Origin: a virus
Length of the DNA: 45,665 nt
Virus record (IMG/VR): IMGVR_UViG_3300009184_000073
Span: 1-45,665 of that record
Strand: one strand, 5' to 3'
Part shown: one piece after another, positions 1 to 45,665 of the stretch
How the letters are laid out: every line of letters starts with the position of its first letter
Numbering within the stretch: position 1 is the stretch's first letter
Notes under the pieces: generated by a model
Database searches by the model: none
Seen by the model: the letters and a program-made list of their open reading frames with translations, nothing else
Told to the model about the DNA's origin: nothing
Made by a program: the position numbers and the translations under genes

Positions 1-198
1 GTAGGGTGGGGGAGTACCTGGACTTCGTGGTAAGACCTGGGGGGCTTGAGGACTCCACAGCATATGCCCCATCACGCACGAGTTGCATAACTCACAACCC
101 CTGCAATCTTCAATGGCTCCAGGACGCATCAGATCAATCCAGGATCGACGAACGTGGGCGGGGTGGGGCTACCCCCTATGGACCACTGGAAAACGCCT
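1..198. other. Left-edge stretch without a convincing gene
   Basis: A frame is open on the plus strand from 6 to 224, but it has no clear ribosome binding site, has the composition of random GC-rich sequence, and runs into the terminator-like hairpin at 199-234. I therefore do not call it a gene. G-rich runs and short complementary C-runs (around 163-180) suggest local RNA structure. Nothing else is recognisable. Confidence 0.4.
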
Positions 199-234
199 TA
201 GGGGGGCTTATAAACCCCGCCTAGAATTTTTTTT
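199..234 (+). terminator. Probable rho-independent terminator
   Basis: A G-run of six at 201-206 faces a C-rich arm at 215-222, giving a GC-rich stem (one mismatch) around an AT loop. An uninterrupted run of eight T follows at 227-234. It would end transcription entering from the left, before the small gene that starts at 256. Confidence 0.55.
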
Positions 235-255
235 ACCGTAAACGAAGGAGCTGTA

Positions 256-528
256 ATGCTTAAAGCTGAGGAAGTGCAGGCGTTCTTGAGGCAGTTTGAG
301 CCTCTGCGAGAGATAAGCGTAGACGAGTCGAGCCAAGTTGTGTTCGCCCCGTGGCTCGTCAGGGTCCACGGAAGCGTGATGATCTACGGCGAGCCTCATG
401 CGTTCGAGGCTGAGCTGGACCTACGAGAGTTTGGCGGGGCGGAAGACCTGATGAAGCTGGTTGAGCAACTGCTCAAGAGCTTTGCTGCGGCTGCTCAGGT
501 GGTGAACGCCAAGGCTTCTGTGGCTTAA
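256..528 (+). CDS. Small protein of unknown function (90 aa)
   Basis: I do not recognise this protein. It starts at ATG 256 behind a good ribosome site (AAGGAG, 245-250). It is mixed charged and hydrophobic, with a likely N-terminal helix (LKAEEVQAFLRQF) and a C-terminal helix around LMKLVEQLLKSFAAAA, and a beta-like middle (VVFAPWLVRVHGSVMIYG). No Cys cluster, signal peptide or membrane segment is visible. It stands alone between a terminator at 199-234 and the repeat-rich gene-free region from 529, so it may be separately expressed, possibly early. The reading frame and start are well supported; the function is not. Confidence 0.7.
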   Translation: MLKAEEVQAFLRQFEPLREISVDESSQVVFAPWLVRVHGSVMIYGEPHAFEAELDLREFGGAEDLMKLVEQLLKSFAAAAQVVNAKASVA

Positions 529-533
529 CGCTC

Positions 534-726
534 TACGGATAACCGTACTACGGTATATCCGTATTACGGTTATACTAAGAATAAGATATACCTTAGGATA
601 TTTATTAGTTTTGGATAAGGTATAGATATTCTTTGTATAAGTATTGGATATTGTTTATGGATAGTTATTGTTTTGGATATATACAAGACGGTATCCCATA
701 GTACGGTTATCCCATAGTACGGTTAT
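534..726. repeat. AT-rich region with repeated TACGGTTAT sites
   Basis: A 12-bp site TAGTACGGTTAT occurs at 699-710 and 715-726 as part of a perfect tandem 16-bp repeat (693-708 and 709-724). It occurs in opposite orientation at 539-550 and with one change (TATTACGGTTAT) at 562-573. The DNA between the two clusters is much more AT-rich than the rest of the window and carries GGATA five times (596, 613, 646, 659, 675). Iterated sites flanking an AT-rich core fit a replication origin or a multi-site operator for the packaging/late operon. Which one cannot be decided from sequence. Confidence 0.55.
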
Positions 727-764
727 ACGTATAAGAATACAGCAAGGATCGTGCCAGCTTTTTT

Positions 765-953
765 TTGAGGCTGTGCCGGGCCCCTGGTTCGAAGAACACC
801 AGATACGCTGGAGTTGGTTTCTATGTAGGCCATCTCCCAGCGGAAGGTGGAGGCAACATCCGCAGTCAGGGATCCGATTCCGACTCCTTTACGGATTGAC
901 CTGACCGTCTGGCCCACGCTACGGGCCGCTCCAAGAGGTTGAGTTGGTTTTAA
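765..953. other. Gene-free, hairpin-rich segment upstream of terS
   Basis: Together with 529-764 this is the longest gene-free stretch in the left half. Several local stems are visible. CTGGT (784-788) pairs with ACCAG (798-802). GTCAGG (865-870) pairs with CCTGAC (900-905), with an inner ATCCG/CGGAT pair (872-876, 892-896). GGCCC (911-915) pairs with GGGCC (923-927). An alternative 8-bp pairing joins 810-817 to 880-887. The 10-mer GAGTTGGTTT occurs at 811-820 and again at 941-950. The segment ends in the terminator at 954-986. It could be a small structured RNA or a 5' leader; I recognise no known RNA family. Confidence 0.3.
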
Positions 954-986
954 GGCTCCGGGTGCTAATGCGCTCGGGGCCTTTTT
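954..986 (+). terminator. Strong rho-independent terminator
   Basis: GGCTCCG (954-960) pairs with CGGGGCC (975-981) with one G-T pair. The stem can extend through GGTGC/GCGCT, with a TAAT loop. A T-run (982-986, then more T) follows. It lies 60 bases before the small terminase start, so it would end any transcript made in 529-953. Unless it acts as an attenuator, terS would then depend on a promoter downstream of it. Confidence 0.75.
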
Positions 987-1046
987 CTTTGAGAACCCCA
1001 GAGACAATCCGTTTCATATGCCACCAACGGCAACGCAGGAGTTGAT

Positions 1047-1289
1047 ATGGCAGCGCGAATGCGCAAGACGCACCAAGACGACGTAAGAGCAAAGATCCAG
1101 GCGACCCAACTGGTCAACCGGCTGATGTCGCACATCCAGGGCACGGTCAACCTGAACCCGTCGCAAGTGACCGCCATCAAGATCCTGCTGGACAAGAGCC
1201 TGCCCAACCTGTCGGACGTTAAGATCGAGTCGGGCGGACAAGGCATCACGTTCAACCTGAACGCCAACCTTCCAAAACAGAATGGCTGA
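1047..1289 (+). CDS. Putative terminase small subunit (80 aa)
   Basis: Small terminases recognise phage DNA and hand it to the large subunit for packaging. Identification rests on position directly before terL with an 8-base overlap, and on the family-like pattern of a basic N-terminus, a long helical region (VRAKIQATQLVNRLMSHIQG) and an SQVTAIKILLDKSLPNL segment. Many podovirus small terminases have such a segment (an x-x-L-x-K-x-LPDL pattern). At 80 aa it is short for the family, so it may carry only the DNA-binding and oligomerisation core. ATG 1047 follows AGGAG (1037-1041). It could instead be a small unknown protein beside terL. Confidence 0.6.
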   Translation: MAARMRKTHQDDVRAKIQATQLVNRLMSHIQGTVNLNPSQVTAIKILLDKSLPNLSDVKIESGGQGITFNLNANLPKQNG

Positions 1290-2739
1290 GGCAGTAGCAG
1301 AGCATGACGAAGGGCAAGTCACCTACTTCCCGCCCGGACCTCAAGCCGCCAAGTTCCACGGAGACAACTCCTTCGTCCGGGGTCTCATGGGCCCTGTCGG
1401 TTCTGGTAAGTCGTCTTCCTGCTGCTCCGAGATCGTCATGCGGGCCATCCGCCAGGAGCCCTGGTACGACGGGGTCCGCCGGTCCCGCTGGGCCGTCATC
1501 CGAAACACCTACCCCGAACTAAAGTCCACGACCATCAAGACGTGGCAAACGTGGTTCCCGCCTCATGTGGCGCCAATCCGTTGGGATACGCCGATTACCT
1601 CGACCATGCGGATCGATGACATCGGCGACGGAACCGCGATGGAGCTTGAGGTCATCTTCTTGGCGCTTGACTCGGAGATGGACACCGGCAAGCTACGCTC
1701 GCTGGAACTGACTGGCGTCTGGATCAACGAAGCGTCCGAGATCTCTCGCGGCGTCTTCGACATGTGTACGCAGCGGGTGGGTCGCTACCCTTCAAAGCTC
1801 AAGGGTGGCCCGAGCTGGACCGGCGTGATCATGGATACCAACCCGCCGGATGACGACCATTGGTACTACCAGTTCGCCGAGCAAGACACGCCAAAGACGT
1901 GGAAGTTCTTCCGCCAGCCGGGCGGCCTGTACCGCGACGAGGACGGCGAGTACCACCCGAACCCCGACGCCGAGAACACGGACAACTTGCCCAACGGGCA
2001 CGGCTACTACCTTCAGCAGCTCGGCGGCAAACAGGACGGCTGGATCAACGTGTTCCTCATGGGAAACTACGGAACGACCAGCAGCGGCAAGCCAGTCTTC
2101 CCCGAGTGGAACGATCGAGTGCATGTCTCCGACGAACCGCTTGAGCCCGTGCGCGGCCTGCCCATCATCATGGGATGGGACTTTGGTCTTACTCCGGCCT
2201 GCATCATCGGGCAGCAAATGCCAAACGGTCAGCTTCGCATCCTTGAGGAAATCATTTCCGAGGACATGGGCATACGGCAGTTCACCTCCGATGTGGTGCG
2301 ACCGATCTTGACCAACAAGTACAACGGCTTTGTTCGCTTTTCTGAGGGCGACCCAGCCGGACAGATTCGTGCTCAGACGGATGAGCGCACTTGTCTTCAA
2401 GAGCTGCTTGAGTTGGGCATTCCAACTGAGCCAGCCGCAACCAACGACTGGGTACCGCGCCGAGAGTCGGTTGCTTACTTTTTGACGCGCATGATTGACG
2501 GCGGGCCTGGCATGTTGCTAGACCCCCGCTGCTCTACGCTGCGCAAAGGTTTCAATGGTCGCTACCGCTATGAGCGCCTGAAAACTTCAGGCCAAGCGCG
2601 ATACAGGGACCGGCCCGTCAAGGATGCCTTTTCGCATCCGCACGACGCTCTCCAATACCTGTGCATGCGAGTTCGTAACGGGCTGCGTCCCGTCTCGGCA
2701 CGCCAAATCGCACAAGCTAGTACCAGAGGCTGGACATGA
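1282..2739 (+). CDS. terL: Terminase large subunit, ATPase and nuclease
   Basis: This is the DNA-packaging motor: an ATPase pumps DNA into the prohead and a nuclease cuts the concatemer. The Walker A loop is GPVGSGKSS at residues 37-45 (K43). The Walker B-like strand with catalytic acid is GVWINEASEI (145-154). The C-terminal RNase H-like nuclease shows MGWDFGLTP near 296-303 (first Asp), GDPAG near 355, and a late acidic segment KDAFSHPHDALQYL near 445-458. The length of 485 aa is normal for podovirus TerL. The start overlaps terS by 8 bases, and the stop overlaps the portal start in ATGA, so expression is probably coupled. Confidence 0.95.
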   Translation: MAEAVAEHDEGQVTYFPPGPQAAKFHGDNSFVRGLMGPVGSGKSSSCCSEIVMRAIRQEPWYDGVRRSRWAVIRNTYPELKSTTIKTWQTWFPPHVAPIRWDTPITSTMRIDDIGDGTAMELEVIFLALDSEMDTGKLRSLELTGVWINEASEISRGVFDMCTQRVGRYPSKLKGGPSWTGVIMDTNPPDDDHWYYQFAEQDTPKTWKFFRQPGGLYRDEDGEYHPNPDAENTDNLPNGHGYYLQQLGGKQDGWINVFLMGNYGTTSSGKPVFPEWNDRVHVSDEPLEPVRGLPIIMGWDFGLTPACIIGQQMPNGQLRILEEIISEDMGIRQFTSDVVRPILTNKYNGFVRFSEGDPAGQIRAQTDERTCLQELLELGIPTEPAATNDWVPRRESVAYFLTRMIDGGPGMLLDPRCSTLRKGFNGRYRYERLKTSGQARYRDRPVKDAFSHPHDALQYLCMRVRNGLRPVSARQIAQASTRGWT

Positions 2740-4751
2740 ACGGTATCGCCATTGTTGGGGCGGGTGCGCCCCCTCCTCTCAACGTAGACATCAAGACCGA
2801 CCAAAAGGTTGAGTTGATCGAGATGCTGCACTCGGACCTATCGCGACACATCGGCGATTGCTGGGAGCGGGCAAAGTTCGCAAAGACCGAGATCACCGAA
2901 CGCCTGCTCAAGTGCGAGCGGCAGCGCCGAGGCGTCTACGACCCAGAGCGCGAAATCGAAATTGCCAAGACAGGCGGCTCTGACATCTTCATGCGGATCA
3001 CGGACATCAAAGCCCGTGCCGCTGCCAACTGGATTACCGACGTCATGATCGGTAATGGGCGGCGTGTGTTTGAGTTGGACCCAGCTAATGAGCCGGAGCT
3101 GCCGCCGGAAATAGCTGCCGGCATCGTAGAGCTTGTACAGCTAGAGCAGCAGGCGTTTCTGGAGCAAGGCGGTCAAGTCCACCCTGAGGCATTTCGGGTG
3201 AGGATGGAACAAGTCCACGACCAAATCATAAACCGCATGCGAGAGGAGGCCGACAAGACCGCTAACCGCATGGAAAACAAGATTGACGATCAGCTTTCTT
3301 CCGGTGGTTTTGATAACGCTTTGCGCGAGTTCATCGACGACTTTGTGACCTACCCGACGGCAATCCTCAAGGGCCCGGTCATCCGTCGAAAAAAGCAGAT
3401 GAAGTGGGGGCCGAAGTTCCAGCCAGTCATCATCAATGATTTCAGCCGAGAGACCTACCGCGTCAATCCGCATGACGCCTTCCCCTCGCCAAACTCCAGC
3501 TCGGTAAACGACAACTTCTTCATTGAGCGTATGCGTTTGACCCGTTCGGCGCTTCAGTCGATGCGTAGCGCTCCTGGCGTGTCCGACGCTGAGATCGATC
3601 AGGTTCTTGAGCGTTTTGGCGAAACCGGATTCCGTCAGTGGCTGATGGGCGACCAGGAGCGCGATCGCCTGGAAGGCAAGCCGCACGCCCTTCTTTACAC
3701 CAGGGAAGTGATCGAGGCTATTGAGTTCTGGGGTAGCGTCAGCGGCAAGATGCTGATGGATTGGGGCTACAAAGGCAAGAAGCTAGATCCGTACAAGGAG
3801 TACGAGATCACCGCTATTCAGATCGGCCCGTTCATCATCAAGTGCATCTTGAACCCCGATCCTCTTGGCGCTCGCCCATATGAAATCGCGCAGTGGGTTC
3901 CGATACCCGGTGCTTTCTGGGGCACTGCACTGACTGAGCAGATGCGTGATGTTCAGATCATGTGCAACGCGGCAGCCAGATCACTCGCCAACAACATGGC
4001 GATTGCTTCCGGCCCTCAGGCGGAAATTGCGGTAGACCGCCTGCCTGACGGCGAGCCCATCACGCAAATGTTCCCTTGGAAGATTTGGCAAACGACTAGC
4101 GACCGCACCGGGGGCGGCCAACCTGCCGTGCGTTTCTTTCAGCCAAACATGAACGCACAGGAGCTCATGGCCGTCTATCAGTACTTCATGAAACAAGCAG
4201 ATGAAGTGACTGGCGTACCGTCCTATGTTTACGGCGGTGGCGCAGGCTCCGGAGCAGGACGAACGGCGTCCGGCCTTTCGATGCTGATGGACAACGCAGC
4301 AAAAGGTATTAAGAACTCCATTGCCTCCATTGATGTTGTGGTCGCTTCAGTGGTTCAGCGGATGTACGTACACAACATGCTGTATGACCCCGACATGTCA
4401 TGTAAGGGTGACTTCAAGATTCGCGCCCGTGGAGCTATGGGCTTGGTTGCCAAAGAGCAGCTTCAGATGCGCCGCAACGAATTCTTGCAAGCAACAGCCA
4501 ATCCTGTCGATCTTCAGATTGTCGGCGCTGAGGGCAGGGCATACCTCTTGCGAGAGCTGGCCGAGTCGCTTCAGATGGACACAGACAAACTTGTTCCAAC
4601 AACTGAAAAGCTCGAGTTCAAGCAAGAGCAAATGCAGGCTATGGCTATGCAGCAAATGGCCGCACAGCAACAAGCAGCACCACAAGCACCAGCTACGCTC
4701 GATGCAGCCGGCAACCCGGCAGGCGGAGCGGAAGCAAACATAGTCCAGTAA
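2736..4751 (+). CDS. Portal protein (671 aa)
   Basis: The dodecameric portal sits at one capsid vertex, docks the terminase and carries the tail. Support comes from position immediately after terL (ATGA overlap), the size, and portal-like features. There is a helical N-terminal part (about 20-60), a wing-like region with RVNPHDAFPSPNSSS near 243-257, and a late segment ADEVTGVPSYVYGGG near 486-500. Talk of a long helix fits the following GAGRTASGLSMLMDNAAKG stretch, typical of large podovirus portals. The C-terminus is Gln/Ala-rich (QMQAMAMQQMAAQQQ), like the barrel tails of extended portals. I see nothing truncated. Confidence 0.9.
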   Translation: MNGIAIVGAGAPPPLNVDIKTDQKVELIEMLHSDLSRHIGDCWERAKFAKTEITERLLKCERQRRGVYDPEREIEIAKTGGSDIFMRITDIKARAAANWITDVMIGNGRRVFELDPANEPELPPEIAAGIVELVQLEQQAFLEQGGQVHPEAFRVRMEQVHDQIINRMREEADKTANRMENKIDDQLSSGGFDNALREFIDDFVTYPTAILKGPVIRRKKQMKWGPKFQPVIINDFSRETYRVNPHDAFPSPNSSSVNDNFFIERMRLTRSALQSMRSAPGVSDAEIDQVLERFGETGFRQWLMGDQERDRLEGKPHALLYTREVIEAIEFWGSVSGKMLMDWGYKGKKLDPYKEYEITAIQIGPFIIKCILNPDPLGARPYEIAQWVPIPGAFWGTALTEQMRDVQIMCNAAARSLANNMAIASGPQAEIAVDRLPDGEPITQMFPWKIWQTTSDRTGGGQPAVRFFQPNMNAQELMAVYQYFMKQADEVTGVPSYVYGGGAGSGAGRTASGLSMLMDNAAKGIKNSIASIDVVVASVVQRMYVHNMLYDPDMSCKGDFKIRARGAMGLVAKEQLQMRRNEFLQATANPVDLQIVGAEGRAYLLRELAESLQMDTDKLVPTTEKLEFKQEQMQAMAMQQMAAQQQAAPQAPATLDAAGNPAGGAEANIVQ

Positions 4752-4759
4752 GGAAAATC

Positions 4760-4981
4760 ATGATGAAGAAGCCCATGCCGTTTGCCGGCAAAGAATCCAA
4801 GCGCGAAGAGCTCATGGAAAAGAAGATGCCTGCCAAGAAGTACATGGCCGGAGAAAAGCGTGAAGCCGAGCGAGTTGGTTATGCCAACGGAGGTCTTGTT
4901 GTTGCGGGATACGGTGCCCCTAACGAGTGCACGTATAACCAAGGCCCGGGCGTGCGCAGCCGTCAAGACTACAAAAAGTAA
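4760..4981 (+). CDS. Small basic protein, unknown function (73 aa)
   Basis: This is a short, Lys/Glu-rich protein between portal and scaffold. ATG 4760 (a second ATG is at 4763) follows AAGGAAAA at 4751. The N-terminal half is a charged helix (KESKREELMEKKMPAKKYM). The C-terminal half has a Gly/Tyr-rich segment (YANGGLVVAGYGAPNECTYN). Similar short proteins with a YANGG element occur near portal genes of other phages, and a head-assembly accessory role is plausible. The sequence gives no direct functional clue. Confidence 0.65.
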   Translation: MMKKPMPFAGKESKREELMEKKMPAKKYMAGEKREAERVGYANGGLVVAGYGAPNECTYNQGPGVRSRQDYKK

Positions 4982-4984
4982 TAC

Positions 4985-5215
4985 GTGCTGAATAAACCAC
5001 CACGTACAGTAATTGCATCGTTGTCGTCCTTAGACGGCAACAGTGATTTCGAAGAGGTGTGTAAGTGGCTTGAGGATTCCCTTGCCACAATCCGCCTTTT
5101 CAACGATTCAACGCGAGAAGAAGTGCAGTCTCGCTGGAATCAAGGGGCATCCCAGGCACTCGCCGAGTTTCTTGAAAAGAAGCGAACGGCCAGGGACACG
5201 CTCCGGAAAATGTAA
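4985..5215 (+). CDS. Conserved small phage protein, unknown function (76 aa)
   Basis: A GTG start at 4985 lies three bases after the previous stop, so translation is probably coupled; the ribosome site is weak. The protein looks mostly helical. It opens with RTVIASLSSLDGNSDFEEV, followed by an amphipathic stretch and a charged C-terminal helix (ALAEFLEKKRTARDTLRKM). I recall proteins with this N-terminal pattern between portal and scaffold genes in several phages, but know no function. An assembly accessory role is inferred from position only. Confidence 0.65.
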   Translation: MLNKPPRTVIASLSSLDGNSDFEEVCKWLEDSLATIRLFNDSTREEVQSRWNQGASQALAEFLEKKRTARDTLRKM

Positions 5216-5218
5216 TTA

Positions 5219-5233
5219 GTCCCAATTTGGGAC
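5219..5233. promoter_or_regulatory. 15-base palindrome after the portal gene block
   Basis: GTCCCAA and TTGGGAC (7-bp arms) flank a single T. The palindrome starts 4 bases after a stop codon, in a 128-base gap before the scaffold gene. It has no T-run, so it is not a standard terminator. It could be a protein-binding site, or as RNA a short 6-bp hairpin acting on processing or stability between the portal and scaffold/capsid genes. Confidence 0.4.
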
Positions 5234-5343
5234 AACGCTTGTTCGGTGGCGATTCACCGGCAAACCGAGAACACCGGAACAACCTAACAAGGGTGACCGC
5301 ATTGACGGCCCCGAGTTGGAAGTGAAGGCTCTAGGAGAAGTAA

Positions 5344-6288
5344 TTGAACCTCCCCCGCGCCGTCGTAGAGGCGGAAAGAAAGGCAGAAGAAGCTCTTCAA
5401 CGAATTGCTCAGGCTCGACAAGCCCAGCAATCTTCACCGGATCCGGCGCCACCGGCTTCGAGTGAACCGGCCCCGGCCACACCGCCGGCTCCGAGCGAAC
5501 CAGTAGCGCAGGCAACCCCCGCGCCCACCAACACCCCGAGCGAGCCGGCCAGCCCGCAGGGAGACGACAAGTGGGAAGCTAGGTACAAGACGCTGCACGG
5601 CAAATACAACGCCGAGGTTCCGCGATTGCATGCGGCGCTCAAAGAGCGTGAAGGCAAGTTGGAAAGTCTGACCGAGGAAGTGGAGGCGTTGCGGTCTTCG
5701 CTGGCGAAACCTAAAGAATCGCTGGTCAAGCCCGAGGAAGTGAATGAGTTTGGCGAGCCTCTCGTTGACCTGATCCGTCGCGCTGCGCGTGAAGAGGTAT
5801 CGGGTAAAGACGATGAGATCACCAAGCTCAAAAAGCGGATTGAGTCGTTTGAGGCTCAGACGGTTCAGACCAAAGAAGTCGGCTTCTTCGAGAAGCTGGT
5901 GCAGATGGTCCCGGACTGGATGGCTGTCAACGACGATCCGGACTTCCATGCATGGCTGGGTGAAGTCGATGAGTTCACCGGCTATCAACGCCAAGACATT
6001 CTGTCGCAGGCAGAAGAGAAGCGCGATGCAGATCGCGTTGCCAGATTCTTCAATGCGTTCAAGAAGGTTCAACAAGACACCGCTGCGGCTTCTTCGCAGT
6101 CGTTGGAATCGCAAGTTGCCCCTATGACGACTCGGACTCCCGAGGCGCCCAAGGGCAGGAAGATCTGGACCCGTGGCGAAGTCGCTGACTTCTACGCTCG
6201 GGCTCGGGGAGGCGAGTACAGCGATGAACAGGAGGCTGCAATTGAGAATGAAATCCAGCTTGCGATTCGAGAACGAAGAATCCGATAG
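5344..6288 (+). CDS. Putative capsid scaffold protein (314 aa)
   Basis: Scaffold proteins line the inside of the growing prohead and leave or are cleaved before DNA enters. Evidence is position directly upstream of the capsid gene and the composition. There is an N-terminal helix, a Pro/Ala-rich linker (about 30-75), a coiled-coil region (about 80-115 and 150-175), a more globular middle (FFEKLVQMVPDWMAVNDDPD), and a charged helical C-terminus (AIENEIQLAIRERRIR). An in-frame stop at 5341-5343 means the start cannot lie further upstream. TTG 5344, six bases after AGGAG, is the best choice. I see no protease active site. Confidence 0.75.
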   Translation: MNLPRAVVEAERKAEEALQRIAQARQAQQSSPDPAPPASSEPAPATPPAPSEPVAQATPAPTNTPSEPASPQGDDKWEARYKTLHGKYNAEVPRLHAALKEREGKLESLTEEVEALRSSLAKPKESLVKPEEVNEFGEPLVDLIRRAAREEVSGKDDEITKLKKRIESFEAQTVQTKEVGFFEKLVQMVPDWMAVNDDPDFHAWLGEVDEFTGYQRQDILSQAEEKRDADRVARFFNAFKKVQQDTAAASSQSLESQVAPMTTRTPEAPKGRKIWTRGEVADFYARARGGEYSDEQEAAIENEIQLAIRERRIR

Positions 6289-6315
6289 CAGGCTACCTTA
6301 TTTGAGGTAATAAAA

Positions 6316-7299
6316 ATGTCTCTCGCAGTTTCGGGCAATTACTACGGCGCCGGTTCCGGCACCGACTCTTACGCTGGCGCTTCGGGCTTCATCCCGGAGA
6401 TCTGGTCTGGCAAACTCCAGGTCAAGTTCTACAAGTCCACCGTCCTCGGTGAGATCACGAACAACGACTGGGAAGGCGAGATCAAGGGCCAAGGCGACAA
6501 GATCACCATCCGCACCATCCCGACCATCACCGTCAGCAGCTACTCCAAGGGCCAGAACCTGACCAGTCAGGTTCCGACCTCCACTCCCCTAGAGCTGAAC
6601 ATCGACAAGGGCAAGTACTTCGCCGTCGTCCTGGACGATGTCGATGCCACCCAGGCCGACATTAAGCTGATGGACATGTTCACGAACGACGCTTCGCAGC
6701 AGATGAAGATTGCCATCGACGCCGATGTTCTCGGCTCTGTGTATGCTGACGCTGCCACCGCTAACAAGGGCGCTACCGCTGGCGCCATCTCCGGCGACAT
6801 CAACCTGGGCGCTACTGGCGCTCCCCGTCAGGCCACCAGCTCTACCGTGCTGGACCTCCTGCTGGACATGGGTCAAGTGCTGGACGAGCAGAACGTGCCG
6901 GAAGATGGCCGTTGGGTCGTGATCCCTGCTTGGATGGCTTCGCTGATCAAGCGCTCTGACCTGAAGCAGGCTTACCTGACCGGCGACTCCGTCACCCCCC
7001 TGCGTAACGGCAAGATCGGCATGATCGACCGCTTCATGGTCTACGTGTCGAACAACCTGTCCAGCGCAACCGATCTGGGTGCTGATTCTGCTGCCGGCGG
7101 CACTGGCGCCAACGCAGACTACAAGGCCTGGAACATCATGGCTGGTACCCGCGATGCCATTTCGTTCGCTTCGCAGATGACCAACGTGGAAACCATCCGC
7201 GCTCAGTCCACCTTCGGCAACATCGTGCGCGGCTTGAACGTGTACGGCTTCAAGGTGACCAAGCCCGAGGCTCTGGTTGCCGCCTACGTCCGGAAGTAA
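6316..7299 (+). CDS. Major capsid protein (327 aa)
   Basis: This is the main shell subunit. It follows the scaffold gene and has the size and texture of an HK97-fold coat protein. There is an N-terminal arm (residues 1-40), an extended-loop-like segment with GDKITIRTIPTITVSSYSKG near 56-75, a helical spine-like region (LDLLLDMGQVLDEQNVPEDG, about 178-197), and the frequent coat pattern RWVVIPAWMASLIKRSD. The C-terminal strand ends VRGLNVYGFKVTKPEALV. It resembles the N4-gp56/P22-type coat group. A good ribosome site (GAGG, 6304-6307), GC-ending codons and the strong terminator at 7317-7348 fit high expression. Confidence 0.9.
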   Translation: MSLAVSGNYYGAGSGTDSYAGASGFIPEIWSGKLQVKFYKSTVLGEITNNDWEGEIKGQGDKITIRTIPTITVSSYSKGQNLTSQVPTSTPLELNIDKGKYFAVVLDDVDATQADIKLMDMFTNDASQQMKIAIDADVLGSVYADAATANKGATAGAISGDINLGATGAPRQATSSTVLDLLLDMGQVLDEQNVPEDGRWVVIPAWMASLIKRSDLKQAYLTGDSVTPLRNGKIGMIDRFMVYVSNNLSSATDLGADSAAGGTGANADYKAWNIMAGTRDAISFASQMTNVETIRAQSTFGNIVRGLNVYGFKVTKPEALVAAYVRK

Positions 7300-7316
7300 T
7301 TCTTCCGTTCTAAATA

Positions 7317-7348
7317 GGGGGAGGGGGGAAGCCTCCTCCCCCTTTTTT
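7317..7348 (+). terminator. Strong terminator after the capsid gene
   Basis: GGGGGAGG (7317-7324) pairs perfectly with CCTCCCCC (7335-7342), followed by six T (7343-7348). It starts 18 bases after the capsid stop. It probably terminates part of the transcription so that capsid mRNA exceeds the downstream tail mRNA. The next gene starts only six bases after the T-run. Confidence 0.85.
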
Positions 7349-7353
7349 CATTT

Positions 7354-7578
7354 ATGACTAAACTTCTCAAGCAAATCCCCTCCGGCTACATCTACGTATG
7401 GACTCCTCTGCTCGCAGAGCGAGCCGACATGGTGCCCTTCGAGCAAGAGAACACCAGAGAAAATCCAGTCGTAGAAGCGGCAGTCGCTCAACCGGAGCCG
7501 GAAGTGAGCAAAGCCATCGAGGCGTTCCGCGCCAAGCATGGCGGACGGAAGGCGAAACCTAAACCGGGTGTTGCATGA
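7354..7578 (+). CDS. Small protein of unknown function (74 aa)
   Basis: The ATG at 7354 lies six bases after the capsid terminator and has no Shine-Dalgarno match directly upstream. A later in-frame ATG at 7429 is a weaker alternative. The protein has an N-terminal hydrophobic stretch (IPSGYIYVWTPLLAERADM), an acidic middle and a basic tail ending RKAKPKPGVA. The IYVWTPLLAERADM pattern recalls small proteins found after capsid genes in other podoviruses, which often have no assigned role. Its stop overlaps the next gene's start (ATGA). Confidence 0.65.
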   Translation: MTKLLKQIPSGYIYVWTPLLAERADMVPFEQENTRENPVVEAAVAQPEPEVSKAIEAFRAKHGGRKAKPKPGVA

Positions 7579-8270
7579 AGGTTTCCGACGTTATCTCTCG
7601 CGCACGGAACATCCTGCTCGATTCCGATGCGACAAGCTACCGCTGGTCGAACGCGGAGATGATTGACTACATCAACGACGCCCAGCGCCTCGTTGCTGTC
7701 TATCGCCCCGACTCCTGCTCCGCATCCACAGTTCAAACCCTGTCTGCCGGAAGCAAGCAGAGCATCCCCACTGGCGGATTTCGTTTGCTTGATGTGGTGC
7801 GAAATATGGCGTCTGACGGAACAACTCCCGGTCGAGCCATCACCATCACGGCCCGAGACACGCTGGATCGGTTTGATCCGAACTGGCACACCGCCACCAA
7901 TCAGTCGGCGGTCAAGCACTTCACCTACGACGAACGCATCCCAGGGCAGTTCTTCGTGTATCCGCCCGTCAGCAGCGGCGTCAAAGTTGAGACCGTCTAC
8001 TCAAAGTACCCGTCCGCCGTCTCCGCCACGACCGACGACCTGACCGTTCAGGACTCGTACTTTGAGGCGCTGATCAACTACCTGCTGTTCCGCTGCTACT
8101 CAAAGGAGACGGACTTCGCAGCTAACGCGCAGCTCGCAAGCTCTTACCTGTCGCTGTTCGCATCCGTCCTTGGCATCAAGCTCCAGAAGGACATTGCCTT
8201 TGGGCCTAAGGTATCGAACAAAGGTGGAGATCCCAACGGCGCTGCGGCTCAGCTTGGAGGTGTTGCTTAA
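7575..8270 (+). CDS. Putative head-tail adaptor (DUF6682-like, 231 aa)
   Basis: The N-terminus (VISRARNILLDSDATSYRW, then WSNAEMIDYINDAQRLVA) is the helical pattern of gp6/gp11-type connector proteins, which bind under the portal and start the tail. A beta-rich middle follows (FTYDERIPGQFFVYPPVSSG), then a helical C-terminal region (FEALINYLLFRCYSKETDF). I recall this arrangement from the DUF6682 group found after capsid genes. Its place after the capsid gene and before a second connector-type gene fits that role. It overlaps both neighbours by a few bases. Confidence 0.7.
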   Translation: MKVSDVISRARNILLDSDATSYRWSNAEMIDYINDAQRLVAVYRPDSCSASTVQTLSAGSKQSIPTGGFRLLDVVRNMASDGTTPGRAITITARDTLDRFDPNWHTATNQSAVKHFTYDERIPGQFFVYPPVSSGVKVETVYSKYPSAVSATTDDLTVQDSYFEALINYLLFRCYSKETDFAANAQLASSYLSLFASVLGIKLQKDIAFGPKVSNKGGDPNGAAAQLGGVA

Positions 8271-8920
8271 TGGCCGCTTACGAAGACTTCTTCCCATACA
8301 TTCTCCCTGAGGTGCCTGGGGCCAATGAGCTGATCGTCACTCAGGCAATAAGAAATTCATGCATTGAGTTCTGCGAAAAGAGCCTTGCTCTTGTCGTGGA
8401 TCACGATCCCATTACGATCATCCAGAATCTGGTTGACTACGACCTTGATCCCCCGAAGGGCTACGTCGTAGTAAAAGTGCAACAGGCATGGCTTGAGAAC
8501 AACAAGCTGAATGCTGTTGCCCCAGACTTCGTGCGGGATGCGTCTACTTACAACAGGCTGTTCAGTTCGTACGAATCGCAGGCCAGCACTCCTCAGTACT
8601 ACCTCCAGAAAGAGCCTCGCTCAATCAGCGTGTGGCCATTACCGGATAAGAAATATGCGAACGGGCTGACTCTGCGCGTAGCCATTAAACCAACCAGGGC
8701 GAGCAGCGAGATTGACGATGTGGTTTTTGAGGACTACGCGGAGACCATTGCTCACGGCGCCCTGTACCGACTGATGATGTCGGCCGGCAAGCCATACAGC
8801 AACGCGCAGATGGCCGCAGTGGAGAAGGGATTGTTTGACGTAGGCGTAAACGTCGCCCGCAGTCGCGCTCTTCACGGCAATGTTCGCGGCAGCCTTGCCG
8901 TCCAGATGCGGAGGATCTGA
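8270..8920 (+). CDS. Putative tail/connector protein (216 aa)
   Basis: This protein probably helps complete the head-tail junction or short tail. It begins with a helical segment typical of adaptor proteins (FFPYILPEVPGANELIVTQAIRNSC read in parts), includes YYLQKEPRSISVWPLPDKKY near 107-126, and ends in helices with the arginine-rich tail QMRRI. Tail-tube-like or gp11-like adaptors of podoviruses have similar size and position. The start overlaps the previous stop (TAATG) and the stop overlaps the next start (TGATG). The exact role is inferred from order, not from a clear motif. Confidence 0.6.
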   Translation: MAAYEDFFPYILPEVPGANELIVTQAIRNSCIEFCEKSLALVVDHDPITIIQNLVDYDLDPPKGYVVVKVQQAWLENNKLNAVAPDFVRDASTYNRLFSSYESQASTPQYYLQKEPRSISVWPLPDKKYANGLTLRVAIKPTRASSEIDDVVFEDYAETIAHGALYRLMMSAGKPYSNAQMAAVEKGLFDVGVNVARSRALHGNVRGSLAVQMRRI

Positions 8921-9255
8921 TGTCAGAAAAGATCAAGCTCGTTCAGGGCGACAACCTACCTTATATCCGTCTCACCCTAACCGATCCCAATACGGGGTCT
9001 TCCATCGACCTAAGTGACCCAGACGTCATTGTGCGAGTCTACTTCCGGGCCACCGGAAGTGACACCGTTCTTTCGACGATCTTGTGCGAGAAGGTTAGCG
9101 GTGGCACGGCAGGGGTGGTCCGGTTCAACTTCCCTAATGGCGTTCTAGATGTAGATCCAGGCGCTTATGAGGGTGAGGTTGAAATCGACTTCGAAGGCCA
9201 GAAGCAAACGGTCTTCGAAGTCCTTAAGTTCAGCATCCGCTCTCAATTTAACTAA
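8920..9255 (+). CDS. BppU-N-like beta-sandwich structural protein (111 aa)
   Basis: The opening LVQGDNLPYIRLTLTDPNTG, followed by IDLSDPDVIVRVYFRATGSD and a closing PGAYEGEVEIDFEGQKQTVF, matches the pattern of the N-terminal domain of phage baseplate upper/receptor-binding proteins (BppU-N type). In those a small beta domain anchors fibres to the virion. Here it is a stand-alone protein, so it may be an adaptor between tail and fibres. It overlaps the upstream gene (TGATG) and lies 12 bases before the next. Confidence 0.65.
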   Translation: MSEKIKLVQGDNLPYIRLTLTDPNTGSSIDLSDPDVIVRVYFRATGSDTVLSTILCEKVSGGTAGVVRFNFPNGVLDVDPGAYEGEVEIDFEGQKQTVFEVLKFSIRSQFN

Positions 9256-9267
9256 GAGGTATTTACC

Positions 9268-9702
9268 ATGTCCGCAATGTCCGATTACCTTGAGAACAAG
9301 CTGGTTGACCAGCTCTTCCGAGGTCAAGCCGCTCCCACGACTACCACCCTGTACGTCGGTCTGTTCACTGCTGCCCCGTCTGACTCCGGCGGCGGCACGG
9401 AAGTCAGTGGCGGCAGCTATGCTCGCACATCTGTCTCTTCGTCTTTGGCCAACTGGGCTGGCACTCAGTCTTCCGGCTCGACGACCGCATCGAGCGGCAC
9501 AGGTGGCTCGACTTCAAACAACAACGCCATTACGTTTGCGACTCCGTCCGCCACCTGGGGAACGGTTACGCACTTTGGCATCTTTGATGCGGCCTCTGCC
9601 GGCAACCTGTTGTTCTGGGGTGCGCTGACCATCAGCAAAACGGTCAACCAGTCCGATACCGTTACGTTCCCGGCTGGCTCTCTGTCTGTCACCTTTGCGT
9701 AA
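9268..9702 (+). CDS. Tail-associated structural protein (144 aa)
   Basis: The N-terminus SDYLENKLVDQLFRGQAAP, then LYVGLFTAAPSDSGGGTEV, is a pattern I know from a common family of phage tail or fibre-associated proteins of about 140-160 aa. The rest is Ser/Thr/Gly-rich and beta-like, with THFGIFDAASAGNLLFWGAL near the C-terminus. It sits between the BppU-like gene and the repeat protein, so a role in tail decoration or fibre attachment is likely. ATG 9268 has a good ribosome site (AGAGG). Enzymatic motifs are absent. Confidence 0.7.
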   Translation: MSAMSDYLENKLVDQLFRGQAAPTTTTLYVGLFTAAPSDSGGGTEVSGGSYARTSVSSSLANWAGTQSSGSTTASSGTGGSTSNNNAITFATPSATWGTVTHFGIFDAASAGNLLFWGALTISKTVNQSDTVTFPAGSLSVTFA

Positions 9703-9715
9703 AAGCGGGTAAGGG

Positions 9716-11020
9716 ATGCTGCTCAATAGTTCTGCGCTTAATAGCGCGGCACTAAATGCAAGCTCTGGAGCGGTTGCGTCACAGAGCTTGGCTTGTTCCG
9801 TCTCAACAACGGCGCAAGTCAGCGCGTCCCTTGATAAGTCGGTAAGCTTTGACGCGTCGATTGCGTGCGCTGCATCATCGTCTGCTTCACTTATCCAGCC
9901 AATAGAGCTGTCCGGATCAGCGAGCTTAGCGTTTGCGGCGTCCGGCGGGCTCTCAGTACAAAAAGGAGTCTCGTCCGGCATATCTGCGGCTGCAACAGCA
10001 TCAGCAGACATCTCCTTAGGGAAGGCGCTTGCATCTTCCGTCTCCCTGTCTGTCACATCGTCAGTCAGTCTGTCTGTGGTCAAGGGGGTTTCGTCCTCCA
10101 TTTCTACAGCGGTCACAGCGGACGCGAGTCTTTCGCCAGAAAAGAATCTGTCGACATCTGTCTCGACAGCTTTTGTTGCCTCATCTAGTCTTTCGGCAGA
10201 GAAACCTCTATCGGTTTCTGCTGCATTTGCAATCACGGCTTCCGCGAACCTTTCAGCAGAAAAGGGTATCGCATCTTCTATAGCCGCGGTCGCCACAACA
10301 TCCGCAACTCTTTCGGGTGGGGCGGGCATCTCGGCATTTGCTGTGTTGGCCGTTACGGCTTCCGGTAGCCTTTCCGCAAGCAAGATACTAGCGGCATCCG
10401 TTGCCGCAACGGCAGTTCAGTCGTCTTCATTCTCAGTTGCGTTACGGATAGCTTCCAGCGTTTCCGCTTCCTTGTCTGCTTCTGGCAGCATGTCGAAGAC
10501 GGCGTCGATTGCCGCTTCTATTCAGGCATCAGTGGCGCGGTCGGGGGCGCTTGCCATTACCGCAAGGCTTGCCGCGTCCGCAAGCGCTGTTGCAAGCATC
10601 GCTCAGGCTTCAATAATTTCCTTCAGAAGTGTTGCTGCCTCCATCAGTGCAACATCTTCGGCAAGCGCAAGCGCATCGATAATCCGAAGCATTGCCGGCT
10701 CCATTAATGCAACCGCTCAGGCCTCAGGCTTGGTTTCTGCGGTTTTGGTTTTTAGTGGCTCGGCGCTTTCTACCGCGCTAACCAGCCCAACGATTTTTAT
10801 TACCAAGAGATTTGGCGGGAGCGCGTTGGCTTCAGCCGCTGTTGCCAGTTCGCGCCTGCGAAAGATCTACACTCAATCCGGCCTCTTGTCGTCCGTGTCA
10901 ACAAGCTACGTGCAGGCAAGTGCCGCCGCCAACGACATCGAGGTGTCTGCTTCTTACAACGACATTGCCGTAGGTGCAGAGATCGAATATATCAATGTTG
11001 AAGTTCTGAAGGTTGCGTAA
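9716..11020 (+). CDS. Ala/Ser-rich 20-residue-repeat protein (434 aa)
   Basis: Residues 28 to about 348 are built from about 16 degenerate repeats of 20 residues (one of 21). The consensus is roughly S-[IV]-S-A-x-x-x-A-S-x-S-L-S-x-x-K-x-[LI]-x-[SA]. Small residues at fixed places alternate with beta-branched and aliphatic ones, as in beta-solenoids or fibre shafts. The N-terminus repeats a shorter motif (LLNSSALNSAALN). The C-terminal 60 residues are non-repetitive (SASYNDIAVGAEIEYINVEV) and may cap or anchor the protein. It lies among tail-fibre genes and overlaps the next start (TAATG), so a fibre shaft or decoration protein is most likely. I cannot name a family. Confidence 0.75.
   Translation: MLLNSSALNSAALNASSGAVASQSLACSVSTTAQVSASLDKSVSFDASIACAASSSASLIQPIELSGSASLAFAASGGLSVQKGVSSGISAAATASADISLGKALASSVSLSVTSSVSLSVVKGVSSSISTAVTADASLSPEKNLSTSVSTAFVASSSLSAEKPLSVSAAFAITASANLSAEKGIASSIAAVATTSATLSGGAGISAFAVLAVTASGSLSASKILAASVAATAVQSSSFSVALRIASSVSASLSASGSMSKTASIAASIQASVARSGALAITARLAASASAVASIAQASIISFRSVAASISATSSASASASIIRSIAGSINATAQASGLVSAVLVFSGSALSTALTSPTIFITKRFGGSALASAAVASSRLRKIYTQSGLLSSVSTSYVQASAAANDIEVSASYNDIAVGAEIEYINVEVLKVA
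9797..10759 (+). repeat. About 16 degenerate 60-bp coding repeats
   Basis: This is the DNA behind the 20-residue protein repeats. Units diverge strongly at the base level while the residue pattern is kept, so selection acts on the protein pattern; this is not a fresh tandem duplication. Because units are a multiple of three, a long antisense frame also stays open across them. Confidence 0.7.
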
Positions 11021-12159
11021 TGCCAGTCCTCTATTCAAACAACGCATCGGCTACCCTAGCATCTTCGATTACGAACATCGCCACAAGCCTGACCGTTGCG
11101 ACGGGAAAGGGCGCTCTATTCCCGTCAATCTCTGGCGGAGACTACTTTTACGTCACGCTGACTGACGCCTCGAGCAACATCGAGATTGTCAAGGTTACGG
11201 CCGTAAGCACGGACACATTCACCGTCACTCGCGCCCAAGACGGGACGACTGCTAGAGCGTGGTCAACCGGAGATACCGTGGAACTCCGTGTTGCAAGGGT
11301 GATGCTGAATGACCTAAAGACTGAGCGGCTGGCGCTTACTGGCGGCACGATGACGGGGCAGTTAATATTTCCGGCATCCACAACAACGGCAGCGCCTTTT
11401 AATATTGGTGTCGGCTCTGCACCGACCAGCCCGGTTACGGGGGATGTTTGGGGAACCTCTAGCGGCTTGTTTTACCGCATTTCCGGCGCCACGTATTCAA
11501 TAGCAAGTCTAAATCAAAGCAACCAAACATTTTCCGGCAATCAAATCTTTTCATCTATTAGCTCAGCGGCATCGCTAACAATTCAGGCATCCGCGGTAGC
11601 GCAGACATTGACAATTGGCAATACGGGTCATACTGGAACAATTGCTATTGGCTTGTCTACTGCAAGCCAAACCACCAACATTCAGGCTGGAGCAACAGCA
11701 TCTGGCAGCACCAAAACCATAAACATTGGTACGGCTGGCCTAAGTGGATCGACAACTGCAATAGCTATTGGTTCTGCTGTTTCTGGCGCAACAACCAGCG
11801 TCGCTGCCAGCGGGCAATGGACCTTCTCGGGAAACATTAAAGAGAACGTCTTTACCATCACTGATGGCGCATCTGTTGACGTAAACCCAGCCAACGGATC
11901 TATTCAGCTCTGGACTCTTGGTGCAAGCCGAACTCCAACGGCAAGCAGCTTTGCTGCCGGCCAGAGTGTTACGCTGATGGTTACAGCCGGAGCCAACGCC
12001 ATTACCTGGACTGACACCAGCTTTGGATCTGGCGGCGTTAAATGGGTTGGTTCGGCTGGCGCTGGATCCGCGCCAACATTGTCGACCACAGTAGTCAGCA
12101 TTATTGAGCTTTGGAAGACCGGATCCCAGGTCTACGGCGCATTTGTGGGAGTTGCATAA
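11020..12159 (+). CDS. Tail fibre protein with beta-helical repeats (379 aa)
   Basis: The N-terminal 100 residues (YFYVTLTDASSNIEIVKVTA, TRAQDGTTARAWSTGDTVEL) form the known fibre-base pattern that includes the TRAQ(D/E)GT-A element of phage tail fibres. LTGGTMTGQL at 107-116 is a frequent fibre element. Residues about 185-255 hold short repeats of the TINIGTAG/TIAIG type, typical of triple beta-helices, before a C-terminal receptor-side domain. The fibre probably binds the host surface. Start and stop overlap the neighbours (TAATG on both sides), which ties its expression to the fibre cluster. Confidence 0.8.
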   Translation: MPVLYSNNASATLASSITNIATSLTVATGKGALFPSISGGDYFYVTLTDASSNIEIVKVTAVSTDTFTVTRAQDGTTARAWSTGDTVELRVARVMLNDLKTERLALTGGTMTGQLIFPASTTTAAPFNIGVGSAPTSPVTGDVWGTSSGLFYRISGATYSIASLNQSNQTFSGNQIFSSISSAASLTIQASAVAQTLTIGNTGHTGTIAIGLSTASQTTNIQAGATASGSTKTINIGTAGLSGSTTAIAIGSAVSGATTSVAASGQWTFSGNIKENVFTITDGASVDVNPANGSIQLWTLGASRTPTASSFAAGQSVTLMVTAGANAITWTDTSFGSGGVKWVGSAGAGSAPTLSTTVVSIIELWKTGSQVYGAFVGVA

Positions 12160-12863
12160 TGCTTTCACGGGCTCTCCGATCCGCTGTTATGTCGCGTCAG
12201 GCAGACAATGTTTCTTCCATCTCATTTATTGCCAGCACAGGCGTTAACGTAAAAACAATAACGTATCCATCTGCCGCCAGTGGCGCACAGGCTGGAGACC
12301 TTCTTATTGTTTACTATAACTCAGCAACGGACGCTGTCGCAACGCCTCCATCATTGAGTTTTGCGGGCTCTGGTCTAACGCAGCTTGCGTCATATAATGA
12401 ATATGCAACGGCAGCTGCCGACGCGGGCAATATTTACATTGGCTACAAGATTCTGACGTCGGCAGATCTTGGATCAACATTTACGCCAACAACCGCTGGC
12501 CCTTATTACGTATGGTCGTGCTCAGTATTTAGGCTAAACAACAAAAGTTTAACATCCGTTACTTCGGGCAGCGTAACAACAAACGGAAACGCGGGAACTA
12601 TTGCTACCCCTTCAGCTCAAACAATCACCTCGTCTAGCGGCACAGCGCCATTGATAGCCTTGGGTTTTTACAGCATTGAGGGCGGAGGTAACGCATCAGC
12701 CTCTACGATGTCTCCCACGCAAACCGGGTCGGTCATTCAATTCACCTCACACGTTCTTCGATACAAAATTTATAACTCATCCCCACAAAACGTAACCTGC
12801 ACTTACTCGTCGACCGGAGGAACCGCCAGGGGAATGGCATCCATGTACCTGTCGCTCTCATAA
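12159..12863 (+). CDS. Fibre-tip or adhesin-like protein (234 aa)
   Basis: Start ATG 12159 overlaps the previous stop and follows GGGAG at 12147-12151; an ATG further upstream at 12111 lies inside the fibre gene without such a site. The protein is Ser/Thr/Ala/Gly-rich and predicted beta-rich: AQAGDLLIVYYNSATDAV, then YYVWSCSVFRLNNKSL, ending GMASMYLSLS. This resembles concanavalin-like or adhesin domains that open with GDLLIV-type strands in phage tip proteins. Placed between a fibre and a fibre-assembly gene, it may be a separate receptor-binding subunit. No catalytic residues are recognisable. Confidence 0.65.
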   Translation: MLSRALRSAVMSRQADNVSSISFIASTGVNVKTITYPSAASGAQAGDLLIVYYNSATDAVATPPSLSFAGSGLTQLASYNEYATAAADAGNIYIGYKILTSADLGSTFTPTTAGPYYVWSCSVFRLNNKSLTSVTSGSVTTNGNAGTIATPSAQTITSSSGTAPLIALGFYSIEGGGNASASTMSPTQTGSVIQFTSHVLRYKIYNSSPQNVTCTYSSTGGTARGMASMYLSLS

Positions 12864-12875
12864 AGGTAGCACAAA

Positions 12876-13301
12876 ATGTATGCGCTGATTAACAACGGCA
12901 ACATCGTTAAGTATCCAGCAAGCCTTTCGGCCGAGTATCCAAACACATCGTTTCCAGAAGAGCCGACTTCAGAAACCTTGCTTGAGTTTGGTGTTGTTGT
13001 GGTTGAGGAGTCTGCTCGGCCAGACTTTAGCCCTCTAATTGAATACTTGGTTGAAGTTACTCCGGTATTTGATAGCGGAGTTTGGAAACAGGCTTGGCAA
13101 GTCAACGAGCTTGATGAAATTAAAGCGTCCTTGAATGTTCGCTCGGAGCGAAACGCAAGGCTTTCCAGTAGCGACTGGACACAAATCGCGGACGCAACAG
13201 TTGACAAGGCTGCGTGGGCCGTTTATCGACAGGCTTTGCGCAACGTCCCGGACCAGCAGGACTTTCCTTTCAGGGTTCAATGGCCAAGCAAGCCTCAGTA
13301 A
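12876..13301 (+). CDS. Tail fibre assembly-type protein (141 aa)
   Basis: The C-terminal half follows the familiar chaperone pattern of phage fibre-assembly proteins: RNARLSSSDWTQIADATVDK, then AAWAVYRQALRNVPDQQDFP, ending in a Trp-Pro tail. The N-terminal half starts MYALINNGNIVKYPASL, as in proteins that cap or fold fibre tips. Such proteins help trimerise or fold the fibre and may stay on its tip. Position just after the fibre genes supports this. ATG 12876 follows AAAGG. Confidence 0.8.
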   Translation: MYALINNGNIVKYPASLSAEYPNTSFPEEPTSETLLEFGVVVVEESARPDFSPLIEYLVEVTPVFDSGVWKQAWQVNELDEIKASLNVRSERNARLSSSDWTQIADATVDKAAWAVYRQALRNVPDQQDFPFRVQWPSKPQ

Positions 13302-13351
13302 CCAATAGCATGTGTAACAAAACAATTTAATAGATAGACTGAGGATAGAAA

Positions 13352-13720
13352 ATGATTGGCGAACTTATTGCATTGATGTTCCTAAGTAGAGATCTGGCTC
13401 ACCGAAAGCATCTGCTTGTTTCCGGGCCCGGCGCATACGCCGCCCATCAAGCTCTAGCCGAGTTCTACGACGGCATTGTGGAAATTGCAGACGAGATTGC
13501 CGAGACCTATATGGGCAGCGGCAAAGAAATCGAAAAGATCCCGCTTCTTGCGCACAAGGGTGGAGACGACATCATTGAAATCCTCCAGGCCCATCACGAC
13601 TGGGTGCTGAAAAATCGCTACGAGGTTGTGGAAAAAGAAGACACCTCGATACAAAACATCATAGATGAGGGCGTGGCGCTTTATCGCCGAACCCTCTTTA
13701 AGCTTCGTAGGCTGAAGTAA
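13352..13720 (+). CDS. DUF5856-like helical protein (122 aa)
   Basis: The whole sequence fits the DUF5856 pattern I know from many phages. LIALMFLSRDLAHRKHLL is followed by ALAEFYDGIVEIADEIAETY, a helical region with ILQAHHDWVLKNRYEVV, and DTSIQNIIDEGVALYRRTLF. His, Glu and Asp placed along four helices suggest a ferritin-like bundle, but metal binding is my inference. The function is unknown; it sits between fibre and lysis genes. The 50-base gap upstream shows no convincing promoter. Confidence 0.7.
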   Translation: MIGELIALMFLSRDLAHRKHLLVSGPGAYAAHQALAEFYDGIVEIADEIAETYMGSGKEIEKIPLLAHKGGDDIIEILQAHHDWVLKNRYEVVEKEDTSIQNIIDEGVALYRRTLFKLRRLK

Positions 13721-13732
13721 GAGGTAAGCGCC

Positions 13733-13930
13733 GTGAATAATCTGACCGAGCAAACCAAACACGTTGTTGATGCGGTGAGTGTTGGCACGGTTCTGCTCTC
13801 CCTGTCTCAATGGCTTCCTCCGATTGCCGCCTTGATTTCTATTGTTTGGGGCTGCATCAGGATCTATGAAACCAAAACCGTTCAAGGATGGTTGGGCCGA
13901 GGCCCGGAGGCGGGGCAAAAGAATGAGTAA
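13733..13930 (+). CDS. Putative holin (65 aa)
   Basis: Holins permeabilise the inner membrane at a set time so that lysis can begin. This 65-aa protein has a hydrophobic stretch at about 14-44 (VDAVSVGTVLLSLSQWLPP then IAALISIVWGCIRIYE). That could form one or two membrane helices around the WLPP turn, with a charged tail (GRGPEAGQKNE). The GTG start at 13733 follows GAGG with spacing 8. It overlaps the endolysin gene by 8 bases, the normal holin-endolysin order. Confidence 0.75.
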   Translation: MNNLTEQTKHVVDAVSVGTVLLSLSQWLPPIAALISIVWGCIRIYETKTVQGWLGRGPEAGQKNE

Positions 13931-14399
13931 CTTCCGGGTTGTTGTTGCGGCGCTCACTCTGTCGGCAACGGCATTTGGCGGCTTAGTGATGAATGAAGGC
14001 TGGTCAGATGTCGCAGAACCACCAGTCCCTGGCGATGTTCCGACATACGGGTTTGGCACCACAACCGACGAACAAGGCCGGCCACTTAAGGGTGGAGAGA
14101 AGATCAATCCTGCCAAGGCTGTGGTTCGCGCACTCCAAGATATCCGGAGGTATGAGGGGGCAATCAAGACCTGCGTGAAGGTGCCTCTTCATCAGTACGA
14201 GTACGACGCTTACGTTTCCCTGGCCTACAACATTGGATCGGGGGCGTTTTGTGGCAGCACTCTTGTCAGGAAACTTAACGCTCAGGATTATTCTGGTGCC
14301 TGCTCCGAGATTTTGCGCTGGGACCGATTTAACGGCGAGCGCCTCCGTGGCCTGTCGATTCGCCGACAGGCTGAATACGAACAATGCGTAGGAGGCTGA
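13923..14399 (+). CDS. Endolysin, GH24 lysozyme with SAR-like N-terminus
   Basis: This enzyme cleaves peptidoglycan between MurNAc and GlcNAc. The motif NEGWSDVAEPPVPGDVPTYG gives E25 as the likely acid, with D38 and T41 as the likely partners in the E/D/T set of phage lysozymes. YGFGTT follows, as in this subfamily. The spacing differs from T4 lysozyme but matches GH24 proteins with a VPGD insertion that I recall. The N-terminal 22 residues (weakly hydrophobic, Gly/Ala/Thr-rich) look like a signal-arrest-release anchor, so the enzyme may reach the periplasm by Sec. Start ATG 13923 was chosen over an upstream frame extension inside the holin gene. Confidence 0.85.
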   Translation: MSNFRVVVAALTLSATAFGGLVMNEGWSDVAEPPVPGDVPTYGFGTTTDEQGRPLKGGEKINPAKAVVRALQDIRRYEGAIKTCVKVPLHQYEYDAYVSLAYNIGSGAFCGSTLVRKLNAQDYSGACSEILRWDRFNGERLRGLSIRRQAEYEQCVGG

Positions 14400-14400
14400 T

Positions 14401-14892
14401 ATGCTGTACCTGCTGAATCCACGCGTCTGGATTGCCTTGGCTATGGCAATCCTTTTGTCTATCACACATTTCTATGCTTTTCGTTCCGGCAAGTCGTTTG
14501 TTCGGGCGGAATGGGATAAGGAAAAAGCTGTTCAGCTAGAAACCGCTCTTAAGCAAGAGTCGGAGTTTAGGGTTAAAGAGCAACAGCTTGTTAAGGCTAA
14601 ACAAGAGAGCGAGGTAAAGTATGTTGAACTCAAGAAGCGTTACGAGCGCAGCGCTGCTGGCGCTCAGTCTGAGCTTGGTCAGTTGCGCGACAAGCTCTCC
14701 TCCTCGGGTGCTTCAGCCTCCGCAAGCCCCGCCTCCGGCGCCCGAGTTAATGCAGGAGCAGGACTTGAGCGAGAGCTACTCGGACATTGTGCGACGGCTC
14801 TTGTTGGAATGGCAGCAGAAGCTGACCGACTGGAAGCGCTCGTCGTAGGCCTCCAAGGCTACGTGCGCGGCGTATGCATGAAGAAAAACTGA
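14401..14892 (+). CDS. Rz: Inner-membrane spanin Rz-like (163 aa)
   Basis: Spanins fuse the inner and outer membranes in the last step of lysis of Gram-negative cells. The N-terminus has one membrane helix (about 9-28, WIALAMAILLSITHFYAFRS). A long charged coiled coil in the periplasm follows (about 35-100, KEKAVQLETALKQESEF and on). That is the i-spanin layout. It starts one base after the endolysin stop with a strong AGGAGG site and contains the Rz1 gene in another frame. Confidence 0.85.
   Translation: MLYLLNPRVWIALAMAILLSITHFYAFRSGKSFVRAEWDKEKAVQLETALKQESEFRVKEQQLVKAKQESEVKYVELKKRYERSAAGAQSELGQLRDKLSSSGASASASPASGARVNAGAGLERELLGHCATALVGMAAEADRLEALVVGLQGYVRGVCMKKN
14621..14848 (+). CDS. 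Rz1: Outer-membrane spanin Rz1-like, nested in Rz
   Basis: This 75-aa lipoprotein is wholly embedded in the Rz gene in a different frame. The signal peptide SAALLALSLSLVSC ends in a lipobox (L19-V20-S21-C22), so C22 should be lipidated and the protein held in the outer membrane. The mature part begins Pro-rich (SSPPRVLQPPQAPPPAPELM), as in other o-spanins. It would bind Rz through its C-terminal part. ATG 14621 follows GAGG at 14611-14614. Confidence 0.85.
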   Translation: MLNSRSVTSAALLALSLSLVSCATSSPPRVLQPPQAPPPAPELMQEQDLSESYSDIVRRLLLEWQQKLTDWKRSS

Positions 14893-14911
14893 AAGCACCG
14901 GAGAAAATCGT

Positions 14912-15223
14912 ATGAAGGCGTCAAACATCAAACGCGATGGCGGAAAGCTGGTTTACCGGGGGCATGAGTTTCCGGGATTCAACAAGCCAGTTGACGCCCC
15001 GGATGGCGCCAAGCAGAAAAAGATGGTTCTCGCCAAAAAGGGTGACGAGGTAAAACTGGTTCGCTTTGGCCTACGCGGCATGCAGGATTACACCCAGCAC
15101 CACGACGAAAAGCGCCGGGATAACTATCTTTCTCGATCCGCCGGAATCAGGGACAAGAACGGAAACCTGACCAAGGATGACAAGTTCAGCGCCAACTACT
15201 GGGCGCGAACCAAGCTCTGGTAA
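14912..15223 (+). CDS. DUF5754-like small phage protein (103 aa)
   Basis: This basic protein matches the pattern of a small phage family (DUF5754, from memory). VKLVRFGLRGMQDYTQHHDE is followed by a stretch of RRDNYLSRSAGIRDKNGN type and a SANYWARTKLW end. The N-terminus DGGKLVYRGHEFPGFNKP is also typical. The function is unknown; it could be a capsid- or DNA-associated protein given its charge. It sits between the lysis cassette and the large tail genes. Confidence 0.65.
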   Translation: MKASNIKRDGGKLVYRGHEFPGFNKPVDAPDGAKQKKMVLAKKGDEVKLVRFGLRGMQDYTQHHDEKRRDNYLSRSAGIRDKNGNLTKDDKFSANYWARTKLW

Positions 15224-15229
15224 CACGAC

Positions 15230-17581
15230 ATGGCTGGATTCGGCGTAAAAAGTTTCAACGGGCTTAAGCCCATTGTCAGCACCAAGCTGTTGCAGAACAA
15301 CGAGGCGCAGACGGCAAACAACGTCCGTCTTGTCTCTGGTGCGCTTGTGCCGATGAAGGCCTCAACCGATCTCAAAGACGCGCTTCGCACCAACCCAAAG
15401 ACAATCTTCCCTTATCAGGGAACCTCGGGAGAAAACTCTACTTGGCTTGAGTTTTCCGAAGATACCGATGTCTTTCGCTCCCCGATTGCCAACGATGTTA
15501 ACGAGCGTCTGTACTGGACCAATGGCACCGACGTTCCTCGCTATGCTCCGTACTCACTGATTCTTCAGTCAGGAACAGGCGCTTATCCAAGGGCTTCGTA
15601 CCAGCTCGGAATTCCCGCGCCAACATCTCCTCCATCGATTACGTCTTTCGGAAACCCAACCGCTTACACGCGGGTTGCGAGAGACTACGTGCTGACGTTC
15701 TACAACCCGACGACGCTTAAAGAATCCTTTCCGACAAAGGTGCTGTCGATCCAGGGTGTTGACGGTCAGAAAGTGTCTTTCTCAAACCTTACGACAGACA
15801 ACCTTGGTGACGCGGGCATAACCAAGAAGCGTATTTATCGCAAGGTGTCTGGAACTTTCCGGCGCATAACCGAGCTGGATCTCAACGTCTCCGCATACAA
15901 CGACACCGCAACAGATGCTTCGATTGCCAGCGCTTCGGCAATCTGGAACTCGCTGTCCCTGTCGGGCCCCACTCGCGCCCCATCCGTGTCGAACATTGGA
16001 TCGGTTAGCTCGGAGACCTCCGGCGCAGTGCAGCGCGTCTACATGGTTTCATTTGCCGACGCTTCCGGAAATGAGACCAGCCACGGGCCCGCAAGCGCAA
16101 CAGTATGGGTGGTTGACGGAACCACAGATGTCACGGTTACGCACAGCGAAACAATGCCTGCTGGCGTTACCAAAAAGCGGCTGTATCGTCAAACGCCAAC
16201 CATTACAGGGGCGGTTGTCAGCATCAGCGAGTCCGCCTGGAAACTCGTTGCAGAGACCACGGCAAGCACTACTTCTTTTTCTGACAAGATTGCGGACTCA
16301 GCGCTTGGCGCATCTTTGTCGATGAGCCTGCAAAGTCTTCCGTCAACCCCTACGGGGACTCCTGGCGCAATCGCAACCGTGCCGTCAGATACCGTTCCAG
16401 AGACCAGGACTTACGTCTACACGTACGTTTCCGCATACGGGGAAGAGGGCCCCCCTTCTGCTGCATCATCGTCTGCAAACATTGATCCCGAGGGTGACGT
16501 CACAATTTCCATCCCGGCCTCCGTTCCGACCGGGTCATACAACATCACTAAAAAGCGGATCTACAGAAGCTCGACTGTTGGCAATGCGGCCCAGTTCCAG
16601 TACGTAGACGAAGTTCCTGTTGCCTCTGACAGCTACACCGACTCCAAGACGCAATCCGACCTTGGCGAAGTGCTTCCATCCGAGGATTGGGTTGCTCCTC
16701 CGGCAGGCCTGAAGGGAATGCGCGTCATGGCAAACGGTGCCGCCGTTGGCTTTGTTGGCAAAACGCTGTACCTGTCTGAGCCCAACCTTCCTCATGCATG
16801 GCCTCACGAATACCCGATTGACTTCAACATCGTTGGAATTGCTACGTTTGGTCAGTCGGTTGCGGTGTTGACAGATTCGTATCCGTACTTGTTCCAGGGC
16901 ATCGACCCCGCCGCAATGTCTTCTAGCAAGCTGCCGCTTCAGCAGGCGTGCGTTTCCAAGCGCTCAATTGTTGAGACGGGGAGCGGAGTGATCTACGCTT
17001 CTGCTGACGGGCTGGTTGAAATCGGCACAACCAACGACGTCGTCACCAAGAACCTGTACTCTCGAGACCAGTGGCAGGCTTTCAGCCCTTCATCGATGGA
17101 GTGCTACGTATACAACGGCCGCATTCACATCACCTACGACACCGGCTCTTTGAAGGGAATGCTGGTCGTAGACATATCCGGCCAAGGGGCCGCACTAACG
17201 ACATCTGACATAAATGCCTCCAGCAAAATAACGGCAGGCTATTACGACGCCAGATCCGACATTCTTTACTTGGCTCAGGGTGGCAAGATTAAGCGCTTTG
17301 ACGCCGGGTCGCCCCTGACTTCCAAGTGGCGCAGTAAAGTATTCCGCCTGGACTACCCGACTAACTTTGGGTTCTGTCAAGTTGTTGCCGAGGCTTATCC
17401 GGTAACAATCAGGGTTTACTGCGAGAGTGCGCTAAAGCTTCAGAAGGTTGTGCAAAACAACAATGCGTTCCGTCTTCCCTCTGGATTCAGAAGTTATGAC
17501 TGGGAGTTTGAGCTAGAGACCGGCAACGAGGTTTACTCGGTCAGCATTGCGCAAAACTCGACTGAAATGAAAGCGCTATGA
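15230..17581 (+). CDS. Large tail protein, candidate nozzle/hub (783 aa)
   Basis: The N-terminus MAGFGVKSFNGLKPIVSTKL then NEAQTANNVRLVSGALVPM is the pattern of large podovirus tail proteins that follow connector genes. Three Ig/fibronectin-like modules follow. Each carries a TKKR(I/L)YR element (near residues 197, 313 and 440) and ends in a YxD/FSD strand. Residues about 490-690 (MANGAAVGFVGKTLYLSEPN and on) look like beta-propeller blades around a conserved-looking tail body. The C-terminus is beta-rich. By size, order and beta content it could be the tail nozzle or a hub that bears the 1204-aa adhesin, whose start overlaps its stop. No T7 gp12 likeness is clear at residue level. Confidence 0.65.
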   Translation: MAGFGVKSFNGLKPIVSTKLLQNNEAQTANNVRLVSGALVPMKASTDLKDALRTNPKTIFPYQGTSGENSTWLEFSEDTDVFRSPIANDVNERLYWTNGTDVPRYAPYSLILQSGTGAYPRASYQLGIPAPTSPPSITSFGNPTAYTRVARDYVLTFYNPTTLKESFPTKVLSIQGVDGQKVSFSNLTTDNLGDAGITKKRIYRKVSGTFRRITELDLNVSAYNDTATDASIASASAIWNSLSLSGPTRAPSVSNIGSVSSETSGAVQRVYMVSFADASGNETSHGPASATVWVVDGTTDVTVTHSETMPAGVTKKRLYRQTPTITGAVVSISESAWKLVAETTASTTSFSDKIADSALGASLSMSLQSLPSTPTGTPGAIATVPSDTVPETRTYVYTYVSAYGEEGPPSAASSSANIDPEGDVTISIPASVPTGSYNITKKRIYRSSTVGNAAQFQYVDEVPVASDSYTDSKTQSDLGEVLPSEDWVAPPAGLKGMRVMANGAAVGFVGKTLYLSEPNLPHAWPHEYPIDFNIVGIATFGQSVAVLTDSYPYLFQGIDPAAMSSSKLPLQQACVSKRSIVETGSGVIYASADGLVEIGTTNDVVTKNLYSRDQWQAFSPSSMECYVYNGRIHITYDTGSLKGMLVVDISGQGAALTTSDINASSKITAGYYDARSDILYLAQGGKIKRFDAGSPLTSKWRSKVFRLDYPTNFGFCQVVAEAYPVTIRVYCESALKLQKVVQNNNAFRLPSGFRSYDWEFELETGNEVYSVSIAQNSTEMKAL

Positions 17582-20500
17582 GCCGCGAGACTCAAGTCCC
17601 ATCCATTCCGGAGGTCAGGAGCGATAATGTTCTTGAAGTCCTCCAGGCCATCAAAAACACCATGCAGGTGCGAGAGGGCCAGATTGGAAATCCGCTTGAT
17701 CAAGCGGCGACTTTGCGCGACCTTGTTGCTCTTGGCGTCGCCTCCGAAGATGCGGCTGGATCTGGGACTAAAAGCGGATCTGGAAGCATCCCGGTCAATC
17801 CAACGCTGACTCCTGGCGGCAGCTACAACGCAGTCACGGACCTTACGACGCCTCCCCCTCCTGTGGGGCTGGTTGCCTCAGGCGGATTTACTAATGTCTA
17901 CCTTGAGTGGAGTGGCGCCCCTTACCAAAACCATGCTTATACAGAGGTGTGGCGCGGCACAGTTGACTCTCAGTCCGAAGCTGTGTTGGTCGGCGCCACG
18001 ATCGGCAATGTTTACGCAGATCCTGCTGACGCAAGCAGCACTTACTACTACTGGATTCGGTTTGTTTCCAAGGCGAACGTAACCGGCCCATTCAACTCTT
18101 CCTCCGGCACAAAAGCTCAGACGGCCCTTGATTCGCGAAAAATCCTTGACGCTCTCAGCGGGAAGATCACCGAGACTGAGCTGTATGCCGGTCTTGGCAA
18201 ACGTATCGAGCTGATCGATTCTCCGTCCAGTGAAGCTGGGGGAGTCAACTATCGGCTCAATCGGGAATCTATTGCTCGAGCGGCTGCAATTCAGGCAGAG
18301 GCATCTGCTCGCGCTCAAGCCATTCTTAATGAGGCAGCGTCCAGGGCAAGCGCAGACTCCAATCTTCAGACTCAGATCAACACGCTGACGGCTGCATCTA
18401 CTGGAGACTTGAGCAGTGTTCTTGCGGCGCTACAAACTGAGCAGACTGCGCGTGCATCAGGAGATGCTGCTGAGGCCGCCAGCCGCGAGACACTTGCCGC
18501 TCAGATTCGCGGTACTTACTCTGGAACAGATGTTGCGCAGCTAACAACGGGTCTGGTTTACAACGAGCGGGTAGCTCGGGCAAACGCTGACGGAGCCTTG
18601 TCAAGTCAAATCTCGGCTCTGTCGTCCACAGTTACCACGAACTACAACACCCTAAATGCCGCGATCACGACCGAGGCATCAACCAGGGCAACCAATGACA
18701 CGGCGATCAGTAGCAGCCTGACATCGCTAAGCTCTCAGGTCAACGACTCAGTAACAGGATTGCCTGCCACGCGTTCGTCGCTGCTGACAAACTACTACAC
18801 CAAGGCCGCCACAGACAGCGCAATCTCAACGGCATCGACGACTCTGACTAGCGCGTACGGCGCAGCAGATGCGACTACGCTTTCAAGCGCTCAAGGTTAC
18901 GTTCAGAGCTACGCGTACACAAAAGCCGAAACCAATAGCGCAATTTCAACTCAGGTAGATACGGTCTCTTCCCGTTTAAATGTCGGCGGAGACATTTACA
19001 GCTCGATTCAAACCGAGTCCACGACAAGGGCAAACGCAGACAACTCGCTGTTCGCTCAATACACAGTCAAGATCGATACCGGCGGATATGTCTCTGGGTT
19101 TGGTCTGGCGTCAACCTCTACTGGCGCAACGCCATCTTCTCTGTTTGCGATTCGTGCAGACGCTTTTGTTATCGGGCCGTCTACTCCTCCCGCCTACATC
19201 AGCACTACAACGTACGTGCTTAATGATAGGGTGAGCTACACCTCCGGCGGATACAAGATCTACCGATGCAAAGCCACAACAACTGGCCGCGCACCAACTG
19301 ATACGGCTTACTGGGAAGAGATTACCAGTCAGCTTCCATTCATCGTCACAACCACGCCAACGGTGATTGACGGCGTCACGTATCCGGTTGGGGCGTACAT
19401 CCGCTCTGCGTATATTGCCGACGCCACAATCACCAGCGCAAAGATCCAAAGCCTTGTTGCCGACAAGATCAGCACTGGCTCCCTGACCGCGGCCATTGGC
19501 GTTACAACAGGCTACCTGTCCGGAGGCCTCAATCTCGCCTATTCTCCCGGCGACTCTTCGGCTGGTACTGGATTCTTCCTTGGCAATAACAGCGGCGTCT
19601 ACAAGTTCTTCGTCGGAAGCCCTAACAATAACGTACTTTGGGATGGCACTAACCTTCAGGTAAGAGGCACGATTTACGCTAGTGCCGGTACGGTTGGCGG
19701 CATTAGCATGACTGCCAGCTCTCTGTACTCGGGGCAGGTTGCGCTCAACTCTGGTCAAGGATTTTTTCTCTCCTCGACGGGCACATTTTCAGTTGGCAAC
19801 GGCGGCAGCCGAAAACTCTCCTGGGATGGCAGTGACCTTGAGATTTCAAGCGCGGGACTGACAGTTAGCGGCGGCAACGCCACGTTCTCTGGAGAACTGA
19901 AAGCCGCGAAAGGCTCTTTCAGTGGCGTGCTTGACGCGGCAAAGGGAACATTCGGCGGGGTTCTGGAGGCTGGCGTTTTGGACGCGAGCCAGCTCTCAGG
20001 CCAAACATTCACTTACCCAAACTCTGGTAGCTACACCGCCTATACAACGACTGCCACCATCAGCACTGTGCGATTCACCCTTGTTGGGGCCGGCGGCGGA
20101 GGTGCGGGCGGAGGCAAGCAATACACAGGTGGTGGTGGAAGCCCAGGTTCTGTTGTAAACATGACGGTTTACAACATCTTGCCAGGAAAGACAATTTCAG
20201 TTGTTGTTGGCGCCGGAGGGGCTGGCGGCGGACCTGTCAGCAATGCCAACAGTCCACAATCCGGCGGCTCTGGTGGTAACACGCAAATCACCATTGGCTC
20301 GGATACCTACGTAGCCAACGGCGGGTCTGCCGGAACTCCGCTATCAATGAGCACCAGCTACGACCAGACATACACCAATGGTGTATCGATGGCGTACCGG
20401 ACAAATGACTACGGCGACTTTGCTGTGGTTCAGTCGATACCGGGTGTTCCGGCCAGCGTCGATGGATCGATTGGCGGCGATCGAGGTGGATCTTACTTTG

Positions 20501-21192
20501 GCAGCAACGTCACTTACCGCGCAGCCTCTGGAACCCCCAGCCTGCTCAACGGCGGCTCTGGTACCCGTGGCGGCGGTGGCGGAGGTGGCGCTCCGTCGGC
20601 CGCATACGTCAGAAACCGTGGCTTCTACATTGATCCAGCGGATGGCGACGGCGGCGATGGTAGCCCGACGACAGCCGGTGGCTCCGGCGGAAACGGCTAC
20701 GCCAAGATCGAGGTATTCAACCCGAACTCGGTTGTTCTGAAGAGCGACTACGACACGTTCCAGGAAACGCTTAACCAGCGCCTTACCTACCTTGACAACT
20801 TTGGCAGCATCAGCAATCCGATAAGGTATGTCGGTGGCGGCTTTGGCTGGGATAACTATCTTAATGGGAGAGGCAGCTATGTTTCTGGCGGAAGCGTAAA
20901 GGTCTCAAACCTAAGCACCACAAAGCTGCTTCGTGTGCGGGCAAAGTTTATCGTGACTCCTACTACCGACGATTCTTTTGCGTTCCGAGTAACCGTAAAC
21001 GGTTCCGTAGTTCAGTCATCGAGCTTCTACACTGGATATAGCACAAGCCAATATACGTTCACCGTTGGCACTTTCGATGTCGCCGCCGGTCAGACGGTGA
21101 CCGCAATCCCGTCTTGCTCGGTTATTTCTGGGGGCGGCGAAGACAGTCTGACCGTCAACTCTGTGATCTTTGAAGCGGTAGGCTTTTTCTAA
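17578..21192 (+). CDS. J-like central adhesin, FN3/CBM/Gly-rich (1204 aa)
   Basis: The domains in order are as follows. A short N-terminal anchor comes first, then a Pro-rich linker and a fibronectin type III domain (about 90-178). Next is a long helical/coiled-coil part rich in ASxRA and NTL repeats (about 215-500), which resembles the C-terminal half of lambda J. A segment like FAIRADAFVIG precedes a small CBM5/12-like carbohydrate-binding module (about 537-585, TYVLNDRVSYTSGGYKIYRC with a later Trp). A beta region follows (600-830), then a Gly-rich region (about 835-1045, with long G runs) and a beta-sandwich C-terminus. It probably contacts the host surface. Gly-rich tips in some phage adhesins form polyglycine helices; that is a comparison, not proof. 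Confidence 0.75.
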   Translation: MSRETQVPSIPEVRSDNVLEVLQAIKNTMQVREGQIGNPLDQAATLRDLVALGVASEDAAGSGTKSGSGSIPVNPTLTPGGSYNAVTDLTTPPPPVGLVASGGFTNVYLEWSGAPYQNHAYTEVWRGTVDSQSEAVLVGATIGNVYADPADASSTYYYWIRFVSKANVTGPFNSSSGTKAQTALDSRKILDALSGKITETELYAGLGKRIELIDSPSSEAGGVNYRLNRESIARAAAIQAEASARAQAILNEAASRASADSNLQTQINTLTAASTGDLSSVLAALQTEQTARASGDAAEAASRETLAAQIRGTYSGTDVAQLTTGLVYNERVARANADGALSSQISALSSTVTTNYNTLNAAITTEASTRATNDTAISSSLTSLSSQVNDSVTGLPATRSSLLTNYYTKAATDSAISTASTTLTSAYGAADATTLSSAQGYVQSYAYTKAETNSAISTQVDTVSSRLNVGGDIYSSIQTESTTRANADNSLFAQYTVKIDTGGYVSGFGLASTSTGATPSSLFAIRADAFVIGPSTPPAYISTTTYVLNDRVSYTSGGYKIYRCKATTTGRAPTDTAYWEEITSQLPFIVTTTPTVIDGVTYPVGAYIRSAYIADATITSAKIQSLVADKISTGSLTAAIGVTTGYLSGGLNLAYSPGDSSAGTGFFLGNNSGVYKFFVGSPNNNVLWDGTNLQVRGTIYASAGTVGGISMTASSLYSGQVALNSGQGFFLSSTGTFSVGNGGSRKLSWDGSDLEISSAGLTVSGGNATFSGELKAAKGSFSGVLDAAKGTFGGVLEAGVLDASQLSGQTFTYPNSGSYTAYTTTATISTVRFTLVGAGGGGAGGGKQYTGGGGSPGSVVNMTVYNILPGKTISVVVGAGGAGGGPVSNANSPQSGGSGGNTQITIGSDTYVANGGSAGTPLSMSTSYDQTYTNGVSMAYRTNDYGDFAVVQSIPGVPASVDGSIGGDRGGSYFGSNVTYRAASGTPSLLNGGSGTRGGGGGGGAPSAAYVRNRGFYIDPADGDGGDGSPTTAGGSGGNGYAKIEVFNPNSVVLKSDYDTFQETLNQRLTYLDNFGSISNPIRYVGGGFGWDNYLNGRGSYVSGGSVKVSNLSTTKLLRVRAKFIVTPTTDDSFAFRVTVNGSVVQSSSFYTGYSTSQYTFTVGTFDVAAGQTVTAIPSCSVISGGGEDSLTVNSVIFEAVGFF

Positions 21193-21201
21193 AGGATGTC
21201 T

Positions 21202-21471
21202 ATGGGAATTGAAATCAACGTCACCTCTGACAACGGCACTAGGCTCACCTACGGCCGAGTCGTTGAGCTGGAGATGGATTACCAGACAAGGCAGACAAAA
21301 GCATACATTGGCGGCTACCAGAACAAAGAGTCCCGCCTGAGGGGTGAGCGGCCCGTCCGGGCGCTGTACGCCGAGTATGTGATGCCAGACCCGGCTCCCG
21401 AAAACATTGTGGCCCACGCCTACGAGCAGCTTTCGGTTTCCCGCCCTGACCTTGACATGACCGACGTTTAG
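21202..21471 (+). CDS. Small protein of unknown function (89 aa)
   Basis: There are two ATGs, at 21196 and 21202. AAAGGA (21191-21196) touches the first and is well spaced from the second, so 21202 is the better start. The protein is beta-like in its first half (IEINVTSDNGTRLTYGRVVE, then QTKAYIGGYQNKESR) and ends in an acidic helix. It follows the adhesin by ten bases, so it may be an adhesin-associated accessory such as a chaperone or cap. I do not recognise a family. Confidence 0.65.
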   Translation: MGIEINVTSDNGTRLTYGRVVELEMDYQTRQTKAYIGGYQNKESRLRGERPVRALYAEYVMPDPAPENIVAHAYEQLSVSRPDLDMTDV

Positions 21472-21514
21472 GGACTCACCACCTAGAATCACACAAGCAG
21501 CTAGAGGAACACGG

Positions 21515-22126
21515 ATGTCCGTTTTTAGCCATCAAAAACTGCGCGAAGCACTCGCTTCGGGGCTGGGGAAAACCCTGACCCCGGAGCTTGCTGCGCAGAT
21601 TGAGGCTGGCGCATTTGACTGGGAGGACCACTCTCACGATCCGGCCAAGTTTGGCTCTGTCCCGTATAAGGACTACGTCATTCAGGTCGAGCGCTTTCGC
21701 GACATCCTCCCCGAGATGCATGAGTTGCACGTTGAGCACTGGAAGGAGACTGAGCGCCATCGTCATGGGCTGGCGCTTAACCCGAACTACGACGCGGTAA
21801 TTGCTAGTGAGAAAGCTGGGAAACTGATCCAGTTCACGATGCGCCATAAGAGTGGTGAGCTTGCCGGAAACCTGAGGATGTACTTAGTTACCAGCATCCA
21901 CACGCAGACTAGGTATGCGTCGGAGGACACCCTGTACATCAAGCCTGAGCATCGCGGCGGCTTTGCTGTGATGGCAATTCTTAAGTTTGCCCAGGACTCC
22001 CTGCAAAGCATCGGCATTCATGAGATCAGGGCGAATAGCAAGCTAGTAAATCGGGCGGATGTCCTGATGCGGCGCATGGGCTACAACCCCGTTGCCATCG
22101 AGTTCGTGAAAATTTTTGAGGCTTAA
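21515..22126 (+). CDS. GNAT-like acetyltransferase (203 aa)
   Basis: GNAT enzymes move an acetyl group from acetyl-CoA to an amine. The likely fold spans about 70-200: MYLVTSIHTQTRYASEDTLY is a central beta strand followed by IKPEHRGGFAVMAILKFAQD. The arginine-glycine turn (HRGGFA) sits where the acetyl-CoA pyrophosphate loop lies. Strand HEIRANSKL and helix VLMRRMGYNP complete it. The N-terminal 60 residues (LREALASGLGKTLTPELAAQ) are helical and could be a targeting segment. It sits among virion genes rather than early genes, so it may be packaged. The substrate is unknown. Confidence 0.7.
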   Translation: MSVFSHQKLREALASGLGKTLTPELAAQIEAGAFDWEDHSHDPAKFGSVPYKDYVIQVERFRDILPEMHELHVEHWKETERHRHGLALNPNYDAVIASEKAGKLIQFTMRHKSGELAGNLRMYLVTSIHTQTRYASEDTLYIKPEHRGGFAVMAILKFAQDSLQSIGIHEIRANSKLVNRADVLMRRMGYNPVAIEFVKIFEA

Positions 22127-22128
22127 TC

Positions 22129-23205
22129 ATGTGTAGTGACGCTCCGACTCCAGATCCGCTGATTGGCGAATCCGCCAGGATGAATGCTCAGACGGCTAAA
22201 GAGTCGCTTGAGTGGTATCGAAATCAGTACGCAACCGAAATTGCGCCTCGCATGCAGCGCGACCAGGAGCTGCGCGAGGGAATGATCGGCGACTTGCGGT
22301 CAAGCATGAAGCAGCAGCAGCAGTTTGCTGAAGAGCAGAATGCCTACTACAAGTCTACGTTCCAGCCCATCGAGCAGAAGATGGCTCAGGAGGCGATGGA
22401 CTATGACTCCCAGGCCAACATTCAACGCCGACAGGGTATCGCTGCCGCCGCGGTCAACCAGCAGTATTCCCTTGCCGCCGGCCAGCAATCCCGTTTGCTT
22501 TCGCGATATGGCCTGAACCCTAACAGTTCCGCTTTCGCCCGAGAGAATGCCAAGCTGACCAACGCCCAGGCCCTAGCTTCCGCCGGAGCTCAGACTGGCG
22601 CAGCCTTTGACACGATGGATCGCGGCATTGCGTTGCGAGCCGGCGTCTCAAACTTTGGTCGCAACATGACCAACACGGCGGCGCAGTATTACTCTAACTC
22701 CGGGAATGCTGCCAACAACATGTCCGGCATCTCGTCCGCCGGCATGGCTAACGCAATCAGCGGAACAAACGTGATGAATCAGGGCTACCAGACTGCCATC
22801 CAGGGCAATCAGTCTGCCGGCAACCTGATGCTTGGCGACTTCCAGGGCCGGATGCAGGGCTATCAGGCTCAACAGCAGGCTATCGGTAGCGCGATGCAAG
22901 GGATTGGTATGGTGGCCGGCATGGGTATGGGCGCCCCTGTCGCAGGCGGCGGCTCCGTGTTCGGAAATCTTTTCAAAGCCGCCGATGGTGGGCACATCAA
23001 TGCCAAGGGCTTGCGCATGGCGTCTGGAGGCGAAGTCAATGGCGCCGGCGGCCCCGTTGACGACAAGGTGCCGGCCATGCTTTCGGATGGCGAATACGTT
23101 GTCCCTGCGGACGTTGTCAAAGCAAAGGGTGTCGAGTTCTTCGACAGGCTGCGTCAGAAATATCACACGCCTGCCGCCGTTCAGCGCGGGCTTCGGAGGT
23201 CTTAA
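22129..23205 (+). CDS. Putative internal virion protein (358 aa)
   Basis: The sequence is helical, Gln/Asn/Ala/Gly-rich and low in Cys: an N-terminal charged helix (AKESLEWYRNQYATEIAPRM), a Gln-rich coil (about 60-100), then Gly/Met-rich repeats (about 180-300) suited to a flexible or membrane-active protein. The C-terminus holds VDDKVPAMLSDGEYVVPADV and KGVEFFDRLRQKYHTP. The VPAMLSDGEYVV element also occurs near the ends of other phages' tape-measure or internal proteins (from memory). With the next two genes it probably forms the DNA-ejection set of the short tail. Confidence 0.65.
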   Translation: MCSDAPTPDPLIGESARMNAQTAKESLEWYRNQYATEIAPRMQRDQELREGMIGDLRSSMKQQQQFAEEQNAYYKSTFQPIEQKMAQEAMDYDSQANIQRRQGIAAAAVNQQYSLAAGQQSRLLSRYGLNPNSSAFARENAKLTNAQALASAGAQTGAAFDTMDRGIALRAGVSNFGRNMTNTAAQYYSNSGNAANNMSGISSAGMANAISGTNVMNQGYQTAIQGNQSAGNLMLGDFQGRMQGYQAQQQAIGSAMQGIGMVAGMGMGAPVAGGGSVFGNLFKAADGGHINAKGLRMASGGEVNGAGGPVDDKVPAMLSDGEYVVPADVVKAKGVEFFDRLRQKYHTPAAVQRGLRRS

Positions 23206-24920
23206 TGGGAATCGCTGCTGGAATTGGTGGGTTTGCCGAGGGTCTTGGCAGAGGTATTAAGCTATCTTCGGAAATGCGCGAAGCCGAAGAGCGCAAAAAA
23301 GATGCCGAGGAGAGACGAAAGTTGATGGCTTTGCAAGCCGAGGCCGCGGGCCTTCAGCTTGAAGACCTCAAAGATACGCGGGCCTACAACGTCGCTCGAC
23401 GCAAAATCTTTGATGAAGTGTACGGCGATACCGGTCCCTCGGCGCCAGCGACCGTTGTTCCAAATCCAGCCGCTGCATCCAATGCGGCGCCGGCTTCCGC
23501 GCCGGTAGTTGGCGCACCGATGGCTATGGATTTGCCTAAGCCAGGAGACTTGGATGGGCCTCCCCCTCCTCCTGCCGGAATCAGAACTCCCGGCCCTGCC
23601 CCAGAGGCCGCAGTTCCAGCAGCCGCAGCTCCCGCAGGCATTGCTGCCCCCGCATCCGATGCCGTCGCGCCAAAACCAAAGAACGACTTCGATCGAATGA
23701 TGACTGCTTGGGATCGTACCAAGCAGCTCGACATGAAGTACGGAAAGCTGTCACCGCTTGACGCTATTAAACAGGCAAGAGAGTTCGACAAGCTCACGAA
23801 TGAGGGTTTCATCGATGCTTTCCAGTATCTTGCATCAACTGGCGATGAAAAAGGAGCTATCGCCAGATTCAACCAGTTTGGCAGTACCAAGGTTCCAGAA
23901 AATACCACGTTCAAAACGGTTGATCGTGAGGTTATTCCTGGAGTTCCCGATTCCAAGCAGAAAGACTATGTGGCCGTTCTGCCTAATGGACGCGAAATCA
24001 GCTTCATGGACACGATGCGCAACTCGCTCAACCCCAGAGAGCTTGCTGACATCACCACCAAAACCGGCCTCGGTATTGCTGAATACAGGCTAAAAATGGA
24101 ATCCGAGGCAAGACAAACTCGTCAGGGCAATCAGCTATACGATCTGACAAAGCTCAAGTACGACAACCTGATCGCTGAACAAAAGTCGCAGACTGCTATT
24201 GCGCTGGAGCGCCTTGGTCTTGCTAAAGATCAGGCTCGATACGAGCGCACTCAGCAGGCGTTCAACGGTTCTTATCTGGAGATTGCCAACACGATTGGCA
24301 TCATGAAGAACTTTGATCCGAACAAGGCATCCGATTCTGAGATTTCTCAGCACCGAAACAGACTTGCTGTGGCAAGTGCATCTCAATCAGTTTTTGAGAT
24401 GAACTTCGATCTTAAATCCGGTAAGCCGGCAATCAGTCCGCAACAATCGCTTGAGGTGGCCCGCCTCGCGGCAGAGAACCCGGGCCAAGTTCGCAAAGAC
24501 GAAGCCACCGGCTTCTCATACATTGATTACGGAAAGCGGAAGATCTTTGTTCCGGGCTCTTTGGCCCCGCAACAACCTCCCCAGCCTGCTCCAGGCGCAG
24601 CTCCGGCCCCCGGAGCGGCTCCGGCACCATCTGCTCCCCGTCCCGGGATGCAGTCTGCTCCTCCTGCTCCTCCTGCGCCGAGCCGGCTAAACGATTCCGC
24701 TCCTCCGGCAGTTCAGCAGATCGGTTTGCAGCTTGATGCAGCTCGGGAGCTTTATGCGTCTGCTCGTCAGAAACTGACCACATTTGGCTCGCAGCAGCGG
24801 AAGATGAACCCGCAAGCTTTTGCTGCGGCAGAGGATGACGCAAGATCGGCGGCAGCCGTAGTAGAGGAGCTAGAGAATAAATACCGGGCAGCACTTCCTG
24901 CCAGTATTCGTGGTCAGTAA
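23205..24920 (+). CDS. Putative internal virion protein (571 aa)
   Basis: This protein overlaps the gene before it (TAATG) and precedes the giant gene by 18 bases. An N-terminal Gly-rich segment (MGIAAGIGGFAEGLGRGIKL) leads into a charged coiled coil (about 20-60). A Pro/Ala linker (about 75-150) follows, then a helical middle (about 160-420, with YDLTKLKYDNLIAEQKSQTA), and a second Pro/Ala linker (about 455-500) before a C-terminal helix. Such helix-linker-helix proteins often act as ejected internal proteins in podoviruses. Position supports this; no enzymatic motif is seen. Confidence 0.6.
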   Translation: MGIAAGIGGFAEGLGRGIKLSSEMREAEERKKDAEERRKLMALQAEAAGLQLEDLKDTRAYNVARRKIFDEVYGDTGPSAPATVVPNPAAASNAAPASAPVVGAPMAMDLPKPGDLDGPPPPPAGIRTPGPAPEAAVPAAAAPAGIAAPASDAVAPKPKNDFDRMMTAWDRTKQLDMKYGKLSPLDAIKQAREFDKLTNEGFIDAFQYLASTGDEKGAIARFNQFGSTKVPENTTFKTVDREVIPGVPDSKQKDYVAVLPNGREISFMDTMRNSLNPRELADITTKTGLGIAEYRLKMESEARQTRQGNQLYDLTKLKYDNLIAEQKSQTAIALERLGLAKDQARYERTQQAFNGSYLEIANTIGIMKNFDPNKASDSEISQHRNRLAVASASQSVFEMNFDLKSGKPAISPQQSLEVARLAAENPGQVRKDEATGFSYIDYGKRKIFVPGSLAPQQPPQPAPGAAPAPGAAPAPSAPRPGMQSAPPAPPAPSRLNDSAPPAVQQIGLQLDAARELYASARQKLTTFGSQQRKMNPQAFAAAEDDARSAAAVVEELENKYRAALPASIRGQ

Positions 24921-24938
24921 TAAAGCCCTGGAGTTCTA

Positions 24939-27900
24939 ATGGCCTTGTTTGAAAACCCTTACGACCCAGAAGACAGCAAAGAAGAATCCGGATCCAAAGG
25001 GTTTGGTCTTCGTCTATACAAAAGCGCATCTGAGGCATTTAGCCAGGACGTATCTCCCAGGGCTTACGCAGAAAGCCGTGCCGCTACTCCGCCGGCGACG
25101 GGAATGCAAGGTGCTTTTCAGTCTGTGTTTGGCCCGCAAAAGCCCGTTGCCGGCGGCGCCGCCTCGGGCGCTTCCGCTGGCGGCAGCGATCTTCAATCCG
25201 CGTTTGCCTCAGTCTTTGGCAATGCTCCGGTCGCCGCACCAAAGCAAGAAGAACAGGGCAACTTCTCTCGTGGATTCTCAGTCTCCGGCAAGCAGCTCAA
25301 GCAGACGCTGTATGGAACCGCCGCCCTTGTTGGCGACACCGTCGGCTCAAGCACTGTTCGTGAGTGGGGCCTGAAAGGCTATAAGGACGCCGAGAAAGAG
25401 ATTCAGGGGATCAGCAAAGAGTCCGACTCCTTTACCAGCGCGGTAAGCACCGGAGAAATTGGAAAGTGGCTCGGCTACACCAGCGGCTACCTTGTGGGTC
25501 AGGTCTCTGAGATGGGCGTCGCCGCCCTTGCTGGCGGCATTGCAGGCTCTGCCGTAGCCCCTGGCGCTGGCACTGTTACTGGTGCCGTGACCGGCGCCAT
25601 TGAGAAGGGTGCTGTTCAGGCCGGCATCCGTGGCTTCGTCGGCAAGATGATCGACAAGGAGGCGGCAAAGATCGGCGCTGAGCTCGCGGCCAAGGGCGTC
25701 GCCAAAGAAGTGGCTGAGCGCGAAGCCACCATGCTGGCCACGAAGTCCGTGTATCGGATGATCGGCGCTAACACAGCGAACACGTTCCTGAACGCCACAG
25801 GCGAGCTTGGCGCTATCTACGGCGATGCCGTCGAGGAGGCCGCTAAGACTGGCCAAGAGTATTCGCTTGGCAAGGTCTGGCTATCCGGCATTGCCGCCAC
25901 CGCCGTCGATTCCTGGGCCGACTCCAAATCTCTTGGCAAGCTCATGGGATCGCTTGGCGGCGACAAAGCCATCCGTGGCGTGGCTATGGAAGCCCTCAAA
26001 GGCGGCTTGCGTGAGGGATTGACCGAAGGCACGCAGACAGTGATTGAGCGTTGGGGTGCAAACAAAGACCTCACCAGCCGCGAGGCGTTTAAGGACTACA
26101 TCGACTCGGCTGCCGTCGGCGTTCTTGGCGGTGGCGTTTCTGGTGCCGCATCTGGCGCCATCAACAAACTGACAGCAGGCCCCGACACCAAGCCCGGCGG
26201 CGCTCTTCCGGATGAGAGAGGAAGGCCCATCGATTCCGGCGCCACCGCCGACGAACGTGCCGGCCTGCTCAATCAGCGTCCCGCAATCCCCGTTGATGAA
26301 GTGACTAGCTCACTGCGTGACCCCGGTCAACTGGCATTTATTTACAACAGCGCGGACCCAGACACCCGCCAGTCCATCGAGCAAGCGGCATACCGCGTTG
26401 GGATTACCACCGAGCAGTTCCGGGCCGCGGTCAACAACAAAGCCAACATTGCAGCCGGCCAGGCCGTGCTTGGAAATGAGCCGTTGTTTACCCAGGACTT
26501 GATTGCTGGCATCGAATCCTTTGCCACTACACCTCCGGTCAATCGTGGACCAAAGGTGATGAACATCAACAAGACCGCCACTGCGGCGCCGTCTCAATTT
26601 GACTTGCTCGGTACCGAGCCGCCCACAAGCTCCGCCGCTCCCGCCGCCGTCGTAGAGCCTCAGCAACAGCAGCCCGCCGCGCCAGCCGCCCCGCTCACCC
26701 TGCGTCAACGCCTTATCAACCAGTTTGGCGCTAACGAATCCATTCCTCAGGGCTGGGAGATTTTGGGCGAGGGCAAGTACGGGATCATCTCTGCCCAAGA
26801 GCCTTATAGCCCAAGTGCCGACATTCATCGTCGCGTCTACACACATAAGTCACTTGGCGGACTTTGGTTCAATAAAGAAAAAGATGTCTTCGATGCGCTG
26901 AAAATTCGCCGCGAGTCTGGCGAAAGTGTTTCCGCTATCGCGCCTGCGCAGCAGCAGGCCCCGGCTCCCGCAGCAGTTACGCAAACAGCGCCTTCTGCGC
27001 CAAACAAAGTTCAGCTCAAAGACGGCAGCACCGTCACGTTGTCAAAGACGGCTGCGCCAAATGCATTTAGCGCTCTAGTTCGCTCACAATACGGGGAGCC
27101 TATCGCGATCGTGGCGCTAGATGCATCCGGCGCCGAGGTGGGGCGCCTTACCTATATGGAGGGCGGCGGGCCAATTGATGTTAAGGTTCCTGAGAAAGAT
27201 CGCCGGAAAGGTATTGCTACTGCGCTGTACGACGAGCTGGAATCGGCGGGCGGCAAGCTCCCCGATGTGAATTCGGGCGTAGCTATATCGGATGCGGCCC
27301 GCTCTGTTCGTGAGTCGCGTGAACGGCAAGCCTCCGCCACTCCAGCTACACCCGCTGCCCCAGCGCCTGTCGAGCAGGGAGTCCGCAGTCCAAGTGAGCG
27401 CGAGCGCAATAGCTTCGCCGCCTGGGCGGCTATGGACCTTAACGACAGAAAGTACCTGTTCGCCAAAGAGGGTGGCCAGTACGAAATCTTGGTTTTCGAC
27501 CAAGGGAAAAATCGCGTTGAGTGGGCTGTCCGAAATATTGGCGACACTCGATCCAACGTCTTGTCCGAAGGAAGGGCATTTCCCGAGGACATTTCTCCTC
27601 GAATGGCAGCTCTGTTGACGGAGCTGTCAAAGACTAAGGTAGAAAACACCGCTCAGCGTGACGCTTTGATGGGGCAGATTCAGGCGGAGGCTATGCAGCA
27701 GTCCGCCTCTTCAGCGGCTCCAGCAGCAGAGTTTAGTCCTGCCGCTGATCAAAATATCAGCGAAGCTCAGACGCCCTCCGCCCCCAGGGCCCTTGACGTC
27801 GGCCGCGAGGCTCTGCTTGAAGCCCATTTCGAGGACGAGTTCGCCAAGATCCGCGGCAAGCAAGGCAAAACCGCTAAGGACCGCGCCGAGAAGCTAGTTC

Positions 27901-30900
27901 AGATGATGCGCGGACAGGGCATGCCCGAGGAGACTGTCCAGCGCATCGCCTCCGGGAAGTCCGGCGAGCTGGCTCAGGCCAAGCAGGCAGCTATTGATGC
28001 CGGCGCCAACTTGTTCGACGCCCTGACCGATGTCACCGGCGCCAAGCTGAACATCACCGGCCAGCGTTACACCGTCTCTGATCTGCCTCCTGCGCTAGTC
28101 AAAGTCATGTCCGCGCTGGTAAAGCTGGGCTACGTCAAGTTCAAGGACATCAGCGCCGAAGTTCTCAAGCGCATCTCCGCCAGTGAGAACTGGAAACATC
28201 TCACTAAGTACGTGACGCCGGCCATGCTGCGTCAGGCTTACAACTCTCTGCCAGACTTTGAGGGCAAGGAGACGCTGGGAGCTGAAGGTAAACAGCCGGC
28301 CAAGTGGATGGCCACGCCTCCGGCCGAGCTGCTGCCTGAGTCGAGTACCGTCAAGTCAACCACCACTCAAATGACCGGGGCCTTGAAGGCCGAGGGCAAA
28401 AACCTTCCTGAGCCGCTGCCAAAAACGCAGGTGCAGGCCGAGCAGGCGGAAGCGAGAACTGGTGCAGCCCCCGCGCCAAAAACCGTAACTCAAGAGATTC
28501 GCGGCCGCATTAAGAAGATGCCGCTGGGCAAGGACTACGACAAGGCCAGCCAGCTTCTGAACGAAGGCAAGTACGACGAGGCTGAAGCCGTCGTCAACGA
28601 CTGGTACCGAAAGCAACAGGAGCCTGACAAAACCCAGGTCAAGGGCACGCGCCGTGTCGCAGATCTTTTGTCCCGAGTGCGAGAAAAGTTTGGTATCGGC
28701 GAGACCAACGTCGTTACCTTGGGTGGCGAAGAAGTCACCCGCGGTGGTTTCGAGTCGACAACCATTGCCAAGAAAGTCGAAGAGCTTCTGTCCGGCGAGC
28801 CGACCAAGGCAAACATCGAAACTGTGCAAGAGCTGTTGCAGATCGAGGCGACTCGCTTGGCTGAGGCTCTGCTTCTGAATGGCCGGTCCAGGGCATCCGA
28901 GCAGCTCTTCAAGTACATGGACCTCGGCTACGCCAAGGTTGCCGAGCAGCGCAAGCTGGCAGGCAGCTACGAATTCGCCGAGGAAGATGGTGATTTCTCC
29001 GCCGACAACCGAGTCGAGACGCTCGGCATCACCTTCGATCCGACGGCTCGACCCCTGAGCGACGAGGCCCTCAATAAGCTGCCCAACATCAAGCGATATC
29101 TCTCGAGCTTGACCCAAGCGAAGCAGTGGGCGAACCGATTCGTCCTGGGCAAGTTCAGTGGTGGTCGCCTTGAGGCTCTGAACGCTACGTTTGGTCGCCT
29201 GCTTGAGTACAAGGCTCGCGAAGAAGCCATTCGAGAGAGGCTGCTGAAGAAGCAGATTGACATGCCCCTCGACTCCGAGATGACGCCCGCGCAGAAGCGC
29301 CTTGAGGCCCGTCTGGATCGAGTGTTCAGCCGCCTCACTGGCGCCGGCGTTCTGAGCGAAGGCCTGCAAAACCTGCGCGACCGCATCGCCGAACTGGACG
29401 ATCAGATCCGGAGCATGGATTCTGACGTGGTCGAGATTGAGGGTGCCGGCGGCAAGAAGCGCACAGTCATCTCCCGCCGTAGCGAGCGGCTCGACGACAT
29501 GCGTCATCTGTTTGGCTTCAACGACGAGAGCAACTACGCCCTGCGTGACGAAGGATTCACCTCCGATCGTGGCGACAGCGACCGGGATGCTCTTGTCTAC
29601 GAGCGTCGCAAGCTGTCGCAGGAGCTGGAGGAAGCGACCAAAAAGAGCGCGTCCGGAAAGGCTAAGCAGTTGCGCATTGCCTTGGACAACATCATCGACA
29701 AGATGATGATGGCAGCCCAGGCGGCTCAGGCTGTCGGCATGTCGTACACCGACATCGCAATGGTCACCGCCAAGTACGGCGACTTGCTGAGCATGATCTC
29801 CGGAGAGAAAGCGGGCGGCGAGACGGCGCGCCGATTCCGGACCGACATCGATAACATGACGGCATCCGGCGTCCCTGCCGCTCAAGCCCGTCAGTCGGTG
29901 CTGGCTAAGTACGTAGAAGCCGGCCTGATGAACGAGGACGGCTCCGTTCGTTTGGCCGAGGACGCAAAGCGAATCCGCGCCGAGATAGAGGAAGACGGCT
30001 TTAACACGGCAGAAACACTGACGGGAGACCTATTCGAGGCCAACAAACTGGCCGAGGCAGTGGCTTCTGGTCAGATGTCTCCTGAGCAAGCGGCCCGCGA
30101 GGCTGGGGCAACAGACACTCGCGAGGTTGTGCGGGAGGCGATGGGCAAGCTGGCCGACCAGATGAAAAACCTGTCTGCCGATCAGCGTTTTGCCAAGCTA
30201 AAAGAAGTTGCCGTCTGGGTTGCCAAGAACATGCGGTCGCAAGACCTGACGTTCCGAGACGTCCAAGAGGCTTTCCGCTCACGCGGCATTGACTTCCCGC
30301 TAGAGATGGTGAGCAACACCTTCCTAGCTGTTCATACACCGATGCTCGACTACGCGGAATCGAACGGCGGCGGATATGCCCCCCGCGAGTTTTGGCTTCG
30401 CTCGATGGATCAGGCTCTTTCATTTAATGGAAGTCTGCTGTACCAAGGCCCATTCTCGGAGGCTGAGGTGCAGATGTATGAAGAGTGGAAAGATCGCCAG
30501 GAGGAAATGCTGTCTCGCCGGAAGCCTGCTCAGATTGCTTACGGGACGAATTCCGACGAGGCATTCAGCGGAATGCTGTTCATGAAGTACGGGCTTGCGC
30601 AAATGCGCAATCCACGATTGATTGCCAGCGAGCGCGATCGCCTGATGCTTACCAACTCGATTTCTGATCTGGTTGGTGCATGGCACCGTGATCTGGCTCT
30701 CGCTCTTGAAATGCGTCCCGATCTTCGCTCCGAGCTGCTGGACATTGATAGTGGTTCGGTTCTCCCCACCGACTACACCTCTCACCAGCGATGGGTAGAG
30801 CAGCAGAACAAGGTCAACGCCCGCAAAGCGGCGATCATTGAAAAGTCGCAGTACCACCTTGCCCTGCCGAGCCTACAAGGCCTGAGCGACACGGAGATCG

Positions 30901-33900
30901 TGGCCCTTAAGGATCGGCTCATAAAGGCCGATGTGGCAGAGTATGACGCGATTCTTCAGCAGACCAACAATCTGGCCGCCATTCGTAGCGGCGCAAAAAC
31001 CAGGATCGATCCGGAGACTGGGGAAATAATTAGCGAGGCGGATGCCGCTGCTGCCGATTACGTATCCGACCTGTTGGAGCAAGAGCAGAACAAAGAATTT
31101 GCTCTTGAGGTGGACGGATCCTTCGGTCGAGACTTGGCATACGCCAACGAGGATACCGCGCAAACTGAGCGAGACAGCAGCATCGATCAGATTGCGGACG
31201 AGGAAGGAAACGAGCTGATTGCCGAGCGCGAGCAAGTCGCCGAAGAAGTCGATCAAGAGGTGTCTGACTCAGAGAGGATCAAGCTCGACGACTCTTCGCG
31301 TTTCAAGCGCGGCTTTTTTTCTGGTCGCCTTACCCATGCGGTGGTGGCCGACATGGTTTCTCGCCTGACTGCCGGCTGGAAGGGCGCTCCGCAGATCGTC
31401 GTCCTCAAGAACGTGGCCCAGCTCCCCGACGGAGTGCGTGAGCGGGTCATGGCTAAAGGTCTTGATGCCGCCGGCCTGTTCGATGGCGAGACCGGCATGG
31501 TCTACATCTTCTCGGACTTTGTCTCTAGCGAAGCGGATGTCCAGTTTGTCCTATTCCATGAGGTTGATGGTCACCTCGGCATGCGGGCGTTCCTCGGCAC
31601 CGAGTTTGACTCTTTCCTTAACCTCATGTACCGCACCCGCCCAGAGGTGCGCAAAGCTGCCGACGAGCGAATTGCTCGCGGCATGCCAAAACTTGAAGCG
31701 ATCGATGAGGCTTTGGCCGACATGGCCGGCGAAGACCGCAACGTCTCTGCCGTCAAGGCCTGGGTTGGAAAAATCATTACAGGCCTTCGCAAACTTGGAT
31801 TCGGAAAAGTTGCTGACTGGATGGCAACCCTGACTGATTCCGAGCTGGCGTATCACCTCAAGAGCGCCAAGGATGCAGCCCGCAATGGCGGCTACCGACT
31901 TCTCAACGGAGCCCCCGGAGAGATCCGATTTGCCGAAGCCAAACACGACCGCCTGTACGAAATCTTCTCGGTCAAGGACGGCAAGACCACGGCTTATGCT
32001 AGGTTCAACCCGATCCAACAGACCTGGGCGGTGTACGAAAACGACGGCGACGATGTGCGCCTGAGCTTCACTGTGCGCGACATGGCCGAGTACCCCCGCG
32101 TCATGGCGGTCATGCGCGGCAAAGGCAAAGTCGAGTTCCGCAAACGCTCGGGCCTGTTCATCGACGACAAAATTAGTATCGATCTGGTGAAGATGCCCCG
32201 CGCTGAAGATCTCAACGCCGTCCAGCGCTGGATGCGATCGATGATCACGAAGTACCAGAACGAGTTCCGTCCTGTCTTTGATGTGGTCCGCACCCTGCGC
32301 GGGGCCGGCAAGATCAACCAGTACAACGACCTCGAATTGGCGCTTAACAATTGGGAACGTAAGGCCGGCGCCAAGATTGCGGAGTTCCGAAGAAAAATTG
32401 TGCAGCCAATCTCTCAGCTAACCAAGGAGATTGGTAAGGCCGGCGGTAGCTACGACTTCATCAACAAGTACCTGATCGCTCGTCACGCTGTAGAGCGAAA
32501 CAAGCGAGTCTCAAAAGTTAACCAGGACTCCAGCAGTGGCTCGGGCATGACAAACGCGGAGGCGGCCGAAATCCTTAATGAAGCCCAGGCCAAACCATTC
32601 TTCAACCTGCTTGAAGAACTTGGGGCCAAGGTTGACGAAATGTCAAACTTCAAGATCAACTACCTTCGCAACACCGGAATGATCACCGGCAAAGCGTGGG
32701 CAAAGATGAAGTCGGCCTACAAGCATTACGTCAACCTCAGCGGCGAGAAAAGCGCTGACGGCTTTGATCATGTTGACGACCCTGCTTGGATGGTTGGACA
32801 GAAGTTCAACGTCAAGGGCGTCGAGAAGCGGGCATTTGGGCGAGAGGGCTTGGCGGAGGATGTCCTGGCTCGCACAGTCTTGGGCGCTGAGGCGGCAATC
32901 ATTCGGGGTCAGAAGAATCTGGTGGACCTGACTCTGCTGGCTATGCTTGAGTCGAATTACGACCCGAACTTCGCCGTCATTAACGAGATCTCATACATCC
33001 GAAAACTCAATGAGGATGGACAGGTAGATAGTGTCGAGGACGAAAAATATATTAGCCGCAAGGATGTGATGGTGGCTAAGGTCAACGGCATACCAGTGAC
33101 CATTCGCTTCAAGGACATGAGCAAGGGGTCTTTCGGCGATGCTATGTTTGGCACCGTCTATCCAAAAGAAACCAGCTCCTTCATGGAGGCCCTTGGCTGG
33201 TTCAACCAGAAGATGGGCCAGATGCTCACGACTTACAACCCGGCATGGGTTCCCGTCAACTTCATTCGTGATGCCGGCAACTTGTTCTTCAACGCCGCCG
33301 CCGACAAACGCTTCACCAACGCCCAAGCCGCTCAAATGCTGCGCCTGATCCCGAAGGCTGCAAAGGTGGCGCTGCACATTGCCAGTAACGGCGCTCGGTT
33401 TAACAACGTGGATCCGGAGGTGATGCGAATGTACCGGGAGATGGAGCGCGAGGGCGGCCTTGTCAGCTTCATGGATCGCAAGGGCTTGGAAGAGCAAGTC
33501 AAAGAGCTGCACGCTCTGCTGGGTGATCGGAACAAATTGCAGAAGGCGGGAGACACACTTCAATCCTTCCTGGACAAAATGGAGTACATGAGCCTGCCGA
33601 TGGAATTGGCTCCCCGCTTGGCGGCATACACGGTTGCTCGCCAAAGCGGCATGTCAGCCAAAGAGGCAGCCAAGTTCGCCGGCGAGATCACCGTGAACTT
33701 CAACATGCGCGGCTCAAACAAGGCGGTGCGTCAGCTCTTCCTGTTCTTTAACCCGGCAGTCCAGGGTTCCGCCAAGCTGCTTAGCCTGTTCGGAGAACTT
33801 ACTCCTGACTACAAGCTCAAGTTGAAAGCTAAAGGTTGGTACTATGCCTCTGCATGGATCGCTTTGGGTGCGCTCGGCAACCTCATGGCTCGAGCCTTCT

Positions 33901-34892
33901 CGGACGACGACGAGGATGGCCGTAACGCACTCGACAAAGTGCCAACGTATAAACGAGCAACTTCACTGATCCTTGCTGTTGATGTTCCTGGCGCCGCGAT
34001 CCCAATCCCGTACGGCTGGAACGCCTTCTTTGCAATGGGCCACTTCATGATGGACACGCTGCTTGGCATCCAGCCTCTGTCGGTGAGCGCCGGGCGGGTA
34101 GCCAAGGCTGCATTCGAGGCGTACTCGCCGATTGGTGGCGCTGGCCTTGACTCCAAGAACCTCTCCACCGGGATTGCTAAGGCTGTTGCACCAACCGCAA
34201 CCCTGCCCATCGTTGAGTGGATCGCCAACGAGAACCGCTTCGGCGCTCCGATCCGAATGACCGGAGATAACTTTGGTGGCGCTGTCAAACCGGAAAGCCA
34301 GATGGCGTTCCGCTCTGTCTCGCCGATCTCGCAGGGCATCGCCAATGCAGCGAATGAGCTGTTCGGCGGTAACAAGGCGAAGGCCGGGCCGCTTGACTTC
34401 AACCCGGCGGCAATGGACTTCATCATCAGCTCATACCTTCCAGGCGTGATCAACGAAACCTACAAGGCGGCATCTACCGGAGTTCGCGTCGCCAGGGGTG
34501 AAGAGATCAAGAATACTCCTCTCCCAATCATCGATCGGTTCACGGCTAAGACGCCTGAGGGTTTTGATGCCGGCGCATTCCGTCGGGCCAAAGAGATGAT
34601 CGAGACGGCGTACAGGGAGTATCAGATGTACCCCGAGCGACGCGATGAGATTCGCAAAGAATCACCGGGCCTGATGAGGGCGCATGCTGTGGTGGCTGGC
34701 GCCACGCAACAGATCCGCTCTATGCGATCAACGCAAAACGAGATCGAAATGAACCCCAGGTTCACCGAGGCCGAGCTGGTTTCTCGCCGCAACGAGATGC
34801 GCAAGCGTGAAGATCAGGTCTACAAGCGGGCGGTGAAGGCGGTCATGGAGGCCGGGCCTGAATACCGCGAACGAGTCATGGCAGCAGACTAA
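24939..34892 (+). CDS. Giant polyvalent virion protein (3317 aa)
   Basis: It is probably packaged and injected with the DNA; very large polyvalent proteins are known in Bcep22-like and other podoviruses. Visible parts in order: an N-terminal disordered region (1-105); a GFSVSGKQLKQTLYG helix region (about 108-160); Gly/Ala-rich possible membrane helices (about 175-240 and 391-410); Pro/Ala linkers. A small domain around 587-660 follows, then a GNAT-like segment (about 690-790) with EKDRRKGIATALYDEL near 755-770, and a small beta domain (about 815-900). Long helical and coiled-coil stretches run from 945 to 2100. A zincin-type metallopeptidase candidate shows HEVDGHLG, with H2207, E2208 and H2212 (about 2130-2330). 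An LPD38-like region (about 2735-2990) shows NFIRDAGNLFF and FLFFNPAVQG. The tail is helical. GGAG at 24930-24933 precedes ATG 24939. I see no lysozyme or transglycosylase motif. Confidence 0.8.
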   Translation: MALFENPYDPEDSKEESGSKGFGLRLYKSASEAFSQDVSPRAYAESRAATPPATGMQGAFQSVFGPQKPVAGGAASGASAGGSDLQSAFASVFGNAPVAAPKQEEQGNFSRGFSVSGKQLKQTLYGTAALVGDTVGSSTVREWGLKGYKDAEKEIQGISKESDSFTSAVSTGEIGKWLGYTSGYLVGQVSEMGVAALAGGIAGSAVAPGAGTVTGAVTGAIEKGAVQAGIRGFVGKMIDKEAAKIGAELAAKGVAKEVAEREATMLATKSVYRMIGANTANTFLNATGELGAIYGDAVEEAAKTGQEYSLGKVWLSGIAATAVDSWADSKSLGKLMGSLGGDKAIRGVAMEALKGGLREGLTEGTQTVIERWGANKDLTSREAFKDYIDSAAVGVLGGGVSGAASGAINKLTAGPDTKPGGALPDERGRPIDSGATADERAGLLNQRPAIPVDEVTSSLRDPGQLAFIYNSADPDTRQSIEQAAYRVGITTEQFRAAVNNKANIAAGQAVLGNEPLFTQDLIAGIESFATTPPVNRGPKVMNINKTATAAPSQFDLLGTEPPTSSAAPAAVVEPQQQQPAAPAAPLTLRQRLINQFGANESIPQGWEILGEGKYGIISAQEPYSPSADIHRRVYTHKSLGGLWFNKEKDVFDALKIRRESGESVSAIAPAQQQAPAPAAVTQTAPSAPNKVQLKDGSTVTLSKTAAPNAFSALVRSQYGEPIAIVALDASGAEVGRLTYMEGGGPIDVKVPEKDRRKGIATALYDELESAGGKLPDVNSGVAISDAARSVRESRERQASATPATPAAPAPVEQGVRSPSERERNSFAAWAAMDLNDRKYLFAKEGGQYEILVFDQGKNRVEWAVRNIGDTRSNVLSEGRAFPEDISPRMAALLTELSKTKVENTAQRDALMGQIQAEAMQQSASSAAPAAEFSPAADQNISEAQTPSAPRALDVGREALLEAHFEDEFAKIRGKQGKTAKDRAEKLVQMMRGQGMPEETVQRIASGKSGELAQAKQAAIDAGANLFDALTDVTGAKLNITGQRYTVSDLPPALVKVMSALVKLGYVKFKDISAEVLKRISASENWKHLTKYVTPAMLRQAYNSLPDFEGKETLGAEGKQPAKWMATPPAELLPESSTVKSTTTQMTGALKAEGKNLPEPLPKTQVQAEQAEARTGAAPAPKTVTQEIRGRIKKMPLGKDYDKASQLLNEGKYDEAEAVVNDWYRKQQEPDKTQVKGTRRVADLLSRVREKFGIGETNVVTLGGEEVTRGGFESTTIAKKVEELLSGEPTKANIETVQELLQIEATRLAEALLLNGRSRASEQLFKYMDLGYAKVAEQRKLAGSYEFAEEDGDFSADNRVETLGITFDPTARPLSDEALNKLPNIKRYLSSLTQAKQWANRFVLGKFSGGRLEALNATFGRLLEYKAREEAIRERLLKKQIDMPLDSEMTPAQKRLEARLDRVFSRLTGAGVLSEGLQNLRDRIAELDDQIRSMDSDVVEIEGAGGKKRTVISRRSERLDDMRHLFGFNDESNYALRDEGFTSDRGDSDRDALVYERRKLSQELEEATKKSASGKAKQLRIALDNIIDKMMMAAQAAQAVGMSYTDIAMVTAKYGDLLSMISGEKAGGETARRFRTDIDNMTASGVPAAQARQSVLAKYVEAGLMNEDGSVRLAEDAKRIRAEIEEDGFNTAETLTGDLFEANKLAEAVASGQMSPEQAAREAGATDTREVVREAMGKLADQMKNLSADQRFAKLKEVAVWVAKNMRSQDLTFRDVQEAFRSRGIDFPLEMVSNTFLAVHTPMLDYAESNGGGYAPREFWLRSMDQALSFNGSLLYQGPFSEAEVQMYEEWKDRQEEMLSRRKPAQIAYGTNSDEAFSGMLFMKYGLAQMRNPRLIASERDRLMLTNSISDLVGAWHRDLALALEMRPDLRSELLDIDSGSVLPTDYTSHQRWVEQQNKVNARKAAIIEKSQYHLALPSLQGLSDTEIVALKDRLIKADVAEYDAILQQTNNLAAIRSGAKTRIDPETGEIISEADAAAADYVSDLLEQEQNKEFALEVDGSFGRDLAYANEDTAQTERDSSIDQIADEEGNELIAEREQVAEEVDQEVSDSERIKLDDSSRFKRGFFSGRLTHAVVADMVSRLTAGWKGAPQIVVLKNVAQLPDGVRERVMAKGLDAAGLFDGETGMVYIFSDFVSSEADVQFVLFHEVDGHLGMRAFLGTEFDSFLNLMYRTRPEVRKAADERIARGMPKLEAIDEALADMAGEDRNVSAVKAWVGKIITGLRKLGFGKVADWMATLTDSELAYHLKSAKDAARNGGYRLLNGAPGEIRFAEAKHDRLYEIFSVKDGKTTAYARFNPIQQTWAVYENDGDDVRLSFTVRDMAEYPRVMAVMRGKGKVEFRKRSGLFIDDKISIDLVKMPRAEDLNAVQRWMRSMITKYQNEFRPVFDVVRTLRGAGKINQYNDLELALNNWERKAGAKIAEFRRKIVQPISQLTKEIGKAGGSYDFINKYLIARHAVERNKRVSKVNQDSSSGSGMTNAEAAEILNEAQAKPFFNLLEELGAKVDEMSNFKINYLRNTGMITGKAWAKMKSAYKHYVNLSGEKSADGFDHVDDPAWMVGQKFNVKGVEKRAFGREGLAEDVLARTVLGAEAAIIRGQKNLVDLTLLAMLESNYDPNFAVINEISYIRKLNEDGQVDSVEDEKYISRKDVMVAKVNGIPVTIRFKDMSKGSFGDAMFGTVYPKETSSFMEALGWFNQKMGQMLTTYNPAWVPVNFIRDAGNLFFNAAADKRFTNAQAAQMLRLIPKAAKVALHIASNGARFNNVDPEVMRMYREMEREGGLVSFMDRKGLEEQVKELHALLGDRNKLQKAGDTLQSFLDKMEYMSLPMELAPRLAAYTVARQSGMSAKEAAKFAGEITVNFNMRGSNKAVRQLFLFFNPAVQGSAKLLSLFGELTPDYKLKLKAKGWYYASAWIALGALGNLMARAFSDDDEDGRNALDKVPTYKRATSLILAVDVPGAAIPIPYGWNAFFAMGHFMMDTLLGIQPLSVSAGRVAKAAFEAYSPIGGAGLDSKNLSTGIAKAVAPTATLPIVEWIANENRFGAPIRMTGDNFGGAVKPESQMAFRSVSPISQGIANAANELFGGNKAKAGPLDFNPAAMDFIISSYLPGVINETYKAASTGVRVARGEEIKNTPLPIIDRFTAKTPEGFDAGAFRRAKEMIETAYREYQMYPERRDEIRKESPGLMRAHAVVAGATQQIRSMRSTQNEIEMNPRFTEAELVSRRNEMRKREDQVYKRAVKAVMEAGPEYRERVMAAD

Positions 34893-35350
34893 TGACCTGC
34901 GTTGTCGCCTCCACCAAGCACGGATGCGTAGCGTCCGATACTAGGTGCAGTTCCGACAGCGCAATGGTTTCCGTAAACAAGATCCGTCGCGTTGGTCGCT
35001 CGATCATCGGCGCTGCGGGAGATTGGTCCGATGTCCTGAAGTTCTGGGACATGATCGAGCGCAAGAAGAAGAAAGACACCGGGCTTACTGAAAGCTCGGA
35101 GCTGGAGGCTATCGAGCTTCACCCTGGCGGGATCTTTCTGTACAACTCCAGCGGTTTGAAGTACGCCGTTAAAGACGAGTACTTCGCCATTGGGAGCGGA
35201 GGGCCATATGCGATGGGCGCATTGGCTATGGGGGCCACGCCAGAAGAGGCGGTAGCAATTGCTACCCGCTTCGACCCCAGCACGGGCGGCGAGGTCGAGG
35301 CAATGTACTTGAAGGTAGCAAATGGCATCAAGCAAACTAACCGAAGATGA
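34892..35350 (+). CDS. HslV/proteasome-like Ntn hydrolase (152 aa)
   Basis: After removal of Met1, Thr2 would be the catalytic nucleophile: the start MTCVVASTKHGCVASDTR matches the HslV/proteasome beta pattern (T-T-I-V then a Gly/Asp-containing strand, here ASD). KIRRVGRSIIGAAGD (residues about 29-43) fits the K-V-R-R-L and later G-(F/A)-A-G part of HslV. FAIGSGGPYAMGALAMGATP, then EEAVAIATRFD, matches the end of the fold. It would cleave peptides as a barrel of several subunits. It overlaps the giant gene stop (TAATG), so the two are coupled. The substrate may be the giant protein or host proteins; that is inference. Confidence 0.8.
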   Translation: MTCVVASTKHGCVASDTRCSSDSAMVSVNKIRRVGRSIIGAAGDWSDVLKFWDMIERKKKKDTGLTESSELEAIELHPGGIFLYNSSGLKYAVKDEYFAIGSGGPYAMGALAMGATPEEAVAIATRFDPSTGGEVEAMYLKVANGIKQTNRR

Positions 35351-36299
35351 GTTCATAGCTCTCTGGAGAGAGCATCAGTCCTCCTCGATTATTTCTCGTA
35401 TTACAGGAATTGACGTCCGAGGTATACAGCGCCGCAGGGCTAGGCTTGAAGCGATGGGGACCGCCCTTCCGTCTGTTTATAAACCTGAGCAAGCTCGCAC
35501 AGCAGGCAACGCTGAGCTGGTCATATCGGCCCGCCGAGACGTCAACCGGATAACCATCGACGACGGCACGATCATCGTGGGGTCGGATGCTCACTACTCG
35601 CCCGGCGTAATTCCAGTAGCGCACAAGGCCCTCTGCAACGTGCTTTCGGATTTCGGAACCGAGGTCAAGTTTGTAGTGCTTAATGGCGACATCCTGGATG
35701 GCGGATCTATTGGCCGCCACGACCGCATTCGGTGGCAGCGCAAGGTCAGTATCAAGGACGAGCTAGAGGCGGTTCAGGAACGTCTCGGAGATATCGAGAA
35801 GGTTAGGCCTGCCGGGTGCAAGCTGTTGCGCACCTATGGCAACCATTGCGCTCGGTTCGAGACTAGGCTCTCGAACAATGTCCCGGAGTATGAGGGGATT
35901 GGCGGCTTCCTGCTGCGCGACCATTTGCCATTTTGGACAGATTCCCTGCGTATTGACGTTAATGACGACATGGTCATCATCCATGACTGGCACTCGGGGG
36001 TCCACTCTGGCTACAACGATGCGCTCAAGGGTGGCTGTCATGTAGTCACAGGCCACACTCATGAACTTAGCGCCAAGGCCGTGCGCGGTTTTAAGCAGAC
36101 TCACTACGGCATCAAGACCGGGATGCTGGCAAACGAATACCAAGAAGAGTTCGACTATCGACAAGGCAAGCCGGGATTTAACTGGCAGTCCGGGTTCGCT
36201 GTCTTGACTTGGAGGGATGGCGTTCTTTTGCACCCCGAGTTCTGCGCCGTGCGCGATGATGACAAGGCCTATTTCCGAGGGAAGCTTTATGCAGACTAA
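35322..36299 (+). CDS. Metallophosphoesterase with N-terminal HTH (325 aa)
   Basis: This is a calcineurin-like phosphoesterase: the five metal/phosphate motifs are all present (GSDAHY with D89 and H91; NGDILDGG with D123; GNH with N174 and H175; IHDWHSG with H221; TGHTHE with H245 and H247). It would hydrolyse phosphodiester or phosphomonoester bonds using two metals. Residues 1-45 (EDEFIALWREHQSSSIISRI then IDVRGIQRRRARLEAMG) look like a helix-turn-helix. That suggests DNA targeting, as in phage-encoded nucleases of this family. The gene overlaps the Ntn hydrolase gene by 29 bases. Confidence 0.85.
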   Translation: MASSKLTEDEFIALWREHQSSSIISRITGIDVRGIQRRRARLEAMGTALPSVYKPEQARTAGNAELVISARRDVNRITIDDGTIIVGSDAHYSPGVIPVAHKALCNVLSDFGTEVKFVVLNGDILDGGSIGRHDRIRWQRKVSIKDELEAVQERLGDIEKVRPAGCKLLRTYGNHCARFETRLSNNVPEYEGIGGFLLRDHLPFWTDSLRIDVNDDMVIIHDWHSGVHSGYNDALKGGCHVVTGHTHELSAKAVRGFKQTHYGIKTGMLANEYQEEFDYRQGKPGFNWQSGFAVLTWRDGVLLHPEFCAVRDDDKAYFRGKLYAD

Positions 36300-36474
36300 A
36301 CCGAAGTCCCGAGTCAACGAGGCCGGCAATTACACCAAGCCGGCACTGCGCAAGAAGCTGTTCGAGCAGATCAAGGCTGGCAGCAAAGGAGGCGACCCTG
36401 GTGAGTGGAGCGCCCGCAAAGCTCAGATGCTTGCCAAGACCTACAAGGACGCTGGCGGCGGCTACAAGGACTGA
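36289..36474 (+). CDS. Small basic DUF5872-like protein (61 aa)
   Basis: This short Lys/Gly-rich protein has the core AGSKGGDPGEWSARKAQMLA, then KTYKDAGGGYKD. I recognise this as a small conserved motif (GDPGEWSARKAQ) in phage and algal-virus proteins (DUF5872, from memory). The function is unknown. ATG 36289 lies inside the end of the phosphoesterase gene with GAGG at 36277-36280, and overlaps it by 11 bases. Confidence 0.75.
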   Translation: MQTKPKSRVNEAGNYTKPALRKKLFEQIKAGSKGGDPGEWSARKAQMLAKTYKDAGGGYKD

Positions 36475-36476
36475 CT

Positions 36477-36710
36477 ATGAAAGCACCCCAGAAATCACTG
36501 AAGAAGTGGACTGAGCAGGAATGGCGCACCAGCGACGGCAAGCCGAGCGAGGGGAAGAAGCGCTACCTACCTGACGCGGCTTGGAAGTCTCTCAGCCCAG
36601 CAGAGAAGGCTGCAACCAACTCCGCCAAGGCTCAGGGCAACAAGGCCGGCAAGCAGTTCGTCAAACAACCTAAGGGCATTGCCGACAAAGTGGCAAAGTA
36701 CCGCAAGTGA
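36477..36710 (+). CDS. Small basic conserved phage protein (77 aa)
   Basis: This Lys-rich protein has QEWRTSDGKPSEGKKRYLPD near its middle and AATNSAKAQGNKAGKQFVKQ, then QPKGIADKVAKYRK, at the end. I have seen this pattern in small proteins near the end of late operons in other phages, but know no function; the charge suggests nucleic-acid contact. ATG 36477 follows AAGGA (36466-36470), two bases after the previous stop. An upstream frame extension is not needed. Confidence 0.75.
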   Translation: MKAPQKSLKKWTEQEWRTSDGKPSEGKKRYLPDAAWKSLSPAEKAATNSAKAQGNKAGKQFVKQPKGIADKVAKYRK

Positions 36711-36874
36711 CTGTCACCTTCTGGTTAGTTCTAGTCCCTACCGCCTGCTACGCGCTGGCGTCAGGCCTGTACTTCTGGAAGGGTGACATACCCCTTGGGA
36801 TCATTTATTCAGGCTACGCCTGGGCCAACGTCGGCCTGATGTGGGTGGACTTCCTGCGCAGGCAGAACATATAG
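36707..36874 (+). CDS. Small membrane protein (55 aa)
   Basis: A GTG at 36707 overlaps the previous stop (GTGA) and opens a 55-codon frame ending at the TAG at 36872-36874. It encodes two likely membrane helices: about 4-24 (TFWLVLVPTACYALASGLYF) and about 29-49 (PLGIIYSGYAWANVGLMWVD), joined by a short KGD loop and ending DFLRRQN. Small proteins with a Y-A-x-A-N-V-G-L element close the late operon in other phages too. The function is unknown; a lysis or superinfection role would be guesswork. It is the last rightward late gene. Confidence 0.7.
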   Translation: MTVTFWLVLVPTACYALASGLYFWKGDIPLGIIYSGYAWANVGLMWVDFLRRQNI

Positions 36875-36899
36875 GTTAGCTTTCCAGGCGGAAAACGTA

Positions 36900-36938
36900 C
36901 TTATATGACCGCTTGTCTCTGTTAATCGGTCATATAAG
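36900..36938. terminator. Inverted repeat at the convergent operon boundary
   Basis: CTTATATGACCG (36900-36911) and CGGTCATATAAG (36927-36938) are a perfect 12-bp inverted repeat around a 15-base spacer. It lies between the last rightward late gene (stop 36874) and the end of the leftward early operon. Reading leftward the hairpin is followed by TACGTTTT, which gives a weak terminator look; reading rightward no T-run follows. A leftward terminator, bidirectional transcription block or protein site are all possible. Confidence 0.5.
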
Positions 36939-37089
36939 GTGGGGGTACTAGCCGAGTCACCCAGCGCCACCGGCTGCGCAGCTTCCCCGCCGAGTAGTCC
37001 CAGCAGAGCGGCGGCAAGGGTGTGAGATCTCTCCTCGACGTTCCCCCCGTAAAACTTAAGCTGAGGCCGGAATCCTTGGGCGGCACCAC
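36922..37089 (-). CDS. Candidate 55-aa gene, weakly supported
   Basis: The GTG at 37089 (minus strand) is preceded by an excellent ribosome site (AGAAGGAG, five bases away) and opens a 55-codon frame ending at a TAA inside the spacer of the 36900-36938 inverted repeat. It overlaps the previous gene by 34 bases in another frame. The product is Pro/Arg/Trp-rich (for example RSRWRWVTRLVPPPY) with no recognisable domain, so coding is doubtful. A third frame here, open to 36809, also reads protein-like. One of these may be real, or an indel may have split a gene. Confidence 0.3.
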   Translation of the reverse strand: MVPPKDSGLSLSFTGGTSRRDLTPLPPLCWDYSAGKLRSRWRWVTRLVPPPYMTD

Positions 37090-37280
37090 AAGAACTCCTT
37101 CTCTGGCCTAGCACCGACAGCCACCAAGGACTGCGGCGACCACTCCGTCTTTGTGTGGAGCGGGTAACCTGGGCCGACATAAACGCCGGGCTTAGAAAAG
37201 TGAGGGACGAAAGTAACTTGCCCCCATTTATAGACGGTGACCGGGAAGCGGTCTGAGTAGGCTATTTTCTTATCTATCAA
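37056..37280 (-). CDS. Small protein of unknown function (74 aa)
   Basis: The TTG start at 37280 is three bases after the previous stop and follows GGAG with normal spacing, so it fits the leftward operon. The first 50 residues look real: FPVTVYKWGQVTFVPHFSKP, then GVYVGPGYPLHTKTEW, a beta-rich and aromatic pattern. The last 20 residues (RPEKEFLWCRPRIPASA) look less natural, and other frames open there. The end may have been altered by a frameshift. I do not recognise a family. Confidence 0.5.
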   Translation of the reverse strand: MIDKKIAYSDRFPVTVYKWGQVTFVPHFSKPGVYVGPGYPLHTKTEWSPQSLVAVGARPEKEFLWCRPRIPASA

Positions 37281-37283
37281 TTC

Positions 37284-37484
37284 TTACTCCAGGCTATTGA
37301 TGGCGGTTAGAAGATCTCTGGCGTTGGGGCCTCCGCGTTTCTTGAGAATCCTTGCGGCCAGATCACGGCGCTCTACCCACATTCTGGTCTGCATGACGCC
37401 GCCATTGACGATCCGCATTGGAACCTTGTTCATACGATCTTTCAGCTCTTTCTTGAGCCGCTCGATAGTTTCTTCTTCACTCAT
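37284..37484 (-). CDS. Small charged protein of unknown function (66 aa)
   Basis: The start at 37484 overlaps the stop of the gene before it (ATGA); an upstream extension to 37535 is not needed. The protein is Lys/Arg/Glu-rich and helical (SEEETIERLKKELKDRMNKV, then MRIVNGGVMQTRMWVERRDL), ending in a RGGPNARDLLTAINSLE helix. Such small early proteins often bind host factors; nothing specific is recognisable. Confidence 0.6.
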   Translation of the reverse strand: MSEEETIERLKKELKDRMNKVPMRIVNGGVMQTRMWVERRDLAARILKKRGGPNARDLLTAINSLE

Positions 37485-37747
37485 TGGCCAACCATTTTCT
37501 TGATGCTCTTGATGGAGACGGTTCCCGCAATGCATGCCTCGGCAAACTTAGCCTGCTCTCTGGCCCCAAGATCTCCAAGTTCTTTTCTCCACTCCTCGTA
37601 GAGAGCTCGTCGCCGGGTGGGTGAGGTGAGGGAGATCGCCTTCTCCACCCGCGCAATCAAGCGCAGGCGAGATTGGAGAAGCTCTTCCTTCCACCTCAGC
37701 TCCTGCTCGGCCGCTAGACGAATTCGCTCAGCGACGGCGGAATCCAT
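37481..37747 (-). CDS. Small helical protein of unknown function (88 aa)
   Basis: This is an almost fully helical, Arg/Glu/Leu-rich protein (AERIRLAAEQELRWKEELLQ, SRLRLIARVEKAISLTSPTR, ALYEEWRKELGDLG), likely a coiled coil with a C-terminal hydrophobic Ile/Val patch. It overlaps the pyrophosphohydrolase gene upstream by 34 bases and the next gene by four. I recall short phage early proteins with the SPTRRRALYEEW pattern but know no function. Confidence 0.6.
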   Translation of the reverse strand: MDSAVAERIRLAAEQELRWKEELLQSRLRLIARVEKAISLTSPTRRRALYEEWRKELGDLGAREQAKFAEACIAGTVSIKSIKKMVGQ

Positions 37748-38175
37748 CCCTCTGGCTTCCCGATCTTCATTGTGCCGGGCTTGAAGACGGGCTTGCCGTC
37801 CACCAGCTTGGCATCGTTGCTGTCCAGAACCGCGATGTCGGCGGCATCCTTATTGAATCCTGCGAGGTAGGCGACACCGTTGCCGGTGACTTCTGTGTCG
37901 CATAGCGCGTCAAGCGCATCGATGCGGGCATCGATGATGGCTTTAACATTGCCCGTCTTCACCATCTCTCCGACGTAGCTGATGCTCTCAATGGCACTAG
38001 ACAGGATTATGTTGAGACCTCTGTCGAATGTGTTTTCGTTGGTAAGGATCGCCAGACAGGACAAGAACTCCGCCATCTCTTCGAGGTGGCATCCAATCTG
38101 TGTAGAAAGGTGCTGCGGACACGGGTATTTCCCGCAGGCCTTCAGCCAACTCTCAGTTCGCTGATAGTTTGTCAC
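37714..38175 (-). CDS. MazG/PRA-PH-like NTP pyrophosphohydrolase (153 aa)
   Basis: All-alpha NTP pyrophosphatases remove pyrophosphate from (d)NTPs. The metal-binding motif E-E-x-x-E is visible as LEEMAEF (E32, E33, E36). The second acidic pair lies in RIDALDALCDTEVTGNG (D89, D93). The rest of the pattern (VAYLAGFNKDAADIAVLDSN, then AKLVDGKPVFKPGTMKIGKP) is a familiar phage version of the family. It may trim host or modified nucleotides, or counter signalling nucleotides. The GTG start (38175) overlaps the stop of the gene before it. Confidence 0.8.
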   Translation of the reverse strand: MTNYQRTESWLKACGKYPCPQHLSTQIGCHLEEMAEFLSCLAILTNENTFDRGLNIILSSAIESISYVGEMVKTGNVKAIIDARIDALDALCDTEVTGNGVAYLAGFNKDAADIAVLDSNDAKLVDGKPVFKPGTMKIGKPEGWIPPSLSEFV

Positions 38176-38345
38176 TGAAGCGCCTCCTTGCCGGAGTCCT
38201 CGACGACCGCCTGCTGCTGCGCCTGAACTTGCTGGATGATGACGTCAATCAACTGGCGAACTTGGGCATGAGGCCCCGCGTCAAGTTGACGCAAGATGAC
38301 ATTGACTTGATCAATGTTGAGGGAAAGGGAGAAGATGTTGCTCAT
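38172..38345 (-). CDS. Small protein of unknown function (57 aa)
   Basis: The start is probably ATG 38345 (a TTG four codons earlier has no better site). The protein begins SNIFSLSLNIDQVNVILRQL and continues helical with DVIIQQVQAQQQAVVEDSG. Short proteins with the NIDQVNVILRQLD-type start are frequent in early regions of podo- and siphoviruses; I know no function. The overlap of four bases with each neighbour indicates tight coupling. Confidence 0.65.
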   Translation of the reverse strand: MSNIFSLSLNIDQVNVILRQLDAGPHAQVRQLIDVIIQQVQAQQQAVVEDSGKEALQ

Positions 38346-38668
38346 GCTTTTTTCCAAACGGTTTTAGGGGAACGATGGCAGTTGGAACTGGACTGCGGCG
38401 CATACCCGCAAGGCTGAACAGTTCCAACACGGCGGGCGCGTTGGGCGACATAGCCCCAGGCCCTGTTATCGGGAGGAGCGGAGAAGCCGATCTTCTCGGC
38501 CCACACCCGGACATCCTCCGTCATGAAACCTTGCGGCTTCATGTTTGCGTAGAGCTGGAAGTATTCCAGCGCAGTTTGAGACCAGCCCTCCATGAAGCGG
38601 TCGGCTTTAGAGGCGGCAAGCATAGCGCCTGCATCACGGCCTTGCTTTCCAAGTTCAGCGTTGAGCAT
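38342..38668 (-). CDS. Conserved early phage protein, possible winged helix (108 aa)
   Basis: ATG 38668 follows AAGGAA at normal spacing. The core pattern MTEDVRVWAEKIGFSAPPDN, then RAWGYVAQRARRVGTVQPCG and a basic C-terminus, matches a family of small early phage proteins (from memory) that look like a short winged-helix fold. A DNA-related early role is plausible from position beside nuclease and recombination genes. The function is not established from sequence. Confidence 0.65.
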   Translation of the reverse strand: MLNAELGKQGRDAGAMLAASKADRFMEGWSQTALEYFQLYANMKPQGFMTEDVRVWAEKIGFSAPPDNRAWGYVAQRARRVGTVQPCGYAPQSSSNCHRSPKTVWKKA

Positions 38669-38677
38669 TTCGATTCC

Positions 38678-38995
38678 TTATTTGATGCGGGCGGCGATGG
38701 AGCTAGAGAAGGAATGGATACCCTCTTGGAACCAGCGCCGGATTGCGTATTGACGAAGAACGGAGATGGCCGTGTAGATCCATCCTCCCCAGAAGTTGGC
38801 TCCGGGTGAGACATGGACTCCGACCATCAAAGGAAACAGGATCAGGTTTGCCACAAAGTTGATGGAGAAACCGATCACAATGTTCACCCACGCCTCAATG
38901 ATTGCCTGACGGGGGTTCTCGCCAGCGTAGTACGTACGCAGCGTGAACACACCGACGAAGAGCATTGAGCCGAGGCCAAGTGCAGTCAGGGTCAC
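38678..38995 (-). CDS. Membrane protein, DUF7220-like (105 aa)
   Basis: There are two or three likely membrane helices: residues about 3-22 (LTALGLGSMLFVGVFTLRTY), 34-57 (EAWVNIVIGFSINFVANLIL and on) and about 70-85. The tail is Arg-rich and cytosolic (RRWFQEGIHSF). The central E-A-x-x-N-x-x-x-G-F-x-x-x-x-x-A-N-x-x-x-x-P pattern is common in small phage membrane proteins (DUF7220, from memory). Its role is unknown; superinfection exclusion is one possibility but unproven. The GTG start overlaps the stop of the gene before it (GTGA). Confidence 0.7.
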   Translation of the reverse strand: MTLTALGLGSMLFVGVFTLRTYYAGENPRQAIIEAWVNIVIGFSINFVANLILFPLMVGVHVSPGANFWGGWIYTAISVLRQYAIRRWFQEGIHSFSSSIAARIK

Positions 38996-39540
38996 AGCTT
39001 CAGCCCCGTGTCAGCAATAGTGAAGTGGCGCGGGCTCTTGTCTGCGTATCGATCTAGCACCTCACCAGCTCTGGCGTTGAGTTCGTTGTAGAACGGAGCA
39101 GAGCTTGGGGCCCTGTCGTCATCCCACATCTGCTGCATCATCGCGTCACGCAGGACGGTCAGCGATGCAATTGCTTTGGTGACGTGAGATATGCCCGAGT
39201 CAGGATCGATGTCCTCGCCCTCCCACCATGCCATCAGGTGCCGCATCACGCCGTCGTAGTAGACGGACGCCCGGACGCCTGCGGTTCGGTAGTTGTGGCG
39301 ACCATACTTCGCGGCGCCCTCAAGCATTGCCACGCCAAGCTCGGCCAGCACGTTCGCCGGAACGGTAGACATTGGGGCTTTGCGAATGCCGACAGCATCC
39401 TTCGGGTTGGTCATCTTGTTCGCGGCCACCTTGAAGGATGACGCGGGGTACGCCGTTCCCGATAGCTCATGAAAAGTCAACGCATCATGCTCGTCTCCAA
39501 ACAGAGAGCTTGGATGGGAGACGGTGCTGTAAATATTCAT
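38992..39540 (-). CDS. dATP/dGTP diphosphohydrolase-like (DUF5664, 182 aa)
   Basis: The motif TNPKDAVGIRKAPMSTVPAN, then AELGVAMLEGAAKYGRHNYR, and AWWEGEDIDPDSGISHVTKA, closely follows the phage DUF5664/dGTP-diphosphohydrolase N-domain pattern. Relatives cut dATP/dGTP to monophosphates; in phages with 2-aminoadenine DNA a related enzyme (MazZ) helps supply the base. The metal ligands are probably the Glu/Asp of EGAAKYG, EGEDIDPD and the His of HVTKA. Start ATG 39540 overlaps the previous stop. Whether this phage modifies its DNA is not shown here. Confidence 0.8.
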   Translation of the reverse strand: MNIYSTVSHPSSLFGDEHDALTFHELSGTAYPASSFKVAANKMTNPKDAVGIRKAPMSTVPANVLAELGVAMLEGAAKYGRHNYRTAGVRASVYYDGVMRHLMAWWEGEDIDPDSGISHVTKAIASLTVLRDAMMQQMWDDDRAPSSAPFYNELNARAGEVLDRYADKSPRHFTIADTGLKL

Positions 39541-39716
39541 GACGCGGCCTCCGCCTCGCTCCCGTATTGGGATTTGAGGAAAGAGTCCAGATCGTCTTGG
39601 CGGAAGCGCCACTGACGCCCTACCTTTCCGGCAGGGATTCGCTTCTCACGCGCAAGTTTGCGCAACGAGAAGACACTAATGCCAAGGTACTTGGCCGCCT
39701 CAAAAATCGACATCAT
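39537..39716 (-). CDS. Excisionase-like HTH protein (59 aa)
   Basis: This is a small MerR/excisionase-type helix-turn-helix: FEAAKYLGISVFSLRKLARE (helix-turn-helix), then RIPAGKVGRQWRFRQDDLDS (the beta wing), as in HTH_17 proteins. It probably binds DNA to control transcription of this operon or recombination. No integrase is seen in this window, so a pure regulator role is more likely. ATG 39716 is followed at once by another ATG; AAGGA lies about ten bases upstream. Confidence 0.75.
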   Translation of the reverse strand: MMSIFEAAKYLGISVFSLRKLAREKRIPAGKVGRQWRFRQDDLDSFLKSQYGSEAEAAS

Positions 39717-40557
39717 CGCTAGTGTTTCCTTCTTGCTCTTTGATCTTCCTGAATTGCTCGCAGAACGGCGCAACCTCGCAGTAACTTTCGCACCGGCGAT
39801 TTACTCCGGGCCTCTCAATGATGGAGAAGCCTTTTGCCGGCTCGCCAAGCTCCTCTCTTGTGGCCGCGACCTTGGTGGCTCGCTTAGCCCCGTCCTTTGT
39901 GAGGGCGTACGTTGTGCCCGAATACCAGCGCTCATCCTCGGTGCAGGAAGAGTTGCCAAGGTCGGACTCAGACGCACGGTGCATCACGACTCGATCGTGT
40001 ATGTACTTGCTTGTGTCCTCTATCGACCAAACCGGAACATCAATAACCGCGATAGGCGCCTTCGGGTAGTCGGGCTTTCGATCGGCCTCGCTCTTCTTCC
40101 AGTCACGGAAGATAGCCACGATCTGCAAGCGATCCACCTCGTACCCGTTCTTGTGGGCAAGCCAGCGCAGCACGTTGAGCTGTCGTGTCCAGCTATCGTC
40201 GCCGCCAGCTTTGTAGGTCGAGCAGACCTTGTAGTCCTGAAGAACCCTGTCCTCCAGATGCAGGCGGTCGAACTGACCCGAGAGCTTCCAGCCATCGACG
40301 TCGGCGTACAGGCGCTCCTCGACCAGAGCGCTGTCGTGCGCCCGCTCAAGGATGGCGTGAACCGCTTGGCCGAGAAGCGAGAAGACCCGCTCGCTCACAT
40401 CGGTCACCACAGACTCCGAGTGCCTTTTCATCAGCGCTCGAATCCGGGGTGAGTCGATCAGTTTGGTGACGGAGATGTCTCCGCCGCCACGATACGGGTC
40501 GTTCTTGATGGCGCTGACAATCGCCTCAGGAAGACCGTGTAGGTTGGTGAGCAGCAT
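39700..40557 (-). CDS. PD-(D/E)XK nuclease, Cas4/RecB-like (285 aa)
   Basis: This is a DNA exonuclease of the RecB-nuclease type. Catalytic residues are visible as H67 (GQAVHAILERA), D97 (SGQFDRL) and D108-x-K110 (LQDYKV), the Cas4/lambda-like order. Three C-terminal Cys (C256, C260, C266: RRCESYCEVAPFC) with one further upstream (SSCTED) could bind an iron-sulfur cluster, as in Cas4 and AddB. With the Erf-like protein three genes upstream it forms a phage recombination pair: resection plus annealing. ATG 40557 overlaps the previous stop (TGATG). Confidence 0.85.
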   Translation of the reverse strand: MLLTNLHGLPEAIVSAIKNDPYRGGGDISVTKLIDSPRIRALMKRHSESVVTDVSERVFSLLGQAVHAILERAHDSALVEERLYADVDGWKLSGQFDRLHLEDRVLQDYKVCSTYKAGGDDSWTRQLNVLRWLAHKNGYEVDRLQIVAIFRDWKKSEADRKPDYPKAPIAVIDVPVWSIEDTSKYIHDRVVMHRASESDLGNSSCTEDERWYSGTTYALTKDGAKRATKVAATREELGEPAKGFSIIERPGVNRRCESYCEVAPFCEQFRKIKEQEGNTSDDVDF

Positions 40558-40823
40558 CAGACGACCGAGAACCAGTCTTCCGACAGGAGGTCGGTTTGGC
40601 TGGCAATCCACGGAACACGAGCGCCGGGAGTGTTGTCCGCATCCGTCGGGTAGTTCAGGTACAGATACGGCAGGGTCATCTTGCTGTTGGCATCGGGAAC
40701 TTGCAGCTCCACCCACAGGCCCTTTCCGTTCCACCCCTTGCGGGCAACGCGTTGGCCACGCTTGAGTTCATCAAGCGCCATGCCGAAGCACATGGTTCCA
40801 TCCATAGCGTTGTACTTTGCCAT
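40557..40823 (-). CDS. Tad2-like (DUF2829) anti-defence candidate (88 aa)
   Basis: The protein follows the DUF2829 pattern well. FGMALDELKRGQRVARKGWN (residues 13-32) is followed by GKGLWVEL and the C-terminal PWIASQTDLLSEDW (71-84). Some members of this family (Tad2) bind the cyclic-ADP-ribose signal of the Thoeris defence and so protect the phage. The key Trp/Arg/Gly and SQxD-ED residues seen in the family are present here. Binding of any signal by this copy is inference. It is coupled to both neighbours by overlaps (TAATG, TGATG). Confidence 0.8.
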   Translation of the reverse strand: MAKYNAMDGTMCFGMALDELKRGQRVARKGWNGKGLWVELQVPDANSKMTLPYLYLNYPTDADNTPGARVPWIASQTDLLSEDWFSVV

Positions 40824-41074
40824 TAGAAGTCCACCTCAACTGCACCGCCTCGCTGGCCGCCGTTGTCATTCTTCGCGTACTTGGGGTCGGGCAGCTTGAG
40901 GACGCCGCTCTTGAACGGGTTACCGTTCTTGGAGACGCGATGCCAGATGGCGACGTCGTACTTGGTGCCGTCAGGGAAGGTGACGGTGCCGGTCTCCTGC
41001 GGAGCCTTGGCGTTGGTTGCGCGGTTGTTGTCGAAGAGAACAATCTCGATCTGGTTGTTGTATGTTGCAGACAT
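40823..41074 (-). CDS. Small early protein, possible ssDNA-binding type (83 aa)
   Basis: The sequence is beta-rich: QIEIVLFDNNRATNAKAPQE, then TVTFPDGTKYDVAIWHRVSK and a Gly/Asp-rich C-terminus ending EVDF. The pattern of a short beta barrel with an acidic tail, between Erf and nuclease genes, could fit a small single-strand-binding or recombination accessory protein; this is inference. I recall frequent phage early proteins with the TGTVTFPDGTKYDVAIW pattern. ATG 41074 follows AAGGA. Confidence 0.65.
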   Translation of the reverse strand: MSATYNNQIEIVLFDNNRATNAKAPQETGTVTFPDGTKYDVAIWHRVSKNGNPFKSGVLKLPDPKYAKNDNGGQRGGAVEVDF

Positions 41075-41086
41075 TCTTGAGTTTCC

Positions 41087-41689
41087 TTACTTGGTGGTTG
41101 CGGATTCAGCGGCTTTCTTCTGGAGCTTGGCGATCACCTCCTGCGCCTTGGTCACTGGCAGGTCGATGATGTCAGCCACGCCGTAAGCCTTGGCGATGGC
41201 ATGGTGAGCGACGCCGGCTTGAGCTGCCAGCTTCTCGATGGTTTCGGCCTCGGTAACACCGATGGTCTTGATGGGCGCGGGCTGAACAGGGGCAACGGCC
41301 TGACGCTTCGGAGCAGATGCCGTGGCAGCGTTGCCATCGTCATCCTCGGGGGCGATGCCACACGCAGCCATCAGGCTATAGCGACGGGCATAGGTCAGCG
41401 CTGAGCCGTAGCCCTGCGCGTCGTGCTTCGTGGCCGGGACGAACAGCTTGCCAGCGGAGAACTGCTCGCCGCTCTCATGCACGAACATGGTCTCGACCAT
41501 CACGCCGCCTTCGCATTCGTGCGTCTGCTGGATGAGCGCCACGCCGTTGTCGTTCAGCGAGTCGATGACAGCCTCAACGCAGGCGGCAAGGTCTGCGTAA
41601 CGGCTCTTGAAGTGGGGGTTTGTGCTGGTCTTAAGTGCGGAGCCGAAGCCCTTCTGCGCCTTGACCAGAGCGGATGCGATTTTCTGCAT
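41087..41689 (-). CDS. erf: Erf-like single-strand annealing recombinase (200 aa)
   Basis: This is an ERF-superfamily annealing protein that pairs complementary single strands during phage recombination. The ERF core is clear: NPHFKSRYADLAACVEAVID (about 25-44), HESGEQFSAG, then YGSALTYARRYSLMAACGIA, with acidic EDDDGN after it. A Pro/Ala linker and a C-terminal helical region complete it. ATG 41689 follows AAAGGA. It is the first gene of the leftward operon, so its promoter should lie in 41690-42013. Confidence 0.9.
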   Translation of the reverse strand: MQKIASALVKAQKGFGSALKTSTNPHFKSRYADLAACVEAVIDSLNDNGVALIQQTHECEGGVMVETMFVHESGEQFSAGKLFVPATKHDAQGYGSALTYARRYSLMAACGIAPEDDDGNAATASAPKRQAVAPVQPAPIKTIGVTEAETIEKLAAQAGVAHHAIAKAYGVADIIDLPVTKAQEVIAKLQKKAAESATTK

Positions 41690-42013
41690 GAGTCCTTTGG
41701 GTCTTGTTGATGGTAAATTGCTTGCTCTTGTGCGGGGCAAGCGGCGTTACGTTGCGGAGTGAATTGTAGGCACAAGTTTCCGGTTGTCGTTATAGGGTTT
41801 TCCCTAGTTGTTTTCCTGTTTTTAAGGCGAATAATCGCCATCTAGAAACTTCGCAGCGTCCCTATGTAGAACGAAGTACCACAAAGATGAGGAACGACGG
41901 AGACGAATGCTATAAACAAGAACGAATCCTGTCGATACTGCAAAGAGCAACGTATACAGCAGTATAAAAAACATAAACCAACCTATCAATAACAAGGAGC
42001 AACGTATATCAAT
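41690..42013. promoter_or_regulatory. Divergent early control region
   Basis: This 324-base gap separates the leftward Erf operon from the rightward primase operon and should hold promoters for both. Visible elements are inverted repeats TAGGG-TTTT-CCCTA (41793-41806 area) and GGCGA-ATAA-TCGCC (41826-41839), and a direct repeat GAGCAACGTATA at 41945-41956 and 41997-42008. A TATAAA box lies near 41965-41972. The part from 41870 to 42013 is more AT-rich. The second direct repeat contains AAGGAG, whose distance to the primase ATG (14 bases) is unusually long. I cannot place exact promoters. Confidence 0.55.
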
Positions 42014-43723
42014 ATGAAGAATTTTTCAGACTTCGGCGTCGATCTCCAGGGGAGGACAGGAGAAGAGGTCAAGACAACCTGCCCGCAATGCAGCCACACG
42101 CGAAAGAAGAAAAGCTATCCGTGCCTGAACGTGAACACGGTGAAGGGCATCTGGCATTGCCACCATTGCGGATGGTCTGGTGGCCTTGGGTCTGGTGTCA
42201 TCAACCGCTCAGCCCCTCCCAGCCGACGCGTCTACCACAAGCCTGAGTTCCGCCCGGCCGCCCTCTCTGACAAGGCCATCGAGTGGTTCGCTCAGCGCGG
42301 CATCACAACGGAAGTCCTGATCCGCAACCGAGTCTCGATGGAGCGGGTGTGGATGCCTCAGCTTGAGGACGAGGTTAGCGCGATTGCCTACCCCTTCTAC
42401 AAGGAAGGCGAGGTAGTGAACGTGAAGTATAGGGATGGCGCCAAGAACTTCCGTCAGGTCGCTGGCGCTCAGAAGGTTCTCTACAAGTACGATGACATCA
42501 ACGTGGAGCAGACCATCATCTGCGAGGGAGAGATGGATGCCCTTGCTCTTGAGGTTGCTGGCCTGCGCCATTCGGTCTCTGTTCCTGACGGCGCCCCTAC
42601 GCCTGACGCCAAGAACCTAGAGGTCAAGTTTGAGTACCTCGAAGACGAGAGACTCGACTCTGTCAAGCAATGGATTCTCGCCGTCGATAACGATGAGCCG
42701 GGCAAGAAGCTGGAGGATGAGCTTGCTCGCCGCCTTGGCCGCGAGAAGTGCCTGCGCGTGTCATGGCCAGATGGCTGCAAGGATGCCAACGATGTGCTGA
42801 TGAAGCACGGCGCCGAGACCCTTCGTCATTGCATCGAAGACGCCAAGTCGTTCCCCGTCGAGGGCGTGTTCTCTCTCAACGACATCGAGGATGACATCAA
42901 CAACATGCTGGAGTATGGCCTGATCCAGGGTGAGCCAACCGGCTGGGCATCTGTCAGCTCTCTCTATACGCCAGCGCCCGGTCAATGGACCTTGGTCACC
43001 GGCATCCCGTCAATGGGTAAGTCTGAGTGGCTGGATGCTCTGGCAGTGAACATCGCCGAGAACGCGGGCTGGTCCTTTGGCGTCTGCTCTCCAGAGAACC
43101 AGCCGATCTCTTGGCACGCAGCCAAGCTGATCGAGAAGCGGATGGGCGAGCGACTCATCGCGGGCAAGGTCAACCATGCAAGGTTCCAAGAGGCAAAGTC
43201 TTGGGTCAACGAACACTTCCACTTCATCATGCCGGAAGAGCCGAGCCTAGACTCCGTGCTTGCAAAGGCCAAGGTTCTGATCCGACGACAAGGGATGAAG
43301 GGTCTGGTCATCGACCCGTACAACGAGCTGGATCACACCAAGCGCAAGGACGGCGTGAGCGAGACCGAGTACGTCTCGACCTTCCTCACTCAGATGCGCA
43401 AGTTCGCCCGCGACAATCAGATTCACATCTGGCTGGTGGCTCACCCCTCGAAGCTGATGAAGGACAACAAGGGCGTGTACCCTGTGCCTGACGGCTACGC
43501 TGTCAGCGGGTCGGCACACTTCTACAACAAGGCCGACAACATCATCGCCGTCCACAGGGATACCAACAACCCGCAGGCGGCGACCGAGGTTCACGTTCAG
43601 AAGATACGCTCTCGCTGGCTTGGCAGGCGCGGTACAGCACTTCTCAAGTGGCGCCCTGAGTGCGGCCGGTTCAAGGAATTCGATGGGGCTTACTCCCCTC
43701 CCGGAGTAGGGGGTGGCGAATGA
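42014..43723 (+). CDS. Primase-helicase (Twinkle/T7 gp4-like, 569 aa)
   Basis: The protein synthesises primers and unwinds DNA at the fork. A Cys4 zinc ribbon is present (C23, C26, C49, C52). A TOPRIM primase domain shows ICEGEMDAL (E171, D175) and AVDNDEPGK (D225, D227). A RecA-type helicase domain follows, with Walker A GIPSMGKSEW (K336) and Walker B GLVIDPYNEL (D434), and later motifs such as HIWLVAHPSKLMK. This is the order of T7 gp4 and mitochondrial Twinkle. ATG 42014 has an AAGGAG 14 bases upstream. The next gene overlaps its stop (ATGA). Confidence 0.95.
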   Translation: MKNFSDFGVDLQGRTGEEVKTTCPQCSHTRKKKSYPCLNVNTVKGIWHCHHCGWSGGLGSGVINRSAPPSRRVYHKPEFRPAALSDKAIEWFAQRGITTEVLIRNRVSMERVWMPQLEDEVSAIAYPFYKEGEVVNVKYRDGAKNFRQVAGAQKVLYKYDDINVEQTIICEGEMDALALEVAGLRHSVSVPDGAPTPDAKNLEVKFEYLEDERLDSVKQWILAVDNDEPGKKLEDELARRLGREKCLRVSWPDGCKDANDVLMKHGAETLRHCIEDAKSFPVEGVFSLNDIEDDINNMLEYGLIQGEPTGWASVSSLYTPAPGQWTLVTGIPSMGKSEWLDALAVNIAENAGWSFGVCSPENQPISWHAAKLIEKRMGERLIAGKVNHARFQEAKSWVNEHFHFIMPEEPSLDSVLAKAKVLIRRQGMKGLVIDPYNELDHTKRKDGVSETEYVSTFLTQMRKFARDNQIHIWLVAHPSKLMKDNKGVYPVPDGYAVSGSAHFYNKADNIIAVHRDTNNPQAATEVHVQKIRSRWLGRRGTALLKWRPECGRFKEFDGAYSPPGVGGGE

Positions 43724-43953
43724 ACCGCGACGACATCATCCGCATGGCGCTGGAGGCAGGCTTCACTTGTGACGAGGCCGACTTCGTTTTTCCGAACCCA
43801 AGCAGGTCAGGCATTCAGTTGGAGCTTGAACGCTTCGCCGCCCTTGTCGCCGCAGCCGAGCGCGAAGCGTGTGCGAAGGTGTGTGAAGAGCCGGGATGGA
43901 ACGCCGCTAACTGGTGCGCTAAACAAATCCGCGCAAGGGGGAACAATGCCTGA
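43720..43953 (+). CDS. Small early protein of unknown function (77 aa)
   Basis: The ATG at 43720 overlaps the primase stop. The protein has NRDDIIRMALEAGFTCDEAD, then LERFAALVAAAEREACAKVC, a Cys/Ala-rich helix common in small phage early proteins, and ends with a CAKQIRARG tail. Cys residues may bind metal, but the pattern is loose. No function is recognisable. Coupling to the primase gene suggests early expression. Confidence 0.65.
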   Translation: MNRDDIIRMALEAGFTCDEADFVFPNPSRSGIQLELERFAALVAAAEREACAKVCEEPGWNAANWCAKQIRARGNNA

Positions 43954-44140
43954 CATCACCATGTGCGCGTCGACTACCTGCCATCGTAGGACTGAGTGCT
44001 ACCGCAACGCAGAGAGTGGCACCGAGCCTAACCCGTGGAGGCAAGCCTACTTCCTATACGTCGATGAGACGGATGTCGGCTGCGAGAAATTCAGCCCTGT
44101 TCGTAGGGGCGCCGACCAGCGTGAGGATAAGAAGGCATGA
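43946..44140 (+). CDS. Small Cys-rich protein, likely zinc-binding (64 aa)
   Basis: The pattern MPDITMCASTTCHRRTECYR, with a later GCEKF, gives four Cys (C7, C12, C18, C46) that could hold one zinc ion. I know small early phage proteins that begin MPDI-x-MC with the same spacing; their role is unknown. ATG 43946 overlaps the gene before it by eight bases, with a G/A-rich site just upstream (GGGGGAAC). It ends four bases inside the next gene. Confidence 0.7.
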   Translation: MPDITMCASTTCHRRTECYRNAESGTEPNPWRQAYFLYVDETDVGCEKFSPVRRGADQREDKKA

Positions 44141-44430
44141 CGCACAGAGATCGGAAGCTACTTGATCTCGCCGAAGGAATGCCGTGTGTCATGTGCGGGA
44201 ACGACGACGGAACCGTTGTTGCCGCCCACTCGAACCTGCTTGAGCACGGCAAGGGCAGGGGCCTTAAGGCCGACGACTGTATGAGCGCGTGGCTCTGCTA
44301 CCGCTGCCATACGGAACTCGACCAGGGCAACAAGATGAGCAAATCAGAGAAGCGGGATTACACCCTCACCGCCATCTGCCGTACCACGCAAGCGCTGTGG
44401 AACCGAGGGTTTATTGGAGTCATTAAGTGA
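44137..44430 (+). CDS. YbcO-like (DUF1364) putative nuclease (97 aa)
   Basis: The sequence fits the YbcO/DUF1364 family of small HNH-like metal-binding proteins. RDRKLLDLAEGMPCVMCGND is followed by VAAHSNLLEHGKGRGLKADD, then WLCYRCHTELDQGNK. The Cys pairs (CVMC and CYRC) would bind zinc, and H of VAAHSN and H of CHTELD are likely active-site members. It may cut DNA in recombination or repair; the family's role is poorly known. Confidence 0.8.
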   Translation: MTHRDRKLLDLAEGMPCVMCGNDDGTVVAAHSNLLEHGKGRGLKADDCMSAWLCYRCHTELDQGNKMSKSEKRDYTLTAICRTTQALWNRGFIGVIK

Positions 44431-44816
44431 ACGAGCAACTGTTGAAGAATGTCGATGCCATCCGCGAGGAGGCTATGGGAATGATTGACAACCTATCCGC
44501 GGTGAAGGGCGAGTCGTACTCTGAGTACGTTCGCCTACTGCTGAACGTGCATCAGTCCGCCAACGTCATCGCTATGTTGTGCGAGATAGCCCGCGAGTTC
44601 GATGAAGACATGGCAGCGAAGATGGCTGGCATCAGCGAGGTTCTCCTTACGCAGGTAGCAATCAGCGCATCTGCTCTTGGCAAGTTTAGTCAGCAGCAGT
44701 CGAACGAGGCCATCAAGGAGGCCGAGCGCATGAGAGATTGGGTGGATGGCATGAGCGAACGCGCCATCAAGTCAGCCCAAGAGGGCGGATCTTTTGGGGG
44801 CAAAGATGTTGCGTAG
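44427..44816 (+). CDS. Small early protein of unknown function (129 aa)
   Basis: The GTG start at 44427 overlaps the stop of the YbcO-like gene (GTGA). The protein is helical: a first helical hairpin (LLKNVDAIREEAMGMIDNLS), a Ser/Ala-rich middle (LLTQVAISASALGKFSQQQS), then a charged amphipathic helix (NEAIKEAERMRDWVDGMSER) and a Gly-rich tail. No domain is recognised. The next gene starts inside its end. Confidence 0.6.
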   Translation: MNEQLLKNVDAIREEAMGMIDNLSAVKGESYSEYVRLLLNVHQSANVIAMLCEIAREFDEDMAAKMAGISEVLLTQVAISASALGKFSQQQSNEAIKEAERMRDWVDGMSERAIKSAQEGGSFGGKDVA

Positions 44817-44988
44817 TCACATTCGTCTTAGCGGCTCTCTCGACGCCACGCTACGCATGAAGGAGTGCGTCAAGTGCGGACAATCCCGTTCGGTTTCCGA
44901 CGGCGTTGAGTCCGGTCCGAAGTTTGTGTGCGGCTCCTGCTGGCGCAAGAAGGGCTCAGCAACGCTGAAGTTTGGAGCAAAGAAGTGA
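44806..44988 (+). CDS. Small zinc-ribbon protein (60 aa)
   Basis: ATG 44806 lies inside the end of the previous gene; a later ATG at 44857 (MKECVKCG) is also possible. Two Cys pairs (CVKCG and CGSC) separated by about 20 residues form a likely zinc ribbon, with a basic C-terminal tail (CWRKKGSATLKFGAKK). The role is probably nucleic-acid or protein binding; it is not known. The start choice is uncertain, but the zinc-ribbon part is certain to be coding if the gene is real. Confidence 0.6.
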   Translation: MLRSHIRLSGSLDATLRMKECVKCGQSRSVSDGVESGPKFVCGSCWRKKGSATLKFGAKK

Positions 44989-45428
44989 TCACCGGAAAAG
45001 TTGTTGCGAACGCTGGGTCTCATCGCATCCTTGCCGCACTCGGCGATGGGCCTTGCGACTCAAGGAAACTGAAAGACATCGTTGGCGCCATCAATTCTGT
45101 GGCCCGCTTTGACGGAGAGTACATGGCCCGCCTTGAGCATTCCAGCTATGTGCGCCGCAAAGGTGATTTGTGGTACTTGACCGAGGCCGGTCATGAAAAG
45201 CTCGAATCCCTTGGCCCGGTGCGAAGGCCGGGTAAGACGAGCGTTGCAGCCAGCCGCACAACGGTTGGCGTTGGCATCCTTGACCCGAAGATGTATCAGC
45301 AATCTTGGACTAGACCGGGCAGCGAGGACTTCCTCAAGTTTCCCAGCAGGATGGGCAACAAGCTGTACTACCGAGACGGTCGGGTTGAAACGATTCTTGA
45401 AACGATTGGAGAGGCAGATGGATATTGA
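44985..45428 (+). CDS. Winged-helix-like early protein (147 aa)
   Basis: The GTG start at 44985 overlaps the previous stop (GTGA). The first part (SHRILAALGDGPCDSRKLKD, then GEYMARLEHSSYVRRKGDLW and YLTEAGHEKLESLG) reads like a winged-helix DNA-binding domain: a helix bundle followed by a beta wing ending in YLTEAG. The C-terminal half is less clear (PGKTSVAASRTTVGVGILDP, then KMYQQSWTRPGSEDFLKFPS). It may regulate early genes. The family name is not known to me. Confidence 0.65.
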   Translation: MITGKVVANAGSHRILAALGDGPCDSRKLKDIVGAINSVARFDGEYMARLEHSSYVRRKGDLWYLTEAGHEKLESLGPVRRPGKTSVAASRTTVGVGILDPKMYQQSWTRPGSEDFLKFPSRMGNKLYYRDGRVETILETIGEADGY

Positions 45429-45665
45429 AGAACTGCTGGAGCGCTACCGGCAACTGGCCGACATGTATGCCCCGGCCAAGGCGCAACGAGGGCACCTCGA
45501 AGACTACAAGAAGAGCTGCATCGCCATGCTGATGAAGGATGCACTCAAGGGTGGACACGCATCCGCCGCCGCGCAAGAGCGGGAGGCTGCCGCAAACCCG
45601 GTCTACATCAAGCTGCTTGATGACCTGAAGATCGCCGTGCATGAGGAGGAGAAGATCCGCTACCA
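45418..45665 (+). CDS. Partial early protein cut by the window edge
   Basis: A frame opens at ATG 45418, inside the end of the previous gene, and continues past the right edge (82 codons seen). The visible part is helical and charged: DIEELLERYRQLADMYAPAK, then KKSCIAMLMKDALKGGHASA and AAQEREAAANPVYIKLLDDL. The AAQEREA(A)xxxY element is typical of a small phage early protein family with unknown role. No start ambiguity is visible; the end is outside the window. Confidence 0.7.
   Translation, partial: MDIEELLERYRQLADMYAPAKAQRGHLEDYKKSCIAMLMKDALKGGHASAAAQEREAAANPVYIKLLDDLKIAVHEEEKIRY

Follow-up and report, generated by a model that had tools for sequence, protein, structure and literature searches.

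The 3317-residue protein encoded by a single gene of this uncultured, podovirus-type phage is probably a polyvalent protein of the LPD38 type that is carried inside the virion and ejected with the DNA, and in which conserved delivery ends enclose an exchangeable enzymatic middle. The window analysed here is the whole of one IMG/VR virus record, 45,665 bases in length, and the open reading frame, which has an ATG start and a TAA stop, occupies 9954 of these bases (21.8%), in agreement with the 22% given for positions 24939-34892 by the initial annotation. A second IMG/VR record (52.7 kb) encodes the giant at 99.9% identity across its full length, which indicates that it is not an assembly accident. 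Its parts are as follows.

24939..34892, + strand: giant polyvalent-type ORF, 3317 aa (ORF call; full-length match in the second record)
25239..26618, + strand: conserved N-terminal block with Gly/Ala-rich helices, aa 101-560 (52-57% identity in three relatives that lack the GNAT)
26991..27338, + strand: GNAT acetyltransferase module, aa ~685-800 (matches in other giants, PDB profile search, AF2)
27201..27218, + strand: predicted acetyl-CoA-binding motif RRKGIA, aa 755-760 (R-K-G-I-A invariant in nine aligned GNAT segments)
27360..28013, + strand: cargo-slot sequence private to the window phage, aa 808-1025 (without counterpart in the close relatives L089, L090 and L091)
28014..28274, + strand: short conserved helical block of 87 aa, aa 1026-1112 (41-52% identity in all three relatives; AF2 pLDDT ~95 over most of it)
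28293..31328, + strand: charged, mostly helical linker, aa 1119-2130
31341..31838, + strand: predicted zincin-like metallopeptidase domain, aa ~2135-2300 (AF2 secondary structure; invariant H/E/E)
31557..31574, + strand: HEVDGH (HExxxH) predicted active-site motif, aa 2207-2212 (sequence and alignment)
31707..31709, + strand: Glu2257, proposed third zinc ligand (invariant in 37/37 covering alignment rows, partly picked for holding the motif)
32226..34889, + strand: conserved helical C-terminal domain, aa 2430-3317 (relatives in viral and bacterial contigs; AF2)
33924..34529, + strand: LPD38 (PF18857), aa 2996-3197 (E=1.2e-22, 81.3 bits, cut-off 27)

LPD38, which had been proposed for the end of the protein, is the sole Pfam match on the giant, while PHROGs families to which no function is attached span residues 2173-3304. 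Matches to the C-terminal domain have been found in 129 phage records, 370 confirmed viral-contig stretches and 53 bacterial contigs, mostly of Proteobacteria; the domain is common to phages of Burkholderia, Vibrio, Ruegeria and others, and it also occurs in prophages, mainly in Proteobacteria. A homologous domain is likewise carried by phi315 and phi367, short-tailed phages of Escherichia represented in a public proteomics set from CsCl-purified phages (PXD061229, PMC12502783). The AF2 model of aa 2130-3317 has a mean pLDDT of 81.6 and a pTM of 0.72. When this model was compared with viral predicted structures using Foldseek, 72 matches below 1e-3 were obtained, the named ones being mostly annotated as polyvalent proteins. 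Against the PDB nothing was returned below E=0.5, another zincin appearing at noise level only. As no PDB structure significantly resembles the C-terminal fold, a packaging role is suggested for it by analogy. Taken together, a C-terminal LPD38, disparate predicted activities (GNAT and zincin) and a late, virion gene setting are the features of an LPD38-type polyvalent protein.

The zincin motif named in the initial annotation is borne out by both the alignment and the model. HEVDGH is an HExxxH variant, not HExxH, and the AF2 model places an N-terminal helix and three strands ahead of a long helix with HEVDGH and a later helix with E2257. This predicted layout is that of the HExxxH set of zincins, in which a helix and three strands come before two C-terminal helices, the first with HExxxH and the second with Glu. 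Residues H2207, E2208 and E2257 do not vary in the alignment; since its rows were partly selected for the motif, an independent count was made on 75 non-redundant giants chosen by their C-terminal domain only. HExxH or HExxxH was present upstream of that domain in 56 of them, against 2.0 expected by shuffling. The types were divided into 28 HExxH, 28 HExxxH and 19 with neither in the scanned stretch, an assignment made mechanically (the last HE match within a fixed 530-aa stretch), so that single cases may be wrong. The 19 relatives that have neither motif suggest that protease activity may be dispensable in some of these proteins.

Following the proposals of Iyer et al. (2017; PMC5512222), the zincin probably cleaves its own chain, before or after ejection, which would free the enzymatic middle. 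The same authors list as an alternative that such proteases are effectors acting on host proteins, and the motif changes between HExxH and HExxxH at least 11 times on the tree of C-terminal domains, as if the protease were itself exchangeable cargo. We regard an effector role as unlikely, considering that the zincin holds a constant place N-terminal of the C-terminal domain, with a similar distance (median 310 aa) kept between its motif and the anchor motif of that domain, which suits a role in the chassis, and that P1 DdrB is cited in PMC5512222 as being processed before packaging. Self-processing is thus preferred. The N4 virion RNA polymerase (vRNAP) is packaged unprocessed according to Iyer et al. 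(PMC5512222), so a zincin need not imply cleavage before packaging. No report of a cleavage product of an LPD38 giant was found in the literature examined.

The exchangeable character of the middle is seen on comparison with three close relatives, L089, L090 and L091, from records 3300027588_000004, 3300043907_000016 and 3300047404_000033; the last of these is L089, and this record terminates inside the giant. All three retain aa ~101-558, ~1026-1112 and ~1690 onward at 41-57% identity, mostly 45-57%. Residues ~665-1025, which include the GNAT, are absent from all three, and aa 1119-1690 are present in L089 only. At the level of the aligned sequences, the giant is therefore built from an exchangeable middle flanked by conserved ends. 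The L089 giant (ORF start 7959) carries at aa ~745-890 an insert of its own of ~150 aa, VVLTGRSQYVTKDQAK...RPYNVGERQVAEHL, which has no Pfam match and is probably an undescribed payload domain. In another related record, L010 (3300007519_000072), the giant at 459-4426 does not lie in a single reading frame (matches at 459-1643, 1637-2248 and 2486-4426), which could reflect a frameshift, a sequencing error or two genes.

The GNAT-like segment of the initial annotation has been placed at aa ~685-800, where it was first seen through relatives. A Pfam scan of the window protein alone did not detect it, and the first match was to Acinetobacter phage Ab9, at a looser tblastn limit and again as a short query. 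Amino acid identity is 57-67% with the giants of L155 and L157 and about 32-33% with those of L158, L163 and Ab9, and the corresponding segments of the last three are recognised as Acetyltransf_1 above the Pfam cut-off. A nine-row profile of these segments, compared with the PDB, matched known or putative N-acetyltransferases exclusively up to E=0.1, with a best value of 2e-4. In AF2 the segment is a confident one (pLDDT roughly 80-95 over most of it) within an otherwise poor model. The strands and subsequent helix fit the core beta-beta-beta-alpha arrangement, and motif A (R/Q-x-x-G-x-G/A) is present. Foldseek matches of the low-confidence N-terminal model to acetyltransferases (probability up to 0.98, E=0.04 or worse) are used as support only.

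With L155 and L157, the GNAT core also has 68% DNA identity over 150-160 nt, and no other part of their giants matches that of the window. The occurrence of the same GNAT in otherwise unrelated proteins points to exchangeable cargo. The 2463-aa giant of L157 (4749-12137) combines an N-terminus resembling N4 vRNAP (phrog_2206) with the same GNAT, a zincin motif and, at its C-terminus, a match to a PHROG named DarB-like; judged from its sequence, it is a chimera whose parts belong to different families of giants. L157 was also considered as a bridge between N4 and the window family, and was rejected as such, its C-terminal domain not being detectably related to that of the window giant.

It could be argued that the GNAT is carried passively, or is decaying, in a giant that is purely structural or mechanical (an ejection conduit) and does not modify the host. 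Its core is short (~115 aa), AF2 gives no clear strands beyond the motif-A helix, and the close relatives manage without it. Nonetheless, motif A (R-K-G-I-A) is intact, with no variation among nine sequences, and related short GNATs are found in at least five unrelated giants, which argues for selection on activity and makes a passive passenger quite improbable. An active GNAT is therefore favoured, and by analogy with the functions proposed by Iyer et al. (2017; PMC5512222) it would probably acetylate a host protein early in infection.

The remaining parts of the giant are less readily classified. For the N-terminal 2150 aa, neither Pfam nor PHROGs returned a significant hit, and tblastn found no counterpart in the phage collection at 1e-5; bacterial genomes yielded no relative of the N-terminal block. 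This block is a possible membrane- or envelope-interacting part. Of the membrane helices previously suggested, what can be recognised are two Gly/Ala-rich stretches (aa 189-207 and 390-408) with Kyte-Doolittle means of 1.42 and 1.32; this hydrophobicity is marginal, and they are not canonical transmembrane segments. Similarly, long coiled coils appear doubtful, given that aa 1100-2130 are rich in charged residues but, when tested crudely, lacked a sustained heptad signal. Within the linker, aa 1119-1690 are shared with L089 alone, and the sequence from ~1690 onward with all three close relatives.

PHROGs annotation of the window places the giant in the late region, preceded by terminase, portal/adaptor, major capsid and internal virion genes. 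Its immediate neighbours are as follows.

22129..23205, + strand: virion structural protein, BcepIL02 gp66 homologue (phrog_8003 E=2.6e-56; BcepIL02 match E=5e-14)
23205..24920, + strand: 571-aa probable virion protein immediately 5' of the giant (phrog_9667 E=8e-4)
34892..35350, + strand: HslV-like Ntn hydrolase (phrog_1040 E=1.6e-32; kept at 61-64% in the two relatives that reach past the giant)
35322..36299, + strand: metallophosphoesterase-like gene (phrog_221 E=4.2e-21; 66-67% in the same two relatives)

The 571-aa gene occupies the position of BcepIL02 gp69, a likeness by position alone. Two genes upstream of it, at 21515-22126, lies a standalone GNAT-like gene (phrog_1249 E=5.5e-12), at a position equivalent to that of BcepIL02 gp65, a putative acyltransferase; together with the GNAT of the giant, the late region thus has two acetyltransferase-like proteins. 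Further upstream, a 1204-aa gene (17578-21192) with glycine-rich domain and Phage_Tail_Tip matches is mosaic in sequence among close relatives, as expected for a host-range tail protein. Beyond the giant, a 569-aa ORF at 42014-43723 is 55% conserved in L010. The nearest capsid protein is that of Rhizobium phages (50%), and no Rhizobium phage was present in the tally of records that match the C-terminal domain of the giant.

The HslV-like hydrolase that had been pointed out next to the giant is indeed there (PF00227 E=2.5e-7), with the sequence MTC...SD...NK, in which a Thr after the initiator Met, followed in order by an Asp and a Lys, may correspond to those of proteasome-type peptidases. Its ATG overlaps the TAA of the giant by one base (TAATG), consistent with coupled translation. 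Genes of the HslV type are present in 533 of 50,697 phage records, and among the loci collected the gene adjoins the giant only in close relatives. Given that the adjacency is limited in this way and that HslV is common in phages, it is poor evidence for a special functional pair.

Together, these data suggest the following course of events. The giant would be packed in the phage head and, by analogy, is probably delivered into the host alongside the DNA, its presence in the virion being inferred. Its conserved ends would form a delivery chassis, where the Gly/Ala-rich helical block at the N-terminus probably contacts the envelope, and the zincin and the ~880-aa helical C-terminal domain, again by analogy, most likely control packaging and ejection. 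The slot between these ends would hold a payload that differs from phage to phage, in this case the GNAT.

The giant is real, well conserved and probably virion-delivered; it belongs to a class already described, within which its combination of domains is its own. As in the polyvalent proteins described by Iyer et al. (2017), it is a large multidomain protein with a zincin-like MPTase of the HExxxH set, a GNAT and an LPD, and its gene lies with the late genes for virion proteins. Polyvalent proteins already described include the HExxxH variant of the zincin and a family of GNATs (PMC5512222), so the suggestion that the giant may be undescribed does not extend to its domains or theme; it holds for the exact order of N-terminal block, GNAT, HExxxH zincin and LPD38, found in no other record searched. 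In Ab9 (2839 aa) and L158, a related GNAT (~33%) likewise sits in a giant with a zincin motif, but the Ab9 giant has PBECR5 and a weak LPD22 signal, L158 has LPD22, and neither resembles the window giant beyond the GNAT.

The Bcep22 group (Lessievirus; BcepIL02 gp70, JC1 gp69, Bcep22 gp75) is similar in genomic place, in size class and in having a zincin followed by an LPD38 C-terminal domain. BcepIL02 also has several virion and tail genes in common with the window, its giant being at the equivalent position. Virions of JC1 purified on CsCl yielded 51 unique peptides of gp69, covering 15.6% of it (PMC9144972), and this syntenic protein upholds the initial placing of the giant as an LPD38-type, Bcep22-class protein that is probably injected; virion presence is established for JC1 and is probable for the window giant. 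The similarity between them amounts to 24% identity in the C-terminal domain, with no BLAST similarity outside it, and the Burkholderia phage giants carry SLT, methylase, helicase and LPD3 where the window giant carries a GNAT and an HExxxH zincin. Giants of this kind are named DarB-like by PHROGs and GenBank, as is BcepIL02 gp70, whose place and C-terminal domain match, and it has been proposed for the Bcep22 group that they enter with the DNA and shield it against type I restriction. For the window giant such a function is very improbable. BcepIL02 gp70 has SLT, methylase and helicase signals, LPD3, a zincin motif (HEAFH) and LPD38, and JC1 gp69 has annotated YtxK/COG4646/HepA matches, while no Pfam match to a methylase or helicase was obtained in aa 1-2159 or in the whole window giant, and what they share is limited to the zincin and the C-terminal chassis. 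The antirestriction annotation derived from Bcep22 is thus not supported, and the earlier idea that the protein protects the incoming DNA is left without specific support.

Ejection is established for the N4 virion RNA polymerase (Schitoviridae), whose C-terminal domain is composed of an HExxH subdomain C1 and a large helical C2 of no known fold (PMC12633501). The order of a membrane-type N-terminal domain, an enzyme, a HExxH/zincin and a large helical C-terminal domain is common to both proteins. The window giant differs in having no RNA polymerase, with no match to phrog_2206, a family that N4 vRNAP matches over its full length. The zincin cores align in a profile comparison (P=0.0018; reversed control 0.25). 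Homology of C2 to the C-terminal domain of the giant was considered and set aside, as the comparison was not significant (P=0.05; reversed control 0.2), and none was demonstrable between the N4 N-terminal domain and the N-terminal block. With the zincin cores alone aligning significantly, it is proposed that the giant works like N4 vRNAP, and not that it belongs to the same family. The passage of proteins of 300-400 kDa through a short phage tail, and their action in the cell, is a question that these giants share with N4. The window giant usefully demonstrates cargo exchange, and its family, a large natural series with constant ends and a varying middle, makes it possible to ask directly if the ends are sufficient as a signal for packaging and ejection, and if the payload is released by the zincin. 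Somewhat speculatively, short-tailed phages might share one modular ejection chassis, a zincin followed by a conserved helical C-terminal domain, ahead of which payload enzymes, and even the type of protease, are exchanged between unrelated giants, the RNA polymerase of N4 and the GNAT of the window phage then being two such payloads.
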